Source: Anaerohalosphaeraceae bacterium
Lineage (GTDB): Bacteria > Planctomycetota > Phycisphaerae > Sedimentisphaerales > Anaerohalosphaeraceae
Direction of reading: 5' to 3'
DNA: 64,000 bases
NCBI GenBank assembly: GCA_037479115.1
Contig: JBBFLK010000013.1
Coordinates: forward strand, 1 to 64,000
Shown here in pieces: positions 1 through 64,000 of this stretch. The stretch's first letter is position 1. Each line of letters begins with the position of its first letter. The notes beneath the pieces were generated by a model. That model was not told the DNA's origin, did no database searches, and worked only from the letters and a program-made list of their open reading frames with translations. The translations under genes were made by a program, and so were the position numbers.

Positions 1-158
1 ATGACCAAAGAAGAATATGCATTGCGGGGGTACGATCTACCATGGCTTCCCTAAAGAAAAATCTTACAAAAAAATATACATTTGTAAACAGATGGAGTAT
101 ATCTATTTTAATCATAAAATTTTTTCCAAACGGTCCCCAACTCCTGCTGCATCCTGAC

Positions 159-3100
159 TTACTGATTGAGAAGATTCTGCAGCTCCTCCATTTGTTCTTT
201 ATCCAAAACCGGATTGCTCTGATTCCAGCGCCATACCTCCGCGGCCCACCTTGCGGCTTGCTGCTTTCCATTCATCGCCAAAAGCGTTTTGACCAGCCGA
301 TATCCGGTTTTTACCCGCTCCGGAGAATAAGGCGGCGCGTTTTTCAGGGACTGTTCAAAATCTTCCCGAGCTTTTGCCAACTGTCCCATTTCGAAAAAGA
401 TTTCGCCCCGGGTATCCAGCAAATCGGCATTTCGGGGTTGAATCATCAAACCCTTATCGGCCCACTGAAGCGCCTCCTGCAGCTGCTTATTCTGAGAAAA
501 CAGAATCCAGGCCAGGTTATTCATTGCCGCTGCACGGTCTGCTTCTTCCGTCAGACTGTTTTGCATCAGAAGGACGCGATAAAGTTGTTCTGCAGATTTA
601 TACTGCTGCCAATAATGATAGAGTTTCGCCTGAGACAGCATCAGCTGCGGATGATTGGGGTGGCGTTCCAGCAGTGAACGCAGGCATTCGGCGGCGGTTT
701 CGCGTCCCTTCGGGTCTTCCTCCAGCCCCAACTGAAGACAAATGCGGGCGGCGGCATCCAGGCATTTCGGAGAATAACCTGAATACTTTTCAAGCAGCTC
801 CTGCACTGCCGACCGCTGCTGGTCTCTGAGCAAAAGCGCTGCCCAGCGATGGAAAACGCCGCTGGGCTCCGAATTCTCTTTCATTTCATTCTCGAACAGC
901 TGCCAGGCCTGCTCTTTGCGACCGGTTTGATACAGAAGATGCAGATAAAGAATCCGGAAGGCGGGATTCCCTTTTTCCCGTATCTCTCTGCGGGATTCCA
1001 AAACGCTTTCAGCCTCCTGAAAACGTTCGGTTCGAATGCACAGTTCCGCATACAAGGCCGCCACTCGTTCCTCGTTCGGAAACCGCTTATACAAATCCTG
1101 CAGAGTCGGCAGGGCCAAATGTCCGCCTCGCATCGCCTCCAGACGGGCTTTCTGCAGCAGAAGAGTGCTGCTTTCCGGGAAGAATTCCAGCCCCTTCAGA
1201 AGGCTGTCCAGAGCCCGGCCGGTCTGTCCGTTTCGCATGTACCATTCTGCCAGGGCAGCCCATCCTGCCTCGATTCGCGGGTAGTCATTCAGCAGACTGT
1301 GCAGAATTCTCTCGCCTTCATCCGCTGCGGCGGTTGTGTTTTCCGACAAGAGCATCTGGGCCTTCAGCAGCAGGACGGAAGGATCCTTCGGTTCTGCCGC
1401 CAGATATTTTTCGATGAGGGCTTCGAGGGCCTTTCGGCGCTGAGGAGCCCGGGCATAGATCAAGACGGCTTTGCGAAGAACCGCCGGGTCCTCCGGATAC
1501 AGGCGAAGGGCTTCTTCCATCGTCTCGACAGCGGCATCCGTCCGATTCAGATTCACAAGCAAATCTGCGGCAAGCAGAAAACTGTCCCGGGACGATTCCG
1601 AAAGGCGCAGCATGGTTTTGATATCCTCCTGCGCTTGTTCCGTCAGACCGATTTGAGTCCGAACCATCGCCCGCAATGCATACAAACGGGGCTCAGAGGG
1701 CTTGACCGTCAGGGCCTCATCGCAAATCTGAACGGCCTGGTCGGTTTCTTTTCGGCGCATCGCCAGTTCCACACGGGCCGCGATAACCGGCAGCGAATGG
1801 GGTTGGGCTTCCTGAAGCGAACGAAGAATCTCTTCGGCCTCCGAAAGCTGATTTTGATAAAGATGCATCAAAGCCAGCGATAATTTGAGATTCTGGTCGT
1901 TGGGGTTTTTCGCAATCATGTCCTGAAGAATTTCCGCGGCGTTCCCGAACCGGCCCTGCTGAAGAAGCCGCTGAACCTCCAAATGCGTCAGCCGCGGGTC
2001 CCGCAGCCCCCGTCGGGCCGCCTGCTGAAGCACTATCTCCGCCGCTCGATATTCCTGAGCTCGATACATAGCCGACACGGCCGAAACAATCAATTCGAGG
2101 TTATCCATGTCTTTGGCAAGGGCGTTTTGATATTCCTGGACGGCCAGCGCCAGATTGCCGGAGGCCTCATAAACAGAAGCCAGCAGGATTCGGCTGTCTA
2201 TGTCTTCCGGATAACTGCGGAGCACGGCATTCAGAAGCGAAACAATTTGCGGATAATCCCGCCGAATCTGACCTCGCTCAAAGAGCAGTCGGGCCTGTTC
2301 ATACCGCCACTGCCGTCCCTGTTCCCCTTCTGCGTTTTTGATTTCTTCAATCCATTTGCGGAGCTGCTCCGGCTCTGCCGTTCGGCGTGTCCATTCGAGC
2401 AAACGCCGGCGAAGCGAAATGTCGGCCGGATACTGTTTGGCCAAATCGGCAAGAACCGCCGCCGCTTCCTGGACCTGCCCTTTCAGGAAGAGCACTTCCG
2501 CCCGCCAGACAGCCAAAACTTTTCGCTGTTCGGGGGAGAAGGGTTCCGGAGAGACAGCATCCAGAAATGCTGCCGCCTGTTCAAATTCGCTGGTTTGGAC
2601 AGCAGAAACGACCCATTTTTGAATCGGCTCGAGCGAAGCTGGATAGTCCCGGCGGAGCTCTTCCAAAATCTGCCGAGCCGGCCCGTGGTGCCCCTGCCTG
2701 CGCAAAAGGTCGCTTTCCAGAAGTCGAACCCGGAGTGTCTGGCCTTCCTGTTTCTTCAGATTCTCCAATTGTGTTTGAGCCTCCTCCAGCCGACCTGTTT
2801 CAGTCCAGAAACTGATTTGCTCTGCCAGGAAAGAAGGGTCTCGGCGGGCCAGTTCCTGACTTTCCTGAATCAGCCGGGCCTGCTCAGCCTGATTCGGCGG
2901 GTTCTGTGATGTCTGCATCTGCCGAAGCCGAACGGTCAGCCAAATTCTGCGATAGTCCTGATTGTCCGGCTGTTTGCGCAAAGCCCTCTGGATATGGTCA
3001 GCCGCTTCGGCCAATCGTCCTTCCTTCAGAGACCACCGCGCCAGCAGAGCATGGGCTTCCGCATGTTCGGGAAAACGCAGAAGAAGCCCGCGAAGCTGCT

Positions 3101-4316
3101 GGACAGCCGCCAAGGGGTCTCCCGCTTCCATGAGGGCCTGTGCCAGACGCATCGAGGCATCCGGCGAGGCGGAAGCCGCCGACAATTTTCGCCAAATCGC
3201 CAAAGCAGTCGGCCAATCCCCCTTGGTTTGTGCCAGAAGCCCCTGCAGATACGCAACGGTCTCCGGTTCTTCCTTTCGTTCGGTCATCAGCCGGATGATG
3301 CTTTCCGCCTGGTCCCAGCGGCGTGCCTGAATGAAAAGTTCCGCCGCAGTTACCAGAAAATCATAGGAATCCGGCTGTAGCGCCGCTATGCCCTCCTGGG
3401 CCACCCGAACCATTTCGTCCGTGCGGCCGCTCCGTACGGCCCATTGTGCCCACAAAAGCCAGACCGTCAGGTCATCGGACTGTTCCGACTGCAAGCTGGT
3501 CAACAGCCGCTCTGTTTCCTCCAGCCGTCCGGCTGTCAGACATACAGAAGCCAGCTGCAGTTTTTGCGGACGGGTTTGGAATGGAAGAGTTTTCGCCTTT
3601 TCAATATCGGCCTGAGCTTCATCCGCCTGCTGGTTTTGAAGATGATACTGAGCCCGATACAGATAAGCCGACGGCTCGTTTGAATTAGCCTCCACGGCAG
3701 CATTCAGCCATTCCAGCGGGGTTTTGTCGGATAAGTCCGGGTTTTGCTGGCTCAAACGGGCCATAAGCAGGTAAGCCTGCAGACAGTCTGGATGCCGCTC
3801 CAGAATCTGCTGGAGTCTTTGCCGAGCGGGAATCATTTGGCCTCGCTGCATCATAGCCTGTGCGGCATAACAAGCAATTTCGGGATGGTCCTGCCGCTCC
3901 AGAAAGGCCTCGGCCAGCCGCTGGGCCTCTGCGGGGTCGGTCCGGACATAAAATTCAATCAGCCGGCGGGATACATCCGGGTTGTCCCCCAGACGAAGAA
4001 TCTGATGATAAGCCCGCAGGGCCTGCTCGATGTATCCCTTCGTCAGAGGACGGCGATTCATCTGGGCCTCTGCGTATTTGATCAGGATTGCCGTATCCTG
4101 TTTGGGCTGAATCGCCGCCAGATACTGCCCGAGATAGACGGCTGCCGCATCCCAGTCTTTTTTCTCAAAGGCCGCCAGACCCCGCTCCAGACCCCGATGA
4201 GCCCGCAGGTGTTTGTTCCAATACCACAATCCGCCCACGGTCAGCGTACCGGCTGCCAGGGCAAAGAGCACGACGACCAAAAACGCCCAGTTGATTCGAC
4301 CGAATCTGTATTGCAT
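159..4316 (-). CDS. Large membrane-anchored TPR-repeat protein of the exopolysaccharide locus
   Basis: The 1385-residue product has a short basic N-terminus and one membrane segment at about residues 10-32. The rest is almost entirely helical tetratricopeptide-like repeats, seen as recurrent pairs such as PDASMRLAQALMEAGD and PDNQDYRRIW, with many A, L, E and Q residues. It therefore likely sits on the outer face of the inner membrane as a scaffold. Exosortase/EPS loci in other bacteria often end with a large TPR lipoprotein or membrane protein (the PrsT type); membership in that group is inferred from context. The ATG at 4316 has a good upstream AGAAGGGAG. It lies 36 bases after the sugar transferase and is the last gene of the minus-strand run. 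No enzymatic motif is visible. Confidence 0.85.
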   Translation of the reverse strand: MQYRFGRINWAFLVVVLFALAAGTLTVGGLWYWNKHLRAHRGLERGLAAFEKKDWDAAAVYLGQYLAAIQPKQDTAILIKYAEAQMNRRPLTKGYIEQALRAYHQILRLGDNPDVSRRLIEFYVRTDPAEAQRLAEAFLERQDHPEIACYAAQAMMQRGQMIPARQRLQQILERHPDCLQAYLLMARLSQQNPDLSDKTPLEWLNAAVEANSNEPSAYLYRAQYHLQNQQADEAQADIEKAKTLPFQTRPQKLQLASVCLTAGRLEETERLLTSLQSEQSDDLTVWLLWAQWAVRSGRTDEMVRVAQEGIAALQPDSYDFLVTAAELFIQARRWDQAESIIRLMTERKEEPETVAYLQGLLAQTKGDWPTALAIWRKLSAASASPDASMRLAQALMEAGDPLAAVQQLRGLLLRFPEHAEAHALLARWSLKEGRLAEAADHIQRALRKQPDNQDYRRIWLTVRLRQMQTSQNPPNQAEQARLIQESQELARRDPSFLAEQISFWTETGRLEEAQTQLENLKKQEGQTLRVRLLESDLLRRQGHHGPARQILEELRRDYPASLEPIQKWVVSAVQTSEFEQAAAFLDAVSPEPFSPEQRKVLAVWRAEVLFLKGQVQEAAAVLADLAKQYPADISLRRRLLEWTRRTAEPEQLRKWIEEIKNAEGEQGRQWRYEQARLLFERGQIRRDYPQIVSLLNAVLRSYPEDIDSRILLASVYEASGNLALAVQEYQNALAKDMDNLELIVSAVSAMYRAQEYRAAEIVLQQAARRGLRDPRLTHLEVQRLLQQGRFGNAAEILQDMIAKNPNDQNLKLSLALMHLYQNQLSEAEEILRSLQEAQPHSLPVIAARVELAMRRKETDQAVQICDEALTVKPSEPRLYALRAMVRTQIGLTEQAQEDIKTMLRLSESSRDSFLLAADLLVNLNRTDAAVETMEEALRLYPEDPAVLRKAVLIYARAPQRRKALEALIEKYLAAEPKDPSVLLLKAQMLLSENTTAAADEGERILHSLLNDYPRIEAGWAALAEWYMRNGQTGRALDSLLKGLEFFPESSTLLLQKARLEAMRGGHLALPTLQDLYKRFPNEERVAALYAELCIRTERFQEAESVLESRREIREKGNPAFRILYLHLLYQTGRKEQAWQLFENEMKENSEPSGVFHRWAALLLRDQQRSAVQELLEKYSGYSPKCLDAAARICLQLGLEEDPKGRETAAECLRSLLERHPNHPQLMLSQAKLYHYWQQYKSAEQLYRVLLMQNSLTEEADRAAAMNNLAWILFSQNKQLQEALQWADKGLMIQPRNADLLDTRGEIFFEMGQLAKAREDFEQSLKNAPPYSPERVKTGYRLVKTLLAMNGKQQAARWAAEVWRWNQSNPVLDKEQMEELQNLLNQ

Positions 4317-4352
4317 TCAAACTCCCTTCTGTGATGCCAATCCTGATTTTGA

Positions 4353-5951
4353 TTATCCAAACTGGTCCAAAAAAGAAAGAATCAGCTTGCGTGCGGTCAA
4401 CAGACAAATCTTCAGGTCCATGCCCAGCGACAATTTCCGGACATATTCCATATCATAGTAAATCCATTCCTGAAAATCGCGGCCCGGCCGACGGGTTCGG
4501 CTGACCTGCCAGAGGCCGGTAATTCCCGGGCGAACGGAAAGACGAGCCTGACGCCACGGAGGGCAATATTCATTTTCATTTTCCGGAGAAGGGCGCGGCC
4601 CCGCCACACTCATTTGGCCGAGCAGAACATTTAAAAACTGCGGCAGTTCATCGATGCATGTATCCCGCAGAAATTTGCCGATGGGGCTGGTTCGCGGGTC
4701 ATCGTCCATCTTAAACTGCGGACCGTCCACCTGATTGACCATACGAAGTTGGTCCTGAAGGGACTCGGCTCCGACAATCATCGTCCGAAACTTCAGACAG
4801 GAAAACTCTCTGCCGTGCAGGCCCTGACGGCGTGCCCGGAAAAAGACAGGGCCCGGCGAGGTCAGTTTGACCGCCAGCGCAATCAGCGGAAAAAACGGCA
4901 AAAATAATCCCAGCACGAGAAGAGAAATCAGGATATCCACCAGGCGTTTGCCGAAACGCGGATACGAAAGGAGCGGCCATTCCCGAAATGCTTTTTCAGA
5001 ACGGCTCCAACCATCGGAACAGAAATTCAGACGGGTCTTCCATTCCTGGTGCGGCTGGCGCCACCATGCGACGTGGTGAACAGGCTTTCCGGGGGGCACA
5101 CAAACCGACGGCCCCAGCAGGACTCCCTGAAGAACGGCGCCGTCGCCGACCTCTGCCCGGTCACAGAGGATTGCCGGAGCCGCAATCACAGCCCCCTGCC
5201 CCAAACGGACCTCTCTGCCGATATGAATGATTCCTTTGAGGGTCGTCCTTCCCGAACCATCTGCCTTTGCTGCGGATTCCGAACGGCAGGTTTGGCTGAA
5301 TCGAAGCAGGGCTGCTAATCCGGTTGTGGAAAAAAGATCGAACCGCCTGCCGCCGATACGAAGCCGGAGGATTCGGCCGCCGACTGATTCGGCATATTCC
5401 GCAAAAGAAGCCGTCGGTTTTCTGAGCAAAGCACTTAAAAGTTTCTCGAATTTTTCGGCCCTGCAGCAGAAGAAATCCGGCCAGTCCGCTGAGGGAAAAT
5501 CCGGTTCGTATACGGGCTGATAGGAGCGGCGGAAACCGACGATGCGACCGTCTCTTGTCAGACGAACCTGCTCCCGGCCGGCATCCAGTGAAGGGTCGAT
5601 GCGGAAAACCGCTATATCACAATCCAGAGAACAAAGAACCGCCTCAAGATTTGCTCTGTCCACCTTCGACAGGACGGCTCCGTTCGCAAGAATCACCCAC
5701 TCGGTTTTGGGTACGGAAAGATGAGCCGAGCCGCTGATCCCTTCGGGAGGATAAAAAAAGACCTCTTTATCCCGCTCCAGGTCCTGGGTTCTGGCGGATT
5801 CCGGCAGCCAAAATCGGCAGGGTTTCTGCAGAGCACCGGCCTTCAGCATATCCAGCAGAAGCCGATTGGCCGGATACGCCGTTAGCAGCTGCGGCCCCAA
5901 AGAGGCGGATGAACCGCAAAAATGTTCAGACCCAAACCAGAAAACCTGCAT
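4353..5951 (-). CDS. Polyprenyl-phosphate sugar-1-phosphate transferase with N-terminal nucleotidyltransferase/beta-helix-like domain
   Basis: The 532-residue product has two parts. Residues 335-532 form a bacterial sugar transferase (WcaJ/WbaP/PglC type): one membrane segment at about 337-362 after KRLVDILIS, then LKFRTM, the catalytic IDELPQ (Asp434-Glu435), MSVAGPRP and RPGITGLWQVS. Such enzymes transfer a sugar phosphate from an NDP-sugar to undecaprenyl phosphate and so prime exopolysaccharide repeat units. Residues 1-300 do not look like the usual multi-TM N-terminus. They resemble a degenerate sugar nucleotidyltransferase followed by hexapeptide-type beta-helix turns (IIHIGREVRLGQGAVI). 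The same architecture precedes the exosortase two genes upstream. The ATG follows AGAGGGGAG. It lies 23 bases downstream of the Wzc-like gene. Confidence 0.92.
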   Translation of the reverse strand: MQVFWFGSEHFCGSSASLGPQLLTAYPANRLLLDMLKAGALQKPCRFWLPESARTQDLERDKEVFFYPPEGISGSAHLSVPKTEWVILANGAVLSKVDRANLEAVLCSLDCDIAVFRIDPSLDAGREQVRLTRDGRIVGFRRSYQPVYEPDFPSADWPDFFCCRAEKFEKLLSALLRKPTASFAEYAESVGGRILRLRIGGRRFDLFSTTGLAALLRFSQTCRSESAAKADGSGRTTLKGIIHIGREVRLGQGAVIAAPAILCDRAEVGDGAVLQGVLLGPSVCVPPGKPVHHVAWWRQPHQEWKTRLNFCSDGWSRSEKAFREWPLLSYPRFGKRLVDILISLLVLGLFLPFFPLIALAVKLTSPGPVFFRARRQGLHGREFSCLKFRTMIVGAESLQDQLRMVNQVDGPQFKMDDDPRTSPIGKFLRDTCIDELPQFLNVLLGQMSVAGPRPSPENENEYCPPWRQARLSVRPGITGLWQVSRTRRPGRDFQEWIYYDMEYVRKLSLGMDLKICLLTARKLILSFLDQFG

Positions 5952-5974
5952 GAAACGCTCCCCTCTTCGTTTGT

Positions 5975-8245
5975 TCAGGACAGCTGATTCGGATTCGGAG
6001 GAAACGTCTGCGTATCCGAGGACTCCTGCGAAGCCGTCAAAAACAGGTCGGGGTTTTTCTTGCGGTGCTTTCGGCCCTTCTGACCGTAGGCGTATCCGTA
6101 TCCGTAGGAGCGGTAGCCCTGCTCGGCTTTCACATTATTGACAACCGTTCCGATGACCTTGGCCCCCACCTGCCGCAGTCTGGACAAGGCCTCCTGGATA
6201 TCCGGCTGCGAGGTCCGTCCCAAAAACGTAGTCAGAATGACGGCATCGGCATACCGAGACAGCACCAGTGCATCCGCAAAAGCCAGAACCGGCGGGGAAT
6301 CAATCAAAATAACATCGAAAGAATCCCGCAGGGTACGGAGCCGTTCGCCGCTTTGCGGATGAGCCAGCAAGTCCAGCGCATCCGCACTATTGCGAAAATC
6401 AGACGCAAGAATAAAAAAGTTGGGGTTGGAATGCCGGTACAAACATTCTTCCAGTCGTTTGCCGAACAGATAATCCTGAAATCCGCGAAGGGCACGGGGC
6501 AGATTCAGCACTTCCACCACGTCCGGTTTACGCAAATCCGCATCAATCAGGAGTGTTTTTTTGCCGGAGTTGGCAAAGGAAGCCGCCAGATTGACACAAA
6601 ACGTCGTCTTGCCGTCCTGCACGCCCGGGCTGGTCACCAGAATTATTTTGGAACCATTCGAGCCGTCCAAAAGTCCCAGATTGGCCCGAATTGTCTGATA
6701 ATCGTCATTCAGCTGCTGGCCCAAAAGATTTCGCTGAATGGAATGCGGGTCGGTCGTTGTGCCCAAAATCCTCACCTGTATCCGCTTGACGACCTCCTGA
6801 GGATGGTGAATCCGCCGGTCCAGCCGGTCGATAAGCAGAGCCGTCAGCAGGCCGAACAGAAGCCCTCCAAAGCCCACAGCGGCCGCCATTTTCTTTCGTT
6901 TGCCCGGAGCGGAAACACTAAAGGCCTCATCGGCGACGGAAATTCGGGCCGGCCGTTTGCTCTCAATCATCAGCTCTTTGATTTTGCGGTCGACCTCCTG
7001 CATCTGCTCTTTGCTTTGCTGAATCTGTTCCTTCAGGTCCTCAATCAGCAGCTGTTTGCGGCCGATTCGGATCGTCTCGGCATCCTGCTGCTGCAGTTTT
7101 TCCTGAAGATGCTGCATCAGAGAAGCCAACTGAGAACGCTGCGTTTTCAGCTGAGCCAGCTGCAGCTGCCGGCCGCTCGTGCGGCGCTCCTCAAAGGCCG
7201 CGTTGAACTCATCCAGCACTTCCTGCTGCCGCTTTTCATAACGGTTTTTGAGGGTTTCAAAGACCTGCTCCTGCTGAACCAGAACCGGATTGTTCGGCTG
7301 CATCGTCTGACGGCTGACCAGAAGGGTTTGTTCATACCGGCGAATGTCCTCCTGAAGTGCCCGCAGAATCGGGTCGTTCTGGACAATCTGAGAGCGCTGC
7401 TGGACGAAATCCGACGGCAGGGCTTCCTGGCCGCCCTGTTCGGCCGCCTGAATCTGGGCCTCCAGGGCCAGCAGCTGAATTTCCGTATTGGTCAGCTCTC
7501 TCTGGAGACTGGCCAGCCGTTCGTAATGCATCTGCTGGAGAGCCGTCAATTCCCCGGTTCCGTATTCTTCCACCAGCTGACGGATGGTTTCCTGCTGGGC
7601 TTCAAGTTTCTGCGTCAGCTGCTTTCGCTCGTTTTGGAGGTTATTCAGACGCGTATTTTCTCGATCCCGCAGGTCTTCGACCACCACTGCCATATAATTG
7701 CGGAGAATTAAGTTAATCAGCGTTCGAGCTTCTTCCGCCTGTGCGGCCGGAGTAGTCATGCTTAGGGTAATCAGATAGGACCCCCGGTCCGGTTCAATCT
7801 CAATAATCCCCTGCTCAAACATCTGCCGAAGGCCCGTGTAGGTGTCTCCTTTCTGATTAAAGAAAGAAAGATTGAGATTTTGGGCTTCTTCGGCAACCCG
7901 TCGGATGACTTTATCGCTGCTCATCAGCATGGCCTGGGTGTTCTTGAAGCCTTCATAGTTGGGCAGCGGCTGGTCGGAGTCGCGATCACGATATATAATC
8001 TCCGGAATAATGGGGGCCACCTCTACCAGCGCCGTTGTGCGGTACTGCTTGGGCATCAGAAAAAAGACCGCCGGAAAGCCGATCCCCCAGACCAGCGCCG
8101 TCAGCAAAACAATCACCCACCATCGCCGCCGGAGCAACCCCCAAAGATCAATCTCTGTGTGCGGCTGCTCCTGCGACGGCTGCGGGCGATATTCGACCAG
8201 TTCTGCCGTCGGGGCACCGTTTTCTGTAATGTCCGAATTGTCCAT
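5975..8245 (-). CDS. Wzc-like polysaccharide co-polymerase with BY-type tyrosine autokinase
   Basis: The 756-residue inner-membrane protein controls chain length and export of exopolysaccharide. An N-terminal Wzz domain has a membrane segment at about 42-64. A long periplasmic coiled-coil part follows (about 190-430, rich in Q, E, L and R). A second membrane segment lies at about 454-472, then a cytoplasmic kinase. Kinase motifs are Walker A SPGVQDGKTT (539-548), Walker A' TLLIDADLRKP (564-574) and Walker B DVILIDSPP (644-652). The tail has a tyrosine cluster YRSYGYGYAYG (711-721), the usual site of inter-subunit autophosphorylation. The ATG follows TTGGAGG. It is placed between the exosortase and the priming transferase. 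No cognate low-molecular-weight phosphatase is seen in the window. Confidence 0.95.
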   Translation of the reverse strand: MDNSDITENGAPTAELVEYRPQPSQEQPHTEIDLWGLLRRRWWVIVLLTALVWGIGFPAVFFLMPKQYRTTALVEVAPIIPEIIYRDRDSDQPLPNYEGFKNTQAMLMSSDKVIRRVAEEAQNLNLSFFNQKGDTYTGLRQMFEQGIIEIEPDRGSYLITLSMTTPAAQAEEARTLINLILRNYMAVVVEDLRDRENTRLNNLQNERKQLTQKLEAQQETIRQLVEEYGTGELTALQQMHYERLASLQRELTNTEIQLLALEAQIQAAEQGGQEALPSDFVQQRSQIVQNDPILRALQEDIRRYEQTLLVSRQTMQPNNPVLVQQEQVFETLKNRYEKRQQEVLDEFNAAFEERRTSGRQLQLAQLKTQRSQLASLMQHLQEKLQQQDAETIRIGRKQLLIEDLKEQIQQSKEQMQEVDRKIKELMIESKRPARISVADEAFSVSAPGKRKKMAAAVGFGGLLFGLLTALLIDRLDRRIHHPQEVVKRIQVRILGTTTDPHSIQRNLLGQQLNDDYQTIRANLGLLDGSNGSKIILVTSPGVQDGKTTFCVNLAASFANSGKKTLLIDADLRKPDVVEVLNLPRALRGFQDYLFGKRLEECLYRHSNPNFFILASDFRNSADALDLLAHPQSGERLRTLRDSFDVILIDSPPVLAFADALVLSRYADAVILTTFLGRTSQPDIQEALSRLRQVGAKVIGTVVNNVKAEQGYRSYGYGYAYGQKGRKHRKKNPDLFLTASQESSDTQTFPPNPNQLS

Positions 8246-8262
8246 ACGCCTCCAACTATCTG

Positions 8263-10230
8263 TTAAATCGAGGTTTTCTGTCGGAAAACGATCTGGGAAA
8301 TCGTCTTTTCCGACGAATCGATAAACAATTTTGACAGAAACCGCAACTCCAGGACCGTCAAAAGTAACGCCAGCGGCATCATGGCCAGCCCACCGTAATC
8401 ATGGAATATCTTTTCCCATATTTGCCCATCCAGAAACAAAAAGGCAATTGACGTCAGGACCAGACGGATGGTGTTGCATATTAATGCTATCGGCACACTC
8501 GAAACAAAGATTACAACCTTTTGCCAAAGGGGGCATTTGCATATCAAAACAACAAAACCGCTTACAACGAAAAAGGCCGTCAGCATTCGCAGACCATTGC
8601 AGGCCTCCGCTACCGCAACAAGCGTACCATTAATATTAATAATATTTCCTTCTCGAATCACATTAAAACCTAATGCTTCCAGGCAGAAAACAGCGGAAAC
8701 AGTGGCCCATTTCTGCAAAGGCGGTGTAATCGTCCATTCCACAGATTTGGGCAGAGGAAACATCAAATACAGATACATCCAGACCGGCAATATCTTCTTA
8801 AAGCATTGCCCCCCTAAAATCAACCACACCAGACCGCCGATGGTTAACAGAAAACACAGACGCTCAAGACTTGCGGACCCAATCAAAAGGGCTCCGAATC
8901 GGAGGAGCTGAACGAACAAAAGAGCCCAAAAAGCCGGCGGATATGGACGTATCGGACAGTCCAGAAGGACTTTTCTGCGGTCCCAAATCACATACCCGGC
9001 CAAAAGCGGCACGAGAATACCGCTGGAGTATTCATCGCTGAGCATCCAAACCTGCCAAAGGTCTATCAGGGTTGGATTCCAGTAGACAGCCAGCAAAACA
9101 ATCAGGAGAATTCCCAGTGCCCCAAAAGCACCAATTTTTTTCCCGGGCTGAGCCAGGTACGATGACAAAGACGAAACCTGTGCGAGGCTTTGACGCTGTA
9201 CCAGCCGTCTTCGAAGCTTCCTTGTAAAAGAGGAGGACTTGCCCCTGGAGGGGACAAAGAGTCGCTCAGAACCTTCAGTGCCGGACGCAAGCACCGTTCC
9301 TGTGTCCGTCATACAGCAATCGAGATGACAGCGGGCCCCGACAGTGGTTCCGGCCCCAAGAACAGAAGAGCTGATTACTGAATGGGGCCCTATCCACCCA
9401 TCAGACTCGACCATCAGGGGCCCCAAAAGAATACAGCCCTCTTTGACAACACAGTTGTTTCCAATGAATACCGGTCCGGCCGTACGAACAGTCGGATGGA
9501 TTTGGACATTCTGTCCTGCCCACAATCCGTTGACAGCAGTCCGGGAAAATCCTGCAAGCCCGCTTCCGTTTTCGTCCAGCGAGAGCAAGTGACGTCCCAC
9601 GGCCTCTGCATATTCTATCCACGTCCGATAGGTCTCGGTGGGTTTCTTGAGAACCCCGCAAGCGACGGAAAGCCCTTCCTTCACAAGAGCGGGCACCAGG
9701 TTCTCTTTTAAATCAAAATATCCTTCCAAAGGAATCCAGCGGATGATATCGGAACCGCAGACATAAACTTCTGCATCTTTGGGAACCGCTTCGGATTCAT
9801 CTGTCGGCTGGAAAAAGACGGTCAGACTCCCCTGTTTGTTTTGATGTTCCCCAAGGACGTCTTGAAGCGGCGGAGGGACCAGCATCGCCCCGTTAAAAAC
9901 CAAAAGGATGGTTTCAGGAGATTCTGCAGCCAGTGCATCTCGAATATTTCCGGCAGTACCTCGCGGGAGCGTCTCAAAACGCAAATGAACATTGACTCTA
10001 TCCGGAAAAACCAATGACTCAAGGAGGGGGCGATTCCTTTCAGAACTGCAGATTTCAACGCGATGCAAGCCCTGTTCGGCCAGATTTTCCACGAGGCGCA
10101 AAAGGACCGGCTTGCCCCCAAAAGACCAGAAGGCATGGTGCAGCCGGCTGGCCAGCGGGCATCGGCCGAAATCCGGTTCACCAACCAAAATCAGGGCTTT
10201 GCAGTCTTTTAAAGAAACACTGGAAGACAT
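8263..10230 (-). CDS. xrt: Exosortase fused to an N-terminal nucleotidyltransferase/beta-helix-like domain
   Basis: The C-terminal half (about 365-655) is a multi-spanning exosortase, the transpeptidase-like enzyme that processes PEP-CTERM-type sorting signals. The proposed catalytic residues are present: Cys544 in EACNGLR, Arg589 in CNTIRL and His610 in FHDYGG. Stand-alone exosortases are usually about 280-320 residues, and this one has about 350 extra residues in front. Residues 13-220 look like an NTP-sugar transferase fold (ALILVGEPDFG, GKPVLLRLVENL). Residues about 245-310 show hexapeptide-like beta-helix turns (VFIGNNCVVKEGCILLG). The signature lysines and GG of an active nucleotidyltransferase are not convincing, so this part may bind rather than catalyse. 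The gene starts 3 bases after the epimerase stop. No PEP-CTERM substrate is encoded in the window. Confidence 0.93.
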   Translation of the reverse strand: MSSSVSLKDCKALILVGEPDFGRCPLASRLHHAFWSFGGKPVLLRLVENLAEQGLHRVEICSSERNRPLLESLVFPDRVNVHLRFETLPRGTAGNIRDALAAESPETILLVFNGAMLVPPPLQDVLGEHQNKQGSLTVFFQPTDESEAVPKDAEVYVCGSDIIRWIPLEGYFDLKENLVPALVKEGLSVACGVLKKPTETYRTWIEYAEAVGRHLLSLDENGSGLAGFSRTAVNGLWAGQNVQIHPTVRTAGPVFIGNNCVVKEGCILLGPLMVESDGWIGPHSVISSSVLGAGTTVGARCHLDCCMTDTGTVLASGTEGSERLFVPSRGKSSSFTRKLRRRLVQRQSLAQVSSLSSYLAQPGKKIGAFGALGILLIVLLAVYWNPTLIDLWQVWMLSDEYSSGILVPLLAGYVIWDRRKVLLDCPIRPYPPAFWALLFVQLLRFGALLIGSASLERLCFLLTIGGLVWLILGGQCFKKILPVWMYLYLMFPLPKSVEWTITPPLQKWATVSAVFCLEALGFNVIREGNIININGTLVAVAEACNGLRMLTAFFVVSGFVVLICKCPLWQKVVIFVSSVPIALICNTIRLVLTSIAFLFLDGQIWEKIFHDYGGLAMMPLALLLTVLELRFLSKLFIDSSEKTISQIVFRQKTSI

Positions 10231-10233
10231 AGT

Positions 10234-11229
10234 CTATCTTTCAGCAGACGGAAGCTGTTTTTTCATATCCTCAATAATCAAAGAAAGCGTCTGCTCTAAC
10301 GTATAAGTCGGCTGAAAATGGATAACCTGACGAATCCGCTCCAGACAGGGTACTCGACGGACCATATCATCAAAGGGGCGTCCGAAGACTTGTTCAAAAT
10401 CGCGGTAAACCTTTCGGCTGCGGCTTTGCGTCATCGCAATAATACGGTCGGCAAGATTGTCGATACTGATTTCTTCATTGGAACCGAGATTAAAGACCTG
10501 TCCGCAGGCCTCCGGACAATTTATCAGGTCCTGCAGGGCCCGGACGACATCAAACACACAGCAAAAGCATCGCGTTTGTTTTCCGCTGCCGTAGATTTCC
10601 AGCGGTTCATTCCGCAAAGCCCTCTCCACAAAACGGGGAATCACCATTCCGTACTGCCCTGTCTGACGGGGGCCGACGGTATTAAACAGCCGTACAATAA
10701 TCACCGGCAAATCGTACTGCTGATAATAGGCCAATCCGAGGAATTCATCGATCGCTTTGCTGCATGCATATGACCAGCGGCTGAACCGTGTGCTGCCCAG
10801 AACGGTATCATCATCCTCCCGAAAAGGAATGGCTTCACTCTTGCCGTACACCTCGCTGGTGGAAGCCAAAAGGACCTTTTTGTGGAACCGGTTAGCCGCC
10901 GCCAGGACCACTTCGGTGCCGTGGATGTTGGTTTCGATGGTATGAACTGGACGCTCGACAATCAGCCGAACGCCGACAGCCGCCGCCAGATGCACGATAA
11001 CGTCGCAGGATTCCACCAGCTGATTCATCAGGCTTTCATTGCGAACGGAGTCAAAAACAAACCGGAAATGCGGATTTTTCAGGAGATGCTGAATATTGCC
11101 AAGACGCCCGGTGCTTAAATCATCAATCACGGTAACCGTATATCCGCCCTTCAAAAGCGACTCCGCCAGATGAGAGCCGATGAACCCCGCACCGCCGGTG
11201 ATTAAGACTTTCATCGTTTGCCGTTCCAT
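10234..11229 (-). CDS. NAD-dependent NDP-sugar epimerase/decarboxylase (extended SDR)
   Basis: The 331-residue product has the Rossmann motif GGAGFIGSHLAE, IDDLSTGR, an STSEVYG serine/threonine strand and the YACSK catalytic Tyr/Lys. These are hallmarks of the extended short-chain dehydrogenases that act on nucleotide sugars. DDLSTGRLGNI and GPRQTGQYGMVIPRFV point to the UDP-glucuronate decarboxylase / UDP-glucose epimerase branch. The exact substrate cannot be read from sequence. It likely supplies a sugar nucleotide to the surrounding glycosyltransferases in the cytoplasm. Two starts are possible: ATG at 11229 (preceded by AGGACACAGGT) or ATG at 11214, which gives the canonical MKVLITGG beginning. 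Confidence 0.93.
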   Translation of the reverse strand: MERQTMKVLITGGAGFIGSHLAESLLKGGYTVTVIDDLSTGRLGNIQHLLKNPHFRFVFDSVRNESLMNQLVESCDVIVHLAAAVGVRLIVERPVHTIETNIHGTEVVLAAANRFHKKVLLASTSEVYGKSEAIPFREDDDTVLGSTRFSRWSYACSKAIDEFLGLAYYQQYDLPVIIVRLFNTVGPRQTGQYGMVIPRFVERALRNEPLEIYGSGKQTRCFCCVFDVVRALQDLINCPEACGQVFNLGSNEEISIDNLADRIIAMTQSRSRKVYRDFEQVFGRPFDDMVRRVPCLERIRQVIHFQPTYTLEQTLSLIIEDMKKQLPSAER

Positions 11230-11245
11230 ACCTGTGTCCTGTTCC

Positions 11246-11404
11246 TTATCTGAGTTTTCTTATTGGGCCGGCGCCTTCAAGAGGTCTCGTTTGTGGCTGG
11301 GCCGCGACCAAAACCATATCCGCAGCAGTGAGTTTTGAAAAGGATTCTTTCTCTGAGATTTCAATTATGGAGTTTTTCATTCCGGAAAAAGAAATGTCAG
11401 ACAT
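11246..11404 (-). CDS. Possible 52-residue small protein between the DUF362 protein and the epimerase
   Basis: An open frame of 52 codons begins with ATG at 11404 and ends with TAA 16 bases before the epimerase start. The product begins MSDISFSGMKN and ends GAGPIRKLR. A TGA lies two codons upstream in frame, so it is not an extension of a larger gene. It starts 41 bases after the DUF362 stop, so it would be co-transcribed. Against it: no clear Shine-Dalgarno sequence, no recognised family, and a length that can arise by chance. The spacing and the balanced, hydrophilic composition are the only support. Confidence 0.3.
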   Translation of the reverse strand: MSDISFSGMKNSIIEISEKESFSKLTAADMVLVAAQPQTRPLEGAGPIRKLR

Positions 11405-11444
11405 GATTCATACGGAACCCGATGGAACCCTTGTCTTTTTTACC

Positions 11445-13508
11445 CTAATCCCCTATCCAAAGCCAGTTTGAGCTGAACAGGGCAAAATCTCTCTGATTGA
11501 TAAGGCCGTCTCCCCCGGTCGGTGCCGTATCACAGGATGCATTCCAGCGGCTATCCTCTCTCACCGACAGCCACGCATCTGTAAACAACACGAAATCTTT
11601 TATATTGACGGAGCAGTCTTTTGAAAAATCGCAGGGATTGGCCTGGGTACAGAAACGCTGCATCCAAAAGCCGCTCAATAGGGAAAAGTCCATCTGGTTG
11701 ATCTGCCCATCTCCGCCGGGCGGAGCAATATCGCAGGCAAAATCCCACCCGGGTGTTCCGGGAACAGAGCCCCAGGCCGAGGTCATTCGCAGAAGGTCCA
11801 ACAAGTCAACAATGCAGTCCTGATTCAAATCCGCCGGAAGAGCGGTACATGGAGGGGAAGGATAAACAGCCGTATGGATGCACAGCAATTCGATGCCCGG
11901 TCCGGTGCCTAAATTGCGGGAATACCGCTTATCAAGCGGATTGTTCCAATGCTCATGAACTCCGAGACTGCCCAGGCGGGTTCCGTCCCCTTCCGGGTCA
12001 TAAAAAACTCCCGACGGGGGATTGTCCGCCAAAGCGGCTTCGTGCAGATAACTGTCGATGGGGATATCAGGCAGATTGAACTGAGCCGCCAGAAAATCCA
12101 GCGCGACCGAATCCAGCGCAACCGGGTCCTGGGAGACCAGCAGGCTCGAGGGATAATCTCCATTAAAAGGAGGAATGGCGTATGGAGCCGGAAGCCCTAT
12201 GTGGTTGTATTCAAATCCCCAGAGGGCATCGAGGATATACAGGACCGTTTTCTGTCCCAAATGTCTATGTCCCATTAAATCCACAAGGGGGCTGTAGCCG
12301 GCATAGGAAGGCTCCGTCACAAGCGAATGAAGGGCATTGCCGGAATGAATGGTGCTGTCATATTCCGGGCTGACGCCGAAACAGCCGTACCAGTTTTTGG
12401 CACACAGCGTAACCCCTGCGAAGGCATGTCCCTGCATCCGAGCCAGATTAATAACATAGTCCGCCTCAAAAAAAGAACGGGCCAGAGGATAATCGGCGAT
12501 GGGCTGGCCGGTGTGCGGATTGTTGGAAGACCAGACAATCTGCCCCGGAACAGGGTCGGCCTTCGTGCGACCTTCCGTGCCGGGATTGTTTTCGGGCTTA
12601 AAATAATTGGTCTCCTCGAACCGAACCTGAGGAAATAACGAAACACAGGCATTGTAGGTTTTGTCATCGATATAACGCGACGGCTCACTGATTGTAATGC
12701 AGGACGGGTCCACCCCTGCCTGATAAACCAGCTGCTTGAGCAAGGCTGTGTAAACCGCCGGAGGAGTATCCGGAAAATTGTAGCGGCTCTGATGCGACCA
12801 CTGATTGTTGTGATTGGGCTTGATAACGATTCGCTCTCCCGGAGAATAGCCTATATTTCCCTTTCCCCGTTTGCTGTTGTGATAGCGAAACAAAGCATCC
12901 CAGGCACTGCGGTCATCCTGTTTTCCGGTCAGCCAGCAAATGGCCCTGGACAGCATCGATTCAACGACAGCCGGATTGGTATGCTGATCGTCCCACCAGA
13001 CATAACCGACGCCGTCCCAGGTTGTGGCGTTGGGGTCGTGGACCCACACAACCCGGCCGGGAAAGAGTCCTTCGGCTGTTCCTATCGGCTGATTGGGGCC
13101 GTCCACCGCTACAAAAGCCGCCTGATTGGATTGCGGGTCCACCCCCAAGGTCAGAAACACAATTAGTCCGGCCAATCCAACCAGTAGCCCCCCTTCCAGC
13201 CAGTGATGATGCTGCAAAAAACGTCCGGCAGAGACCCATTTGGCCCACGCGGCCAGCATCCCTGCTACATACAGCACAAACGACGAAGCCAGCGGGAAGG
13301 CGGCCCGCTGACAGGGATAGGCCGCTCGGCTGGGTTTCGGGATAACGCGAATGAGAAACCAAATCAGCGCAAGAAAACCCGAAATAAAAAAGGCCAGGGA
13401 AAGAATGGACTTCCGACAGCGAAGGAAAAATCGAAAACAAAAATATCGAACTCGATTTTTTTTCAAATCGAACAATTTTCTTCCCCTCACAATTTCTAAA
13501 CTTCCCAT
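11445..13508 (-). CDS. Membrane-anchored DUF362 protein with C-terminal dockerin-type repeats
   Basis: The roughly 687-residue product has three hydrophobic segments near the N-terminus (around SILSLAFFISGFLALIWF, ASSFVLYVAGMLAAW and GGLLVGLAGLIVFLTLGV). A DUF362-like domain follows (IVIKPNHN, VINLARMQGHAFAGVTLCAKNWYG, DPVALDSVALDFLAAQF), a family of unknown function often tied to metal or cofactor chemistry. The last about 130 residues hold four EF-hand-like half repeats of dockerin type: DLNQDCIVDLLDLL, GGDGQINQMDFSLL, DFSKDCSVNIKDFV and GGDGLINQRDFALF. These should bind calcium and may dock to a cohesin partner; no cohesin is seen in this window. The start is uncertain: ATG at 13508 is chosen, TTG at 13520 is possible, and neither has a good ribosome site. 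The 140 bases upstream are very AT-rich and probably carry its promoter. Confidence 0.85.
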   Translation of the reverse strand: MGSLEIVRGRKLFDLKKNRVRYFCFRFFLRCRKSILSLAFFISGFLALIWFLIRVIPKPSRAAYPCQRAAFPLASSFVLYVAGMLAAWAKWVSAGRFLQHHHWLEGGLLVGLAGLIVFLTLGVDPQSNQAAFVAVDGPNQPIGTAEGLFPGRVVWVHDPNATTWDGVGYVWWDDQHTNPAVVESMLSRAICWLTGKQDDRSAWDALFRYHNSKRGKGNIGYSPGERIVIKPNHNNQWSHQSRYNFPDTPPAVYTALLKQLVYQAGVDPSCITISEPSRYIDDKTYNACVSLFPQVRFEETNYFKPENNPGTEGRTKADPVPGQIVWSSNNPHTGQPIADYPLARSFFEADYVINLARMQGHAFAGVTLCAKNWYGCFGVSPEYDSTIHSGNALHSLVTEPSYAGYSPLVDLMGHRHLGQKTVLYILDALWGFEYNHIGLPAPYAIPPFNGDYPSSLLVSQDPVALDSVALDFLAAQFNLPDIPIDSYLHEAALADNPPSGVFYDPEGDGTRLGSLGVHEHWNNPLDKRYSRNLGTGPGIELLCIHTAVYPSPPCTALPADLNQDCIVDLLDLLRMTSAWGSVPGTPGWDFACDIAPPGGDGQINQMDFSLLSGFWMQRFCTQANPCDFSKDCSVNIKDFVLFTDAWLSVREDSRWNASCDTAPTGGDGLINQRDFALFSSNWLWIGD

Positions 13509-13646
13509 TTTACCAGTCAATGGTCGTGAATAAAAGTGAATAATTCGACTTGGCTGGGCTTGTCATGAGAATGTTTTTCAGTGCTTCTAATGTTCGATAT
13601 TAGAATATTTTATATAATACAGATATTATAGATACCTATTGTCTCT

Positions 13647-14132
13647 CTATTTTTTGACGGAATTCTCGATGAACTCATGAATTCGGAGAATAACGCCCTG
13701 CCTGTTTGGCATCCGCGGTACCGGAACAAACGTTTCCAGCCGGCGAATGCCGTCGGCCAGGTCTTTTTCATCATAGACGGCTACAATGTGCCCCAGCTGT
13801 TCAAACTTTCGGGCAGTATGAACCTGGTGGTCATTGACGACCTCTTTGTACTTTTTCAACCGGGGCATCACCAGAAGCGGCTTTTGGAGGGACAGGGCCA
13901 GGCTGATATTGCCGATACCGGCATGACTGATCATCGCCCGGCAGCCGTGCAGGGTTTTTTCGAATTGGGTCTTTTCCAGACTGACTGCGTAGTCCATATA
14001 TCGAGGCCGGTACTGCCCGGGGCCGATTTGAGCGAAAACGGGCTCCCGGAGGAGTCCCGCTTCAATGGCCTTATCGACCGCCCGGACCAATCGGTCAAAA
14101 CCAAACTGTGTTCCGACCGCCAGAAAAATCAT
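13647..14132 (-). CDS. PssE-like glycosyltransferase subunit (GT28 C-terminal domain)
   Basis: The 161-residue product begins MIFLAVGTQFGFDRLV and holds SHAGIGNISLALSLQKPLLV and NDHQVHTARKFEQLG. This is the UDP-sugar-binding C-terminal half of family GT28, as in Alg13, EpsF and PssE. Such proteins work with a membrane-associated Alg14/PssD partner, here the gene directly upstream, to add a sugar to the lipid-linked repeat unit. The ATG at 14132 overlaps the stop of that partner (ATGA), which decides the start against longer in-frame options and predicts equimolar synthesis. The stop lies just before the AT-rich promoter region of the DUF362 gene. Confidence 0.9.
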   Translation of the reverse strand: MIFLAVGTQFGFDRLVRAVDKAIEAGLLREPVFAQIGPGQYRPRYMDYAVSLEKTQFEKTLHGCRAMISHAGIGNISLALSLQKPLLVMPRLKKYKEVVNDHQVHTARKFEQLGHIVAVYDEKDLADGIRRLETFVPVPRMPNRQGVILRIHEFIENSVKK

Positions 14133-14590
14133 ATCACTTCGCCTCGATATTCGACGTTGGGATATTTGGCCGCCACATCCGGCCACTGCGAGAGAACCAA
14201 ATCCGCAAAAGGCCGTATCAGCCGTCCGCTCAGCGACAGGCGTTCTGCATTGGCGATGCTGTCCAGCCAGATGACTTTGGCTCCGAGCAGCTTGCCCCAC
14301 AAACAAATCCAAAAGCCCGCCGCAGCCCCGGTGCTGACAACAAGATGGGGCTTTTCCTTCCAGACGACCCCAAAACAGCGGCCCATTACCGCGAGGGTTT
14401 TGAACAGCTGCCGGCGATTGCTCTCTCCGACAATGTAGGTTTTTCCCAAAGCCCGAAGTTTTTCCCGCACCATTTCTCCGGTGGACACCCAGACCAGGTC
14501 ATGCCCCGTCCAGGCTTCCTGGACAGACAGCAGCTGGCTGAGATGCCCGCCCGCAGAAGCGGCTAAACAGATTTTCAGTTTCTTTGTCAC
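14129..14590 (-). CDS. PssD/Alg14-like glycosyltransferase membrane subunit
   Basis: The 153-residue product starts with GTG (VTKKLKICLAASAGGHLSQLL). The AASAGGHLSQL motif, WVSTGEMVREKLR, and the central hydrophobic VVSTGAAAGFWICLWGKLLG are typical of Alg14/PssD/EpsE-type proteins. In that family they anchor the catalytic partner (PssE/Alg13) and hold the acceptor lipid. The GTG overlaps the TGA of the upstream GT2 gene (GTGA) and the 3' end overlaps the PssE start, so the three genes are translationally coupled. Longer in-frame starts would run inside the GT2 gene and give a non-homologous leader, so they are rejected. Confidence 0.9.
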   Translation of the reverse strand: MTKKLKICLAASAGGHLSQLLSVQEAWTGHDLVWVSTGEMVREKLRALGKTYIVGESNRRQLFKTLAVMGRCFGVVWKEKPHLVVSTGAAAGFWICLWGKLLGAKVIWLDSIANAERLSLSGRLIRPFADLVLSQWPDVAAKYPNVEYRGEVI

Positions 14591-15483
14591 GGCTGGTTTA
14601 CCTGAAAGTCCGCCGGAATTCTGTTGCCCCTGAAGAGCCGCTCCAGATGCTCCCTGCGGATATACTGAATCAATTCCGGAGGAATCTGGCGTTTTTCCCG
14701 CATAAAATGTGCATAAAGAAATCCAGCCATTCTGGCAAGCCCCCCCAGAAGAAAAGGAGGTTCTTTGATGCATCGGCGGAGGGCTTTCAATCCAAAAAAC
14801 AGCGGGTGCGCGGCCAGAAAATACTCTCCGATGCCCTGCCGGAAGCGAATCTGCAGCAGCCCCGCCCCATGGCCTGTCCCGACCGGTTTGTTATGAACGG
14901 CTGCCAAATCCGGAAAAGACCACGTTTTCCAGCCCTTCATCCGGGCCATAAAACATGCACAGGTATCCTCGCCGCCGTACTTGAGCGGGAGAAAGCCGCC
15001 GATGGATTCATAACAGGCCCTTCGAAACACCATCAGGGCTTTGGGGGTGGAACGGCGGTCGTTCAGAATCGTTCGAAGCTTTCCCTGAACATTGTCCAGA
15101 TACACTCCGGAGGCAATTCCGAGCTTTTCATCTCCGGCAAAACGCTCAAAGATTTTCTGATAATAGTCGGACGGCAGCAGAATATCTCCATCCAGAATTG
15201 CCAAATAGTCGTAGTTCAAATCCTCACAGGCCTTGACCCCCTCGGCAATCGCAAACACATTGCTGGCATAGTACGTCTGTCCGGGTTTCCGAGAGCGGTA
15301 AAGATACCGAATCCAGGGGACTTTTTCGGCATACCTGCCGATTATCTGAGCCGTTGCATCCGTCGAACCGTCATCCACAATGACCCACCGGGCGGGCAAT
15401 ACTTTCTGAGCAAGAACTCCTTCAATGGTTTGGGCCAGGTGCTTTTGCTCATTATAAACCGGTGTAACAATGACAAAGTTCAT
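14587..15483 (-). CDS. Family 2 glycosyltransferase
   Basis: The 298-residue product has the GT2 (GT-A fold) signature: NFVIVTPVYNEQKHLAQTIEGVLAQ, WVIVDDGSTDAT with the nucleotide-binding aspartates, and AILDGDILLP as the DxD metal site. It should transfer a sugar from a nucleotide donor to the lipid-linked repeat unit at the inner face of the membrane. The GGEDTCACFMARMKGW stretch is a likely acceptor-side ED motif. Donor and linkage cannot be read from the sequence. The C-terminal 60 residues include amphipathic segments (GGLARMAGFLYAHFM) compatible with membrane association. Its stop overlaps the PssD start. Confidence 0.93.
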   Translation of the reverse strand: MNFVIVTPVYNEQKHLAQTIEGVLAQKVLPARWVIVDDGSTDATAQIIGRYAEKVPWIRYLYRSRKPGQTYYASNVFAIAEGVKACEDLNYDYLAILDGDILLPSDYYQKIFERFAGDEKLGIASGVYLDNVQGKLRTILNDRRSTPKALMVFRRACYESIGGFLPLKYGGEDTCACFMARMKGWKTWSFPDLAAVHNKPVGTGHGAGLLQIRFRQGIGEYFLAAHPLFFGLKALRRCIKEPPFLLGGLARMAGFLYAHFMREKRQIPPELIQYIRREHLERLFRGNRIPADFQVNQP

Positions 15484-15542
15484 CTTCCAGCCGCCATTAT
15501 ACCTTCAATGCGGAATTGCGTCATCAGACCTGAACCCTGTCT

Positions 15543-16214
15543 TTATTTTCGGACCGGCAGGACATGCGGATCATATCCGAAATGCCAGATGACAATCATT
15601 TTTTTCAGAAACGAACGAGTCGAAGCCGTCCCGAGGATTTCAAAGCTGGTTTTGCTCAAAGAACGCCGCTCTGATACATTCCTCCACTTGGTCTCGCCGT
15701 AAACCCTCCGGAATCCCTGCTTCTTCAGGAGCCAAAGGACAGTTTCCACCAGAATCGGATTGATTCCTTTGCCCCGAAACTGCTCGAATACGTAATTGTC
15801 GTACAAATGGACGTCTTTGGGGGCCAGAAGCAGATAATGCGGATTCATGGTGGAGCCGACCTCAGACCAAATCATTCCCGCCGGCTGATTTCCGACATAG
15901 GCCAGCCAAAGAGAGGAACGTCTTTCGAACCGCTCCTTCAGCTGCCTGAGAACCGCTTTTCGTCCCAAGTGGGAGCACAGGGTCTCTATTTCCTGCTCGC
16001 TCATTTCCTCGCGGCTTTTTCGTTCGACAATCCGCCAGTCACTCGGCAGAGCATGTTTTGGAGAGTCCAGATTCGGCAGGTCCACATAGTACACAACATC
16101 GGGCCTGGGCGAGAGAGTCTCCATGATTTTCTGAAACACCCGTTTGAAAATACCGACAGTGCCGTGTTTTTGATAATAACGGACAACACGTTCATACCAA
16201 AGATCCAAGTTCAT
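15543..16214 (-). CDS. GNAT-family N-acetyltransferase-like protein
   Basis: The 223-residue product has a C-terminal GNAT core: LYDNYVFEQFRGKGINPILVETVLWLLKKQG (acetyl-CoA loop R-G-K-G) and KWRNVSERRSLSKTSFE. The N-terminal 90 residues are unfamiliar and basic. It could acetylate an amino sugar of the repeat unit or a small precursor, but the substrate is unknown. The start at ATG 16214 (MNLDLWYERVV) has GAGG six bases upstream; an in-frame TTG two codons earlier is less likely. It is part of the minus-strand EPS operon, 20 bases after the upstream GT2. Confidence 0.8.
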   Translation of the reverse strand: MNLDLWYERVVRYYQKHGTVGIFKRVFQKIMETLSPRPDVVYYVDLPNLDSPKHALPSDWRIVERKSREEMSEQEIETLCSHLGRKAVLRQLKERFERRSSLWLAYVGNQPAGMIWSEVGSTMNPHYLLLAPKDVHLYDNYVFEQFRGKGINPILVETVLWLLKKQGFRRVYGETKWRNVSERRSLSKTSFEILGTASTRSFLKKMIVIWHFGYDPHVLPVRK

Positions 16215-16234
16215 ATCCAACCTCGCAGAATTGT

Positions 16235-17182
16235 TCAGTAACTTTTAAAGATGCATTTCATCCCGGTATAAATCATCTGAAGTTTTTTCCGATAATAATC
16301 TTTTTTCTCGGCTTTTCCCAGAAGACGGCTGACAGCATACAGGACAAAACGGACCGGCCATCGGCAGACCTGGCGAAGAAAGAATATCAGGCGAAACAGA
16401 CAGACCTCCAGCGGGGAATGATGTTTCTTCCAATACTTGACCAGAGACAGGCAGTATTCCCGAAAGAATCGAACCGGCTCCCGATCGGAGCTTCCTCCCC
16501 CGTAATGAACGGCCTGTGCCTCCGGCAAAAAGACGATTTTCCAGCCGGCATCGTGAAACCGGCGGCACCAGTCCACCTCCTCGCAGTACATAAAATAATT
16601 TTCATCCATCCCGCCGACCTGCTCATAGGCCTCTCGGCGAACCATTAGAAATGCACCAACCAGAACATCGACTTGACAGACCTGATCATGCGGGAAATAC
16701 CCCATATGCTCCCCGCTGAAAAACGGAACCCTCGGAAACAGCCGGGTCAGTCCGACGGCGGGACAGAACGTATTCCACAGCGACGGAAATTTCCGGCAGG
16801 ACAATTGCAGAGTTCGGTCTTTCCAGAGCAGCCTGGGGCCGACCATTCCGACTTGCGGATGTCTGTCCAGATAATCCATCAAACGGTTCAGGCAGCCCTC
16901 GAGAACCACAACATCTGAATTAATCAGACAAAGATACCGTCCTTGTGCAACCGCCATTCCCTGGTTATTTCCCCGTGCAAAGCCGAGATTTTCCCGATTT
17001 TCTATAACCTCAACCTGCGGAAACTCCTGGCGGATGGCCTGAACTGAACCGTCTTCGGAGGCATTATCCACCACGATGACCTGCACGCGGCATTCCCCCG
17101 CTGTTTTATAAATCGACCGGATGCAGTCCAGCACCATCTGCCGAGTATTCCAGTTGACAATTACAATAGACAAATCCGTCAT
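16235..17182 (-). CDS. Family 2 glycosyltransferase, rhamnosyltransferase-like
   Basis: The 315-residue product has SIVIVNWNTRQMVLDCIRSI, VIVVDNASEDGS, NLGFARGNNQG, CLINSDVVV (metal-binding motif) and FMYCEEVDWCRRFHDAGW. This set is typical of the WcaA/RfbF-like GT2 subgroup that adds rhamnose or related deoxy sugars. The C-terminal part has a hydrophobic stretch (LFRLIFFLRQVCRWPVRFVL) that may touch the membrane. The ATG at 17182 overlaps the TGA of the FemAB-like gene (ATGA) and is preceded by GAAAAAGAG, so it is preferred over an ATG six codons upstream. The sugar specificity is inferred only by resemblance. Confidence 0.93.
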   Translation of the reverse strand: MTDLSIVIVNWNTRQMVLDCIRSIYKTAGECRVQVIVVDNASEDGSVQAIRQEFPQVEVIENRENLGFARGNNQGMAVAQGRYLCLINSDVVVLEGCLNRLMDYLDRHPQVGMVGPRLLWKDRTLQLSCRKFPSLWNTFCPAVGLTRLFPRVPFFSGEHMGYFPHDQVCQVDVLVGAFLMVRREAYEQVGGMDENYFMYCEEVDWCRRFHDAGWKIVFLPEAQAVHYGGGSSDREPVRFFREYCLSLVKYWKKHHSPLEVCLFRLIFFLRQVCRWPVRFVLYAVSRLLGKAEKKDYYRKKLQMIYTGMKCIFKSY

Positions 17183-18210
17183 GCCAGACTCTTTTTCCAT
17201 TCATGCACCCTGCTGATTGTTTTCCAAATCCATTCGATTGCCGGATTGGCACAGGCATCAAAACCGCCTATCTGTTTTGCCTCCTCTCCCCCAATCCGCC
17301 TCTTGAACTGATACACGGAGGGATTTCGCTTGGGGTCCACCCCGCCCAAATCATAGCGTCTCATCCCGGCCCGCTTGGCCGACAGCAAACTTTTCCACCA
17401 GGCCAGATAGGAGGACAGCACTTCATATCCCCGCTCACTTGTGGACTGAAACAATCCCAGACTGGTATCCCCAAAACAGCTGTTCACATCCACCGTAAGA
17501 GGGACCCCGTTTTCCGTCACCATAACCATCTTCATTTTCTGATGGTCCAGCAGCATCTCCTGAGTGCGGGCATATTCCCGCAGATCCAGTCCCCGGAACC
17601 CCTTCCTTTTCTGCGAGGTCCGATACAATTCCTCTAAAATTCCCCAGATGCTCGGGTCCAGCGATTCGACAACAGACAAACCGGCCTGCTCCGCCTTTTT
17701 CAGATTGGCGCGCCAGGTTCGGCAGGGCCTTTTTCGCATTTCTTCTTCCGACAGATCCAGCGGGAAAAGGACCGTATGATACGGAGCAATCCCTGCGGGT
17801 TTCCAGCCGGCCTTCAGAAAATCCTCCTTCCAGGAAGAAGGCACTTCGGCTGTATAAAGATTTGGAATAATCCGCGCAACATGAACGACACGGGGAATCA
17901 GAAAAGAGCGAAGCTGCTGAAGGGCTTCAATCGGAATCGAGTCCAGAGACTGCGTTTTCCGCATCATCGGTCCCCAGCGGACATAGCCGACTTTCAGCCT
18001 CGCCAGCGGAAGCCGAATAATCCGCAGATGAGCCATCAGACAAACCTCTTCCCCATATCGCAGACAAAGCGGCTTGAGGGTTTCTCGCCTGCCGGCGGCT
18101 CGGGCATGCAAATAAGCCCAGGACTGATACAGATTATAATCCAGAAAAGCGGATGCCTGCCGCTCCCATTCCGTCTGTGTAAACGATTCCTGCCAGTTCC
18201 ATTCACTCAT
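17179..18210 (-). CDS. FemAB-like (GNAT/FemX fold) transferase of the exosortase-associated type
   Basis: The 343-residue product shows the FemAB/BioF2-type signature: WRANLKKAEQAGLSV, LYRTSQKRKGF, RYDLGGVDPKRNPSVYQFKRR. Classic Fem proteins add amino acids from aminoacyl-tRNA to peptidoglycan precursors. Relatives in exosortase loci (known as FemAB-related, PEP-CTERM-system-associated) have an unproven role, possibly aminoacylation or acylation of exopolysaccharide. The ATG at 18210 is chosen; a TTG one codon upstream is also open. It follows the deacetylase by 4 bases and overlaps the downstream GT2 by four bases. Confidence 0.88.
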   Translation of the reverse strand: MSEWNWQESFTQTEWERQASAFLDYNLYQSWAYLHARAAGRRETLKPLCLRYGEEVCLMAHLRIIRLPLARLKVGYVRWGPMMRKTQSLDSIPIEALQQLRSFLIPRVVHVARIIPNLYTAEVPSSWKEDFLKAGWKPAGIAPYHTVLFPLDLSEEEMRKRPCRTWRANLKKAEQAGLSVVESLDPSIWGILEELYRTSQKRKGFRGLDLREYARTQEMLLDHQKMKMVMVTENGVPLTVDVNSCFGDTSLGLFQSTSERGYEVLSSYLAWWKSLLSAKRAGMRRYDLGGVDPKRNPSVYQFKRRIGGEEAKQIGGFDACANPAIEWIWKTISRVHEWKKSLA

Positions 18211-18214
18211 CAAT

Positions 18215-19009
18215 TCACCGTTTTCCTAAAATTCTTTTTTTCAGTTTCTGCAGTCCCCAACAGACCTGATAGGCCCCGAGCACCTTCAGGCGAAAGGAAA
18301 AGATTCCCTCCGAAGGACTGACGCTGAATCTCCCTACGGCCAGCGGGTTGGTCTGTCCGAAGACGGCCCGCGGCTCGATGGTAAAACCCCATTTGTAGCC
18401 AGCCCGCTCCGCTTCCTCCAGCACGGTCCGGTTGTAATCTCCGTGCGGATAACTGACGGCATCAACCGGTACGCCCAGCAGTTCTTCCAAAGCCCGGCGG
18501 GACTGTTCCAGTTCATACCGAATCTGCGGCCGGTCCAGACGTGTCAAAAAAGGATGCGACATCGTATGAGAATACAAATCAAATCCTTTCTGCTGAAGCC
18601 GCCTCAAATCCTCCGGGCTCATTACCTTTTCTGACTGATCCTCCGTCTGCTCAATCAACCCCCATTTCGGTTGGGAGCCGAGCAGACCAACCGGGACAAA
18701 AATCGATGCGGTCAACCCCAGCCGTTCCAGCACCGGGACGGCCTGTTCCTGAACCGACACAAAGGCATCATCAAATGTCAGAGCGACCAGCGGTTTTTTC
18801 CCGGCCAAAGGAGCCGACAGAATCTCACAGGCCCGCACAACCTGACAGCGGTCCGCCAAATATTCCATCTGCCGGGCAAAAGAGACCAGATTCTCCGGAC
18901 GGAGACTGTGGTAATACAGCACAACCCGCTGCGGACCTCTCCGAGCTGCCTTTAAATAAACGGCATAACAGACCGCCGAAACCCCTTCAATCAATCGTTT
19001 TATCCGCAC
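18215..19009 (-). CDS. Polysaccharide deacetylase (NodB/CE4 family)
   Basis: The roughly 264-residue product has the NodB motifs VALTFDDAF (catalytic and metal-binding aspartates) and SHTMSHP (two metal-binding histidines), plus VSYPHGDYN. It likely removes N- or O-acetyl groups from the exopolysaccharide or its lipid-linked precursor, as members of exosortase loci are thought to do. No clear signal peptide is visible. The start is set at GTG 19009 because AGGGG lies seven bases upstream. It overlaps the polymerase gene by 23 bases. A GTG at 19066 would extend the protein by 19 residues and is the alternative. Confidence 0.9.
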   Translation of the reverse strand: MRIKRLIEGVSAVCYAVYLKAARRGPQRVVLYYHSLRPENLVSFARQMEYLADRCQVVRACEILSAPLAGKKPLVALTFDDAFVSVQEQAVPVLERLGLTASIFVPVGLLGSQPKWGLIEQTEDQSEKVMSPEDLRRLQQKGFDLYSHTMSHPFLTRLDRPQIRYELEQSRRALEELLGVPVDAVSYPHGDYNRTVLEEAERAGYKWGFTIEPRAVFGQTNPLAVGRFSVSPSEGIFSFRLKVLGAYQVCWGLQKLKKRILGKR

Positions 19010-20414
19010 CAAATTCCCCTTTGCATGAGGGGCGGTCAGAAACCGGAACAAGTCCTGACGGCACACGATGAATGTCTTCCTGCATCGGCGGAACCATTTT
19101 CGACTTGCCGAAGTTATTCATGACCGCCCTCGGAGAAAAAACCGGCGAAAGAGAGCTGATCATACCGAGGAGCAGAAAAAAAATCACATAAATCTGACCA
19201 AAGTAGGAAACCGCAATAAAATTCATACAATGGACAAACAGACTGACCCCCAGCGCCCAGAATAAATATAAACGATATCGGTCCGTTTTCACAGACCGCT
19301 GCAGACGGCCTGCTTTGACAAAGGCCGCCGTCAAAACCCCGATAAACAAAAGCAGACTCAGCAATCCGCCCCGGACCCCCTCCAGAATATACTGATTTGT
19401 TACATCATTGAGCCCATACCCCCAATGAGCCGTTGAAGGCGTTCCCAATAGGGCCCATTCTCCGAAATGCCTGATGGCGGCATCCATCAGATGATATCGA
19501 TGCCATCCGGTGGACCCGCCGACAATGTTCACCCTCGAAACCAGATGCCAGACGGGCTTTTCCCGAACAAAGTGCAGCACAACCAGAAGGACAACGACTC
19601 CCCATCGGATCAGAGACAGATGCCTCCGAAGGGCAAACAAACCGCCTCCCAGTAAAGCGAAGAAAATCCCTGCGACCGGTGTGCTGGAGGAGCAGGCCGC
19701 CACAATCAGCAGACAGCAGACGACCCCGACAGCCGCCAGACGCCGATCGGACGGAGATTTCCACCAGTGACAGGCCATCAGCGGAAGCAGAGACACCCAG
19801 AAACAGCCGGCCAGAATCGGATGTGAAAAAGCCCCCTGACACCGCAGGCGGCCCTCCCGAACAGCCGTAATCTCCGGAACCCCCCCGAAAAACGCAAACA
19901 GGTTCCGACCTGTGGACCATTCAATCATAAAAAAAACAGCCACCAGAACACTGATCCAAATACAGCCGGTGATGGCCGACGAAACATCTTTCCAGTCCCG
20001 AATCTGCGTTCGAAAATAAAAATAGCATCCGAGCGATTCAAAAGCAAATCCGAGCCGGTTCATCAAGGCGGACGTCGTGCCGATCTGAAGCGTATAAATT
20101 GCAGTCTGACTCAGAAGCCATGCCGTCACGAGCGTATCCAGAAGGTTCCATGTAAACGGCTGGTATTCGTTTCGTATCAGAACCCGCAGAAACCCAAAGA
20201 GCACAAGAATGCGAAGCAGCGTAAGGTCTGCCCCGAAAAGCACCAGACGCTGGGCGGTGGAAATAAAACAGGCAATCAGAAGGAACGGCACGACAGACCA
20301 TCGTCTTGGGACAAAGAGTACACAGACCCCCAGACACAAGACCGCTATCAATCCCAGCGGATGCAGGGTCGTCTGATCGGCGTATTCAAGATTGGCACCG
20401 GCCATCTGTTCCAC
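18987..20414 (-). CDS. O-antigen-ligase/Wzy-like polysaccharide polymerase, multi-spanning
   Basis: The roughly 475-residue integral membrane protein has about 10-12 hydrophobic segments (LGLIAVLCLGVCVLFV, ISVLVAVFFMIEW, VVCCLLIVAAC, LFWALGVSLFVHCM and others). A larger periplasmic loop contains RLRCQGAFSHPILAG, a pattern seen in the O-antigen ligase/Wzy family. In that family the protein polymerises or ligates undecaprenyl-linked repeat units on the periplasmic side. The last about 45 residues are soluble. GTG at 20414 has GGGAGA five bases upstream and is used; an ATG three codons later is possible. Assignment as polymerase rather than ligase is inferred from locus content. Confidence 0.85.
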   Translation of the reverse strand: MEQMAGANLEYADQTTLHPLGLIAVLCLGVCVLFVPRRWSVVPFLLIACFISTAQRLVLFGADLTLLRILVLFGFLRVLIRNEYQPFTWNLLDTLVTAWLLSQTAIYTLQIGTTSALMNRLGFAFESLGCYFYFRTQIRDWKDVSSAITGCIWISVLVAVFFMIEWSTGRNLFAFFGGVPEITAVREGRLRCQGAFSHPILAGCFWVSLLPLMACHWWKSPSDRRLAAVGVVCCLLIVAACSSSTPVAGIFFALLGGGLFALRRHLSLIRWGVVVLLVVLHFVREKPVWHLVSRVNIVGGSTGWHRYHLMDAAIRHFGEWALLGTPSTAHWGYGLNDVTNQYILEGVRGGLLSLLLFIGVLTAAFVKAGRLQRSVKTDRYRLYLFWALGVSLFVHCMNFIAVSYFGQIYVIFFLLLGMISSLSPVFSPRAVMNNFGKSKMVPPMQEDIHRVPSGLVPVSDRPSCKGEFGADKTID

Positions 20415-20450
20415 AGATTTCTCCCAGGCCCGGCAGCGGCTGTTCGGAAG

Positions 20451-21020
20451 TCACTCTTTTTTGTAAGGAAGAATCCGTGCCGGATTTCCGACCAGCACGC
20501 TGTACGGCGGACAGCTCCGCGTTACCACAGCATTGGCTCCGATGACGGAATTGCGTCCGATGCGGATTTCGCGGCCTTTGTGAGTGACGACAACCGAGTG
20601 ATAGCCGAACCAGCAGCCGTCTTCGATGATAATGCTTCCGGGTTCGGTAACGCCCTGGCGGATAATCGGATCTGCTGGGTCTTCAAAGCGATGCGAATGG
20701 TCCGCCAGCAGCACCCCCGGACCAAACAGGACATCCCGGCCGATGTGAATCTGCCGCATGGCCGTAAAGAAGCATCGTCTTCCGACAGCGGTTCGGTCCC
20801 CAATCTGCAGAAGCGGGCGGCCCTTTACAAAAGGTCCCGCTTCATACGGAATATTCAGCCATACATCCTTGTCAATCTGCACGCCGTCCCCCAGAAAAAT
20901 ATACGGCGCAGCGGCCCGGCGAATCTCACAGGAAGGAGCGATGGAAACGCCCCGCCCCATGTAGTCAAACCGATAAAAAAACCGCAGATACAGTGTATGC
21001 AGCCGATTCATTCCCCGCAC
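20451..21020 (-). CDS. Hexapeptide-repeat acetyltransferase (WbbJ/LbH type)
   Basis: The roughly 189-residue product has left-handed beta-helix turns (IFLGDGVQIDKDVWL, LQIGDRTAVGRRCFF, IHIGRDVLFGPGVLLADHSH, IIIEDGCWFGYHSVV, IRIGRNSVIGANAVV). The ADHSH histidine and the end VLVGNPARIL are typical of sugar O-acetyltransferases. It should add acetyl from acetyl-CoA to a hydroxyl of the repeat unit. GTG at 21020 is taken as the start because GGAGGT lies seven bases upstream; ATG at 21011 and TTG at 21041 are the other candidates. It sits between a GT2 and the polymerase. Confidence 0.9.
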   Translation of the reverse strand: MRGMNRLHTLYLRFFYRFDYMGRGVSIAPSCEIRRAAAPYIFLGDGVQIDKDVWLNIPYEAGPFVKGRPLLQIGDRTAVGRRCFFTAMRQIHIGRDVLFGPGVLLADHSHRFEDPADPIIRQGVTEPGSIIIEDGCWFGYHSVVVTHKGREIRIGRNSVIGANAVVTRSCPPYSVLVGNPARILPYKKE

Positions 21021-21047
21021 GGTCGGCACCTCCCGCCACAATGTGTT

Positions 21048-22055
21048 TTAATCAGAAAAATACCGGTCCATCCTGCCGGCAATTCGATTTTTCCATCGGT
21101 AAAACAGGGTAATCAGCCCGCGAAGAGGAAAATGAAGTTCGGGCCTGACCGCCCCGATATAAAGCAGACGGGCCTTCCAGGAATCCAGCGCTCCTTTTTG
21201 ACGGGCCTGTTCAGCCAGGGATTTATCCCGGTCCCAAAAAGCCGCCCATAAACAGGCGCGCAGCAAGTCTCGGGTAAGCCGCTCAGAATCCTCTTTTTGC
21301 CCGTATTTCTCCGCCAGATACAAGTACGTCTCAACGTTGGATTTGACAAACCGGGCTTTTTTCTGAAAATTGCGGGTGTTGGATGCGGACTCCGCCTGAA
21401 CGGTATAGGTTGCCAGCGACTGCCGGATGTAAAAGACGGAGGACCGCATAGCGATTTCGATAAACAGCGGAATATCCAGCCCGCCGATGTGCCGCTGGTC
21501 CTGATAGGGAAACGGATTGCGGACAATCGATTTGACCATATCCAGCCGGGCCATGACCGTACAGGTCAGAATGTGATACGGACCCCAGCCTTCAAATACA
21601 TTCAGATGAGCCGGCGGCTCCTGACCGATGGTTTGATAAAAATTCCGGATGGTCTTCCCTTTTTCCGCAAAAAACCGGTCATGCTCCGAATACACCAGAC
21701 CGCAGTCCGGATGCGCTTCCAGATAATCCGCCTGAATCTGCAGCTTGTCCGGACAATGCCAGAAGTCATCCCCCTCGCAGAAAGCGATGTATTTGCCCCG
21801 GCAGGCCTCGATCGTACGGACAAAATTTTTCTTGGGGCCTACATTGTGTTCGGAGGTTATCAGACGAATTTTCTCCGGATGCTTCTGCTGATAATCGAGA
21901 ACAATCTGCCGGGTTCCATCCGTTGAGCAGTCCTCTCCGATAACCAGTTCAAACGGGAAATCGGTCTTCTGCGCGAGCACACCGTCAATTGCACGGCGGA
22001 TAAAACGCTCCTGATTATAGGTAATCATGTGAACACTGACCAGCGGATTCTGCAT
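21048..22055 (-). CDS. Family 2 glycosyltransferase
   Basis: The 335-residue product has PLVSVHMITYNQERFIRRAIDGVLAQ, VIGEDCSTDGTRQIV, NVGPKKNFVRTIEACRGKYIAFCEGDDFW (acidic metal site EGDDFW) and CGLVYSEHDRFF. This is a GT2 enzyme of the kind that handles capsule or O-antigen sugars. GLDIPLFIEIAMRS and ATYTVQAESAS probably belong to the acceptor side. The specific donor is not deducible. The ATG at 22055 follows the flippase stop by 18 bases, so the two are co-transcribed. Confidence 0.93.
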   Translation of the reverse strand: MQNPLVSVHMITYNQERFIRRAIDGVLAQKTDFPFELVIGEDCSTDGTRQIVLDYQQKHPEKIRLITSEHNVGPKKNFVRTIEACRGKYIAFCEGDDFWHCPDKLQIQADYLEAHPDCGLVYSEHDRFFAEKGKTIRNFYQTIGQEPPAHLNVFEGWGPYHILTCTVMARLDMVKSIVRNPFPYQDQRHIGGLDIPLFIEIAMRSSVFYIRQSLATYTVQAESASNTRNFQKKARFVKSNVETYLYLAEKYGQKEDSERLTRDLLRACLWAAFWDRDKSLAEQARQKGALDSWKARLLYIGAVRPELHFPLRGLITLFYRWKNRIAGRMDRYFSD

Positions 22056-22073
22056 ACAATCACCCAGACAGAT

Positions 22074-23528
22074 TTAACCCCGCAGAGTCTGCAGGCGGCC
22101 GACAAGAATTCGCCGCAGCTCCAGATAAGCCTCCAGCCGTAAAACCTCCGACAATCCCAGATAAACCGCCGTTCCGACCGCAACTTGAAGCAGCAGCTGA
22201 ACCGCCGGAGAGGAAATCGGCATCAGGCCGATCAGATAAACCGCCGCCGCCGCAATCAGAGCCGGATTCAGATAAGCGGACAGGTCCTGAATCTGTTCCC
22301 AAAAGGAATACCGAATGAGACTTTTGTTGAAATATCCGTTCAAATACAATCCCAGCAGGGAAACCACAATCTGCCCCAGAATAATCGCCGGAATCCCCCA
22401 CCGCCAGGCAATCAGAAGATTCAGAACCACCAACCCCTTTTTCACCAGTTCAAGCCGCAAAAACAAGTCCGACCGCCCCAGGGCCTGAAGGACGTTCAGA
22501 TTCAGCACGTGAAGGGGAAGCATCATCCCGACCAGGCTGAGCATCTTCAGATAAAGAATGCAGGGCGCCCATTTTTCCGTCAGCAGAACCAGAACAACCT
22601 GCCGGGCCGCCGCTCCCAGACTGAGCATCAGCGGAAAATGAATCAGGGCCGTAAACATCAGAGCTTTTTGAAGTCCCCTTTTGACCCGCTCGGGCTCTTT
22701 CTGAATGGTCGAAAAGACCGGAAAAGCAATCCGTCCCGCCACACTGCTGAGCGTAATCGAGGGCAGCTGCTGCAGATTGTCTGCACGGGTAAAATATCCC
22801 AGTTCCGCCGGCGGAAAAAGCCGGCCGATGACCACGTAGTAAAGATTGTCAAAGACCGCATTCAGAAAACCGGAACAGAGCAGCTTCCAGGCGTAGTGGA
22901 ATAAATCCTTCAGAGAGCGCAGGCTGAACAGCCGGGAAGGCCGCCATGTACTGAAAACCCACAGAAAAACCGTTCGAAACAAGGCGGCACAGACCTGCTG
23001 GACCGCCAGACTCCAGACGCCGAAATTCAGAACCGCCAGGGTAATGCCGATTCCTCCGGACAGAATCACCGCCAGCAGCGAGACTTTCGTCTGCGTCTTG
23101 AAATCGATTGCTTTGACCAGCAGCGTACTCTGAATCAGACCGAAGGCATTGATAATCAGAATCAGCGACAAAAAGCGAAGCAGCGGCTTCAGAATCGGCT
23201 GCTGATAAAAAACCGCCACAGAAGGCGCCAAAAGACATAACAAACCGGCACACAGAAATCCGACCAGAATATTGAAGTAAAAAATGGAATTAATGTCGGT
23301 GTCGGTAATCTGCTGCCGCTGGATCAGGGCCGCTCCGAATCCGCTGTCCAGAAAAATCTGGGCCAGCGCCAGAAAAAACAGGAGCATCCCAATCAGGCCG
23401 AACTCTTCCGGCAGCAGAAGGCGGGCCAAAATCACCCCCACAACAAACTGCACGCCCCGCTGCCCGGTGATTTCCAGAAGACTCCACAGAGCCGCCCGAT
23501 GGGTTTTGGACCGCAGCTCCGAGCTCAT
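22074..23528 (-). CDS. Wzx/WzxC-type polysaccharide flippase (MOP superfamily, PST family)
   Basis: The 484-residue integral membrane protein begins MSSELRSKTHRAALWSLLE and has about 12-14 hydrophobic segments. ARLLLPEEFGLIGM and DSGFGAALIQRQ near the N-terminus are characteristic of PST/WzxC flippases, which move undecaprenyl-linked repeat units across the inner membrane. ALGRSDLFLRLELVKKGLVVLNLL is a further family pattern. The ATG at 23528 overlaps the TGA of the acyltransferase (ATGA), which fixes the start; a longer frame upstream lies wholly inside that gene. Together with the polymerase and the Wzc-like kinase this makes a Wzx/Wzy-dependent pathway. Confidence 0.92.
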   Translation of the reverse strand: MSSELRSKTHRAALWSLLEITGQRGVQFVVGVILARLLLPEEFGLIGMLLFFLALAQIFLDSGFGAALIQRQQITDTDINSIFYFNILVGFLCAGLLCLLAPSVAVFYQQPILKPLLRFLSLILIINAFGLIQSTLLVKAIDFKTQTKVSLLAVILSGGIGITLAVLNFGVWSLAVQQVCAALFRTVFLWVFSTWRPSRLFSLRSLKDLFHYAWKLLCSGFLNAVFDNLYYVVIGRLFPPAELGYFTRADNLQQLPSITLSSVAGRIAFPVFSTIQKEPERVKRGLQKALMFTALIHFPLMLSLGAAARQVVLVLLTEKWAPCILYLKMLSLVGMMLPLHVLNLNVLQALGRSDLFLRLELVKKGLVVLNLLIAWRWGIPAIILGQIVVSLLGLYLNGYFNKSLIRYSFWEQIQDLSAYLNPALIAAAAVYLIGLMPISSPAVQLLLQVAVGTAVYLGLSEVLRLEAYLELRRILVGRLQTLRG

Positions 23529-24100
23529 AGCGCTCCGCCCAGCGATTCCAGAAATTTTTTCTCCAGCTCCAGAACCCGCTGACTTCGGGGGCCTGTGACC
23601 CGTGCCGGATGGCCGCCGTAGGTTTTCCACGGCTGCGTGCTGCGAATCACCAGACTCAGGGCGCCAACCGCACTTCCTTCCGCCAGAGTCACTCCGGGGA
23701 GAATCACCGAACCGCAGCCGACCACCGTATGCTTCTGCAGAAGCACCTTGCCTGACCGGACATTTCGGAATTCATCGGGAATCATCGGCCCAATCATTCC
23801 GCGACCGCTGAAGTCATCGGAAACGGCAAAAATATTCACCCGGTGGGACAGACCGGAAAAATCCTCCAGTTCAATGCCGGCCGTGCCCGCAATCAGGGTT
23901 GTTCCGGCTCCAATGTGTATATAATTGCCGATTTTAATTTGTCCGCTTAAAATGCAGAAATCATCGATTCGCACATGACTGCCTATGCACATCAGCTCCG
24001 GACGGTAGAAATGCGCGTAGCGGCTGATGAATACATTTCGCCCGAGCTGCTGAAATCCGATGTCTTTTAATTCATCCGCCGTATAAAAACTGTTTTTCAT
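23525..24100 (-). CDS. VioB-like hexapeptide acyltransferase for an amino-deoxy sugar
   Basis: The 191-residue product has beta-helix turns (MCIGSHVRIDDFCIL, IKIGNYIHIGAGTTLIAG, VVGCGSVILPGVTLAEGS) and ends with the family pattern PWKTYGGHPARV. MKNSFYTADELKDIGFQQLGRNV resembles dTDP-4-amino-4,6-dideoxyhexose N-acyltransferases (VioB/FdtC group). It follows a VioA-like aminotransferase, so it probably N-acylates the amine that enzyme makes. The ATG at 24100 is preceded by AGAGGA at five bases. It overlaps the flippase start by four bases. Exact acyl group and sugar are unknown, and no RmlA/RmlB pair is in the window. Confidence 0.88.
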   Translation of the reverse strand: MKNSFYTADELKDIGFQQLGRNVFISRYAHFYRPELMCIGSHVRIDDFCILSGQIKIGNYIHIGAGTTLIAGTAGIELEDFSGLSHRVNIFAVSDDFSGRGMIGPMIPDEFRNVRSGKVLLQKHTVVGCGSVILPGVTLAEGSAVGALSLVIRSTQPWKTYGGHPARVTGPRSQRVLELEKKFLESLGGAL

Positions 24101-24118
24101 GGGAATCCTCTGAAAAGC

Positions 24119-24145
24119 AACGGTTCTCTTCGGGGCAAAACCGTT
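24119..24145 (-). other. Intercistronic stem-loop between aminotransferase and acyltransferase
   Basis: A 7-base perfect inverted repeat (AACGGTT and AACCGTT) with a 13-base loop occupies most of the 47-base gap between the two genes. On the transcript it lies between the stop codon and the AGAGGA ribosome site. It could moderate downstream expression or be an RNA processing site. It lacks a run of U and is unlikely to be a terminator. Confidence 0.35.
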
Positions 24146-24147
24146 TC

Positions 24148-25293
24148 TTACACCGAACTCTTGCGCTGTCCGGGAACCTGACGAATCAGCTCGCAAATCT
24201 TTTCCACATCCGACAAAGACAGCCCGCTGTAGATGGGCAGCGTCAGAATCCGTTCCGCCACACCGCGGGCCACGGTCAGCGGGTCACTTACGGAAACGGA
24301 ACGATAGCAGGCAAAATCATTCAGCAAAGGATAAAAATAGCGGCGTGTGTACACATTGTATTGTTTGAGTGTCTGATACAAATCGTCCCGGCTGATGCCG
24401 TACTCCTCGGCATTGATTTCAATCGGCATATACGCATAGTTGTAAACCACTTCGTTCGGCAAAGGCGTCGGCAGTTTGATGCCGGGAACGTCCTTCAGGC
24501 AGTCGCAATAATGCCGATAAATCTGCCGGCGGGATGACACAATCTCCGGCATATGCCGCAGCACGATTTCGCCCATCAGGGCCTGAAATTCATTCATCTT
24601 GGCGTTGGTTCCGGGCATTACGACTTCGACTTCATTCTTGAAACCGAAATTTTTCAGATAATCGAACTTCTGCTTCAGACCAGGGTCCCGGAAAGTCAGC
24701 AGCCCGCCTTCAATGGAATGATACGGTTTCGTGGCGTGAAAGCTGAACATCGTCAGGTCCCCAAAGTGGGCAATCGAACGGCCGTTCACTTCGACCCCGA
24801 AGGCATGAGCCGCATCGTAAATCAGTGTCAGATTATGCCGGCGTGCAATATCCGCCAGGGCAATCACCTTACACGGATGGCCGTAAACGTGAACTGCCAG
24901 GATGGCCGTCGTCCAGGGGGTAATCGCCGCTTCCACCTTTTTGGGGTCGAGGGTGTAAAAGTCCGGCTCAATATCCACAAAAACCGGACGGATTTTATTC
25001 CAGTATAAAGCATGGGTGGTCGCCACAAAGGTAAACGGGGTCGTGATGACCTCCCCGCTGATCCCCATCCCCTGCAGGCCGATTTGCAGGGCCAGCGTTC
25101 CATTATTAAAAAGACACACATTCTCGGTATCAAAATATTCGATAAGTCTTCTCGTATATCGTTCGAGTACCGGCCCGTTGTTAGTCAGCCACTGATTGTC
25201 CCAGATTTCGCGCAGCCCGGCGGTGAATTCCGTCAGGTCAGGCAGGAACGGACGGGTTACATAAATCGGTTTTTCAAAGGGTTTAATCGTCAA
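24148..25293 (-). CDS. VioA-like PLP-dependent sugar aminotransferase (DegT/DnrJ/EryC1 family)
   Basis: The 381-residue product has ITTPFTFVATTHALYWN, VHVYGHPC, LIYDAAHAFGVEVNG (PLP-binding Asp), MFSFHATKPYHSIEGG (Schiff-base Lys) and KNFGFKNE. The start KPIYVTRPFLPDLTEF and DNQWLTNNGP are close in pattern to VioA, which makes dTDP-4-amino-4,6-dideoxyglucose (viosamine). The neighbouring VioB-like acyltransferase supports this. Translation most likely begins at TTG 25293: AAGGAGGG lies five bases upstream, and the conserved domain begins right after. A longer frame to 25560 has a Cys-rich, non-homologous leader and is rejected. It is the first gene of the EPS operon. Confidence 0.92.
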   Translation of the reverse strand: MTIKPFEKPIYVTRPFLPDLTEFTAGLREIWDNQWLTNNGPVLERYTRRLIEYFDTENVCLFNNGTLALQIGLQGMGISGEVITTPFTFVATTHALYWNKIRPVFVDIEPDFYTLDPKKVEAAITPWTTAILAVHVYGHPCKVIALADIARRHNLTLIYDAAHAFGVEVNGRSIAHFGDLTMFSFHATKPYHSIEGGLLTFRDPGLKQKFDYLKNFGFKNEVEVVMPGTNAKMNEFQALMGEIVLRHMPEIVSSRRQIYRHYCDCLKDVPGIKLPTPLPNEVVYNYAYMPIEINAEEYGISRDDLYQTLKQYNVYTRRYFYPLLNDFACYRSVSVSDPLTVARGVAERILTLPIYSGLSLSDVEKICELIRQVPGQRKSSV

Positions 25294-25528
25294 GGGTTCC
25301 CTCCTTAGACATCGGGCGTCTGAATAGTTTAAAAAAGGACACGCCGGACAAATTATCTGAAAAGATGTGCTCTGACAACCGATTTTCCTGACACAGCAGA
25401 ATGATGATAGACTCCGTCCCCGTCGGCTGCCGAAACCGTTTTCATCGCTCGCCCAATTCTTTATTTGAAGGGCGAGTTTATCGCCTTTTGAGCATTGTTC
25501 CCTAAATTTTTTGCATACCGAGATTTTT

Positions 25529-25556
25529 ATTGTACAATCCCGGTCTAACGTTTCAA
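25529..25556 (-). promoter_or_regulatory. Candidate sigma70-type promoter of the EPS operon
   Basis: On the minus strand TTGAAA (25556-25551) and TACAAT (25534-25529) are separated by 16 bases. Transcription would start near 25522, leaving about 230 bases of leader before the TTG start of the aminotransferase. The leader contains a 7-bp stem (CTCGCCC/GGGCGAG, 25448-25476). Confidence 0.4.
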
Positions 25557-25767
25557 TCAATCTACTTTATCGGCGATTTTAATCCGGCAGATTCACCTTG
25601 TCTGGGCTGCAAACTGCAAAACATTTAAACCGGACGAATAGATACCAAAAACAGAGATTTCACTTCCTTCTATAGTACTGAAAATAACCTCAAAAAGTCG
25701 GAATCTTTGGGGAAAACAGCAAACCTCTTTAATTTTCCATAAAAAATTTCAAGTCCGATAAATTCAT

Positions 25768-25796
25768 TTGACGATAGGGAAAAATACTGATATAGT
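25768..25796 (+). promoter_or_regulatory. Candidate sigma70-type promoter of the LamG gene pair
   Basis: TTGACG (25768-25773) and TATAGT (25791-25796) are separated by exactly 17 bases, each matching five of six consensus positions. Transcription would begin near 25803, about 348 bases before the first LamG gene start. The AT-rich stretch just downstream (ATTATATATATG) could also contribute. Confidence 0.55.
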
Positions 25797-25802
25797 TCGG
25801 CA

Positions 25803-26150
25803 ATCATATAATCGTTCAGCATTATATATATGTTTTTTTATCATAAGAAATGGGTAAGCCCTCCCGAATAGAAAGGGCGAATTTCCAATACCGGAAGGTT
25901 ATTTTCAAAATCGCAATCATAGCGCCCTTCCGTTTCAATTATCGTTAGCGTGAATTCATTTCTACAGCCCTGCTTTTATCGGACAAGCAGCAGGGACGTT
26001 TTCTATCGTGGCCGGGTTTTCCAATATTTGTTAAGGTTTACTTGAGACAACAGTGAATTCGGCCGGAACGGGAAACGCTTCCGGGTCAAATTGCCAATCT
26101 TGGGGTTGTTTTAAGCTGAAACCGCCAACCTGTCCGAAAATGAAGAAGAT
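25803..26150 (+). other. Long 5' leader with three possible stem-loops
   Basis: Between the predicted transcription start and the ATG at 26151 there are about 348 bases without a gene. Perfect stems are seen at 25873-25879/25923-25929 (AAGGGCG/CGCCCTT), 25968-25974/25989-25995 (CCCTGCT/AGCAGGG) and 26063-26068/26079-26084 (CCGGAA/TTCCGG). None matches a riboswitch class I recognise. A regulatory leader or an independent small RNA is possible. Confidence 0.35.
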
Positions 26151-29100
26151 ATGAAAACGCTAATCACTCGAAACCGGCATCTGTTCATTTTTGTGCTTCC
26201 GATGCTCCTGACCCTCAACAGCCAGGCAGCCGTCGGAACCAACTGGATTGAACAATGGGGAATCACCTGGACCTTCGATAAGCCGATTTCCACAAATGGG
26301 GCTCCGGGAACTTACCGGTATGGAACATATGCCAACGGAGACTACTGGATTGTCGGCCCCGTAACTATCATCAGCATTACCCCTCTTTCCCAGGAAATCA
26401 ACGGCCGAACCAAAAACGGCTCCATGATTAATCCTGTCCCCGGCCCCAATCAGGGGTATGACAGCGCCATGGCGGATTGGGCGGAAAAAAGTTACAGTGC
26501 TGCCCTGAATGTCGGTCTGAATGTCGGGGCGGGTGCCACCCTGACGGTCCAGCCGAATTCCTCGCTGGTCTCTACTATCAGCCATGATGCCGTCAGAGTG
26601 CCTCAAATCCGCACGGCCGCTGTTTTGACGGTCGTGCAGACCCCTCCTCCTGCCGGTGCCTTTCGCCCGCCTTATTGCGGAACCAACAAAACCAGTCTTT
26701 ATACCGTCAGCAATCTGGATTACAGCAAGCTGGCCAGACTGACACCGGTTCCCGGTGCTCCCACTCTTGCCACAGCGGAAACCTGGTTCCAGAAGGTCTG
26801 GCTCGACCATAAAGGAACCTGGACGGGACGCTATCTGCATCCGTCCGACAATATGCCTGATTACGGACGGGATTTGGCTCATCAAACGACGGCGGCTGCT
26901 CTGATTCTGAATTTGAATTATACCAATGCCCAAAAAGAAACGCTTCTGATCCGGTATGTCCAGCTGGGAATCGACCTGTACGGCATTCTCAAAGCCGGCG
27001 GCTCGAAACTCTGGATCAACGACGGCGGACATATGAGCGGGCGCAAACTTCCCATTCTGTTTGCCGGAACCGTCCTGAACAATGACACGGAAATGAAAGC
27101 CATCGGAGCCAAAAGCGGACAATACCTCTATACAGCGCCCTACGGCCCTGGGAATCCCCCTGCGGATTACATCCATTTCGGCGAAGATGACCAGGTGTTC
27201 TATGTGTCGCAGGCCGATGTGAACGCCACCAACAGTCCCTCCTGGTCGCCTGATTCACGGGATGCAGAAAGGATTCCTTATTCCGCCGCCGATATCGGAC
27301 TGCCCGAATGGGGCATCGTTCACGCAACCAATCCATACAAAAGCAATAAATACTGGCTGACGGCCTATCGGGAGACCGGCTGCACCTTCGTTGGTGCCGC
27401 TCTGGTCTGTCGAATCATGAATATCAAAGATGCCTGGAATCACCCTGCCTTCTTTGACTATACCGACCGTTATATGGATGTAATCAAAACCGGCGGGCCT
27501 TACGCCTATTTACAAACGGAAAGCGGTGCCGGTCCGAATGCCGTCGGTACGTTTGTTGTGAATATGTGGAATGCTTATCGAGCTGACTACGGTCCAATTT
27601 GGCCGGCAACAGGGCAGCCCGCCGCCTATACCCTGACAATCAGCGCAGCTAACGGCACGGTTTCTGTTTCTCCCAACAAAGCATCTTACACAAGCGGGGA
27701 GACGGTCACCCTGACAGCGGTACCTGCCTCCGGATATCTTTTCTCCGGATGGTCAGGAGATGCTTCCGGTTCCGCCAATCCGCTTGTTCTGACGATGAAC
27801 GGGAACAAAACCGTCCAGGCCGCTTTCACTCCTTCAGCCATTTCTCTGGCTGCTCACTGGAAACTGGCGGAAACAGACGGAACCACAGCATTTGATTCCA
27901 TCGGCAGTTACCACGGAACGCTGCGAAACGGACCTGTTTGGACGGACACAGAAGGATTATCCTTCAACAACAATAATGAGTATGTGGAAATTCCCGATTC
28001 TCCCGTCTTCTCTATGAACAGTCCGATGACGCTGTCGGCCTGGGTAAAGCTGCGGGGATACGACAACGACTGGCCGAAAGTTCTCATCAAACCCCATACG
28101 GCTTACGCAGACCCCTGGGAACTGTATGCCATCGATCTGGGGGAAAACGGAAATATGGTGCGGTTCCTGGTCAGTGACGGAACGGCAGGCGGACGATTTG
28201 CCATAGCCGCCGACGGCAGCACAACCCTGAATCTGAATGAGTGGTATCACATCGTCGGCACATACAACGGCTCTCAAATTGCTCTGTACCTGAACGGCAG
28301 ACTCCTTGCCTCTGCGGCCGTCAACTTCCCCATCGGGACCAATTCGATGCCGCTGTGCCTGGGCGGGCGGATGGGCACGAATACCCTCAACGGCTGGTTA
28401 AGCGAAGTGCGAGTGTATTCCGGCGCCTTATCCGCCGAACAGATTCAAGAGCTGTATGCCGAGGGCCGTCCCAGGAGCGCCCCGGCCGTGATGACAGGAC
28501 TTTGGCTCCTGGATGACTACGGTACGGAGAGCACCGCGGATGTCATCGGCAAGCGGCAAGCCGTCCTTGTCGGCAGGCCGAAATGGGGACGTTCCTGGGC
28601 GGAAGAGGATTATCTGCTCTTTGAGAACCGCAACCAGGCCCTGCAGATTCCTTCGGAGACCTTTACTCCTCAGGCGGGTACCATCTCGCTTTGGCTGGCT
28701 CCTTCCTCAGAAAGCGGGGCTCAGTATCTGCTCGGACACACCTTCAACAGCGGCAACCGGATTGCCTTGCTGACCATCAACGGCAAATTAGCCGTTAGTT
28801 TAGGCGATACCCCCCTTCTTCGGCAGAATATCGCCACACTCGAGAACAGCCGTATGGCCCATGTGGTTCTGACATGGAATGAGGGGCAATACGCCGTCTA
28901 TCTGAATGGTCAGCAGAGAGCCGAGGGCACTTATAGCGGTCTTTCACAGCTGCGTTCCACCTTTGATGTCGGCAATTACGGAGACCCGGCTCTGCGAATC
29001 GTCGGCTTCCTGGGATTGATTGATGAAGTCCGCACGTACAATACCGCTCTGACAGAAAACGAGGTGCGCCGTCTTTATCAAACGTACCTTGTCAAGGAAA

Positions 29101-29363
29101 ACCGCCGGCTGGCCTTTCAGGTCCAGGCCGCCGATGAAAATGGAAACAAGGTTCCCTATCGGGCTTCCAATCTCCCGAGCGGTGCTGTCTTTGACCCGAA
29201 AACACAGACATTTACCTGGAGGCCCTGGTACCGGCAGGCCGGTGAATACAACATCGAGTTCAATGCCGACGGCCTGCCCTCTGAAACGGTAACAGTCACC
29301 GTTCAGGAAGTCCAACTGCAGAACTGGTATCAGACCCTGCTGGAAAGCGCTGGTCTGCTGTAA
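26151..29363 (+). CDS. Large secreted protein: unknown alpha-rich N-domain, InlB-type repeat, two LamG domains, Ig-like domain
   Basis: The 1070-residue product has a Sec signal peptide (MKTLITRNRHLFIFVLPMLLTLNSQAAVG). Residues about 30-490 form an unknown domain rich in Trp, Tyr and helices, with some feel of an alpha/alpha-toroid carbohydrate enzyme (WLTAYRETGCTFVGAALVCRIM), but no catalytic motif was recognised. About 495-565 is a divergent InlB-type repeat (GETVTLTAVPASGYLFSGWSG). About 570-760 and 765-960 are LamG/concanavalin-like domains (LSAWVKLRG, WYHIVGTYNGSQIALYLNG, LSEVRVYSG). About 970-1050 is a He_PIG-type Ig-like domain (NLPSGAVFDPKTQTFTW). No C-terminal anchor is present. It is followed after 45 bases by a second LamG gene, with which it is likely co-transcribed. 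Confidence 0.88.
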   Translation: MKTLITRNRHLFIFVLPMLLTLNSQAAVGTNWIEQWGITWTFDKPISTNGAPGTYRYGTYANGDYWIVGPVTIISITPLSQEINGRTKNGSMINPVPGPNQGYDSAMADWAEKSYSAALNVGLNVGAGATLTVQPNSSLVSTISHDAVRVPQIRTAAVLTVVQTPPPAGAFRPPYCGTNKTSLYTVSNLDYSKLARLTPVPGAPTLATAETWFQKVWLDHKGTWTGRYLHPSDNMPDYGRDLAHQTTAAALILNLNYTNAQKETLLIRYVQLGIDLYGILKAGGSKLWINDGGHMSGRKLPILFAGTVLNNDTEMKAIGAKSGQYLYTAPYGPGNPPADYIHFGEDDQVFYVSQADVNATNSPSWSPDSRDAERIPYSAADIGLPEWGIVHATNPYKSNKYWLTAYRETGCTFVGAALVCRIMNIKDAWNHPAFFDYTDRYMDVIKTGGPYAYLQTESGAGPNAVGTFVVNMWNAYRADYGPIWPATGQPAAYTLTISAANGTVSVSPNKASYTSGETVTLTAVPASGYLFSGWSGDASGSANPLVLTMNGNKTVQAAFTPSAISLAAHWKLAETDGTTAFDSIGSYHGTLRNGPVWTDTEGLSFNNNNEYVEIPDSPVFSMNSPMTLSAWVKLRGYDNDWPKVLIKPHTAYADPWELYAIDLGENGNMVRFLVSDGTAGGRFAIAADGSTTLNLNEWYHIVGTYNGSQIALYLNGRLLASAAVNFPIGTNSMPLCLGGRMGTNTLNGWLSEVRVYSGALSAEQIQELYAEGRPRSAPAVMTGLWLLDDYGTESTADVIGKRQAVLVGRPKWGRSWAEEDYLLFENRNQALQIPSETFTPQAGTISLWLAPSSESGAQYLLGHTFNSGNRIALLTINGKLAVSLGDTPLLRQNIATLENSRMAHVVLTWNEGQYAVYLNGQQRAEGTYSGLSQLRSTFDVGNYGDPALRIVGFLGLIDEVRTYNTALTENEVRRLYQTYLVKENRRLAFQVQAADENGNKVPYRASNLPSGAVFDPKTQTFTWRPWYRQAGEYNIEFNADGLPSETVTVTVQEVQLQNWYQTLLESAGLL

Positions 29364-29408
29364 AGAAATTTTCTAAACCGCCAAAACGTCTCAGCTGGAG
29401 TTGAGTGA

Positions 29409-31220
29409 ATGAGAGTGATGAGTCTTTTGCTCCTCAGTTCGAATCTTATCGGACTGTCGGCAGCCTATGTCTGTCTTCCTTTTGACGGCTGTACCTGGGG
29501 GTTTTCCCCGAACGCTTTATCCATCGAACCCGGCTTCGTCCTCACTGACGCGGTGCTGACACTGACCAATGTTCGTCCTGTCAACAACTGTCTGAATCCT
29601 CTTTTGTCGGTTCGCCTTCTGGAAAACCCGGCTCAGGGATTCCTTGTTCAGACCGACCAGTCGCAGCCGAGTCAAACCTGCCTGCCGAATGCTCCCGCTC
29701 TCACGGCCGCGTGGCGGATGAACGAATACACAGGGACACAGGCGAACAATTCCTTTGCAGGCGGCAGTCCGGCGATATTTATCAACAATCCAGTGTGGGT
29801 CGAAGGTGAGGGGGTCTCTTTTTCGGGCAGTCAATATCTTCAAATCGATGACTCGGTGAATCTGTGCAGCCGAATGAATCTGGCAGTATCCCTCTGGTTT
29901 AAAATCCGCTCGCCTCGTCCCTACGGCAAACTGTTTATCAAGCCGTATGAAACCCGCTCTGACCCCTGGGAGCTGGCGGCCCTTGATTTGGGAGCAGACG
30001 GTCTGACACCTCGCTTTCTGCTCTCTGACGGCATCCCCGGCGGCCAGGATGCGGTCGCTTCTGCTGAAACGCATAAAATTCTCCTCAATCAATGGTATCA
30101 TCTGCTGGGCACATTTGACGGAAGCCGGATTCAACTATGGCTGAACGGCAGCTGCATTGCTCAAAGCCCGGCCGATTTGACCATCGGCACCAATTCGATG
30201 CCCATCTGCATCGGCGGCCGACTGGGGCTGGATACGATTGACGGCATCATTCGAGATGTACGAATCTACAGCGGTCTGCCGACCAATCAGCCCCTGATAT
30301 GGCTGTCCCCCTCCGATTTCTTCTCACCCCACGGGACTCTTCTGAAAACCTTCGATGCATCCGATATAAAGACAAACCGTCAGACATTGTCCTTTTCCCT
30401 TCAGCAAATTGATTCGCCGGATTCCTGGGTGTACACAATCTACCCGAGGCCTTTTGCTCTGGGGGCACCTTTGCGGACAATTCCAGTGCCCTTTTCTTCC
30501 GCCATGCTCGAATTGCTTGACACCGCCGGCAGAACCGAAAACTGGGGCATCGGAATCGATGCAGATGGTTTTTATTTCGACACGCTCACGCTGGTTCTGA
30601 CAATCGAGCCCCTTGACGGCTCCCAGGCTCCGACATACCAGACATTTACCTATCGAAACATCCGGGCCCCGCTCATTCTTGCTCCTACTCTGATAACGGC
30701 TGAACCCCGCCAGCCGATTCTTTTCACCCTGACGGTGTTAGAACTGGACGGAAATCCCTATACGGTTTCCGTTCAGAATTTGCCCGCGGGTGCTGTCTTC
30801 GACAACGGCACATTCCGATGGACGCCCGCAGACAACCAGCTCGGCGACTGGGCCGTGGTTTTTACGGCAACCGATGGAGTAATGAGCAGCCAGCGTGCAG
30901 TGGTCATCAAAATTAAAGAACCGACACCGATTTTTACGCCGCTTGAAAATCAGACTGTCTATGAACTTCAGACCTTGACGCTTCCCGTCCAGGCTGTCAA
31001 TCTGGCAGGACAGCCGGTCCCGATTACAGCCAATAACCTTCCAGTCGGTGCTGTATTTGATGGGAACGTGCTGGAATGGAAGCCGGCTTATGGGCAGGCA
31101 GGGACCTACACTGTTTCCTTTACGGCCTCCAATGAAATCCGACAGGAAACCATAACGGTTACCCTGACCGTCCTGCCCTATAAGCCTCCGGCGAAACCTA
31201 AAACCATTTTAATTCTTTGA
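29409..31220 (+). CDS. Secreted LamG protein with two He_PIG Ig-like domains
   Basis: The 603-residue product has a signal peptide (MRVMSLLLLSSNLIGLSAAYVC). A short Cys-containing segment is followed by a LamG domain at about 95-290 (LAVSLWFKIRS, WYHLLGTFDGSRIQLWLNG, IRDVRIYSG). A middle region of unknown fold comes next, then two Ig-like modules at about 420-500 and 505-590 (NLPAGAVFDNGTFRWTP and NLPVGAVFDGNVLEWKP). The LamG domain is clearly paralogous to that of the gene before it, sharing DPWEL, LSDG and IGTNSMP stretches. It ends with Pro/Lys-rich residues and has no PEP-CTERM or membrane anchor. GGAG lies nine bases before the ATG. Its 3' end overlaps the convergent EpsI gene by 12 bases. 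Confidence 0.85.
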   Translation: MRVMSLLLLSSNLIGLSAAYVCLPFDGCTWGFSPNALSIEPGFVLTDAVLTLTNVRPVNNCLNPLLSVRLLENPAQGFLVQTDQSQPSQTCLPNAPALTAAWRMNEYTGTQANNSFAGGSPAIFINNPVWVEGEGVSFSGSQYLQIDDSVNLCSRMNLAVSLWFKIRSPRPYGKLFIKPYETRSDPWELAALDLGADGLTPRFLLSDGIPGGQDAVASAETHKILLNQWYHLLGTFDGSRIQLWLNGSCIAQSPADLTIGTNSMPICIGGRLGLDTIDGIIRDVRIYSGLPTNQPLIWLSPSDFFSPHGTLLKTFDASDIKTNRQTLSFSLQQIDSPDSWVYTIYPRPFALGAPLRTIPVPFSSAMLELLDTAGRTENWGIGIDADGFYFDTLTLVLTIEPLDGSQAPTYQTFTYRNIRAPLILAPTLITAEPRQPILFTLTVLELDGNPYTVSVQNLPAGAVFDNGTFRWTPADNQLGDWAVVFTATDGVMSSQRAVVIKIKEPTPIFTPLENQTVYELQTLTLPVQAVNLAGQPVPITANNLPVGAVFDGNVLEWKPAYGQAGTYTVSFTASNEIRQETITVTLTVLPYKPPAKPKTILIL

Positions 31221-31907
31221 GGAAGTCTGGGCCGACGGCATATAGGTCTCAATGAGTGGTGCCGCAAGAGCCGCAAACGACAAAGCGGATGTTGTGGAGG
31301 TAGAGACAACCTGAATCTGGGCAACATATCGGATTTGCTCCCGGGAAAAAGACGGGAAACGCCAGCGAAGCCCCGAAAAAACGCGATGATCATTTGTGGC
31401 CTGCCCATTGATTAAATAATAATTCAGGACAATTAACCGCGTCAAATCCGGCAGCGGCTTGCGAAACGTGTGGAGCAAAACCGGAATGACTTCTCCCTCC
31501 GCGGTCTGAATCTGCCTTTCTTCTATCTGTTCGAGATTCCAGCCGGCTCCGACATAACAGCGGTCCGGCCGATGCCCGAGCATCAAACGAGGCTGGCTTG
31601 TATAAGCAATATAAAAGTTTACAAAAGATTCCGTGCCTGGAATTCGATATACCCGATGGACATAATCGTCATTTCCGGCAACCTCCAACACTGTCTCGCT
31701 GAGCGGCTCGTCCTCCCCTTCCCACTTCTCAATTCGATAGGGAAATGTCGAAAGAGGAGCTGACGGCAGAAGCGGATCTTGTGCCAACGCATTCAAACGA
31801 ATTGCCGCCTGTCGGTAGCCCAGCCCAGTAACCGCCAATAGCAGACACGCCGCCGACATCCAGCCCAAAAAATTCAGTTGCAGCTTCATACCGAATTGTT
31901 CGGTCAT
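31209..31907 (-). CDS. epsI: Exosortase-associated EpsI-family protein
   Basis: The 232-residue product has an N-terminal membrane segment (FLGWMSAACLLLAVTGLGY) and a periplasmic domain with FPYRIEKWEGEDEPL, DDYVHRVYR, VNFYIAYTSQPRLMLGHRPDRCYVGAGW and RLIVLNYYLINGQ. The CY-GAGW stretch with the preceding HxPxRC is diagnostic of EpsI, a family found next to or fused to exosortases and needed for EPS or sorting in known systems. Here it is 21 kb away from the exosortase. Start choice: ATG at 31907, with an in-frame ATG six codons later possible. It is divergent from the acyl carrier protein gene. Confidence 0.9.
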   Translation of the reverse strand: MTEQFGMKLQLNFLGWMSAACLLLAVTGLGYRQAAIRLNALAQDPLLPSAPLSTFPYRIEKWEGEDEPLSETVLEVAGNDDYVHRVYRIPGTESFVNFYIAYTSQPRLMLGHRPDRCYVGAGWNLEQIEERQIQTAEGEVIPVLLHTFRKPLPDLTRLIVLNYYLINGQATNDHRVFSGLRWRFPSFSREQIRYVAQIQVVSTSTTSALSFAALAAPLIETYMPSAQTSSKN

Positions 31908-32047
31908 TTCATTTAAAAACTTTTCCTCTGGAGTTTTCTATCGGATAAACAGATAATAAGAATTGTAATGGAAATTCTACCAAAGATATATACTATTAAT
32001 AAATTATTATTGATATTACAGAGGGCTATCTACAATCTGGATTAACA

Positions 32048-32305
32048 ATGGCCACAACAAACAATTATCAAATACGACAATTTATCACCAATACTTTTCT
32101 TTTTGGAGACGACTCAAAACTCCAGAATGATACTTCTTTGACGGCCAATGGAATTATTGATTCCACCGGTATTCTGGAACTCATCAGCTTTCTGGAACAA
32201 ACCTATCAGATCAAAGTCCACGACGAAGAACTCATCCCGGAAAATCTCGATACCCTGAACAATATTTCGCAGTTTTTAGAACGAAAGCTCTCATGTGCGG
32301 AATAA
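32048..32305 (+). CDS. Acyl carrier protein
   Basis: The 85-residue acidic product has the 4'-phosphopantetheine attachment site in GIIDSTGILELISFLE (Ser of DST). It is a dedicated carrier protein rather than the fatty-acid AcpP, whose site is usually DSLD. It should hold an acyl or aminoacyl thioester made by the AMP-forming ligase two genes downstream. Its end overlaps the amidotransferase start by 13 bases. No Shine-Dalgarno sequence is visible before the ATG. A possible -10 TACAAT lies 11 bases upstream, so the transcript may be leaderless. Confidence 0.9.
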   Translation: MATTNNYQIRQFITNTFLFGDDSKLQNDTSLTANGIIDSTGILELISFLEQTYQIKVHDEELIPENLDTLNNISQFLERKLSCAE

Positions 32306-34314
32306 CCGGCATTTGCGGTCTTGGCCGGCCGCTCTATCCATCTTCAGATGTTCTGCTGTCTATGATGGCGGCCATTGAGCATCGCGGCCCTGATGAGGCA
32401 GGGATGTATCTGGATGACTGGGCTGGATTGGGGCATTGCCGATTGAGCATCATCGACCTGTCCAGAGGAAGCCAGCCGATTCACAATGAAAACAAAACGC
32501 TCTGGATTCTCTTTAACGGAGAAATCTTCAACTACCCGGAACTTCGAAACGACCTGCTTGCCCGCGGTCATCGTTTTTATACGGAAACTGATACAGAAGT
32601 TCTGCTTCATCTGTACGAAGAGAAAGGGGCCTCATGTCTGGATGAATTGAACGGCCAGTTTGCTATGGCCGTCTGGGACAGCCGAAACAAAGAACTGTTC
32701 CTGGCCCGCGACCGAATCGGTATCCAGCCGCTTCATTATTATCAGGATGAAAACAGACTGCTCTTTGCCTCCGAAATCAAGTCGCTTTTTCAAGCACCGG
32801 ACATGCCCAGACGTCTGGAGCCCAGAGTGCTGGACCAAATCTTTACCTTCTGGGCACCACTGCCCGGTCAAACCGTGTTTCAAAATGTCTTCGAACTTCC
32901 GCCCGGACATTATCTTTTTCTTCGAAACGGACAGGTAACCATACGCAGGTGGTGGGACGTACCGTTCGGGAAAACCGAACGAACAGATTTGCCCTTTCAG
33001 GAGCAGGTTGAAAAAGTGGATGCCATCCTGACCGATGCCGTTCGAATTCGTCTGCGGGCGGATGTTCCGGTCGGTTCTTATCTGAGCGGCGGGCTGGACT
33101 CCTCCGGCGTCACCGCCAAAATCGCCGGCAATTTCAATAACGCTCTGCGCACCTTTGGGATTCGATTTGAACACCCGGATTTTGACGAAGGCCCCTATCA
33201 GGACCTGATGGTTCGTCATCTGGGAGTCAACCATACTGAGACTTATGCCTCGAATAAAGATATTGGTCAGCATCTGTCGCGGATGATTTGGTATGCGGAG
33301 AAACCGCTGCTGAGAACAGCACCGGTCCCTCTGCTGCTTTTGTCTGAACAGGTTCGAACGAGCGGATTCAAGGTCGTTTTGACCGGTGAAGGAGCGGACG
33401 AGTTCTGGGGCGGCTACAACATCTACAAAGAAGCCAAACTCAGGCGCTTCTGGGCGCGTCAGCCGCAGTCCGCCCGTCGTCCCGCCTGCTTTCGCTACGT
33501 TTATCCCTATCTGTTCAAAGATGCCCGGCTTCCCCATACGATTCCTGCATTTTTTGGGAAACACTTTACCGAAACGGACAATCCTTTCTATTCCCACGAA
33601 ATCCGCTGGCTGAATACCGCACGAATCAAAACCTTTTTCAGCCATCAGCTTCAGGACCAGCTCGCCTCCTACAGCTGTCTGGAGGAACTGCGGGCTTCTC
33701 TGCCGGAGAATTTCAGCCGCTGGGACCTCTTAAGCCGAGCCCAATATCTGGAAATCACTCTTTTTTTAAGCAATTATCTGCTGTCCTCTCAAGGGGACCG
33801 CCCGGCTATGGGAAATGCGCTGGAAATCAGGACCCCATTCCTTGACCATCGGATGATGGAAGAGTCCTGCCGTATTCCGCCTCGCTGGAAAATCTTCGGC
33901 CTTCGGGAAAAATTTCTTCTCAAAAAACTCTTCCAAACGAGTCTTCCAGAACCAATTGTATCTCGGTCCAAACACCCGTACCGGGCCCCTATTCGGGAAA
34001 TTCTCTTTCAGGAAAATCCGTATCATGATGAGCTGCTGTCGGAAAAGACTCTTCGAGAATTCGGGCTTTTTGACCCTGAAAAAACTCAAAAGCTGCTCTC
34101 GGCTGTTCGTTTGGCTCAATATCCCAATGAAACCAACAATATGGCCCTGGTTGGGATTCTTTCTACTCAGATTCTATATGAACAATTTATCAAAAACTTT
34201 CCGTTCTATCCTCCCAAAAGACCAAAACGTCTAACCGTCTTTGATTATCGAACGGCTCCCTCAGCCCCAGTGTCCAAAACCAGCCATTGTTGTCCTGACA
34301 GGGTTCAAAAATGA
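32293..34314 (+). CDS. Asparagine-synthase-like glutamine amidotransferase (AsnB family, exosortase-associated type)
   Basis: The 673-residue product has an N-terminal class II glutaminase domain (catalytic Cys2 in MCGITGICG, HRGPDEAG, LSIIDLS, NGEIFNY). A synthetase domain follows with the PPi loop SGGLDSS (265-271) and GEGADEFWGGYNIYK. In the AsnB reaction a carboxylate is adenylated and amidated with ammonia from glutamine. Relatives in EPS/exosortase loci often act on sugars or small acids rather than aspartate. It overlaps the ACP gene and the ligase gene (ATGA), so it belongs to a dedicated four-gene cassette. Confidence 0.93.
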   Translation: MCGITGICGLGRPLYPSSDVLLSMMAAIEHRGPDEAGMYLDDWAGLGHCRLSIIDLSRGSQPIHNENKTLWILFNGEIFNYPELRNDLLARGHRFYTETDTEVLLHLYEEKGASCLDELNGQFAMAVWDSRNKELFLARDRIGIQPLHYYQDENRLLFASEIKSLFQAPDMPRRLEPRVLDQIFTFWAPLPGQTVFQNVFELPPGHYLFLRNGQVTIRRWWDVPFGKTERTDLPFQEQVEKVDAILTDAVRIRLRADVPVGSYLSGGLDSSGVTAKIAGNFNNALRTFGIRFEHPDFDEGPYQDLMVRHLGVNHTETYASNKDIGQHLSRMIWYAEKPLLRTAPVPLLLLSEQVRTSGFKVVLTGEGADEFWGGYNIYKEAKLRRFWARQPQSARRPACFRYVYPYLFKDARLPHTIPAFFGKHFTETDNPFYSHEIRWLNTARIKTFFSHQLQDQLASYSCLEELRASLPENFSRWDLLSRAQYLEITLFLSNYLLSSQGDRPAMGNALEIRTPFLDHRMMEESCRIPPRWKIFGLREKFLLKKLFQTSLPEPIVSRSKHPYRAPIREILFQENPYHDELLSEKTLREFGLFDPEKTQKLLSAVRLAQYPNETNNMALVGILSTQILYEQFIKNFPFYPPKRPKRLTVFDYRTAPSAPVSKTSHCCPDRVQK

Positions 34315-35909
34315 CCGCTAACAATTTCAAAGGCTTCCAGCTTGAACCGGTATTGCTGCATGAGTGGCTTCGAAGAACGGCCGTACAATATCCCGACAAG
34401 ACCGCAATTGTGGACAGCGAGGGCCGCCATTCCTATCTGCAGCTTGAGCAGGAAAGCGACCGGCTGGCCCTGCATCTGCTTTCTCTGGGGCTGCCTTTTC
34501 AGGGCCGTGTCGCTATATTTTTAGACAATTGTTATGAGGCTGTTTTATCGATTTATGCGGTCCTGAAGGCAGGAGGGGTCTTTGTCCTTCTGAATCCGGC
34601 GCTAAAAGCGGCCAAACTCGCATATATCCTCGACAACTGCGATGCGGATTTTCTTATTTCTTCGACCTCACTTGCCCCTACGGTTCAGGACGCCCTCGGC
34701 CATGTTCAGCGGTCAATCGGCTGCATCTGGAAAAACGGCTCTGATATGCCCGGTTCCGGTGTGAAACCGTCCTGGAGCCTGGAAGTCCTTCTTGCCCAAT
34801 CCCCCTCCTCCGACGTCCGTTTCCCTCGTCTGATTGAGCAGGACCTGGCCGCTCTGATTTACACCTCCGGCTCCACCGGCCAGCCCAAAGGGGTGATTTG
34901 CTCTCATCACAACATGGTCTCCGCCGCCAAGAGCATCATCCAGTATCTCGAAAATACACCCGATGACATCATTTTGAATGTGCTGCCGCTGTCGTTCGAT
35001 TACGGGCTCTATCAGGTTCTGATGAGCATGATGTTCGGGGGCACGGTCGTTCTTGAAAAATCCTTTGTGTATTTCCATCAAATCCTTCAAAAAATCAAAG
35101 AGGAAAAAATCACAGGTTTTCCGCTGGTTCCCACGATTCTGGCTTTGATTCTGAACCGTCAGGACTTGTCTCATTACGACTTTTCCTCGATTCGCTACGT
35201 GAGCAACACCGGAGCGGCCCTGCCTGTCGAACATATCCGACAGTTTCGGGCGATGTTTCCGCAGATTCGATTCTATTCGATGTTCGGCCTGACCGAATGC
35301 AAACGGGTCGGCTATCTGCCGCCGGACCAGATTGACATCCGGCCTCAATCGGTCGGCAAGGCAATGCCCAACTGCCAGACGCGGATTGTCGATGAGCAGG
35401 GAAACGATGTCCCGTCCGGCCAGGTCGGTGAACTGATTGTCCGCGGCCCGAACGTAATGCAGGGATACTGGAAAGACCCCGAACTGACAGCTCGTGTCTA
35501 TCGAACCGACCCTAAAACCGGACAGCGATGGCTTTACAGCGGAGACCTGTTCCGCTCAGACGAGGAGGGGTATCTCTACTTCCTCGGACGCAAGGATGAT
35601 ATGATTAAAACACGCGGAGAACGGGTCAGCCCCAAAGAGATTGAAAATGTCCTTTGCCAAATGCCGGGGATCGCCGAGGCCGCCGTCATCGGTTTGCCTG
35701 AGCCGGTTCTCGGTCAGGTTCCGGCGGCTTTTGTCGTCCTTCGCCCCGGTGTTTCGCTTGCCCCTTCGGAGATTCTGCAGTTTGCCGCCAACCATATGGA
35801 ATCTTTTATGGTACCCAAACAGGTAACGATTCTGCCTTCACTGCCCAAAACTCCCAACGGCAAAGTGGACAAAAAATTTCTCAAAGCGATGCAGGAGCAG
35901 TCGGAATGA
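34311..35909 (+). CDS. AMP-forming acyl-CoA/ACP ligase, exosortase-associated type
   Basis: The 532-residue product is an ANL-superfamily adenylating enzyme: P-loop LIYTSGSTGQPKG (182-194), YSMFGLTEC (A5), YSGDLFRSDEEGYLYFLGRKDDMIKTRGERVSPKEIE (A7/A8 region) and PNGKVDKK with the catalytic lysine (A10). It activates a carboxylic acid to the acyl-AMP and then to a thioester, probably on the ACP encoded upstream. A family of acyl-CoA ligases is known from exosortase A loci next to the same kind of amidotransferase. The substrate is unknown. Both ends overlap neighbours by four bases (ATGA). Confidence 0.92.
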   Translation: MTANNFKGFQLEPVLLHEWLRRTAVQYPDKTAIVDSEGRHSYLQLEQESDRLALHLLSLGLPFQGRVAIFLDNCYEAVLSIYAVLKAGGVFVLLNPALKAAKLAYILDNCDADFLISSTSLAPTVQDALGHVQRSIGCIWKNGSDMPGSGVKPSWSLEVLLAQSPSSDVRFPRLIEQDLAALIYTSGSTGQPKGVICSHHNMVSAAKSIIQYLENTPDDIILNVLPLSFDYGLYQVLMSMMFGGTVVLEKSFVYFHQILQKIKEEKITGFPLVPTILALILNRQDLSHYDFSSIRYVSNTGAALPVEHIRQFRAMFPQIRFYSMFGLTECKRVGYLPPDQIDIRPQSVGKAMPNCQTRIVDEQGNDVPSGQVGELIVRGPNVMQGYWKDPELTARVYRTDPKTGQRWLYSGDLFRSDEEGYLYFLGRKDDMIKTRGERVSPKEIENVLCQMPGIAEAAVIGLPEPVLGQVPAAFVVLRPGVSLAPSEILQFAANHMESFMVPKQVTILPSLPKTPNGKVDKKFLKAMQEQSE

Positions 35910-36895
35910 ACGGTTTTGCTCAGGACCTTTTTCAGGTTCCCTGTGAACAGCTCGTGCAGACCATCACCCGGACGCTTCAGGCTTTTCTCCGGGAGCAGCT
36001 GAAGCGGACCGGCTATGTCGTAGCGCTGTCCGGAGGAATTGACAGTTCCGTTGCGGCCGCCCTTTGTGTCCGTGCGGTTGGAAAAGACCGGGTCTTCGGT
36101 CTGCTGATGCCGGAACGGGATTCCTCCGCAGACACGGTTCGCCTGAGCCGTTTGATTGCCGAGCATCTGAAAATTGATTATGCTGAGGAAAACATTACCC
36201 CTGTCCTGGAGGCCCTCGGCTGCTATGAACGCCGAAATCGGGCTGTTCGAGAAGTCATCCCGGAGTTCGGCGAAGACTGGAAATGCAAACTGCTGCTTCC
36301 ATCGATTTTGAATCACAAGGCCGGGTTTCGCATTTTTTCCGTTCAGGTGCAGTCCCCGAAGGGGGAATGTCGGCAGGCCCGCCTGACCCCCGCCGCCTAC
36401 CGCGGGATTGTGGCGGCGACCAATTTCAAACAGCGGGTCCGCAAAATGCTCGAGTATTATCACGCCGACCGACTGCATTACGCGGTGGCGGGCACCCCCA
36501 ACCGTCTCGAATACGACCAGGGTTTTTTTGTCAAAGGCGGCGACGGGCTGGCGGATGTCAAGCCCATCGCTCATCTGTATAAAACACAGGTCTATGCCCT
36601 GGGCCGATATCTGGGAATTCCGGAAGAAATCTGCAGCCGCCCCCCCACGACGGATACCTATTCAATGCCTCAGAGTCAGGAAGAGTTTTATTTTTCGCTT
36701 CCGTATGATAAAATGGACCTATGCCTGTATGCATACAATCGTCGTATTGCACCGGAAGAAGCCGCACCTACTATCGGTCTGACGGCTGAACAGGTTCAGC
36801 GTGTTTATGAAGATATTGAACAAAAAAGAAAAACAACCCGTTATCTTCATCTGCCGCCCCTTTTGGTGGAATCGGTTTTTGAAGAATTGAAGTAA
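35906..36895 (+). CDS. NAD-synthetase-like ATP pyrophosphatase, ammonia-dependent type
   Basis: The 329-residue product has the ATP-PPi loop LSGGIDSSVAA (41-51) and the NadE-like block AGTPNRLEYDQGFFVKGGDGLADVKPIAHLYKTQV. NadE makes NAD from deamido-NAD by adenylation and amidation. There is no N-terminal nitrilase/glutaminase domain, and an extended middle section (residues about 95-165) differs from the standard short NadE. Because it is overlapped with the ligase gene (ATGA), it could be a pathway enzyme that amidates the cassette's product, or the housekeeping NadE parked here. Both readings remain open. Confidence 0.85.
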   Translation: MNGFAQDLFQVPCEQLVQTITRTLQAFLREQLKRTGYVVALSGGIDSSVAAALCVRAVGKDRVFGLLMPERDSSADTVRLSRLIAEHLKIDYAEENITPVLEALGCYERRNRAVREVIPEFGEDWKCKLLLPSILNHKAGFRIFSVQVQSPKGECRQARLTPAAYRGIVAATNFKQRVRKMLEYYHADRLHYAVAGTPNRLEYDQGFFVKGGDGLADVKPIAHLYKTQVYALGRYLGIPEEICSRPPTTDTYSMPQSQEEFYFSLPYDKMDLCLYAYNRRIAPEEAAPTIGLTAEQVQRVYEDIEQKRKTTRYLHLPPLLVESVFEELK

Positions 36896-36907
36896 TTTCA
36901 GAACGCT

Positions 36908-37216
36908 ATGATTGTCGGCACAATGACCATTCCCATTCATCTGCACGGGCTTGGGTCCCTGAAGGACAAACGCCGGATTGTCAAGAGCATCATTGAGCGG
37001 CTTCGCAGCCGATTTAACGCCTCCGTTTCGGAAGTAGCGGCCCAAGACAGCAAACGAATCGCTCTGATTGGGATTGCCGTGGTTTCCAACGAGAGCCGCT
37101 TTGTCGAAGAGCAAATCGACCAAATCGCCGCTTTTATCCGGGAGGACGGCCGGTTTTTCCACGGCCCCATCCAGCGGGAAATCTTTTCCTCCCGCTACGA
37201 CATCCCCCTTGTGTAA
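36908..37216 (+). CDS. DUF503 family protein (YlxP-like)
   Basis: The 102-residue product begins MIVGTMTIPIHLHGLGSLKDKRRIVKSIIERLRSRF, the recognisable DUF503 pattern, followed by VSEVAAQDSKRIALIGIAVVSN. In many bacteria DUF503 proteins lie in the nusA-infB-rbfA region and may be linked to ribosome maturation; their role is not established. The gene lies 12 bases after the NAD-synthetase-like gene and may share its transcript. Nothing unusual is seen. Confidence 0.9.
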   Translation: MIVGTMTIPIHLHGLGSLKDKRRIVKSIIERLRSRFNASVSEVAAQDSKRIALIGIAVVSNESRFVEEQIDQIAAFIREDGRFFHGPIQREIFSSRYDIPLV

Positions 37217-37294
37217 AAACAACTCAATCCTTGCATTTTTGCCCAAAGGACGATATGCTTCAATCTTTCGCCTGGAAATACCGGAGAAAAAAAT

Positions 37295-38005
37295 ATGCAG
37301 AATCGGCAATCCGCCCCGGAGTGGGGCGTTATTTTTGATTTAGACGGGACTATCACGCCAAACACCGCCTATCACCGGCAGGCGTGGTTCGAACTGTGCA
37401 AACGGTACAACATCCCGATGGACATGGAGCTGTATCACCAGAAAGTCCACGCCCGCAGCAACGATAAAATCGTTCCCAACCTCTTCGGACCGCAGGTGAG
37501 TGAGGCCTTTATCCGCAAAATTGAACACGAAAAGGAATCGCTTTATCGACAAATCTACAAACCTGTGATGAAACCGACATCTGGCTTGATGAAACTGCTG
37601 GAGCACCTTCGGTCCGCCGGCATTCCGTGCGGAACCGCCTCCAACTCGCCGAAAGATAACGTGGATTTTGTCCTCGACGGGCTGAATATCAGACCCTTTT
37701 TCCGGGCCGTTTTCTACCGGGACCACGTTCAGCACGGCAAACCTGACCCGGAAATCCTTTATAAAACGGCCGATGGACTGGGCCTGCCGCCGAAGCGGTG
37801 CATTCTTTTTGAAGATTCCTCGTCGGGCTTCAAGGCCGCCCGTGCGGCGGGCATGCCCTATATCGTCATCACGTCCGGCGGCGATCCGAATGAACTCCGG
37901 GAGGCCTTCGATGCTCAGGCCGTTTTCGAAGATTTCACAGGGATTACCGTAGAAACACTCAGACAAATAATTCAGAGATATTCGGCAGAGGCCCGCTCCG
38001 CCTGA
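37295..38005 (+). CDS. HAD-superfamily hydrolase, beta-phosphoglucomutase-like (subfamily IA)
   Basis: The 236-residue product has motif I FDLDGTITPNT (nucleophile Asp), motif II ASNSPKDNV, motif III Lys in HGKPDPEIL and motif IV FEDSSSGFKAA. The helical cap (about residues 25-95) matches phosphoglucomutase-like and sugar phosphatase members. It probably dephosphorylates or isomerises a sugar phosphate; the substrate is not deducible. GGAG lies before the ATG. It converges on the YkgJ-type gene with only three bases between the stops and no terminator. Confidence 0.9.
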   Translation: MQNRQSAPEWGVIFDLDGTITPNTAYHRQAWFELCKRYNIPMDMELYHQKVHARSNDKIVPNLFGPQVSEAFIRKIEHEKESLYRQIYKPVMKPTSGLMKLLEHLRSAGIPCGTASNSPKDNVDFVLDGLNIRPFFRAVFYRDHVQHGKPDPEILYKTADGLGLPPKRCILFEDSSSGFKAARAAGMPYIVITSGGDPNELREAFDAQAVFEDFTGITVETLRQIIQRYSAEARSA

Positions 38006-38008
38006 CGT

Positions 38009-38548
38009 TCAGAGCAGCTCCGCCAGTTTTTTTAAGGGAATTCGTGAATGGACGGTCAACGATTCGTCCCCGGCCTCTTGAAGAAAACGAAGGTGAATTT
38101 GACTGAGCCGTTCATTGAGCCGGTCTATCGGCAGAGTATTGTCCGGACCGAATGTAAGGCCTTTCTGTTCCCAATTTTGAAAGTTCTTCGGACAAAACGA
38201 TACGGCGATTTCGGGTGTTTCCGCCGTTTCAATTTCGAAGGCAATCGGCAGTCCGTGCGTACGGCAAATCAGCGGACGAAACGGATAAATCTGACACAGC
38301 CCGTCTTTTAGAAAACCGCAAGACGCCGATTCGTTAAAAACCAGATGGGAATAATCGGCGGCACGCAGGTCTTCCAAAACGGTATAAAACTCCACCGGCC
38401 AGACTGACAGATTCTGACAGCAGTCTGTACACCCCGCCCGGCAAACAATCTCCCGGCCGTGAACCTCCGCCAGACGGGCTGCAATCGCATCCGCATCTTC
38501 TCGAAGACGCCGGTATTCTTCTGCGGCAGGTATTGTATCTTTCGGCAT
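38009..38548 (-). CDS. YkgJ-family zinc/iron-chelating protein
   Basis: The 179-residue product has a Cys-rich core of the YkgJ/CxxCxxCC type: CRAGCTDCC, then CGFLKDGLCQIYPFRPLICRTHGLP and FCPKNF. The family is annotated as putative Fe-S or zinc-binding and has no proven function. ATG at 38548 with AGGGGG four bases upstream sets the start. Longer in-frame starts lie inside alaS and are rejected. It is seven bases downstream of alaS on the same strand, so co-transcription is likely. Confidence 0.85.
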   Translation of the reverse strand: MPKDTIPAAEEYRRLREDADAIAARLAEVHGREIVCRAGCTDCCQNLSVWPVEFYTVLEDLRAADYSHLVFNESASCGFLKDGLCQIYPFRPLICRTHGLPIAFEIETAETPEIAVSFCPKNFQNWEQKGLTFGPDNTLPIDRLNERLSQIHLRFLQEAGDESLTVHSRIPLKKLAELL

Positions 38549-38555
38549 CAGCCCC

Positions 38556-41273
38556 CTACAGATTTTTGACGATGAATTCTTCGGCTTTTTGGAGGGCTTC
38601 CTGAATTTTCGACGGGTCTTTTCCGCCGGCCTGAGCCATCTGGGGTCTTCCGCCGCCGCCTCCGCCGACAATCGGAGCAATCTCTTTGACAATATCGCCC
38701 GCCTTCAGCCCTTTCTGAATCAAATCATCGGTCACCCCCGCCAGAAGCAGCACTTTGCTGTCTTCCTCCCTGACCGCCAGAACGACCGCCGCCGAACCAG
38801 CCTTTTTCTTGATGCTGTCAATGGCGGTCCGCAGCTGCTCGGCCGGTGCGGATGCAACCTCTCCCACCACGACGGCTGTCTTTCCAATGCGCCGGGCCTT
38901 TTCGAGCAAAGCCCCGGCCTCCGTCAGCGGGTCATTTCCGCCTCGAACCGCCCCGCTTTTCAGCTGTTTCTGCAGATTCTTGTTGTCCTCCAGCACCTTC
39001 TTGACCCGTGCGGAAATCTGTTCAGCAGGCGTCTTCAGTGTCTCCACCAGTTCATCCACAATTTGGCTCCGCCGCCGCAAATGCTCCATCAGCGCACGGC
39101 CCGTCAGGCCTGTAATTCTTCGCACCCCCGCGGAAATGCTTTCCTCTTTAAGGACCGCAAAGCCGCCGATGAGCCCTGTTCGCTCCACATGGGTGCCGCC
39201 GCAAAATTCCTTGCTGAACGCCTCGGAGAGCGTCTCGTTCGAACAAGCCCCAATCGCAATAACCCGTACCTGCTGTCCGTATTTCTCCCCAAACAGAGCC
39301 ATCGCTCCTAATTGTTTGGCTTCCTCAATCGGAAGAACTGCCGTATAAACCGGATGGTCCTCCTCGATTTTCTGCTGAACGAGGTCCTCAATCTTTCGGA
39401 TTTCTTCCTTCGTCAGGGCCTTCGGCCAGGTAAAATCGAACCGGAAATAGTCCGGGCAAACGAGGGAGCCCTGCTGATGCACGGAATCGCCGAGGACCTG
39501 CCGCAGGGCCCATTGCAGCAGGTGTGTAGCCGTATGATTCTTTCTGGACTGTCTGCGTCCGGCATCAACAACCGCCTTGACAGTCTGGCCGACCCGTAAA
39601 GTACCGGAGGAAACCTTCCCGCGATGAAGGACGCATTCGGACGCCTTTTCCGTCGTCTCCACCGCAAAGACTCCATCCGGCGATTCGAGCCGCCCGCAAT
39701 CCCCGACCTGACCGCCGGACTCGGCATAAAAGCAGGTTCGGTCCAGAATCACGGCAATGTCTTCCTTTCCGGCGGGAATTGTCCCCTCCCGATGGTATCC
39801 TTCTGCATCAATCCAGCCGACAATCTGCGCCGTACACTGCTCGGTCTGGTATTTGAGCAAATCCTCTGTTGCGGGCAGCTGCACACCGCCCAGCAATGCT
39901 GTCAGCAAGCCGCCTTTTTGAGCCGCGCGGGCCATCGACCGCTGCTGCTCCATCAGCTGCTCAAAGCCCTGCGTATCGACCTTCAGCCCCTGTTCCCGGG
40001 CCATTAGTTCCGTCAAATCCAGCGGGAAGCCGTAGGTATCATACAGCCGGAAAGCATCTTCGCCGGAAATCGTTCGCTCCTTAGATTGGGAGGCCTTCTC
40101 GGCCGCCGCGGCAAACAGCTCCAGACCGCGGTCCAGCGTCCGTCCGAAAGAACTCTCTTCCGCCTCAATCACGCGGCTGACAAACTCTCGCCGCTGCCTC
40201 AATTCCGGGAAATGCCCCCCCATCGACTCCGCCAGGACATCCACCAGCTTATACAAAAACGGCTCGTGCAGGTCGAGGGTTCGTCCAAACCGTGCCGCCC
40301 GCCGCAGAATCCGACGAATCACATAACCGCGGCCTTCGTTGCTCGGCGTCACACCGTCTGCAATCGCAAACGTCAAGGTCCGGATGTGGTCGGCAATTAC
40401 GCGGAACGCATTGTCCGTTTTCTTGCCCAGCTGGGACGTATATTGGATTTTGCACAGTTTTTCTGTCGCCTGTATCAGCGGCAGGAACAAGTCCGTATCA
40501 TAATTGCTCCGCTTATTCTGCAGCACGGCCGTAATTCGCTCCAGCCCGGCTCCGGTATCGACATAATTGGCCCCCAGCCGCTCCAGTTTTCCGTCCGGCT
40601 TGCGGTTAAACTGAATAAACACCAGATTCCACAGCTCGATAAAGCGTGAGCAGCCGCCGTTGACCCGGCATTGATGCCCGGGTACCCCCTGCATATCACA
40701 CCGGTCCGGCCCCAAATCAATATGAATTTCACTGCACGGCCCGCAGGGCCCGCTGGAGCCCATCTCCCAGAAATTGTCCTTTCGTCCGCAGAAGAGAATT
40801 CGCTCTTTCGGAAGGGGCGTTACCTTCGTCCACAAGGCCGCCGCCTCCTCATCCGGCTCGGACCCGTCCTCCCGGTCGCCCGCAAAGACCGTCGCCCAAA
40901 GACGGCCGGGGGCAATTCCGTAACCTTTCGTCAGCAGCTCCCAGGCCCATTCAATGGCTTCGGCCTTGAAATAATCATCAAACGACCAGTTGCCGAGCAT
41001 CTCAAAGAACGTATGGTGATAGGTGTCCAGTCCTACTTCCTCCAGATCGTTGTGCTTGCCGCTGACCCGGATGCATTTCTGGCTGTTGACCGCCCGCCCG
41101 CAGTCCGGCTTGCGGAAGCCCAGAAAGATATCCTTAAACTGGTTCATCCCGGCATTGGTAAACAGCAGCGTATCATCTCCGACCGGCACCACCGGCCAGC
41201 TCGGGATAAACCGATGCCCCCGCTGCTCAAAAAACTCGATAAACGTCCTGCGAATCTCCGCCGAAGTCAACAT
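38556..41273 (-). CDS. alaS: Alanyl-tRNA synthetase
   Basis: The 905-residue product begins MLTSAEIRRTFIEFFEQRGH and has the class II motif region SWPVVPVGDDTLLFTNAGMNQFKDIFLG. The editing-domain zinc motif reads HTATHLL ... CSNETLSEAFSKEFCGGTHVERTG, and the C-terminal DHHA1 ends in a glycine-rich GGGGGGRPQMAQAGGKDP. It charges tRNA-Ala and hydrolyses misacylated seryl-tRNA. The length agrees with bacterial AlaRS (about 870-900). ATG at 41273 gives the family start; an in-frame extension of 28 residues is not conserved-looking. Confidence 0.98.
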   Translation of the reverse strand: MLTSAEIRRTFIEFFEQRGHRFIPSWPVVPVGDDTLLFTNAGMNQFKDIFLGFRKPDCGRAVNSQKCIRVSGKHNDLEEVGLDTYHHTFFEMLGNWSFDDYFKAEAIEWAWELLTKGYGIAPGRLWATVFAGDREDGSEPDEEAAALWTKVTPLPKERILFCGRKDNFWEMGSSGPCGPCSEIHIDLGPDRCDMQGVPGHQCRVNGGCSRFIELWNLVFIQFNRKPDGKLERLGANYVDTGAGLERITAVLQNKRSNYDTDLFLPLIQATEKLCKIQYTSQLGKKTDNAFRVIADHIRTLTFAIADGVTPSNEGRGYVIRRILRRAARFGRTLDLHEPFLYKLVDVLAESMGGHFPELRQRREFVSRVIEAEESSFGRTLDRGLELFAAAAEKASQSKERTISGEDAFRLYDTYGFPLDLTELMAREQGLKVDTQGFEQLMEQQRSMARAAQKGGLLTALLGGVQLPATEDLLKYQTEQCTAQIVGWIDAEGYHREGTIPAGKEDIAVILDRTCFYAESGGQVGDCGRLESPDGVFAVETTEKASECVLHRGKVSSGTLRVGQTVKAVVDAGRRQSRKNHTATHLLQWALRQVLGDSVHQQGSLVCPDYFRFDFTWPKALTKEEIRKIEDLVQQKIEEDHPVYTAVLPIEEAKQLGAMALFGEKYGQQVRVIAIGACSNETLSEAFSKEFCGGTHVERTGLIGGFAVLKEESISAGVRRITGLTGRALMEHLRRRSQIVDELVETLKTPAEQISARVKKVLEDNKNLQKQLKSGAVRGGNDPLTEAGALLEKARRIGKTAVVVGEVASAPAEQLRTAIDSIKKKAGSAAVVLAVREEDSKVLLLAGVTDDLIQKGLKAGDIVKEIAPIVGGGGGGRPQMAQAGGKDPSKIQEALQKAEEFIVKNL

Positions 41274-41442
41274 AGTCTGTTTGATTCCAAAAAAAGTTTC
41301 CTGAAAACTGACTAAAATGAAACCTTTAATTATACCTTTCCTGTCCGAAATGTCCACTCAAAAACCTTTCTCCCCAAAACCCCTTTTCCCTTGACCGATA
41401 TTTCCTTTCCATTAAGATTTTTTGGAAATCTGAGGGTACACA

Positions 41443-43455
41443 ATGACTTCCGATAAAAAACCGTCACTATACTGGATGCTTCCTGCGGTTGTTTTGCTGA
41501 TTGTTTTGGCCTTCGAACCCGTCCGTCACAATGATTTTATAGATTATGACGACTATGACTATATCGTAAAAAACCATCATATTCAGGGAGGACTAAATGC
41601 CCAGAGCATAGTATGGGCGTTCACTTCATTTTATATGTACAACTGGCACCCACTGACCTGGCTGAGCTATCTGCTGGACTTCGAACTATTCGGATTGAAT
41701 CCGGTTGGTTATCATCTTCATAATGTTCTTCTGCATTGCGCTGCAACGGCACTCCTTTTTGTCATTTTGAATAGACTGCTCAAATCTCCTTGGAAAAGTT
41801 TTTTCATCTCTGCAGCCTTTGGTATTCATCCTCTCCGCGTCGAATCTGTCGCATGGGTTTCCGAAAGAAAAGATGTACTCAGCCTGTTCTTTTTTATGCT
41901 GACTCTTCTGTCATACATATATTATATCCAAAATAAGACTTGGAAAAAATACACCCTTGTTCTTTTCTGCTTTGCACTCGGATTGATGGCAAAACCCATG
42001 CTGGTTACCATGCCTGTTTTGCTTCTCGTGCTGGACTGGTGGCCGTTAAGACGTCTTTCTGCCGAACCCTCCTCTCTGCCCGTCTCCAAGAAAAATCCGT
42101 TCTTTTTTCCTTTGTCTTTGCTTTTGGAAAAACTTCCTCTTTTTCTCATGAGCGGCGGCTCTTCGATTGTCACTTACCTTGCTCAGAAGGAAGGAGGCAG
42201 TGTGTGGGCAATCCCTCTCTCATCGCGTTTTCTGAATGCCCTGAACAGCTACCGGATGTACATCAGCAAAATTTTCTGCCCGATTGATCTGGCAGTACCT
42301 TATCCCTACCCGACTGATTTTCCGATATCGTCCATAGGTCTTTCAGCATTTACCCTTTTGTTTATAACCGTCTGGAGCTTTCGAAAAACCGCCAAATATC
42401 CTTTTTTGCTGGCAGGATGGCTTTGGTACCTCATCACCCTTATTCCCGTTATTGGGATAATCCAGGTCGGCATACAAGCCATGGCGGATCGATACACATA
42501 TCTTCCATCCATCGGCATTTTTCTGATGATCGTTTTCGGAGCCGATGAACTCACAAAAACATGGAAGCACCGCAAAGCGGTACTCGGACTTCTCGGCAGT
42601 ATCGTCGTATTGGGAATGCTTGCTGCCACAAGGAATCAGATTTCGTATTGGAAAGACAGTGTTGTTTTCTACAAACACACTCTGGCAGTCACAGAAAATA
42701 ATTACATAGCGGAGTCCAATCTCAGTCAGGTCCTGATGGAGCAAAACAGATTTTCAGAAGCGGAGGTTCATCTGACACGCGCCCTGCAACTGCGTTCGGA
42801 TTCTCCGCTTGATAACTCAAACATGGCGCTGCTTCTTCTCCTGCAGAACCAGCCTGAAAAAGCCATGACGTTTGTTCATCGTGCTCTAAGTACAAAGCAT
42901 AATATTGCAAAAGTTTACTACAATTGCGGCCTGATTTTTGAGCACTTTGAACAATTCGATATGGCCATGAATCTTTATAAACAAGCCGTCGAGTCCAAAT
43001 CTGATTATCATCCTGCTTTTAATCGAATGGGATGCATCCGAGAAAAACAACAAAGGTACGAGGAAGCGTACAACTTCTATTCGAAGAGTATTCAGAACAA
43101 TCCCAGATATGCGGAAGGGTACAAAAACCTTGCCTGGCTTTTGGCCGTCCATCCCGCTTTTGAGGACCGCGACCCGGCGGAAGCCGTTCGGTATGCCCAA
43201 AAAGCCTGCGAATTAACTCAATACAGCAAAGCCGAAATGCTGGATGTTCTGGCGGCGGCCTATGCAAACGCCCGCGACTTCGACAAAGCCGTTCAAACCG
43301 CCCAAAAGGCCGTTGAGCTGGCGAGAGCAGCCGGCCGAGAAAACCTCGCCGACGACATTATTCGCCGAAAAAATCTTTACGAAAACAAACTCCCCTTCCG
43401 AAAAACCCTGCCGACGGAAACCGTCGAGCCGCTTGCGGAACCGTCGTCTTTATGA
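41443..43455 (+). CDS. TMTC-like multi-spanning membrane protein with C-terminal TPR repeats
   Basis: The 670-residue product has roughly ten membrane segments in its first 400 residues, with [34 protein letters not shown] and [19 protein letters not shown]. These motifs are shared with TMTC/PMT-like O-glycosyltransferases. Residues about 425-640 are TPR repeats ([27 protein letters not shown] and similar). It may transfer a sugar from a lipid donor to exported proteins, but activity is inferred. GAGGG lies before the ATG. The 3' end overlaps the convergent recA by six bases. Confidence 0.88.
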
Positions 43456-44520
43456 GGGATTGGCTTGTTCGGCCATTCCTTTAACCTCCAGCACTTTGCC
43501 CTTTAATTCCTCCGCGAACTCCGGATTCTGCTCCAGATACAGCCGTGCATTGTCGCGGCCCTGCCCTACCTTCCTGTCCCCGTATAGATACCAGGCGCCG
43601 CTCTTGGTCAGCACCCCGCATTCGGCCGCCAAATCCAGCAAATCCCCCATCGCACAAATGCCCCGGTCAAACAGAATATCGAACTCCGCCGACTTGAAGG
43701 GAGCCGCCACCTTGTTTTTCACCACGCGAGCGCGTACCCGGTTTCCAATCGCCTCGCCTTTGGCATCCTTGAGCGTCTCCACCCGGCGAATATCCACGCG
43801 CACCGATGCATAAAACTTCAGGGCATTGCCGCCGGGCGTCGTCTCCGGGTTGCCGAACATCACCCCAATCTTCATCCGAATCTGGTTGATGAAAATCAGG
43901 CAGGTCTTGCTCTTGCTGATAGCACCGGTCAATTTCCGCAGGGCCTGGCTCATCAGCCGCGCCTGCAGACCCACATGGCTTTGCCCCATATCCCCCTGCA
44001 GTTCCGCCGCCGGCACCAGAGCCGCTACGGAATCAATCACGATAATATCGACCGCATTTGACTTTATCAGCATCTCCGCAATATCCAGCGCCTGCTCGCC
44101 GGTATCCGGCTGGCTGATGAGAAGCGAGGAAATATCCACGCCCAGCTTTTTGGCCCACGTCGGGTCGAGGGCATGCTCCGCATCAATAAACGCCGCCACT
44201 CCACCTGCCTTTTGGGCGTTGGCAATAGCATGAAGGGCCAGTGTGGTTTTTCCGGAGGATTCCGGTCCGAAAAACTCGATTACACGACCCCTCGGAATGC
44301 CGCCTCCGCCCAGCGCCAAATCCAGCGACAGCGCCCCGGTTGAAATGCCTTCAATCCGACGGGGGCTGCCGTCATCCATCTTCATAATGGAGCCCGCCCC
44401 GTACTGCTTTTCAATCTGAGCGATTGCCCGATCCAGTGCATCCGACTTTACAGTTGTTTTTTCGGGTGCTGCGGCGGTTTCTTTTTTCCCTGTCGTTTTT
44501 TTCTTTACTTCTTTGGCCAT
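43450..44520 (-). CDS. recA: RecA recombinase
   Basis: The 356-residue product has Walker [10 protein letters not shown] (85-93), [16 protein letters not shown], Walker [13 protein letters not shown], and the DNA-binding loop area [28 protein letters not shown]. It forms ATP-dependent filaments on single-stranded DNA, drives strand exchange and triggers SOS. A short Lys/Ala-rich N-terminal extension (residues 1-25) precedes the core. AGAGGA lies before the ATG. It is the last gene of a minus-strand set gltX-pfkB-thpR-recA, 25 bases after thpR. No SOS-box-like site was recognised just upstream. Confidence 0.98.
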
Positions 44521-44545
44521 AGCATCATCCTCTTCTGCGTGTTTT

Positions 44546-45103
44546 TTATCCGTTTAAGTCATATTTTCCTGCAGGCGTATAAATCGGCCCTCCCGCCGAC
44601 AGCTGACTTTCGTAAACCACTACCTGGTCAATCCACACATCTCCGAAACTGGAAGACGGCTGTGTCCGAACAGCCCGCTCAACCAATCCCCCTGCCTTTG
44701 GGTCTTTGATGCGGGCCAGGGTTAAATGAGCACTGAACCCCTTTTCCTCCCGCGGCCAGCCGGCTTCTTCAAAGGTCTTTTCGATATCCGCCGCCAGGGC
44801 CGCCAATTTCTCCGACTCCAGTACGCCGACCCACAGCACACGAGGCGGCTTGCCGAACGTGCCGATTCCCTGTACCCGTATCTCAAACGGGGAATGCCGC
44901 CGGGCGGCTTCCTGGGTCAGCCGACAGACCTGCGGAACATCCCGATCCGGCACCTCGCCCAAAAACTTCAGGGTCAGATGAATCAGGTCCGGATTCACCC
45001 ATTTTACACTCGGTCCCGAAAGGGTCTGCCGCAGCTGCTTCTGCACAGAAGCCAGCTGTCCGCGAACCTGCTCATCCACATCTACCGCAATAAAAAGCCG
45101 CAT
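44546..45103 (-). CDS. thpR: RNA 2',3'-cyclic phosphodiesterase (2H family)
   Basis: The 185-residue product begins MRLFIAVDV and has the two H-x-T/S-x motifs of the 2H phosphoesterases: HLTLKFLG and HLTLARIK. ThpR (LigT) opens 2',3'-cyclic phosphates of RNA, and the RNA-ligase activity reported for it is reversible. AGGA lies before the ATG. The gene is between a sugar kinase and recA in one direction with short gaps, which fits an operon. Confidence 0.93.
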
Positions 45104-45130
45104 AGCGAGTCCTGTCGGGGCAGGAGGAAT

Positions 45131-46036
45131 CTAAAACTGCGTCACCTTCCGCATAAAATCGAACCGCTCGTCTATCATTTCCCGCGTCGCCGAACGAATC
45201 CCGTAAATTGAAAAATCCCCGATGGTGAAAGACGCCACCACCGTGCCATAGACAATTGCGTTGCGAAGCGAGATGACATCGACCCGGTCCGACTGGGCCA
45301 GGTAGCCCATCATCCCGCCGGCAAAGGAGTCTCCCGCTCCGGTGGGGTCAATCACTACCGGCGTCGGATAAGCCGGCAGAATGAAACAATCCCCGTCGCG
45401 TGTGTACATCATTGAGCCGTGTTCGCCCTTCTTAATCACCACAAATCGGGGGCCCATTTCGAGGATTCGCTTGGCCGCCGTAATCAGATTCTGCTGGCCC
45501 GTCAAAAGACGTGCTTCCCCATCGTTGAGAATCAGCATATCAATCCGGTCCAGCAGCTCTTTCAAATCATCATTGGCCGTGACAATCCAGTGATTCATCG
45601 TATCCGCCGCCACAAACGCCGGACTGCCCAATTGGCTGAGCAGTTCCATCTGAAGGGCCGGCGCCGTATTGGCCAAAAAGACATACTCACAATCCAGATA
45701 GCTGTCCGGAATCCGCGGCGGGGCTTCGGCCAGCACATTCAGCTCCACCGACTCCGTACGGGCCTCATTCATATCACCCTGATAGGAACCGCACCAGCGG
45801 AACGTCTTGCTGCCTTTGCGGATTTCCAGCCCCGTCAAATCCACCCGACGTCCCTGGAAGATTTCCTTCAAATCAAACGGAAAGTCCTCGCCGACTACAC
45901 CGAGGAACTTGACATCCGTAAAAATCCCTGCCCCCATCGCAAAATGGACCGCCGAGCCGCCGATACAGTCTTCATTGTATCCGAACGGCGTCCGTACCGT
46001 ATCAATTCCAACCGAACCGGTCACCAGCAATGACAT
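45131..46036 (-). CDS. PfkB-family carbohydrate/nucleoside kinase
   Basis: The 301-residue product has the N-terminal glycine motif IGGSAVHFAMGAG and the C-terminal anion-hole motif DPTGAGDSFAGGMMGYL with the catalytic Asp. Ribokinase, fructokinase and adenosine kinase share this fold, and the exact substrate is not certain. VADTMNHWI and ILNDGEARLLTG resemble the adenosine-kinase-like subgroup found in many bacteria. AAAGGG lies upstream of the ATG. It sits 14 bases downstream of gltX. Confidence 0.9.
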   Translation of the reverse strand: MSLLVTGSVGIDTVRTPFGYNEDCIGGSAVHFAMGAGIFTDVKFLGVVGEDFPFDLKEIFQGRRVDLTGLEIRKGSKTFRWCGSYQGDMNEARTESVELNVLAEAPPRIPDSYLDCEYVFLANTAPALQMELLSQLGSPAFVAADTMNHWIVTANDDLKELLDRIDMLILNDGEARLLTGQQNLITAAKRILEMGPRFVVIKKGEHGSMMYTRDGDCFILPAYPTPVVIDPTGAGDSFAGGMMGYLAQSDRVDVISLRNAIVYGTVVASFTIGDFSIYGIRSATREMIDERFDFMRKVTQF

Positions 46037-46050
46037 TGCATTCCCTTTCT

Positions 46051-47676
46051 TTACGCATGGCCGAAAAGATGAATCGCTCGTTCAATTCGTTTCAACGTCC
46101 TCTCCAGCCCCAGAAGTTTGACGGCATCAAAAATAGGCGGACTTATGGTTGTTCCCGTAATGGCCACCCGAAGCGGCTGAGCAACCTTGCCCAGACCGGC
46201 CTGTTTTTCCTCCGCCAGATTCCGCAGCATCACTTCCAGCGATTCGGCCGTAAACTCTTTCAGTTCCCGGAGCCGCTGAGCAATCGTTTTCAGAATATCG
46301 GCCGTCCCTTCTTTCTGCAACACCTTTTTGACCGCTTCAGGGTCATAAGCAACCGCCTCATCCGGGATAAAAGCAAAGCGGCATTTCTCCTCAATCTGAG
46401 CCAGTGTCCGGGCCCCTTCATTAATCCGAATCAGATGCTCCAGGATCGCATCATCCGCCGCTGCAACGGGCGAACCGGTCGCCTCCAGAAAGACCCGAAA
46501 ATGACGCACCAGCGTCTTCAGCGGCACCCGTTTGATGTGCTCCGTATTAAAGGCCAGCAGTTTCTTGCGGTCGAACAGACTGTTGGACTTGTTCAGGCGG
46601 CTCAGGTCAAAGGCCTCAATCAATTCCTGCCGGTCCATAATCTCCTGCCGGCCGGCTGGACTCCACCCGAGCAGGGCCAGGAAATTGACCATCGTTTCCG
46701 GCAGATAGCCGCTCTTGAGAAAATCCACCACGTTAATTTCCGGCAGGTGCACCCCCAGAAACGCCGCCATCGCATCGATGGCCGGCATATCCGGCATTTT
46801 CTCCCCTGCCAAGAACGAATCCAGCTCCTGTCGGCTTAGACCGGCGGCCTTGGCCAATGCGTCCAAATCGACCTCTTTTTTCTCCTGAATCGCTTTCCGG
46901 AGTGCTTCGGGCCTTTCCCGCTTGGACAGTTTGCCCCCGCTTTCACTGACGGTAACGGACATATGCAGGTATGCCGGTGTTCGAAAGCCCAGTGCCCGCT
47001 GCAGCAGAAGATGATTCGGGGTATTCATCAGGTGCTCCTGCCCGCGAATGACATGCGTGACCCCCATCAATTCATCATCCACCACTACCGCCAGATGATA
47101 GGTCGGGAAACCATCCGATTTTAAGATGACAAAATCCCCGATTTCCGCCGGATTGAACACCACATCCCCCCGAAGCAAATCCCGGACCACAATCGGCTCC
47201 GTCTCCGTCACCGCAAGCCGCACCGTAACGGGACGTCCCTGGGCACGTGCTTTTTGGGCTTCTTCCGGTTCCGGAAAAAGCGCCGGCCGCGGGTACAAAA
47301 AGACCTGCTTTTTGGCCTCGGCCTCTCGACGAAGCCGTTCAATCTCCTCCGGCGTATCAAAACAGTAGTAGGCCTTCTTTTCTTCTATCAGCTTTCGGAC
47401 GTAATGCTGATAAATCTCCAGGCGCTGCGACTGAAAATACGGTCCGTTCGGCCCCCCGACTTCCGGGCCTTCATCCCAGTCAATTCCCAGCCAGCGCAAA
47501 TCCGCCAAAACCTGCTGGGTCGCAGTGGGTGTATTGCGCTTCAGGTCGGTATCCTCGATGCGCAGCAGAAATTTGCCGCCGCTTTTTCGGGCCAAAAGCC
47601 AGTTAAACAGCGCCGTTCGAGCTCCGCCGATATGCAGATACCCCGTCGGCGAGGGAGCAAACCGTGTTACAATCAT
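46051..47676 (-). CDS. gltX: Glutamyl-tRNA synthetase with a helix-turn-helix-like insertion after KLSKR
   Basis: The 541-residue product has class I motifs HIGGART (16-22) and KLSKR (249-253), and EDTD in the catalytic domain. It charges tRNA-Glu in the cytoplasm. Between KLSKR and the usual GYLPE segment there are about 62 extra residues (254-315). These include LDALAKAAGLSRQELDSFL, which reads like a Cro/XRE-type helix-turn-helix. The typical bacterial enzyme is about 470-490 residues, so the insertion accounts for the excess. AGAGG lies before the ATG. A separate glnS is divergent from it. Confidence 0.96.
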   Translation of the reverse strand: MIVTRFAPSPTGYLHIGGARTALFNWLLARKSGGKFLLRIEDTDLKRNTPTATQQVLADLRWLGIDWDEGPEVGGPNGPYFQSQRLEIYQHYVRKLIEEKKAYYCFDTPEEIERLRREAEAKKQVFLYPRPALFPEPEEAQKARAQGRPVTVRLAVTETEPIVVRDLLRGDVVFNPAEIGDFVILKSDGFPTYHLAVVVDDELMGVTHVIRGQEHLMNTPNHLLLQRALGFRTPAYLHMSVTVSESGGKLSKRERPEALRKAIQEKKEVDLDALAKAAGLSRQELDSFLAGEKMPDMPAIDAMAAFLGVHLPEINVVDFLKSGYLPETMVNFLALLGWSPAGRQEIMDRQELIEAFDLSRLNKSNSLFDRKKLLAFNTEHIKRVPLKTLVRHFRVFLEATGSPVAAADDAILEHLIRINEGARTLAQIEEKCRFAFIPDEAVAYDPEAVKKVLQKEGTADILKTIAQRLRELKEFTAESLEVMLRNLAEEKQAGLGKVAQPLRVAITGTTISPPIFDAVKLLGLERTLKRIERAIHLFGHA

Positions 47677-47889
47677 AAAAACCTCTCATAAGTTTCGGAA
47701 AACCCGACAAGATAGGTCAATCTCTCTGCAAAGTCAAGAAGTCTCTGTTCAGCAATGAAAACACTTGATGCTGAAGCCAATTTCTGAAACTTTTTATTGA
47801 AAATGCCGAAAGATAGTTTAGTTTATCCTTCTATTAGTCAAAGTAATAAATAAGAAGGCCAATAACAGGACACAATAAGTCGCAAAACT

Positions 47890-49599
47890 ATGAGCCCAAA
47901 CGAATCCAACAATAATAATCAGCCGCAACGGATGGACTTTATCCGGCAAATCATTGCGGAGGACTGTGAAAAAGGAACCTGGGGCGGTCGGGTACACACC
48001 CGTTTTCCCCCGGAACCAAACGGCTATCTCCATATCGGACACGCCAAAAGCATTTGCCTGAACTTCGGCATCGCTCAGGAATTCGGCGGCAAATGCAACC
48101 TGCGTTTCGACGACACCAATCCCTCCAAAGAAGACCAGGAATATGTGGATGCCATCATTGAGGATGTCCGCTGGCTGGGCTGGGATTGGGAAGACCGGCT
48201 CTATTTTGCCTCCGACTATTTCCAGCAGATGTACGACTGGGCGGTCGAGTTAATCAAAAAAGGCAAGGCCTATGTCTGCGACCTGTCGGCCGAAGAAACC
48301 CGTCAGTATCGCGGCACCCTCACCGAGCCGGGCAGAAACAGCCCGTACCGGGACCGTTCCGTTGAGGAAAATCTGGACCTCTTTGAACGAATGAAAAACG
48401 GTGAGTTTCCGGATGGGTCCCGGACTCTGAAGGCCAAAATCGACATGTCTCATCCAAATCTGAACATGCGGGACCCTGTGATGTACCGGATTCTTCATGC
48501 CACGCATCATCGAACCGGCGACAAATGGTGCATCTACCCGATGTATGACTGGGCCCACGGCCTGGAGGACTCTATCGAAGGCATCACCCACTCGATCTGT
48601 ACGCTTGAGTTTGAAAACCACCGTCCGCTGTACGACTGGTTCCTCGACCAGCTGGGGATTTATCATCCCCGCCAGATTGAGTTTGCCCGCCTGAACCTCA
48701 CGTATACCGTGATGAGCAAACGCAAACTCCTGCGTCTGGTCAAAGAAAACTTTGTCCGCGGCTGGGATGACCCGCGGATGCCGACCCTGCGCGGCCTTCG
48801 TCGGCGCGGCTATTCGCCCGAAGCCATCCGCAATTTCTGTAAGGTCATCGGCGTCAACAAGTTCAACAGCACCGTTGATTATGCCCTTCTCGAACATTGT
48901 CTTCGCGAAGACCTCAATAAAACCTCGCCGCGCGTCATGGCCGTCCTGAATCCCCTCAAGGTCGTTCTGACCAACTATCCGGACGGACAGACCGAACTGC
49001 TCGAGGCAATTAACAATCCCGAAGACCTGTCGGCAGGAACGCGGCAGGTTCCCTTCTCCAAAGTCCTATACATCGAGCGGGATGACTTTATGGAAAACCC
49101 GCCCAAGAAGTTTTACCGTCTGGCCCCCGGCCGTGAAGTGCGGCTCCGCTACGGCTACTTAATCAAATGCCAAGAGGTCATTAAAGACGGTGCCGGAAAT
49201 ATCGTTGAGCTCCGCTGCACTTATGACCCGGCCACCCGCGGCGGCGAAGCCCCCGACGGCCGGAAGGTCAAGGCCACTATCCACTGGGTCAGCGCCGCCC
49301 ACGCCCTCGACGCAGAGGTGCGGCTCTATGAGCATCTCTTTACCAAAGAAGACCCGGAAGATGTCCCCGAAGGGCAGGATTTCACGGTCAATATCAACCC
49401 GGATTCTCTGAAAATCCTGACCGGCTGCAAGGTCGAGCCGTCTTTGAAAACCACCAAGCCGTTTGACCGCTGGCAGTTCGAACGGCTGGGCTATTTCTGC
49501 ACAGACCCCGACACCCGAGACGGACATCTGGTCTTCAACCGAACCGTCACGCTGAAAGATACGTGGAGCAAAATCCAGCAAAAAGGCGACACGGAATGA
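47890..49599 (+). CDS. glnS: Glutaminyl-tRNA synthetase
   Basis: The 569-residue product has [23 protein letters not shown] (class I HIGH motif), [10 protein letters not shown] and the [11 protein letters not shown] (KMSKS-like) motif. The C-terminal beta-barrel anticodon domain ends with [13 protein letters not shown]. The length is close to E. coli GlnRS (554). Its presence means Gln-tRNA can be made directly rather than only through GatCAB. The ATG begins [18 protein letters not shown]; an ATG 14 codons later is also possible. The photolyase gene starts one base after the stop. Confidence 0.97.
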
Positions 49600-49600
49600 C

Positions 49601-50962
49601 ATGATTCAGCCGGAGCGGATTCGAACCCTGAACCGCCGCCAAGCCCAGAACAGGGGATACGTTCTGTATTGGATGCAAAGCGCCCAGCGGGCCGTCTGTA
49701 ATCATGCCCTCGAATACGCCGTCCGCTGCGCCAATGAACGGCAAAAACCGCTTTTGGCGGCCTTTGGGCTGACGTCTGCCTTTCCGAATGCCAACCTGCG
49801 TCATTATGTTTTTCTGCTCGAAGGCCTTCAGGAAACCCAGGCCGAGCTGGCGCGCCGAGGCATTCAGCTGGCCGTTCAAATCGGCAATCCCGCGGATGTC
49901 ATTTCCACCCTTGCCACCCGAGCGGATTTGGTCATTACAGATGAAGGATACCTGCGCATTCAGTGTCAATGGCGAAGTGCCGTTGCGGAAAAAATCGACT
50001 GCCCCTTGTATGAAGTTACAGCCAATCTGGTGGTTCCGGTGGAGACCGCCTCTGAGAAAGAAAATTACTCCGCCGGAACGCTGCGTCCCCGCATTCATCG
50101 TCAACTGGAACGATTTCTTGTTCCGCTGCAGGAGACCCGACCGCATCGGTCATCGCTTTCGCTGCGGGTAAAAAGCATCCAAATCGACAATCCTCTTAAG
50201 CTGGCTCGCTCGCTGGGCATCGACAGTTCCGTTCCGCCTTCTCCTTTCTTCCGAGGCGGCTATCAGCAGGCCCGACAGCATCTACTTGACTTCCTTCAAA
50301 ACAAGCTGGCTGACTATGACAAAGCCCGAAACAATCCCGTCCTCGACGGCCAGTCCAACATGAGCCCCTATCTGCATTTCGGCCAGATTTCTCCGCTGGA
50401 AATTGCCCTGGCCGCTCGCGAAGCAGACGAAAAAGCCGCTGCGTCCTTTCTCGAAGAACTCATCGTTCGGCGGGAATTGAGTCATAATTTCGTTTTCTAC
50501 AATCCGAACTATGATCAATTCGAAGCCCTGCCTCACTGGGCCCAGCGAACCCTGCAGTATCATTCTCGTGACAAACGCCCGGTGCTCTACACTCTCGAAC
50601 AGATGGAGACGGCCTCCACAGCCGACCCATACTGGAATGCCGCTCAGATGGAAATGGTCCTGACCGGAAAAATGCATGGATACATGCGGATGTACTGGGG
50701 CAAGAAGGTGCTCGAATGGACCCGCCGTCCCGAAGAAGCCCTTGAAATGCTCATCGCCCTCAATGACAAATACGAACTGGACGGCCGAGACCCCAACGGA
50801 TACGCCGGGATTGCCTGGTGTCTGGGCAAACACGATCGCCCCTGGAAGGAACGGCCCGTCTTCGGACAGGTCCGTTATATGAATGCCGCAGGGCTCCGGC
50901 GCAAATTCAAGGCCGACCTGTACGTGCAGAAAATCCGGCGTCTGCAGGAAGAGCTGAAATAG
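49601..50962 (+). CDS. Class II deoxyribodipyrimidine photolyase
   Basis: The 453-residue product begins with RIRTLNRRQAQNRGYVLYWMQSAQRAVCNHALEYA, the class II CPD photolyase N-terminus. It has the FAD-binding region NMSPYLHFGQISPLEIAL, ELIVRRELSHNFVFYN, and the C-terminal block MHGYMRMYWGKKVLEWT and DPNGYAGIAWCLGKHDRPW. It splits cyclobutane pyrimidine dimers with light. The start directly abuts glnS (ATG one base after the stop), so it is probably cotranslated. Length agrees with the family. Confidence 0.95.
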   Translation: MIQPERIRTLNRRQAQNRGYVLYWMQSAQRAVCNHALEYAVRCANERQKPLLAAFGLTSAFPNANLRHYVFLLEGLQETQAELARRGIQLAVQIGNPADVISTLATRADLVITDEGYLRIQCQWRSAVAEKIDCPLYEVTANLVVPVETASEKENYSAGTLRPRIHRQLERFLVPLQETRPHRSSLSLRVKSIQIDNPLKLARSLGIDSSVPPSPFFRGGYQQARQHLLDFLQNKLADYDKARNNPVLDGQSNMSPYLHFGQISPLEIALAAREADEKAAASFLEELIVRRELSHNFVFYNPNYDQFEALPHWAQRTLQYHSRDKRPVLYTLEQMETASTADPYWNAAQMEMVLTGKMHGYMRMYWGKKVLEWTRRPEEALEMLIALNDKYELDGRDPNGYAGIAWCLGKHDRPWKERPVFGQVRYMNAAGLRRKFKADLYVQKIRRLQEELK

Positions 50963-50981
50963 CCCGCGGCGTTTCGGCGGA

Positions 50982-51674
50982 TTACTTGATGTCCCATTTT
51001 GAAGAATGCTGGATGAACTTGTGCTGAATAAACATCCCAATCAGCGTCGGTACAATAATTACCGTCGGCAGAAACCACGGATGCAGGTAAATCAAATCCT
51101 CAATATATCGAGTGGGTTGCGGCTGATTGATTTCATATTCATGCAGAAGGGCTAAAACGCCCACCATTGTAATCAAGCTGCCCCCCAGACTGGTAAAGAG
51201 CATCACCGAGGCTTTCAGCAGGATAAAAGAAATCATCCCACCGGCCACAATCCCGATAATCGCCCCCGCCCAGATATACTGCTCCGGAAGTCGGCAGGCA
51301 TACCATATCCCGCTTGTGATAATTCCTCCCGCTGCGGCCCCCAGGAAACTGACACACCATTTCATCAGCGGAACAGCCAAAAATGCAAAAACAGCCGTTC
51401 CTGCCAGTCCGCCGACTACGACATTGCCGAACCGTTCCCCCGCCATAATTCCCAAAAACATTCCCAGCAGTCCGAAAGAGATGACAACCAACACCCGAAA
51501 GATGCGCCATCCGTAAAGCAGATAGACAACTCCAAATGAAATCGCCAGAACGGCCTGAAACCAGGTCAGTGCCGTGATTTGCTCCCAGAGAAAATCCACC
51601 GTTTGGCGAACCAAACTCACATCCGCACTCGCCGACCGATGCACCTGTGCGGCAAGAAGCAGCCAGTTATCCAT
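50982..51674 (-). CDS. Multi-spanning membrane protein of DUF4203/TMEM198-like type
   Basis: The 230-residue product has about seven hydrophobic segments (FQAVLAISFGVVYLLYGWRIF, VLVVISFGLLGMFLGIMAG, VVVGGLAGTAVFAFLAVPL, AGAIIGIVAGGMISFILL and others). GWRIFRVLVVISFGLLGMFLG resembles DUF4203 proteins, whose function is unknown. ATG at 51674 has GGAGA eight bases upstream. An in-frame TTG 15 bases earlier is less likely. It converges on the photolyase gene with 19 bases between. Confidence 0.75.
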   Translation of the reverse strand: MDNWLLLAAQVHRSASADVSLVRQTVDFLWEQITALTWFQAVLAISFGVVYLLYGWRIFRVLVVISFGLLGMFLGIMAGERFGNVVVGGLAGTAVFAFLAVPLMKWCVSFLGAAAGGIITSGIWYACRLPEQYIWAGAIIGIVAGGMISFILLKASVMLFTSLGGSLITMVGVLALLHEYEINQPQPTRYIEDLIYLHPWFLPTVIIVPTLIGMFIQHKFIQHSSKWDIK

Positions 51675-51825
51675 TTTTCTTCTCCACAACCATATTTCTC
51701 TATTTTAACAGATAATCCCCCTCTTACAATGCGAATATCGGTAATCTCTTCGAAAATCCCTTAAAAAAAGAGGACAAGACGTGTCAAATATGATGGGGAA
51801 GACAAGAACAAGAAAAGAAAGAGAA

Positions 51826-51910
51826 TGCGGATGAGAGGAGTCGAACCTCCACGAGCGCAATGCCCACAGGCACCTGAAGCCTGCGCGTCTGCCAATTCCG
51901 CCACATCCGC
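51826..51910 (-). tRNA. tRNA-Leu (anticodon CAG)
   Basis: Read on the minus strand, a GCGGATG acceptor strand (51910-51904) pairs with CATCCGC. The D arm has GCG/CGC, the anticodon stem CAGGC/GCCTG holds the loop TTCAGGT (anticodon CAG), a long class II variable arm follows, and the T arm is GGAGG TTCGACT CCTCT. The base at 51826 is the discriminator A. CCA is not encoded. It has a good promoter just upstream. Confidence 0.95.
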
Positions 51911-51921
51911 AACAATCGCAA

Positions 51922-51950
51922 AATATAGTCTATGCTTTTTAATCCGTCAA
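51922..51950 (-). promoter_or_regulatory. Promoter of tRNA-Leu
   Basis: On the minus strand TTGACG (51950-51945) and TATATT (51927-51922) are exactly 17 bases apart, each matching five of six sigma70 positions. The start of transcription would lie a few bases before the tRNA 5' end at 51910. Confidence 0.6.
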
Positions 51951-52253
51951 GAAATTTGTTAACAGTTTTAGCCGTAAACAATTTTTGTGCCTCTTCATCA
52001 TCCCATCGAAAGATAAGACTTTCCTATATAGGAATGCTCTATACTTACGTATCTTCCCCGTTTTTTTGTCATAAAAAATTTTTTACTGTAACTTCCTTTT
52101 CACCCGGCATTTACGAAACAAGAAAAGAGATTTTTATTTTCTTTTATTTTCTGTAAGTAAAATTCATTGATTAGGAGGAATATACAGATTAAAGGGGTTA
52201 TAATTGACCTTTGCCTGAACAGGGGGCTGAAACCTTACGGAAAGGGTGGACTT
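51951..52253 (+). other. Intergenic region upstream of the hydrogenase genes
   Basis: No gene was recognised in this AT-rich stretch of about 300 bases. It includes a perfect palindrome TCCTATATAGGA (52022-52033) and, 12 bases later, a possible -10 TATACT (52040-52045) without a clear -35. A second TATAAT is at 52199-52204. Regulation of the hydrogenase operon probably occurs here, but no site is certain. Confidence 0.4.
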
Positions 52254-53303
52254 ATGCGATTGTCCAGACGGGATTTTCTCAAAATCGCCGGTGCAGCAGG
52301 CATCACTTCGGTTCTCCCATTGGACCTCATCCAAAAAGCAATGGCCGGTAACGGAGACCCTCGTGTCATCTGGCTTCAGGGACAAAGCTGCAGCGGCTGC
52401 AGCGTTTCGCTGCTGAACAGCGTAAAAACCACTACGATCGATGATATTCTTCTGAATAAAATCAATCTTGGATACCATTCCACCCTTATCGCAGCTGCTG
52501 GAGACTTGGCCATAAAAGGCGCCTTGGGGCCGCATCCAAACCTGACGGAACTGGCCGCATTTGAAAATCAGTGGCTGATGGAAGGCCCTGACCTGAAATT
52601 CGACCTGGATAAAGATGGACGGGTCAATCTGATTGATTTCAATGCCCTATGTAAACAAGGATATATTCTGGTTGTGGAAGGTTCCATTCCTGCAGAAGAC
52701 GCCGCTTGTCCCGTAAAATTCTGTGACATCGGCGGTCATCTTTCTATGGAGGAGGCATTCAGCATCCTCAGCCAAAAAGCCGACAGAATCATCGCCCTCG
52801 GAACCTGTGCCTGCTATGGCGGCATCCCTCAGGCAGTTCCAAATCCCACAGGGGCCAAAGGCGTATCGGACAAACTGATTGAGCTGGGATACAGCAAACC
52901 CCTCATCAACATTCCCGGCTGTCCGGCACATCCGGACTGGTTTGTGCTGACACTCCTGAAAGTACTGGCCGGTCAAACAGTGACCCTCGACAGCAAAGGC
53001 CGTCCGGCGGATTTGTTCGGAGATTCCAGCAGCCAGAGAGTCCATGCAAAATGCCTGTTCCATCCCTCCCGCTGGCCCGGTTCAGCACCGCCGCAGGCCG
53101 CAACTCTCGGAGATTACGGCTGCCTTGAATCCCTCGGCTGCAAGGGCAAAAACACCTGGTCAAACTGCCCTGTTCTGAAATGGAACAGCGGCGGCCCCGG
53201 CCAAAACGGCGTGAATTGGTGTGTCGAAGCTCGGTCTCCGTGCTGCGGGTGCGTGGAACCGGATTTTCCGGATGGAAAGACCCCCTTTATTACGGGCTCC
53301 TGA
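52254..53303 (+). CDS. [NiFe] hydrogenase small subunit, Tat-exported, with EF-hand/dockerin-like insertion
   Basis: The 349-residue product has a Tat signal (SRRDFLKIAGAAG) and the Fe-S ligand motifs SCSGCS (proximal cluster), GTCACYGG, IPGCPAHPDW, and the C-terminal CLFHPSRW ... CLESLGCKG ... NCPVLKW ... CCGCVEPDFPD (medial and distal clusters). It carries electrons from the NiFe site in the large subunit. There is no C-terminal membrane helix, so the enzyme is probably soluble in the periplasm. Between the conserved YHSTLIAAAG and GYILVVEGSIP are about 47 residues with DLDKDGRVNLIDF, which reads like a calcium-binding dockerin loop. The start is the ATG before RLSRRDF, with AAGGGTGG upstream. 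Confidence 0.95.
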   Translation: MRLSRRDFLKIAGAAGITSVLPLDLIQKAMAGNGDPRVIWLQGQSCSGCSVSLLNSVKTTTIDDILLNKINLGYHSTLIAAAGDLAIKGALGPHPNLTELAAFENQWLMEGPDLKFDLDKDGRVNLIDFNALCKQGYILVVEGSIPAEDAACPVKFCDIGGHLSMEEAFSILSQKADRIIALGTCACYGGIPQAVPNPTGAKGVSDKLIELGYSKPLINIPGCPAHPDWFVLTLLKVLAGQTVTLDSKGRPADLFGDSSSQRVHAKCLFHPSRWPGSAPPQAATLGDYGCLESLGCKGKNTWSNCPVLKWNSGGPGQNGVNWCVEARSPCCGCVEPDFPDGKTPFITGS

Positions 53304-53358
53304 ATGCCGGAAAAAACATCTGAGTAAATCAGACTCAGCAGACATGAGGAGATGAAAA

Positions 53359-54858
53359 ATGGCAACAACCTTTACAATAGACCCTATTACACGGATTGAA
53401 GGGCATTTGAAAATTGAAGTGACGGTGGATACCGTTGATAACCAACTGCAGGTTGTGGACGCCAGAAGCTGCGGAGTCATGTTCCGGGGTTTTGAAAAAA
53501 TCCTTATCAATCATGATGCATTTGATGCTCCGATTATTTCCCAGCGAATCTGCGGCGTCTGCCCCGTTTCCCATGCCATGGCAAGCTGTCTGTCGCTCGA
53601 AAATGCTTTTGGAGCGACTCCGCCGGCCAATGGACGCATCCTGAGAAACCTCGTACTGGGTGCCAACTATATTCAGTCGCACATCCTGCATTTTTATCAT
53701 CTGGCCGCCCTGGATTATATCAATACTCAGAGCATTCTGGACATGGCCCCGTGGGCTCCAAGATTTACCACACCGGACATGCTCTCCGGTGCTCCGGCGG
53801 AAACATTTGTCAGCCATTATGTCCAAGCCCTCACCATCCGCAGAAAGGCGCACCAAATGGGAGCCCTGTTCGGGGGCAAACTGCCGCATCTGGCCAGTTT
53901 CATGCCGGGCGGATGCCTGGATGTGGCCTCTACAGAGAAAATAGCGGCCTTTCGCGCTTTGCTGGATGAAATCAAACAATTTATTGATACGGTCTTTGTT
54001 CCGGACACACAGGCCTTAAAAGACCTCTTTCCTCAATATTCGCAAATCGGCCTCGGATGCGGAAAACTGCTCGCCTACGGCGTTTTTGACCTGAACGAGG
54101 CAGGCACTTCAAAGCTGCTGGCTCGGGGCAGATACGACGGAACCTCTGTGGAACCGCTGGACCCGGCTGTGATTACCGAAGACGTCAAATATTCCTGGTT
54201 CAGCAGTCCCAGCGGTCTGAATCCTTCCGTTGGAGAAACCGAAGCCGACCGCTACAAAGAAGGAGCTTACTCCTGGACCAAAGCTCCCCGCTACAATGGA
54301 CAGGTCTATGAATTGGGGCCGCTGGCCAGAATGTGGGTAAACGGAGATTACCGAAACGGAATTTCCGCTATGGACCGTCTGATGGCCCGAGCCCTCGAAG
54401 CCCAAAAAATTGCGTATGCCATGGACAGTGCCGATCATACCTCGGGCTGGCTCAATGAACTTTCTGTGGGAGCTCCCTCCTACACAAAACCGGTCATCCC
54501 GACTGCCCCGGCCCTGCTGAACGGAATCGGTCTGACCGAAGCTCCGCGCGGCGCTTTAGGGCACTGGTCCACCATCAATCCGTATATCCCGGCCGGAAGC
54601 AGCACCGCAAAAGGGAAAATTCTGCGGTATCAGGTAATTACCCCGACCTCCTGGAACGCTTCTCCGCGGGATGACCAAAACCAGCCCGGCCCTCTTGAAC
54701 AGGCATTAATCGGAACGCCGGTGGCGGACATCTCCCAACCGGTAGAAATTTTGCGGGTGATTCATTCCTTCGACCCCTGTCTGGCCTGTTCGGTACATCT
54801 GCTTCGTCCGGACCGGAAGAAGCCCCAAACCGTTGTTCAGACGGGTTGCTGCCTATAA
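53359..54858 (+). CDS. [NiFe] hydrogenase large subunit (uptake type)
   Basis: The 499-residue product has the N-terminal DPITRIEGHLKIEV, the L1 nickel-binding motif RICGVCPVSH and the C-terminal L2 motif DPCLACSVH. These supply the four cysteines of the Ni-Fe site that oxidises or makes H2. After the L2 histidine there is a 19-residue tail, the usual sequence removed by a maturation protease, and the gene for that protease follows. Together with the exported small subunit it forms a periplasmic group 1-like enzyme. AGGAG lies before the ATG. Confidence 0.96.
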   Translation: MATTFTIDPITRIEGHLKIEVTVDTVDNQLQVVDARSCGVMFRGFEKILINHDAFDAPIISQRICGVCPVSHAMASCLSLENAFGATPPANGRILRNLVLGANYIQSHILHFYHLAALDYINTQSILDMAPWAPRFTTPDMLSGAPAETFVSHYVQALTIRRKAHQMGALFGGKLPHLASFMPGGCLDVASTEKIAAFRALLDEIKQFIDTVFVPDTQALKDLFPQYSQIGLGCGKLLAYGVFDLNEAGTSKLLARGRYDGTSVEPLDPAVITEDVKYSWFSSPSGLNPSVGETEADRYKEGAYSWTKAPRYNGQVYELGPLARMWVNGDYRNGISAMDRLMARALEAQKIAYAMDSADHTSGWLNELSVGAPSYTKPVIPTAPALLNGIGLTEAPRGALGHWSTINPYIPAGSSTAKGKILRYQVITPTSWNASPRDDQNQPGPLEQALIGTPVADISQPVEILRVIHSFDPCLACSVHLLRPDRKKPQTVVQTGCCL

Positions 54859-54862
54859 CAGA

Positions 54863-55327
54863 ATGCCGGAAAAACCCCGAACATTAATTTTGGGCATCGG
54901 CAACATCCTTCTCGGGGACGAAGGAATCGGAGTCCGGGTCATTGAACATCTGCGAAATCTTTCTCTGCCGGATTCTGTGGACATCCTGGACGGCGGCACG
55001 TCCGGCGCAGACCTGCTTGATACCTTGTGCAGCTATGAACGGGTCATTCTGATAGATGCAATCAATGGAAACTATCCACCGGGGACTATCGTGCAGATGA
55101 CTCCGGACGAACTGCTGCCGCCGAACCCCTCTGCTTTATCGCTTCACGATTTAGACCTGCCGCAGACTCTGGCGATGGCAAAAATGCTGGGACAAGCGCC
55201 GAAAGACATAATCATTATAGGAATTCAGCCTGAAATAATTGCCTGCACAATGGAACTCAGCCCCCGGCTGAAACGCTTACTGCCCGAAATCACCAAGCTC
55301 GTCTTGTCGCTGCTCAATTCGTTCTGA
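54863..55327 (+). CDS. Hydrogenase maturation protease (HybD/HyaD type)
   Basis: The 154-residue product begins MPEKPRTLILGIGNILLGDEGIGVRVIEHL, with the conserved Glu and Asp of the nickel-dependent endopeptidase family, and DAINGNYPPGTIV and SLHDLDLPQTLAMAKMLG (third metal-binding His) follow. It cuts the C-terminal tail of the large subunit after the L2 histidine once nickel is inserted. ATG at 54863 is four bases after the large-subunit stop; an upstream in-frame start would overlap that gene. No hyp accessory genes are in the window. Confidence 0.94.
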   Translation: MPEKPRTLILGIGNILLGDEGIGVRVIEHLRNLSLPDSVDILDGGTSGADLLDTLCSYERVILIDAINGNYPPGTIVQMTPDELLPPNPSALSLHDLDLPQTLAMAKMLGQAPKDIIIIGIQPEIIACTMELSPRLKRLLPEITKLVLSLLNSF

Positions 55328-55354
55328 CAATTCTGCAGAAACCGTTGTTGATAT

Positions 55355-56182
55355 TCAATAAATCTGCGGAACGAAATTTTGGTCTGTAATCGGCGGTCTC
55401 ACGTAGCCCTTGTCTTTCTGTCGAGGCGGCAGTTTAATCGGCGGCGGTGTCAGGTCCTTATACGGAATCATGCTCAGAAGGTGGGCAATGCAGTTCAATC
55501 GGGCTCGACGCTTATCGTCCGCCTCCACCACATACCACGGCGCCTGTTTGATATCCGTATGAGCAAACATTTCATCTTTGGCCTTTGAATATTCGACCCA
55601 GCGGGCCCGCGACTCCAAATCCATCGGGCTCAGTTTCCAGCGTTTGGTCGGGTCTTCCAGACGGGCCTGAAAACGACGCTCCTGCTCTTCATCGCTGACG
55701 GAAAACCAATATTTAATCAGAATAATCCCTGAGCGAATCAGCATCCGCTCAAATTCCGGACAGGAACGCAAAAACTCGCGATATTCCTCCTCCGTGCAGA
55801 ATCCCATCACCCGCTCTACCCCGGCTCGATTGTACCAGCTGCGGTCAAATAGGACCATTTCACCCGCCGACGGCAAATGGGCGACATACCGCTGAAAGTA
55901 CCATTGCGTCTTCTCTTTCTCTGTGGGTGTCCCCAGAGCCACCACCCGGCAGATGCGGGGATTGAGCTTTTGCGTGATTCGTTTGATAACCCCTCCCTTG
56001 CCGGCGGCATCCCGTCCTTCAAAAATGACAACAACCTTCAGGCCTTTGTGCTTAATCCACTCCTGAAGTTTGACAAGCTCGATTTGAAGTTTTTCCAGTT
56101 CCTTCTCGTAAAATTTCTTGTCAAGCTTTTCCGGTTTCTCGGAAGCAGATTTTTCCCCCTTCTTTTTCTTTGCCTTACCCAT
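55355..56182 (-). CDS. Polyphosphate kinase 2 (PPK2 family)
   Basis: The 275-residue product has Walker A FEGRDAAGKGGVIKRI, the lid KWKLSPMDLESRARW, and Walker B MVLFDRSWYNRAGVERVMGF. PPK2 enzymes transfer phosphate from polyphosphate to ADP or GDP, or the reverse. The N-terminal Lys-rich segment (MGKAKKKKGEKSASEKPEKLDKK) is longer than in many members. GGAGA lies before the ATG. It converges on the hydrogenase protease gene with 27 bases between; TTCTGCAGAA there is a small palindrome. Confidence 0.94.
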   Translation of the reverse strand: MGKAKKKKGEKSASEKPEKLDKKFYEKELEKLQIELVKLQEWIKHKGLKVVVIFEGRDAAGKGGVIKRITQKLNPRICRVVALGTPTEKEKTQWYFQRYVAHLPSAGEMVLFDRSWYNRAGVERVMGFCTEEEYREFLRSCPEFERMLIRSGIILIKYWFSVSDEEQERRFQARLEDPTKRWKLSPMDLESRARWVEYSKAKDEMFAHTDIKQAPWYVVEADDKRRARLNCIAHLLSMIPYKDLTPPPIKLPPRQKDKGYVRPPITDQNFVPQIY

Positions 56183-56261
56183 CGGTTTCTCCTGTAAAAA
56201 ACAAGGGCTATTACAGGACGTACTGCATCTTCTTCATCCTCTCCTTACCGGTTGTTATCGT

Positions 56262-57167
56262 CTATCTTTTTCGCAAGGTTAACAGGGTGATTTCAGGCGG
56301 ACAAAAAAACCTGACCGCAATTCCGGAAACTCCTATTCCTCTGGAGGTATAGCCGACTAATCTGCCTTTTTTCCATAAGCCCTTTGCAAAACGTCTGCTG
56401 ACCGATGAACAGGTCACGGGCGGGAAGCCGTTCGGCAGGCAGACTTGTCCGCCGTGAGTATGTCCGCAAAGGCATAAATCAAACAAATATTCATCCGTTT
56501 TGTTCACAATTTCCGGAGAATGCGACAAGAGAATCGAAAAACAATTCTGAGGAATTCCGGCTGAAGCGGCCTCTAAATCATCCCCTTTGTAATAATGACA
56601 GTCATCCACACCAGCCAAATAAACGCATTGAGCGTCTCTTTCCAGGCGGCAATTCTCGTTAACGAGCATCCGAACCCCCCATTTTTCGAGGATGCAGCCC
56701 ATTTCGTACCGGTCGTGATTGCCCAAAACGCCGTAAACAGGCACACGCTTCAAAAGCGGCTCGGCAATCTTGTGCATCTGCTCAACCGCTTTTTCCGTCA
56801 GGTCATAATGAAAGGCACAATCCCCGCCCAGCACGGCAATATCAAAATCAAGCGGCTCTACAGCCTTTATCAAGGCCTCCGGCAGCCCTTCGAGAGGTTC
56901 GATGTGAAAATCCGACAGCCACAGAACCCGCAGCCCGTCAAACGCCTCCGGCAGACGTTCAAAAGCAATTTCGACCCTCTCAATCCGCAAATCGAAAAGA
57001 TTCTGAAAGCCGATTTTATAAAGGCCGGATAGTTGAAGTCCTTTTTCTACAAGACGTTCCAGCCGCTCCATATCCTCCCAAGTTAAACCGGCAAATCCGG
57101 GCCGGCGAAGTTTATACTTTCCCGTCTTCTGCTCTATTTCCATTCGGTTTTTTGATATCGGTCCCAT
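56262..57167 (-). CDS. Calcineurin-like metallophosphoesterase (YaeI/YkuE type)
   Basis: The 301-residue product has the metal-binding motifs LWLSDFHI, LGGDCAFH, GVLGNHDR, LSHSPEIV and CGHTHGGQV, together the five blocks of the calcineurin-like fold. Members of this branch hydrolyse phosphoesters of lipids or nucleotides at the membrane. No signal peptide is seen here. The first 60 residues are an extra helical segment. AGGAAA lies before the ATG at 57167. It is divergent from the gntR-type regulator. Confidence 0.88.
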   Translation of the reverse strand: MGPISKNRMEIEQKTGKYKLRRPGFAGLTWEDMERLERLVEKGLQLSGLYKIGFQNLFDLRIERVEIAFERLPEAFDGLRVLWLSDFHIEPLEGLPEALIKAVEPLDFDIAVLGGDCAFHYDLTEKAVEQMHKIAEPLLKRVPVYGVLGNHDRYEMGCILEKWGVRMLVNENCRLERDAQCVYLAGVDDCHYYKGDDLEAASAGIPQNCFSILLSHSPEIVNKTDEYLFDLCLCGHTHGGQVCLPNGFPPVTCSSVSRRFAKGLWKKGRLVGYTSRGIGVSGIAVRFFCPPEITLLTLRKR

Positions 57168-57250
57168 AGGTTTCCTGTAGTCAAAAGAGAGTATAACTAT
57201 CTCAATAACAAACAGTTAGAGTATTGTCATAATCTTTTTTAAAAAATTAT

Positions 57251-57279
57251 TTGACAGATGACGAAAATTGTATTAATAC
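57251..57279 (+). promoter_or_regulatory. Promoter of the GntR-ABC operon
   Basis: A perfect TTGACA (57251-57256) is followed after 17 bases by TAATAC (57274-57279), a weak -10. A better -10 hexamer TACAAT lies at 57286-57291, but then the -35 would be poor. In either reading the core promoter overlaps the operator palindrome. Confidence 0.6.
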
Positions 57280-57290
57280 GATTAATACAA
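57268..57290. promoter_or_regulatory. Perfect 23-bp operator palindrome of the GntR/YtrA-type regulator
   Basis: The half sites TTGTATTAAT (57268-57277) and ATTAATACAA (57281-57290) are exact reverse complements around a 3-base centre ACG. The palindrome covers the -10 region, 27 bases before the regulator's ATG. YtrA-subfamily GntR regulators are dimers that bind such AT-rich inverted repeats next to their own genes, so autorepression is likely. Confidence 0.75.
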
Positions 57291-57316
57291 TATGTCTCAT
57301 TTGAGAGGATTTCTTC

Positions 57317-57727
57317 ATGGCCCTTTGGGTTCAAATCTCGCCTGGTTCGAAAGACCCTCTTTATGTGCAGATTGCCTCTCAAATCAGCCGGGCGATTGCT
57401 CTGGGGCATCTTCGGCCGGGCGATAAACTGCCGCCCGTGCGGAAACTGGCCGAAGAGCTGGTTATCAACCCCAATACCGTCGCACGGGCTTACCTCGAGC
57501 TGGAGCAGCAGGGATTTGTCGCCTCCAAAACCGGCTCGGGCACCTTTGTCCTCGACCCCGCCCTTCAGGACGATAAAGACCTTGCTCAACTGAATCTGCT
57601 CGGCCAGCGCATCGATACGCTTATTGCTCAGGGCCTAAATCTCGGGCTGACACCGCAGAAGCTCATCGAATTTTTTGAAGACCGAGTCCGCCGTTTTCTG
57701 TCTGAACAAAATAAAAGGAGCTCCTAA
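57317..57727 (+). CDS. GntR-family transcriptional regulator, YtrA subfamily
   Basis: The 136-residue product has an N-terminal winged helix-turn-helix (DPLYVQIASQISRAIALGHLRPGDKLPPVRKLAEELVINPNTVARAYLELEQQGFVASKTGSGTFV). A short C-terminal helical part of about 55 residues follows; long effector domains are absent, as in the YtrA subgroup. These regulators commonly repress an ABC transporter operon located beside them. A perfect palindrome overlaps the promoter. GAGAGGA lies before the ATG. The ABC ATPase gene begins two bases after the stop. Confidence 0.95.
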   Translation: MALWVQISPGSKDPLYVQIASQISRAIALGHLRPGDKLPPVRKLAEELVINPNTVARAYLELEQQGFVASKTGSGTFVLDPALQDDKDLAQLNLLGQRIDTLIAQGLNLGLTPQKLIEFFEDRVRRFLSEQNKRSS

Positions 57728-57729
57728 CG

Positions 57730-58653
57730 ATGAACGATTTTGTCCTGCAGACCTTTCAGCTAACCAAATATTATCACAAGACCCCTGCGCTGGACCATCT
57801 GAATCTGAGTATTCCCAAAGGATGCGTTTACGGGCTGCTCGGCCGAAACGGTTCCGGCAAAACCACGGCGATTAAACTGATTCTCGGGCTGCTTACGCCC
57901 ACCGCCGGCCGTGCCGAAGTATTCGGGCATCCCTCCGACAATCTGCCGCCGTCTCTGCGAAGCCGCATCGGCTACATTACCGAAGGCCATCACCTTGAAC
58001 GATGGATGACCATTCGAGAACTCGAACAGTTTCAGAAGGCCTTTTATCCCAACCAATGGGACCCCAAGTTTTTTGCGGAAATGCTCGATTATTTTGAATT
58101 ATCCCCGAAACGCAAAATCAAATCGCTTTCCAACGGCCAGCTGGCTCAGGTCAATCTGGCCCTCACGCTGGCCGCCAATCCGGAGCTGCTGATTATGGAC
58201 GACCCGACGCTCGGCCTGGATACGGCGGTCCGCCGGCAGTTTCTGGAGGGAATGGTCCATCTGATTCAAAAGGAAGGACGCACCATTCTTTTTTCCAGCC
58301 ATATCCTCAGCGATGTGGAGCGGGTGGCCGACCGTATCGCCGTCATTGACAAAGGCGTTCTTCGGGCCGACTGCACCCTCGAAGAGTTTCGCATGCAGAT
58401 TCGAAAATATCTCTTTGAATTTCCGCAGCCGAATATCCCCGTCGATACGCTGCCGGGTCTGATTTATTCCAAGCAGAATCAGCAGATACTCGAAGCCACC
58501 GTCGTCAAAATCCCCGAAGAGACGATTTATGAATGGGCCCGCCGGCATCAGGCCGCCGTTGAACCCATTTCAATGACCCTCGAGGACCAGTTCATCGAGT
58601 TTACCGGCCCCAAACAAGCCCGAAAACTTTTCAGCTGGGAGATGTCTGTATGA
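57730..58653 (+). CDS. ABC transporter ATP-binding protein
   Basis: The 307-residue product has Walker A GRNGSGKTT (38-46), signature LSNGQLAQVNLAL, Walker B LLIMDDPTLGLD, and the switch histidine in ILFSSHILSDVERV. The C-terminal about 80 residues are an extra domain (YLFEFPQPNIPVDTL). This type partners with two-gene YtrA-regulated exporters of peptides or antibiotics, but the substrate here is unknown. AAGGAG lies before the ATG, and its end overlaps the permease start (ATGA). Confidence 0.95.
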   Translation: MNDFVLQTFQLTKYYHKTPALDHLNLSIPKGCVYGLLGRNGSGKTTAIKLILGLLTPTAGRAEVFGHPSDNLPPSLRSRIGYITEGHHLERWMTIRELEQFQKAFYPNQWDPKFFAEMLDYFELSPKRKIKSLSNGQLAQVNLALTLAANPELLIMDDPTLGLDTAVRRQFLEGMVHLIQKEGRTILFSSHILSDVERVADRIAVIDKGVLRADCTLEEFRMQIRKYLFEFPQPNIPVDTLPGLIYSKQNQQILEATVVKIPEETIYEWARRHQAAVEPISMTLEDQFIEFTGPKQARKLFSWEMSV

Positions 58654-59345
58654 AATACCTTGCCCTCCTGCGTAAAGAAATCCGCGAATGCCTGCCCTGG
58701 GCCATGACTGCTGCGGGAATCCTATTTATCTTCGGTTTTTACAAAACAGTTTCTCCTGATCTTCGGCAAGTCTACCTGATAAGTTGGGACGAAAACCCCG
58801 GTTCGTTTATTAAAAATGATAACGCATTTTTTACAGACACTTCTGTCAGAGATGTAGGTCCCTTGCTGCTTGCGGTCAGTTACGGATTGGGAATTGCTTT
58901 GGCCGTAAGGCAATTTTGGTTTGCCCACTTTACAAAGACATGGCCGTTTCTGCTGCATCGCAGCATATCTCGCTTCAAGCTGCTGTGGGTCAAAATCACC
59001 GCAGCCGTCTTCTTTTTATTTGTCCCGATTCTGGGCATCTGGACTTTGCTCTTTCTTTATGCTTGTTTTGTAAGGGACTTTCCCCCGCCGCCGACTTTCC
59101 GAATCTGGCTGGAAGGATTGTTTTTTATTACCCTGGGTGCAGTGCTCTATCTGGCCGCAGCAGTAAGTTTTATGCTGCCGACTCGTTGGTACACGACACG
59201 ATTCTTTCCTGTCCTGTTTGCTTTTCTCGGCATTAATCTTGCCTTTTCTCCTCTTCCGCTGCCGTATCTTTTTTTATTCATCGCAATTCTTTGTTTATAC
59301 TTGGGAACGATGCTGTTTGCTGAATTCAAATACCGAGTATTCTAA
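58650..59345 (+). CDS. ABC transporter permease-like membrane protein
   Basis: The 231-residue product has about six membrane segments (WAMTAAGILFIFGFY, LLLAVSYGLGIALAV, ITAAVFFLFVPILGIWTLLFLY, LFFITLGAVLYLAAAVSFML, FPVLFAFLGINLAF and LFLFIAILCLYLGTMLF). KYLALLRKEIRECLPWA at the N-terminus resembles ABC-2-type permeases. It is translationally coupled to the ATPase gene (ATGA). It has no recognised family assignment beyond this. The downstream 536-residue protein lies 18 bases away with a strong ribosome site. Confidence 0.85.
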   Translation: MKYLALLRKEIRECLPWAMTAAGILFIFGFYKTVSPDLRQVYLISWDENPGSFIKNDNAFFTDTSVRDVGPLLLAVSYGLGIALAVRQFWFAHFTKTWPFLLHRSISRFKLLWVKITAAVFFLFVPILGIWTLLFLYACFVRDFPPPPTFRIWLEGLFFITLGAVLYLAAAVSFMLPTRWYTTRFFPVLFAFLGINLAFSPLPLPYLFLFIAILCLYLGTMLFAEFKYRVF

Positions 59346-59363
59346 TCAGAAGGAGGAAACACG

Positions 59364-60974
59364 ATGAGACATACAATTTTTCGAAAAACCTCTTCTCTGT
59401 TGAAAATATTCCTGCTGTTGTCTGTTTTTCTCATGCTGTCACTGACAATAACAACAGCAATATACCTCTTCTTCCAGTCCAGAATTGCCATCCAAGAACT
59501 GAAGAAATTCCTTTCCAAATCAAAAGAAGACAAGCCGGAAACACGAGAAGAGAGAATCGGCAATTCTTCCTTTCGATATCTTCCGGATGGAACTTTGCAT
59601 CTGATTCGCTTTCGCGGGAGACTCGGACCAAAAGAAACCGCGGAGATATACGATACGAAAGATCATATTCTTTGGACCGGTTCAAGCGAAACGATTCCAT
59701 TTGACTACTTGAAAGAAGCAGAAACTCTTTTGCGTCCCACCCAGTTAAGAAGAGACTGGAGCAGCCCCTGCCGGCAGATTACGTCAACATTTACCCAAGA
59801 CTGGATTTTTCCGGTCTTATCCGATGACGGCAGGAAAACAGAATATTGGCGATATGACTTTCGCCGAAATGTTTTTGTTGGATACAACAGCGCCAAAACC
59901 GTTCTCGGCTATTGTTCAGCAGCCGGGTTCACAGACGATATCAAGCAGACCCGTCCATTTGCCCCCATAACAGGGTTTAAAGCATGGATTCCGGTTTGGT
60001 CCTTTTCCCCCAGAGCATTTCTTATGACCGTTGATGCGGTTTATGAAGCAGATTTTGAAAATCGCAGTCTGCGCACCCTTTATAGATATGAAACCGCCAA
60101 GATTACCAAAGTCCAGCAGAGCAACTGGAAAGGGTTGGCGGACACAGAACCTAACTCTATTCCTGCACTCTTCATCTGCTGCCGGAAGCAGCCCCCCATC
60201 CTAATTGTCGGAGATTCCTCCCCGCTCACTCTCCAGGTGCCCGATTCCTTTCCGAAAGATGCCTACGAACTGTTTACCTTGAATTATGGAAATGGTTCAT
60301 TTTATCTAAGCGCCGGCTGGTACAAAGAGGCACCAATGCCTTGGAATATTCAAGAACTTTTGGCGTGGCATGAAAAAAACAAAGGAAAACCAAAAACGCT
60401 CTGGGCTGAACTTTACAAAATTGAAGCCGATGGAACTCTTACCCGTTTAAATTACTTTGAATACACTCGACCCGTTGAGTTGCCTAAATCAAATCGAGAA
60501 CAAAAGATGCTCGAAATGATTCAAGGATACACTTCCCTGACCAACCCGGCCTGTTTTGCCTGGGTTTTTAATTGGATTAAAAGCCGTTACGACAATGATT
60601 CAGATATTTTTTCCAGTGCTGCATGGTGGGCACCTATTTATTCGTTCCTCGAATACAGCCAACCAACACAACCACTTCTTTATTATCCAGTTATCCTGCT
60701 TTTCACAGCGGCAGCGTTGTTTCATGCTTTGCCGCGCCGAACCTCCTGGGGAAAAACGGCTGTCTGGCTTCTTTTTGTCTTCTGCTTTAACCTGGCCGGG
60801 TTTCTGACCTATCTGGCTTTGAATCACTATCCCGTAATTCGCTGTCAGTCCTGCGGGCGCACACGTGGGCTTAACCGCCCGGACTGTCCGTCCTGTGGGG
60901 CCCCGCTGCCTTCCCCGTCCGCCCGGGATACCGACTTAATCTATCCGCCGTCTCCCCAAACAATGCTGCCCTGA
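59364..60974 (+). CDS. Membrane protein of unknown function with C-terminal zinc-ribbon motif
   Basis: The 536-residue product has one membrane segment near the N-terminus (LLKIFLLLSVFLMLSLTITTAIYLFF) and two near the C-terminus (LLYYPVILLFTAAALFHAL and TAVWLLFVFCFNLAGFLTYLAL). Between them lies a large exported domain of about 370 residues (VDAVYEADFENRSLRTLYRYE) that may be beta-propeller-like. The tail has a CQSCGRTRGLNRPDCPSCG zinc-ribbon pattern on the cytoplasmic side. Such proteins are sometimes found with ABC-2 exporters. I do not recognise the family. A strong GGAGG lies before the ATG, and the gene belongs to the gntR operon. Confidence 0.8.
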   Translation: MRHTIFRKTSSLLKIFLLLSVFLMLSLTITTAIYLFFQSRIAIQELKKFLSKSKEDKPETREERIGNSSFRYLPDGTLHLIRFRGRLGPKETAEIYDTKDHILWTGSSETIPFDYLKEAETLLRPTQLRRDWSSPCRQITSTFTQDWIFPVLSDDGRKTEYWRYDFRRNVFVGYNSAKTVLGYCSAAGFTDDIKQTRPFAPITGFKAWIPVWSFSPRAFLMTVDAVYEADFENRSLRTLYRYETAKITKVQQSNWKGLADTEPNSIPALFICCRKQPPILIVGDSSPLTLQVPDSFPKDAYELFTLNYGNGSFYLSAGWYKEAPMPWNIQELLAWHEKNKGKPKTLWAELYKIEADGTLTRLNYFEYTRPVELPKSNREQKMLEMIQGYTSLTNPACFAWVFNWIKSRYDNDSDIFSSAAWWAPIYSFLEYSQPTQPLLYYPVILLFTAAALFHALPRRTSWGKTAVWLLFVFCFNLAGFLTYLALNHYPVIRCQSCGRTRGLNRPDCPSCGAPLPSPSARDTDLIYPPSPQTMLP

Positions 60975-60980
60975 GACTGG

Positions 60981-60996
60981 AATCGGCCGGCCGATT
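60981..60996. repeat. Perfect 16-bp palindrome between the ABC operon and miaB
   Basis: AATCGGCC GGCCGATT is an exact inverted repeat with no spacer, 22 bases before the miaB start. It could form a hairpin at the end of the ABC operon transcript or be a protein-binding site. No T-run follows, so it is not a standard terminator. Confidence 0.4.
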
Positions 60997-61017
60997 GCGT
61001 TATACTGACCGGTTCCG

Positions 61018-62430
61018 ATGGACGGCAAAAAAATACATTTAAAGAGTTTCGGCTGCCAGATGAACAAACTGGACTCGTCGCTTCTGGCCGCCGCCCTGAC
61101 CGAAAACGGATGGGAAATGACCGATTCGCCCGCCGAGGCCGATGTCGTTGTCATCAACACCTGCTCCGTCCGTGAACACGCCGAACAGCGGGTCTTCTCG
61201 CACCTGGGCCACCTGCAGCATCTGAAAAAAAGCCGTCCGCATCTGCTCGTGGCCGTCATCGGGTGCATGGCCCAGCGGCTTGGGCCTCAGCTGCTTGAGC
61301 ATCCGGTCGTGGATTTGGCCGCCGGCCCCGAACAACTCCACGAAGTCCCCGCCCTGCTTCAGCAGGCGATTGAGGAACGGCGAAAAATCCTTGCCGTTAC
61401 CGAAACAATTCGCCGACCCGCCGACAGCCCGGATGTCCATACTGTCAGCGAGAGGCTGGACGAGTTTGAGGTTGCCTATGATTCGGATGAAAATCATCTG
61501 AAATCGCAGGCCTTTATCCGAGCCATGCGCGGGTGCAACAATTTCTGCACCTTCTGCATCGTTCCTTATGTCCGCGGGCCTGAAGTGTCTCGGCCGCCCA
61601 AGGTCATTCTGCAGCAGGCCCAAAAACTGGCCGAGCAGGGCATTCAGCAAATCACCCTGCTGGGGCAGACAATTAACTCCTACCGTTATACCGAAAACGG
61701 CCGCACTTATACCTTAGCCGACCTGCTCGAGATAGTCAGTCAAATTGACTCAATCCGGTGGATTCATTTCATTACCAGTCATCCGGCCAAAATGGAGGAC
61801 TCTGTTTTTGAGGCGATGGCCCATCTGCCCAAAGTCTGCCCCTACCTGCACATGCCCGCTCAGAGCGGCTCGGACAGGATTCTGAAGGCGATGAACCGCG
61901 GCTACACGGCCCGACAGTACCTGGACCTGATTGAAAAAGCCCGGTCGATTGTCCCGAATCTGGCCGTTACCGGCGACTTTATCGTCGGCTTTCCGGGGGA
62001 AACAGAAGAGGATTTTGAGGCCACGGCCGATCTGGTCCAGAAAGTCCGCTACAAAAACTGCTTTATCTTCAAATATTCCCCGCGCCCGGGCACCTATGCG
62101 GATAAGCGGCTTGAGGACAATGTGCCTGCGGAAGTCAAACAGCAGCGAAATATACGACTGCTTGAACTGGTCAACCAAATTGCGGAAGAAGACAACCGGC
62201 GATTTTTCGGACAAACGCTTGAAGTGCTTGTGGAAGGCCCCAGCAAAAAGCCCCATCTGAACAAGGCCGAGTCCGCCGACCAGCCCCAGCTGATCGGCCG
62301 CACCGCTCACGACTATATTGTCGTCTTCAACGGCCCTGCCGAGCTGGCCGGACAATTCGTCCAAGTCAAAATCACAAAAACTTCCGCCCTGACCCTTTTT
62401 GGGAAATGGGTCAATCAAGCCAGGAAATAG
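61018..62430 (+). CDS. miaB: tRNA-2-methylthio-N6-dimethylallyladenosine synthase
   Basis: The 470-residue product has the N-terminal UPF0004 cluster-binding domain (SFGCQMNKLDS, NTCSVREHAEQ, GCMAQR), the radical-SAM motif RGCNNFCTFCIVPYVRG, and a C-terminal TRAM domain. It adds a methylthio group to i6A37 of tRNAs using two Fe-S clusters and S-adenosylmethionine. LLGQTINSYRY and HMPAQSGSDRILKAMNRGYT support MiaB rather than MtaB or RimO. The 3' end overlaps the convergent tsaE by 16 bases. Confidence 0.96.
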   Translation: MDGKKIHLKSFGCQMNKLDSSLLAAALTENGWEMTDSPAEADVVVINTCSVREHAEQRVFSHLGHLQHLKKSRPHLLVAVIGCMAQRLGPQLLEHPVVDLAAGPEQLHEVPALLQQAIEERRKILAVTETIRRPADSPDVHTVSERLDEFEVAYDSDENHLKSQAFIRAMRGCNNFCTFCIVPYVRGPEVSRPPKVILQQAQKLAEQGIQQITLLGQTINSYRYTENGRTYTLADLLEIVSQIDSIRWIHFITSHPAKMEDSVFEAMAHLPKVCPYLHMPAQSGSDRILKAMNRGYTARQYLDLIEKARSIVPNLAVTGDFIVGFPGETEEDFEATADLVQKVRYKNCFIFKYSPRPGTYADKRLEDNVPAEVKQQRNIRLLELVNQIAEEDNRRFFGQTLEVLVEGPSKKPHLNKAESADQPQLIGRTAHDYIVVFNGPAELAGQFVQVKITKTSALTLFGKWVNQARK

Positions 62431-62879
62431 GGGCAGTTTTGAATGGTAATTCGCCGCTCTGTAGGCCCCTCATGCGAAAAATCAATCCGGATATAGTCCA
62501 ACCCCTCCAGAGCCGCCATCACCTTATCCGCCCATTCGATTAAAAGAACCGCATCCGGCCCCAGATAATCCGAAATCCCCAGATTTTCGAATTCATGAAT
62601 CGATTTGAGCCGGTAGGCATCGATATGATACACCGTCAGCTGGCCGTCCCGAGCGCAATACTCATTCATCAAAACAAACGTCGGGCTGTTCACGGCTCCC
62701 AGCCCCGCTGCCCCCAGTCCGGCTGCAACCCCCTTGATAAAATGCGTCTTGCCCGTCCCGAGCGTCCCAATCAAGGCGGCAACCTCGCCCCCCTTCAGTG
62801 CCGACCCGAACCGCCGGCCCAGTTCTATCGTCTCTTCGGGCGAATGCGTAATCGTTTCAAAAACCTTCATCTCGGTCAT
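62415..62879 (-). CDS. tsaE: tRNA threonylcarbamoyladenosine biosynthesis ATPase TsaE
   Basis: The 154-residue product has Walker A GTLGTGKTHFIKG, NSPTFVLMNEY, YHIDAYRL and LLIEWADKV, all standard TsaE features. It supports t6A37 synthesis together with TsaB, TsaC and TsaD. The ATG at 62879 overlaps the thiL stop (ATGA), which indicates coupling; an in-frame ATG three codons later is an alternative. Confidence 0.95.
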   Translation of the reverse strand: MTEMKVFETITHSPEETIELGRRFGSALKGGEVAALIGTLGTGKTHFIKGVAAGLGAAGLGAVNSPTFVLMNEYCARDGQLTVYHIDAYRLKSIHEFENLGISDYLGPDAVLLIEWADKVMAALEGLDYIRIDFSHEGPTERRITIQNCPYFLA

Positions 62880-63790
62880 AAATGGTCAAACCCCCGCGGC
62901 ACCAGTTCTTCCACCCGCCCGTTCGGCATCCGAATTTGCATGCGGCGGCTGTCCGTAATCCTCCCGATAACGGTCAGCGGAACCATCGAAAAGCCCTTCA
63001 ATTTTTCCCACTGGTCCTGACGGAGTGTAAAGAGAAGTTCAAAATCCTCGCCGTCATTCAGCGCCGCCTCCAGCGGATTGGGCATTTGTTGGGCCGCCTC
63101 CGAAATCGGAATTGCCTCCGCCTCCAGCAGGGCTCCGACGCCGCTTTGCGTACAGATTCGGTTCAGGTCCGTGCTCAGTCCGTCCGTAATATCCATCATC
63201 GAATGAATCCGGGCCAGCCGCGTCATCTCCAGCGCCTCCTGCACCCGCGGCACAAACTCCAGGTGTTTGCCCTGAATAGACCCGCCCAGGGTGCCGGTCA
63301 CACAAATCAAATCTCCGACCTGGGCTCCGCTTCGCCGCACCGGCGGATGATGCCCGCTGGGCCGGCTGAGCATGGTATAGCAGAGAACCAGTTTGCCCTC
63401 CGGGTGCCGCCACTTCGTAATATCCCCGCCCACCACTTCGCAGTCAAAGGGCTCACCCGCCCGCACGCGACCGGCATGCAGCTGCTTGAGATGCTCGATG
63501 CCGAAATTCGTCGGCAGCGACACGGCCGCCACGGCACAAAGGGGCACCGTCGCCATCGCCGCGCAATCGCTCAGCGAGGCCGCCATCGCCTTATAGCCCG
63601 CCTGCTCAAGCGTGCAGGAGGACAGGTCAAAGTGCACGCCGTCCATCAGCGTATCGGTGGTAATCAGAACCGATACCCCCTCCGCCAGCTGAATCTCGGC
63701 CATATCATCCCCAATCCCTATTGGGAACCGCTTCGGGTCCAGCCGGGACTGTCGGGCAAACCAGGATGTAATTTCGTCTTCACGCGACAT
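62876..63790 (-). CDS. thiL: Thiamine-monophosphate kinase
   Basis: The 304-residue product has FPIGIGDDMAEI, TTDTLMDGVHFDL, SLSDCAAMATVPL, DITDGLSTDLNRI and LNDGEDFELLFTL, the motif set of ThiL. It phosphorylates thiamine monophosphate to the active diphosphate. One oddity: the metal-binding GDDAA(V/I) loop reads GDDMAEI here. It lies 33 bases after the argH stop and overlaps tsaE by four bases. Confidence 0.95.
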   Translation of the reverse strand: MSREDEITSWFARQSRLDPKRFPIGIGDDMAEIQLAEGVSVLITTDTLMDGVHFDLSSCTLEQAGYKAMAASLSDCAAMATVPLCAVAAVSLPTNFGIEHLKQLHAGRVRAGEPFDCEVVGGDITKWRHPEGKLVLCYTMLSRPSGHHPPVRRSGAQVGDLICVTGTLGGSIQGKHLEFVPRVQEALEMTRLARIHSMMDITDGLSTDLNRICTQSGVGALLEAEAIPISEAAQQMPNPLEAALNDGEDFELLFTLRQDQWEKLKGFSMVPLTVIGRITDSRRMQIRMPNGRVEELVPRGFDHL

Positions 63791-63823
63791 AAAGATGAAA
63801 TTTTTTCTATTTGCTTTTTCAAA

Positions 63824-64000
63824 TCACTGTTCTTTGATTTTTTCCTTCCAATACTGAATTTGCGCTCGGGTATTTTTAAGACTGCCGGCGCCGAGCGTCT
63901 TGTAGTTCCTGCACACGCCGGCGGGGTCCAAAACATCATACACATCCCTGTCAATCATCCGGCAGACGGCCTGCATCTGCTCCAACGACAGCTGCGAGAG
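63824..64000 (-). CDS. argH: Argininosuccinate lyase, C-terminal end (partial)
   Basis: The 58 codons before a TGA read LSQLSLEQMQAVCRMIDRDV, then YDVLDPAGVCRNYKTLGAG and SLKNTRAQIQYWKEK. This matches the C-terminal pattern of argininosuccinate lyase (DVYxVLD ... GG/GAGS ... VRxQI), the last step of arginine synthesis. The gene runs off the window edge, so its start and active site are not visible. Downstream thiL is 33 bases away. Confidence 0.7.
   Translation of the reverse strand, partial: LSQLSLEQMQAVCRMIDRDVYDVLDPAGVCRNYKTLGAGSLKNTRAQIQYWKEKIKEQ

Follow-up and report, generated by a model that had tools for sequence, protein, structure and literature searches.

The window analysed in this study is the whole stretch of 64,000 nucleotides from contig JBBFLK010000013.1 (assembly GCA_037479115.1) of an Anaerohalosphaeraceae bacterium. 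It contains a gene of 655 codons (8263-10230, minus strand), which is one unbroken open reading frame from ATG to stop and which encodes an exosortase that is preceded by a putative pseudo-nucleotidyltransferase and a left-handed beta-helix. The genes for a Wzc-type kinase, an initiating sugar transferase and a PrsT-like TPR protein adjoin it, and the fusion sits in a polysaccharide locus. The features are as follows:

8263..10230, minus strand: pseudo-nucleotidyltransferase/beta-helix/exosortase fusion, 655 aa (single ORF, Pfam, model)
9547..10230, minus strand: pseudo-nucleotidyltransferase domain, approximately residues 1-228 (PF00483, 8x7s profile match, predicted fold)
9265..9546, minus strand: left-handed beta-helix domain, approximately residues 229-322 (Hexapep PF00132, strand pattern in the model)
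8344..9105, minus strand: exosortase domain, residues 376-629 (PF09721, E 3.1e-50; TIGR02602 above cut-off)
8599..8601, minus strand: codon of the catalytic Cys544 (alignment A1)
8464..8466, minus strand: codon of Arg589 (alignment A1)
8401..8403, minus strand: codon of His610 (alignment A1)
5975..8245, minus strand: Wzz/Wzc-type polysaccharide co-polymerase with a tyrosine autokinase domain, 756 aa (PF02706, PF13614; TIGR01007 above cut-off; conserved neighbour)
4353..5951, minus strand: initiating sugar (phosphoglycosyl) transferase with its own N-terminal pseudo-nucleotidyltransferase/beta-helix, 532 aa (PF02397, model, Foldseek, VIA-align)
5052..5951, minus strand: second pseudo-nucleotidyltransferase/beta-helix module, residues 1-300 of the sugar transferase (profile comparison, predicted fold)
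4383..4949, minus strand: catalytic domain of the sugar transferase, residues 335-523 (PF02397, E 3.1e-58)
159..4316, minus strand: PrsT-like TPR protein, 1385 aa, the fourth gene of the cassette (TIGR02917, 290.5 bits, below the cut-off of 312.2; conserved neighbour)
10234..11229, minus strand: NAD-dependent sugar-nucleotide epimerase/dehydratase, just upstream of the fusion and not constant in the cassette
31209..31907, minus strand: EpsI-like protein (exosortase partner) encoded by a separate gene, 232 aa (TIGR02914, 45.2 bits, cut-off 42.8)

The C-terminal part of the fusion protein is an exosortase. The Pfam model Exosortase_EpsH (PF09721) matched residues 376-629 with 171.4 bits against a cut-off of 25.7, and the generic exosortase model TIGR02602 was passed with 118.7 bits against 105.55; the scores for the named subclasses XrtA (129.5 vs 208 bits) and XrtD (135.1 vs 400) fell below the cut-offs. 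The complete triad of Cys544, Arg589 and His610 is found in the membrane domain exactly where the first-pass annotation had placed it, and it was kept in all 21 of the 24 rows of alignment A1 that include the exosortase domain. The model of the whole protein had a mean pLDDT of 84.9 and a pTM of 0.55, and its membrane part is of the 8TM type. In the window protein, the linker that precedes the first membrane helix has 11 Lys or Arg and one Asp or Glu in 50 residues, and a linker rich in Lys and Arg was present in most of the 18 rows printed, the exceptions being the last two, in which the linker is short. This linker, together with the lack of an apparent signal peptide, suggests that the N-terminus of the fusion protein is cytosolic. 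The genome that contains the window has 36 matches to the PEP-CTERM model TIGR02595, and all 40 relatives that were searched also match it, with the fusion present or absent, so the PEP-CTERM content was discarded as an uninformative marker of the fusion exosortase. Because of these matches, and because the genome has a second, plain exosortase, the PEP-CTERM substrates are not assignable to the fusion exosortase. The plain exosortase (locus L055, 9075-10070) is followed by a 271-aa gene, and its locus also contains a large TPR-matching protein, a kinase and an epimerase.

Several other genes of the window were recorded. Beside the cassette lies a gene for a 691-aa protein with a DUF362 domain and a match to type I dockerin (11445-13520, minus strand). 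Two long and probably secreted proteins of the polysaccharide/exosortase region, one with a TafC-like match (26151-29363, plus strand) and one with a weak tandem-95 match (29409-31220, plus strand), showed no PEP-CTERM-like tail. In the region 31209-36895, the EpsI-like gene is followed, on the opposite strand, by genes for an acyl carrier protein, an amidotransferase similar to that of the XrtA system, an exosortase-A-type acyl-CoA ligase and an NAD synthase.

The N-terminal module was assigned by sequence and by its predicted structure. NTP_transferase (PF00483) matched residues 24-146 of the fusion protein (E 1e-5, 25.7 bits vs a cut-off of 21.2), and the best stretch for Hexapep (PF00132) was 238-267 (E 2.5e-6, 27.4 bits vs 27). 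When a profile built from 19 homologues of the module was compared with the PDB, positions 9-314 matched the UTP-glucose-1-phosphate uridylyltransferase 8x7s with an E-value of 1.5e-32, followed by mannose-1-phosphate guanylyltransferases and eIF2B. The predicted structure of residues 3-336 could be superposed on an eIF2B chain (Z 29.6, rmsd 3.5 A, 326 residues) and on 7d73_F from the GMPPA/GMPPB complex (Z 29.4, rmsd 2.8 A, 310 residues), with which Foldseek agreed. Residues 1-330 are thus predicted to fold as a sugar nucleotidyltransferase with a left-handed beta-helix of the GDP-mannose pyrophosphorylase/eIF2B type, which are the folds that the first-pass annotation had named.

Both domains precede the exosortase in a single protein, and this is not peculiar to the window. 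A pattern scan of 84,980 species genomes returned 78 loci, several of them two per genome, of which 66 have the module and the exosortase in one frame, ten have the module alone and two are cut by contig ends. In-frame start codons do occur around the domain junction (GTG313, TTG355, TTG379 and ATG396), and the purine stretches AGGA, four bases ahead of GTG313, and AGG, eight bases ahead of TTG355, mean that the window sequence alone does not exclude an internal start. These stretches, as well as one relative in which adjacent separate genes encode the two parts (L042), are what could be said for a sequencing or assembly error that fused two genes; since homologues at the 66 loci in public records carry the same fusion in frame, and a whole-genome search found it in full in 17 of the 40 relatives and without the beta-helix in an eighteenth, we rejected such an artefact, to which we give practically no credence.

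To characterise the module, 84 sequences (70 exosortase-fused, 12 alone and two sugar-transferase-fused) were aligned with 8x7s, and the nucleobase and active-site contacts of Arabidopsis VTC1 were taken from the available text of PMC9168903. The residues required for catalysis have been lost in nearly the entire family. The Arg of GxGTR (VTC1 Arg13) was kept in three of the 84 modules, the Lys of PKP (VTC1 Lys23) in two, the Asp of GD (VTC1 Asp111) in one and the Asp of WxDIG (VTC1 Asp219) in none, and the positions of the EKP sugar-binding segment were gapped in 82. In place of GxGTR, the exosortase-fused rows have a DFGRC loop (D in 66, F in 67, G in 62, R in 63 and C in 62 of the 70). Other contacts persist: the nucleobase-contact position is acidic in 80 of the 84 modules (E86 in the window; the residue is named Asp80 in the text of PMC9168903 and is a Glu by count on the chain used here), the nucleobase-contacting Gly is kept in all 84 (G91), as is the Lys that matches the active-site Lys196 of VTC1 (K175). 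The 8x7s enzyme has a Gly in the K175 column, so this position is no general mark of binding. A comparison with a 90% identical relative gave a dN of 0.066, a dS of 0.380 and a dN/dS of about 0.17 for codons 1-330, and 0.039, 0.342 and about 0.11 for the rest of the gene, and the module is, by these codon comparisons, under purifying selection.

Judged by its sequence, the nucleotidyltransferase module therefore looks catalytically dead, and the description of it as degenerate in the first-pass annotation holds for almost all of the 84 rows. The accompanying view that it is a sugar-nucleotide-binding domain found no support in that form, as the family lacks the EKP segment and has not retained the pyrophosphate loop, the catalytic Lys or the two catalytic Asp; the retained nucleobase-contact positions and the one active-site Lys leave room for nucleotide binding without sugar transfer. 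Both domains match families that contain enzymes, which would speak for an active nucleotidyltransferase, or an acyltransferase that acts via the beta-helix, having been fused to the exosortase. This reading was rejected as very improbable since the motifs of active sugar-1-phosphate nucleotidyltransferases (GxGTR, PKP, GD, EKP and WxDIG) are lost across the 84-row family and since there is no conserved His in the beta-helix among the 40 most conserved module positions, to which it contributes G252, P253, G270, P271, E275, S289 and G292.

A second module, which the first-pass annotation had overlooked, is carried by the sugar transferase that is encoded two genes downstream of the fusion; no other protein of the genome matches PF02397 at E <= 1e-10. 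The profiles of the two modules matched each other with a probability of 99.2% and an E-value of 1.7e-19, mostly via the beta-helix, and a good sequence match of the second module to the PDB was likewise confined to its beta-helix part. As the sequence match is carried by the beta-helix, the nucleotidyltransferase half of this module rests on the predicted fold. The model of the sugar transferase is of moderate confidence (mean pLDDT 73.7); its residues 1-316 matched 7d72_A (GMPPA) and 8x7s_A with a Z of 14.4 and an rmsd of 5.5-6.3 A (6.3 A for 7d72_A), and Foldseek matched the model to nucleotidyltransferases with an E-value of about 2e-10. Residues 316-525 matched the structure of WbaP (8t53_A) with a Z of 12.7. 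In the Pfam search, only PF02397 and Hexapep were found in this protein at E <= 1, and the PF13727 DUF was absent. By sequence and model, the module of the sugar transferase is a related and more degenerate copy of the exosortase module.

The pseudoenzyme-exosortase, the Wzc-type kinase, the pseudoenzyme-sugar transferase and the TPR protein, usually in this order, form a conserved cassette. A sugar transferase that bears a beta-helix was found in 48 of the 49 fused loci that have more than 4.6 kb of downstream sequence, L085 being the exception, and in eight of the ten exosortase-free loci; the remaining two, L129 and L131, have just 0.9 and 2.6 kb of downstream sequence, respectively, and no kinase occurs in the 2.6 kb at L131. 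All 20 of the 40 relatives that have the exosortase-type module also have the sugar-transferase-type module. Three relatives (G005, G012 and G015), the cassettes of which are cut by contig ends, have the sugar-transferase-type module only, and 17 have neither. Across 294 genomes of the phylum, an exosortase was present in at least 108 and its fused form in eight. The sugar-transferase-type module was found in seven of the 294 genomes, all of which have the fused exosortase, and in the eighth genome with the fused form, the contig stops inside the kinase gene. The constant companion of the module is, in these genomes, the sugar transferase and not the exosortase. Such co-occurrence is weak evidence of contact because the members of one operon co-occur anyway. 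Distance correlation over 49 loci ranked the pair of modules first (partial r 0.46), a result that did not survive a repeat with ranks and sub-domains; the highest value for two different proteins was then that of the nucleotidyltransferase part with the kinase part (0.35).

The variants of the cassette are informative with regard to its history. A profile search of the 294 phylum genomes with the module gave 13 matches, i.e., the eight fused exosortases, three modules that are fused directly to a sugar transferase, one stand-alone module (L155) and one locus (L158) that was set aside as an ordinary CBS-nucleotidyltransferase with its motifs intact. The direct module-sugar transferase fusions, all from genomes outside the order of the window, are:

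L151, 5583-7679: module-sugar transferase fusion
L156, 9589-11472: module-sugar transferase fusion
L157, 1-1152: module-sugar transferase fusion, cut by the contig end

Among the matches listed, the module was found in none of the 20 loci of the phylum at which other long exosortases have long open frames. At L092, L093, L113, L117 and the L128 group, the module lies beside the kinase and the sugar transferase with no exosortase in the stretch that was examined. At L155, the module, the sugar transferase and a plain exosortase are separate genes of one cluster, an arrangement that may resemble the state before the fusion. A quick tree of the 84 modules was rooted at its midpoint; it leaves out modules shorter than 250 residues, two that contig ends truncate (L077 and L091), and also L049 and L053, which are the same genes as L117 and L113. 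The fused rows required five label changes on this tree, and its well-supported branches force at least three. L092, L093, L042 and L113 with L117 are nested among the fused rows, which points to the exosortase having been lost or split off there and the module retained, and the direction of these changes is inferred from the midpoint root. The L128 group, L131 and L155 fall outside the fused rows, together with the sugar-transferase-fused modules of L151 and L156. The fusion and either of the other states are not mutually exclusive.

Some individual loci deserve mention. Genome G023 has two cassettes, one with a fusion that lacks the beta-helix (L048, 791-2455) and one with a stand-alone module without an exosortase (L049, 7405-8550). 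In the split version in genome G011 (L042, 9013-10380), the nucleotidyltransferase part has an in-frame insertion of short repeats. On the distribution beyond Planctomycetota, the evidence is that of the pattern scan, in which the module turned up under the record titles Pelotomaculum (L063), Alphaproteobacteria (L128) and uncultured bacterium (L068), of which L063 and L128 are probably mis-binned contigs that carry planctomycete-type cassettes. At L068 (2-4154), a single 1384-aa frame on a 4.2-kb contig combines the module, the exosortase and the kinase, which is either a triple fusion or a sequencing error.

With the exosortases of the EpsH type (PF09721/TIGR02602), the window protein shares the domain match, the 8TM-type model and the Cys/Arg/His triad, as well as a location in a polysaccharide locus in which the EpsI-like and PrsT-like proteins have genes of their own. 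The association of exosortases with polysaccharide loci was described in PMC1569441, which in 2006 already recorded EpsH fused to EpsI, and four fusions to CAAX-protease-like domains. The window protein differs from the fusions in the accessible part of that article by its N-terminal pseudo-nucleotidyltransferase/beta-helix, and no fusion of an exosortase with a pseudo-nucleotidyltransferase is named in the titles and the first lines of the abstracts of the open-licence PMC literature. Exosortase fusions as such are known and, within these parts of the literature, this partner appears to be new. The predicted two-domain fold is shared over the whole module with GMPPA/GMPPB and with the epsilon and gamma subunits of eIF2B. 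According to the available portions of PMC11228364 and PMC9168903, GMPPA has no catalytic role and forms a pair with its paralogue, and the latter source attributes the subunit contacts of GMPase to the beta-helix. Unlike these proteins, the window module is fused to a membrane enzyme, has a DFGRC-type loop and lacks the EKP segment. The sugar transferase has the PF02397 catalytic domain of the large monotopic enzymes such as WbaP (TIGR03025) and matches 8t53_A. The four-helix bundle and the PF13727 DUF that the consulted part of PMC10942596 gives for WbaP were not found in the window protein, in which the pseudo-nucleotidyltransferase/beta-helix takes their place. The bifunctional monotopic sugar transferases (Bi-PGTs) covered in that part of the same article also have an extra domain N-terminal to the catalytic one; in contrast to theirs, the added domain of the window sugar transferase is apparently non-catalytic, and a protein-sorting enzyme carries its homologue.

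In light of these observations, the module is most likely a subunit without catalytic function, similar to GMPPA, that serves assembly or regulation and links protein anchoring with the initiation of the polysaccharide. It would primarily be part of the polysaccharide machine, its more degenerate relative being carried by the initiating sugar transferase. Both modules would assemble in the cytosol through their beta-helices, like the inactive GMPPA with the active GMPPB, and the fusion of one of them to the exosortase would recruit this enzyme to the place of polysaccharide initiation and length control, i.e., to the sugar transferase, the Wzc-type kinase and the PrsT-like TPR protein. The anchoring of surface proteins would in this way be linked to polysaccharide initiation by location, and perhaps by activity as well. 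We give this pairing via the beta-helices and the recruitment of the exosortase an even chance. The direct coupling of anchoring to polysaccharide that the first-pass annotation had suggested gains from a module that lies on or beside the sugar transferase, also where there is no exosortase; the coupling itself is our inference. A bolder version, which is possible but on the unlikely side, is that the two pseudoenzymes form a heteromeric cytosolic platform of the GMPPA/GMPPB or eIF2B kind, which would bind a nucleotide and act as a gate on the start of the polysaccharide as well as on the anchoring of surface proteins.

The dead pocket could also act as a sensor that binds a nucleotide or nucleotide-sugar and switches the exosortase, the sugar transferase or both, so that the supply of precursors gates anchoring. 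The conservation of the E86, G91 and K175 positions is consistent with this, as are the reports, in the available text of PMC11228364, that the non-catalytic paralogue GMPPA can bind GDP-mannose and, in that of PMC10942596, that WbaP dimerises through its N-terminal DUF, which has also been linked to the binding of uridine nucleotides. The loss of the phosphate-loop, Mg and sugar contacts and of the EKP segment weighs against it, the GTAG turn may persist for structural reasons and the Gly of 8x7s reduces the weight of K175, and we consider such a sensor rather unlikely. It is close to the idea of the first-pass annotation and compatible with the pairing of the modules, and the data do not tell a scaffold from a sensor.

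Oligomerisation is common among beta-helices, and the module might simply serve the folding, oligomerisation or localisation of the exosortase and have no functional connection with the polysaccharide. Its persistence beside the kinase and the sugar transferase at exosortase-free loci and the direct sugar-transferase fusions of L151 and L156 are not expected of a pure exosortase tag, and this explanation is improbable.

There is as yet no settled account of why protein sorting accompanies polysaccharide, and at this locus the putative link is written into two polypeptides. With a soluble, well-predicted domain on each enzyme, whether sorting and polysaccharide initiation are physically joined is open to a direct bench test. 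If the proposed role of the modules as a GMPPA-like subunit is true, they would be a bacterial case of paired dead nucleotidyltransferases that are used for control, alongside GMPPA and eIF2B. If the two also form a nucleotide-binding platform, planctomycetes with this cassette would have a hard-wired checkpoint of sugar supply, glycan initiation and protein sorting that is built from two dead copies of an enzyme fold.
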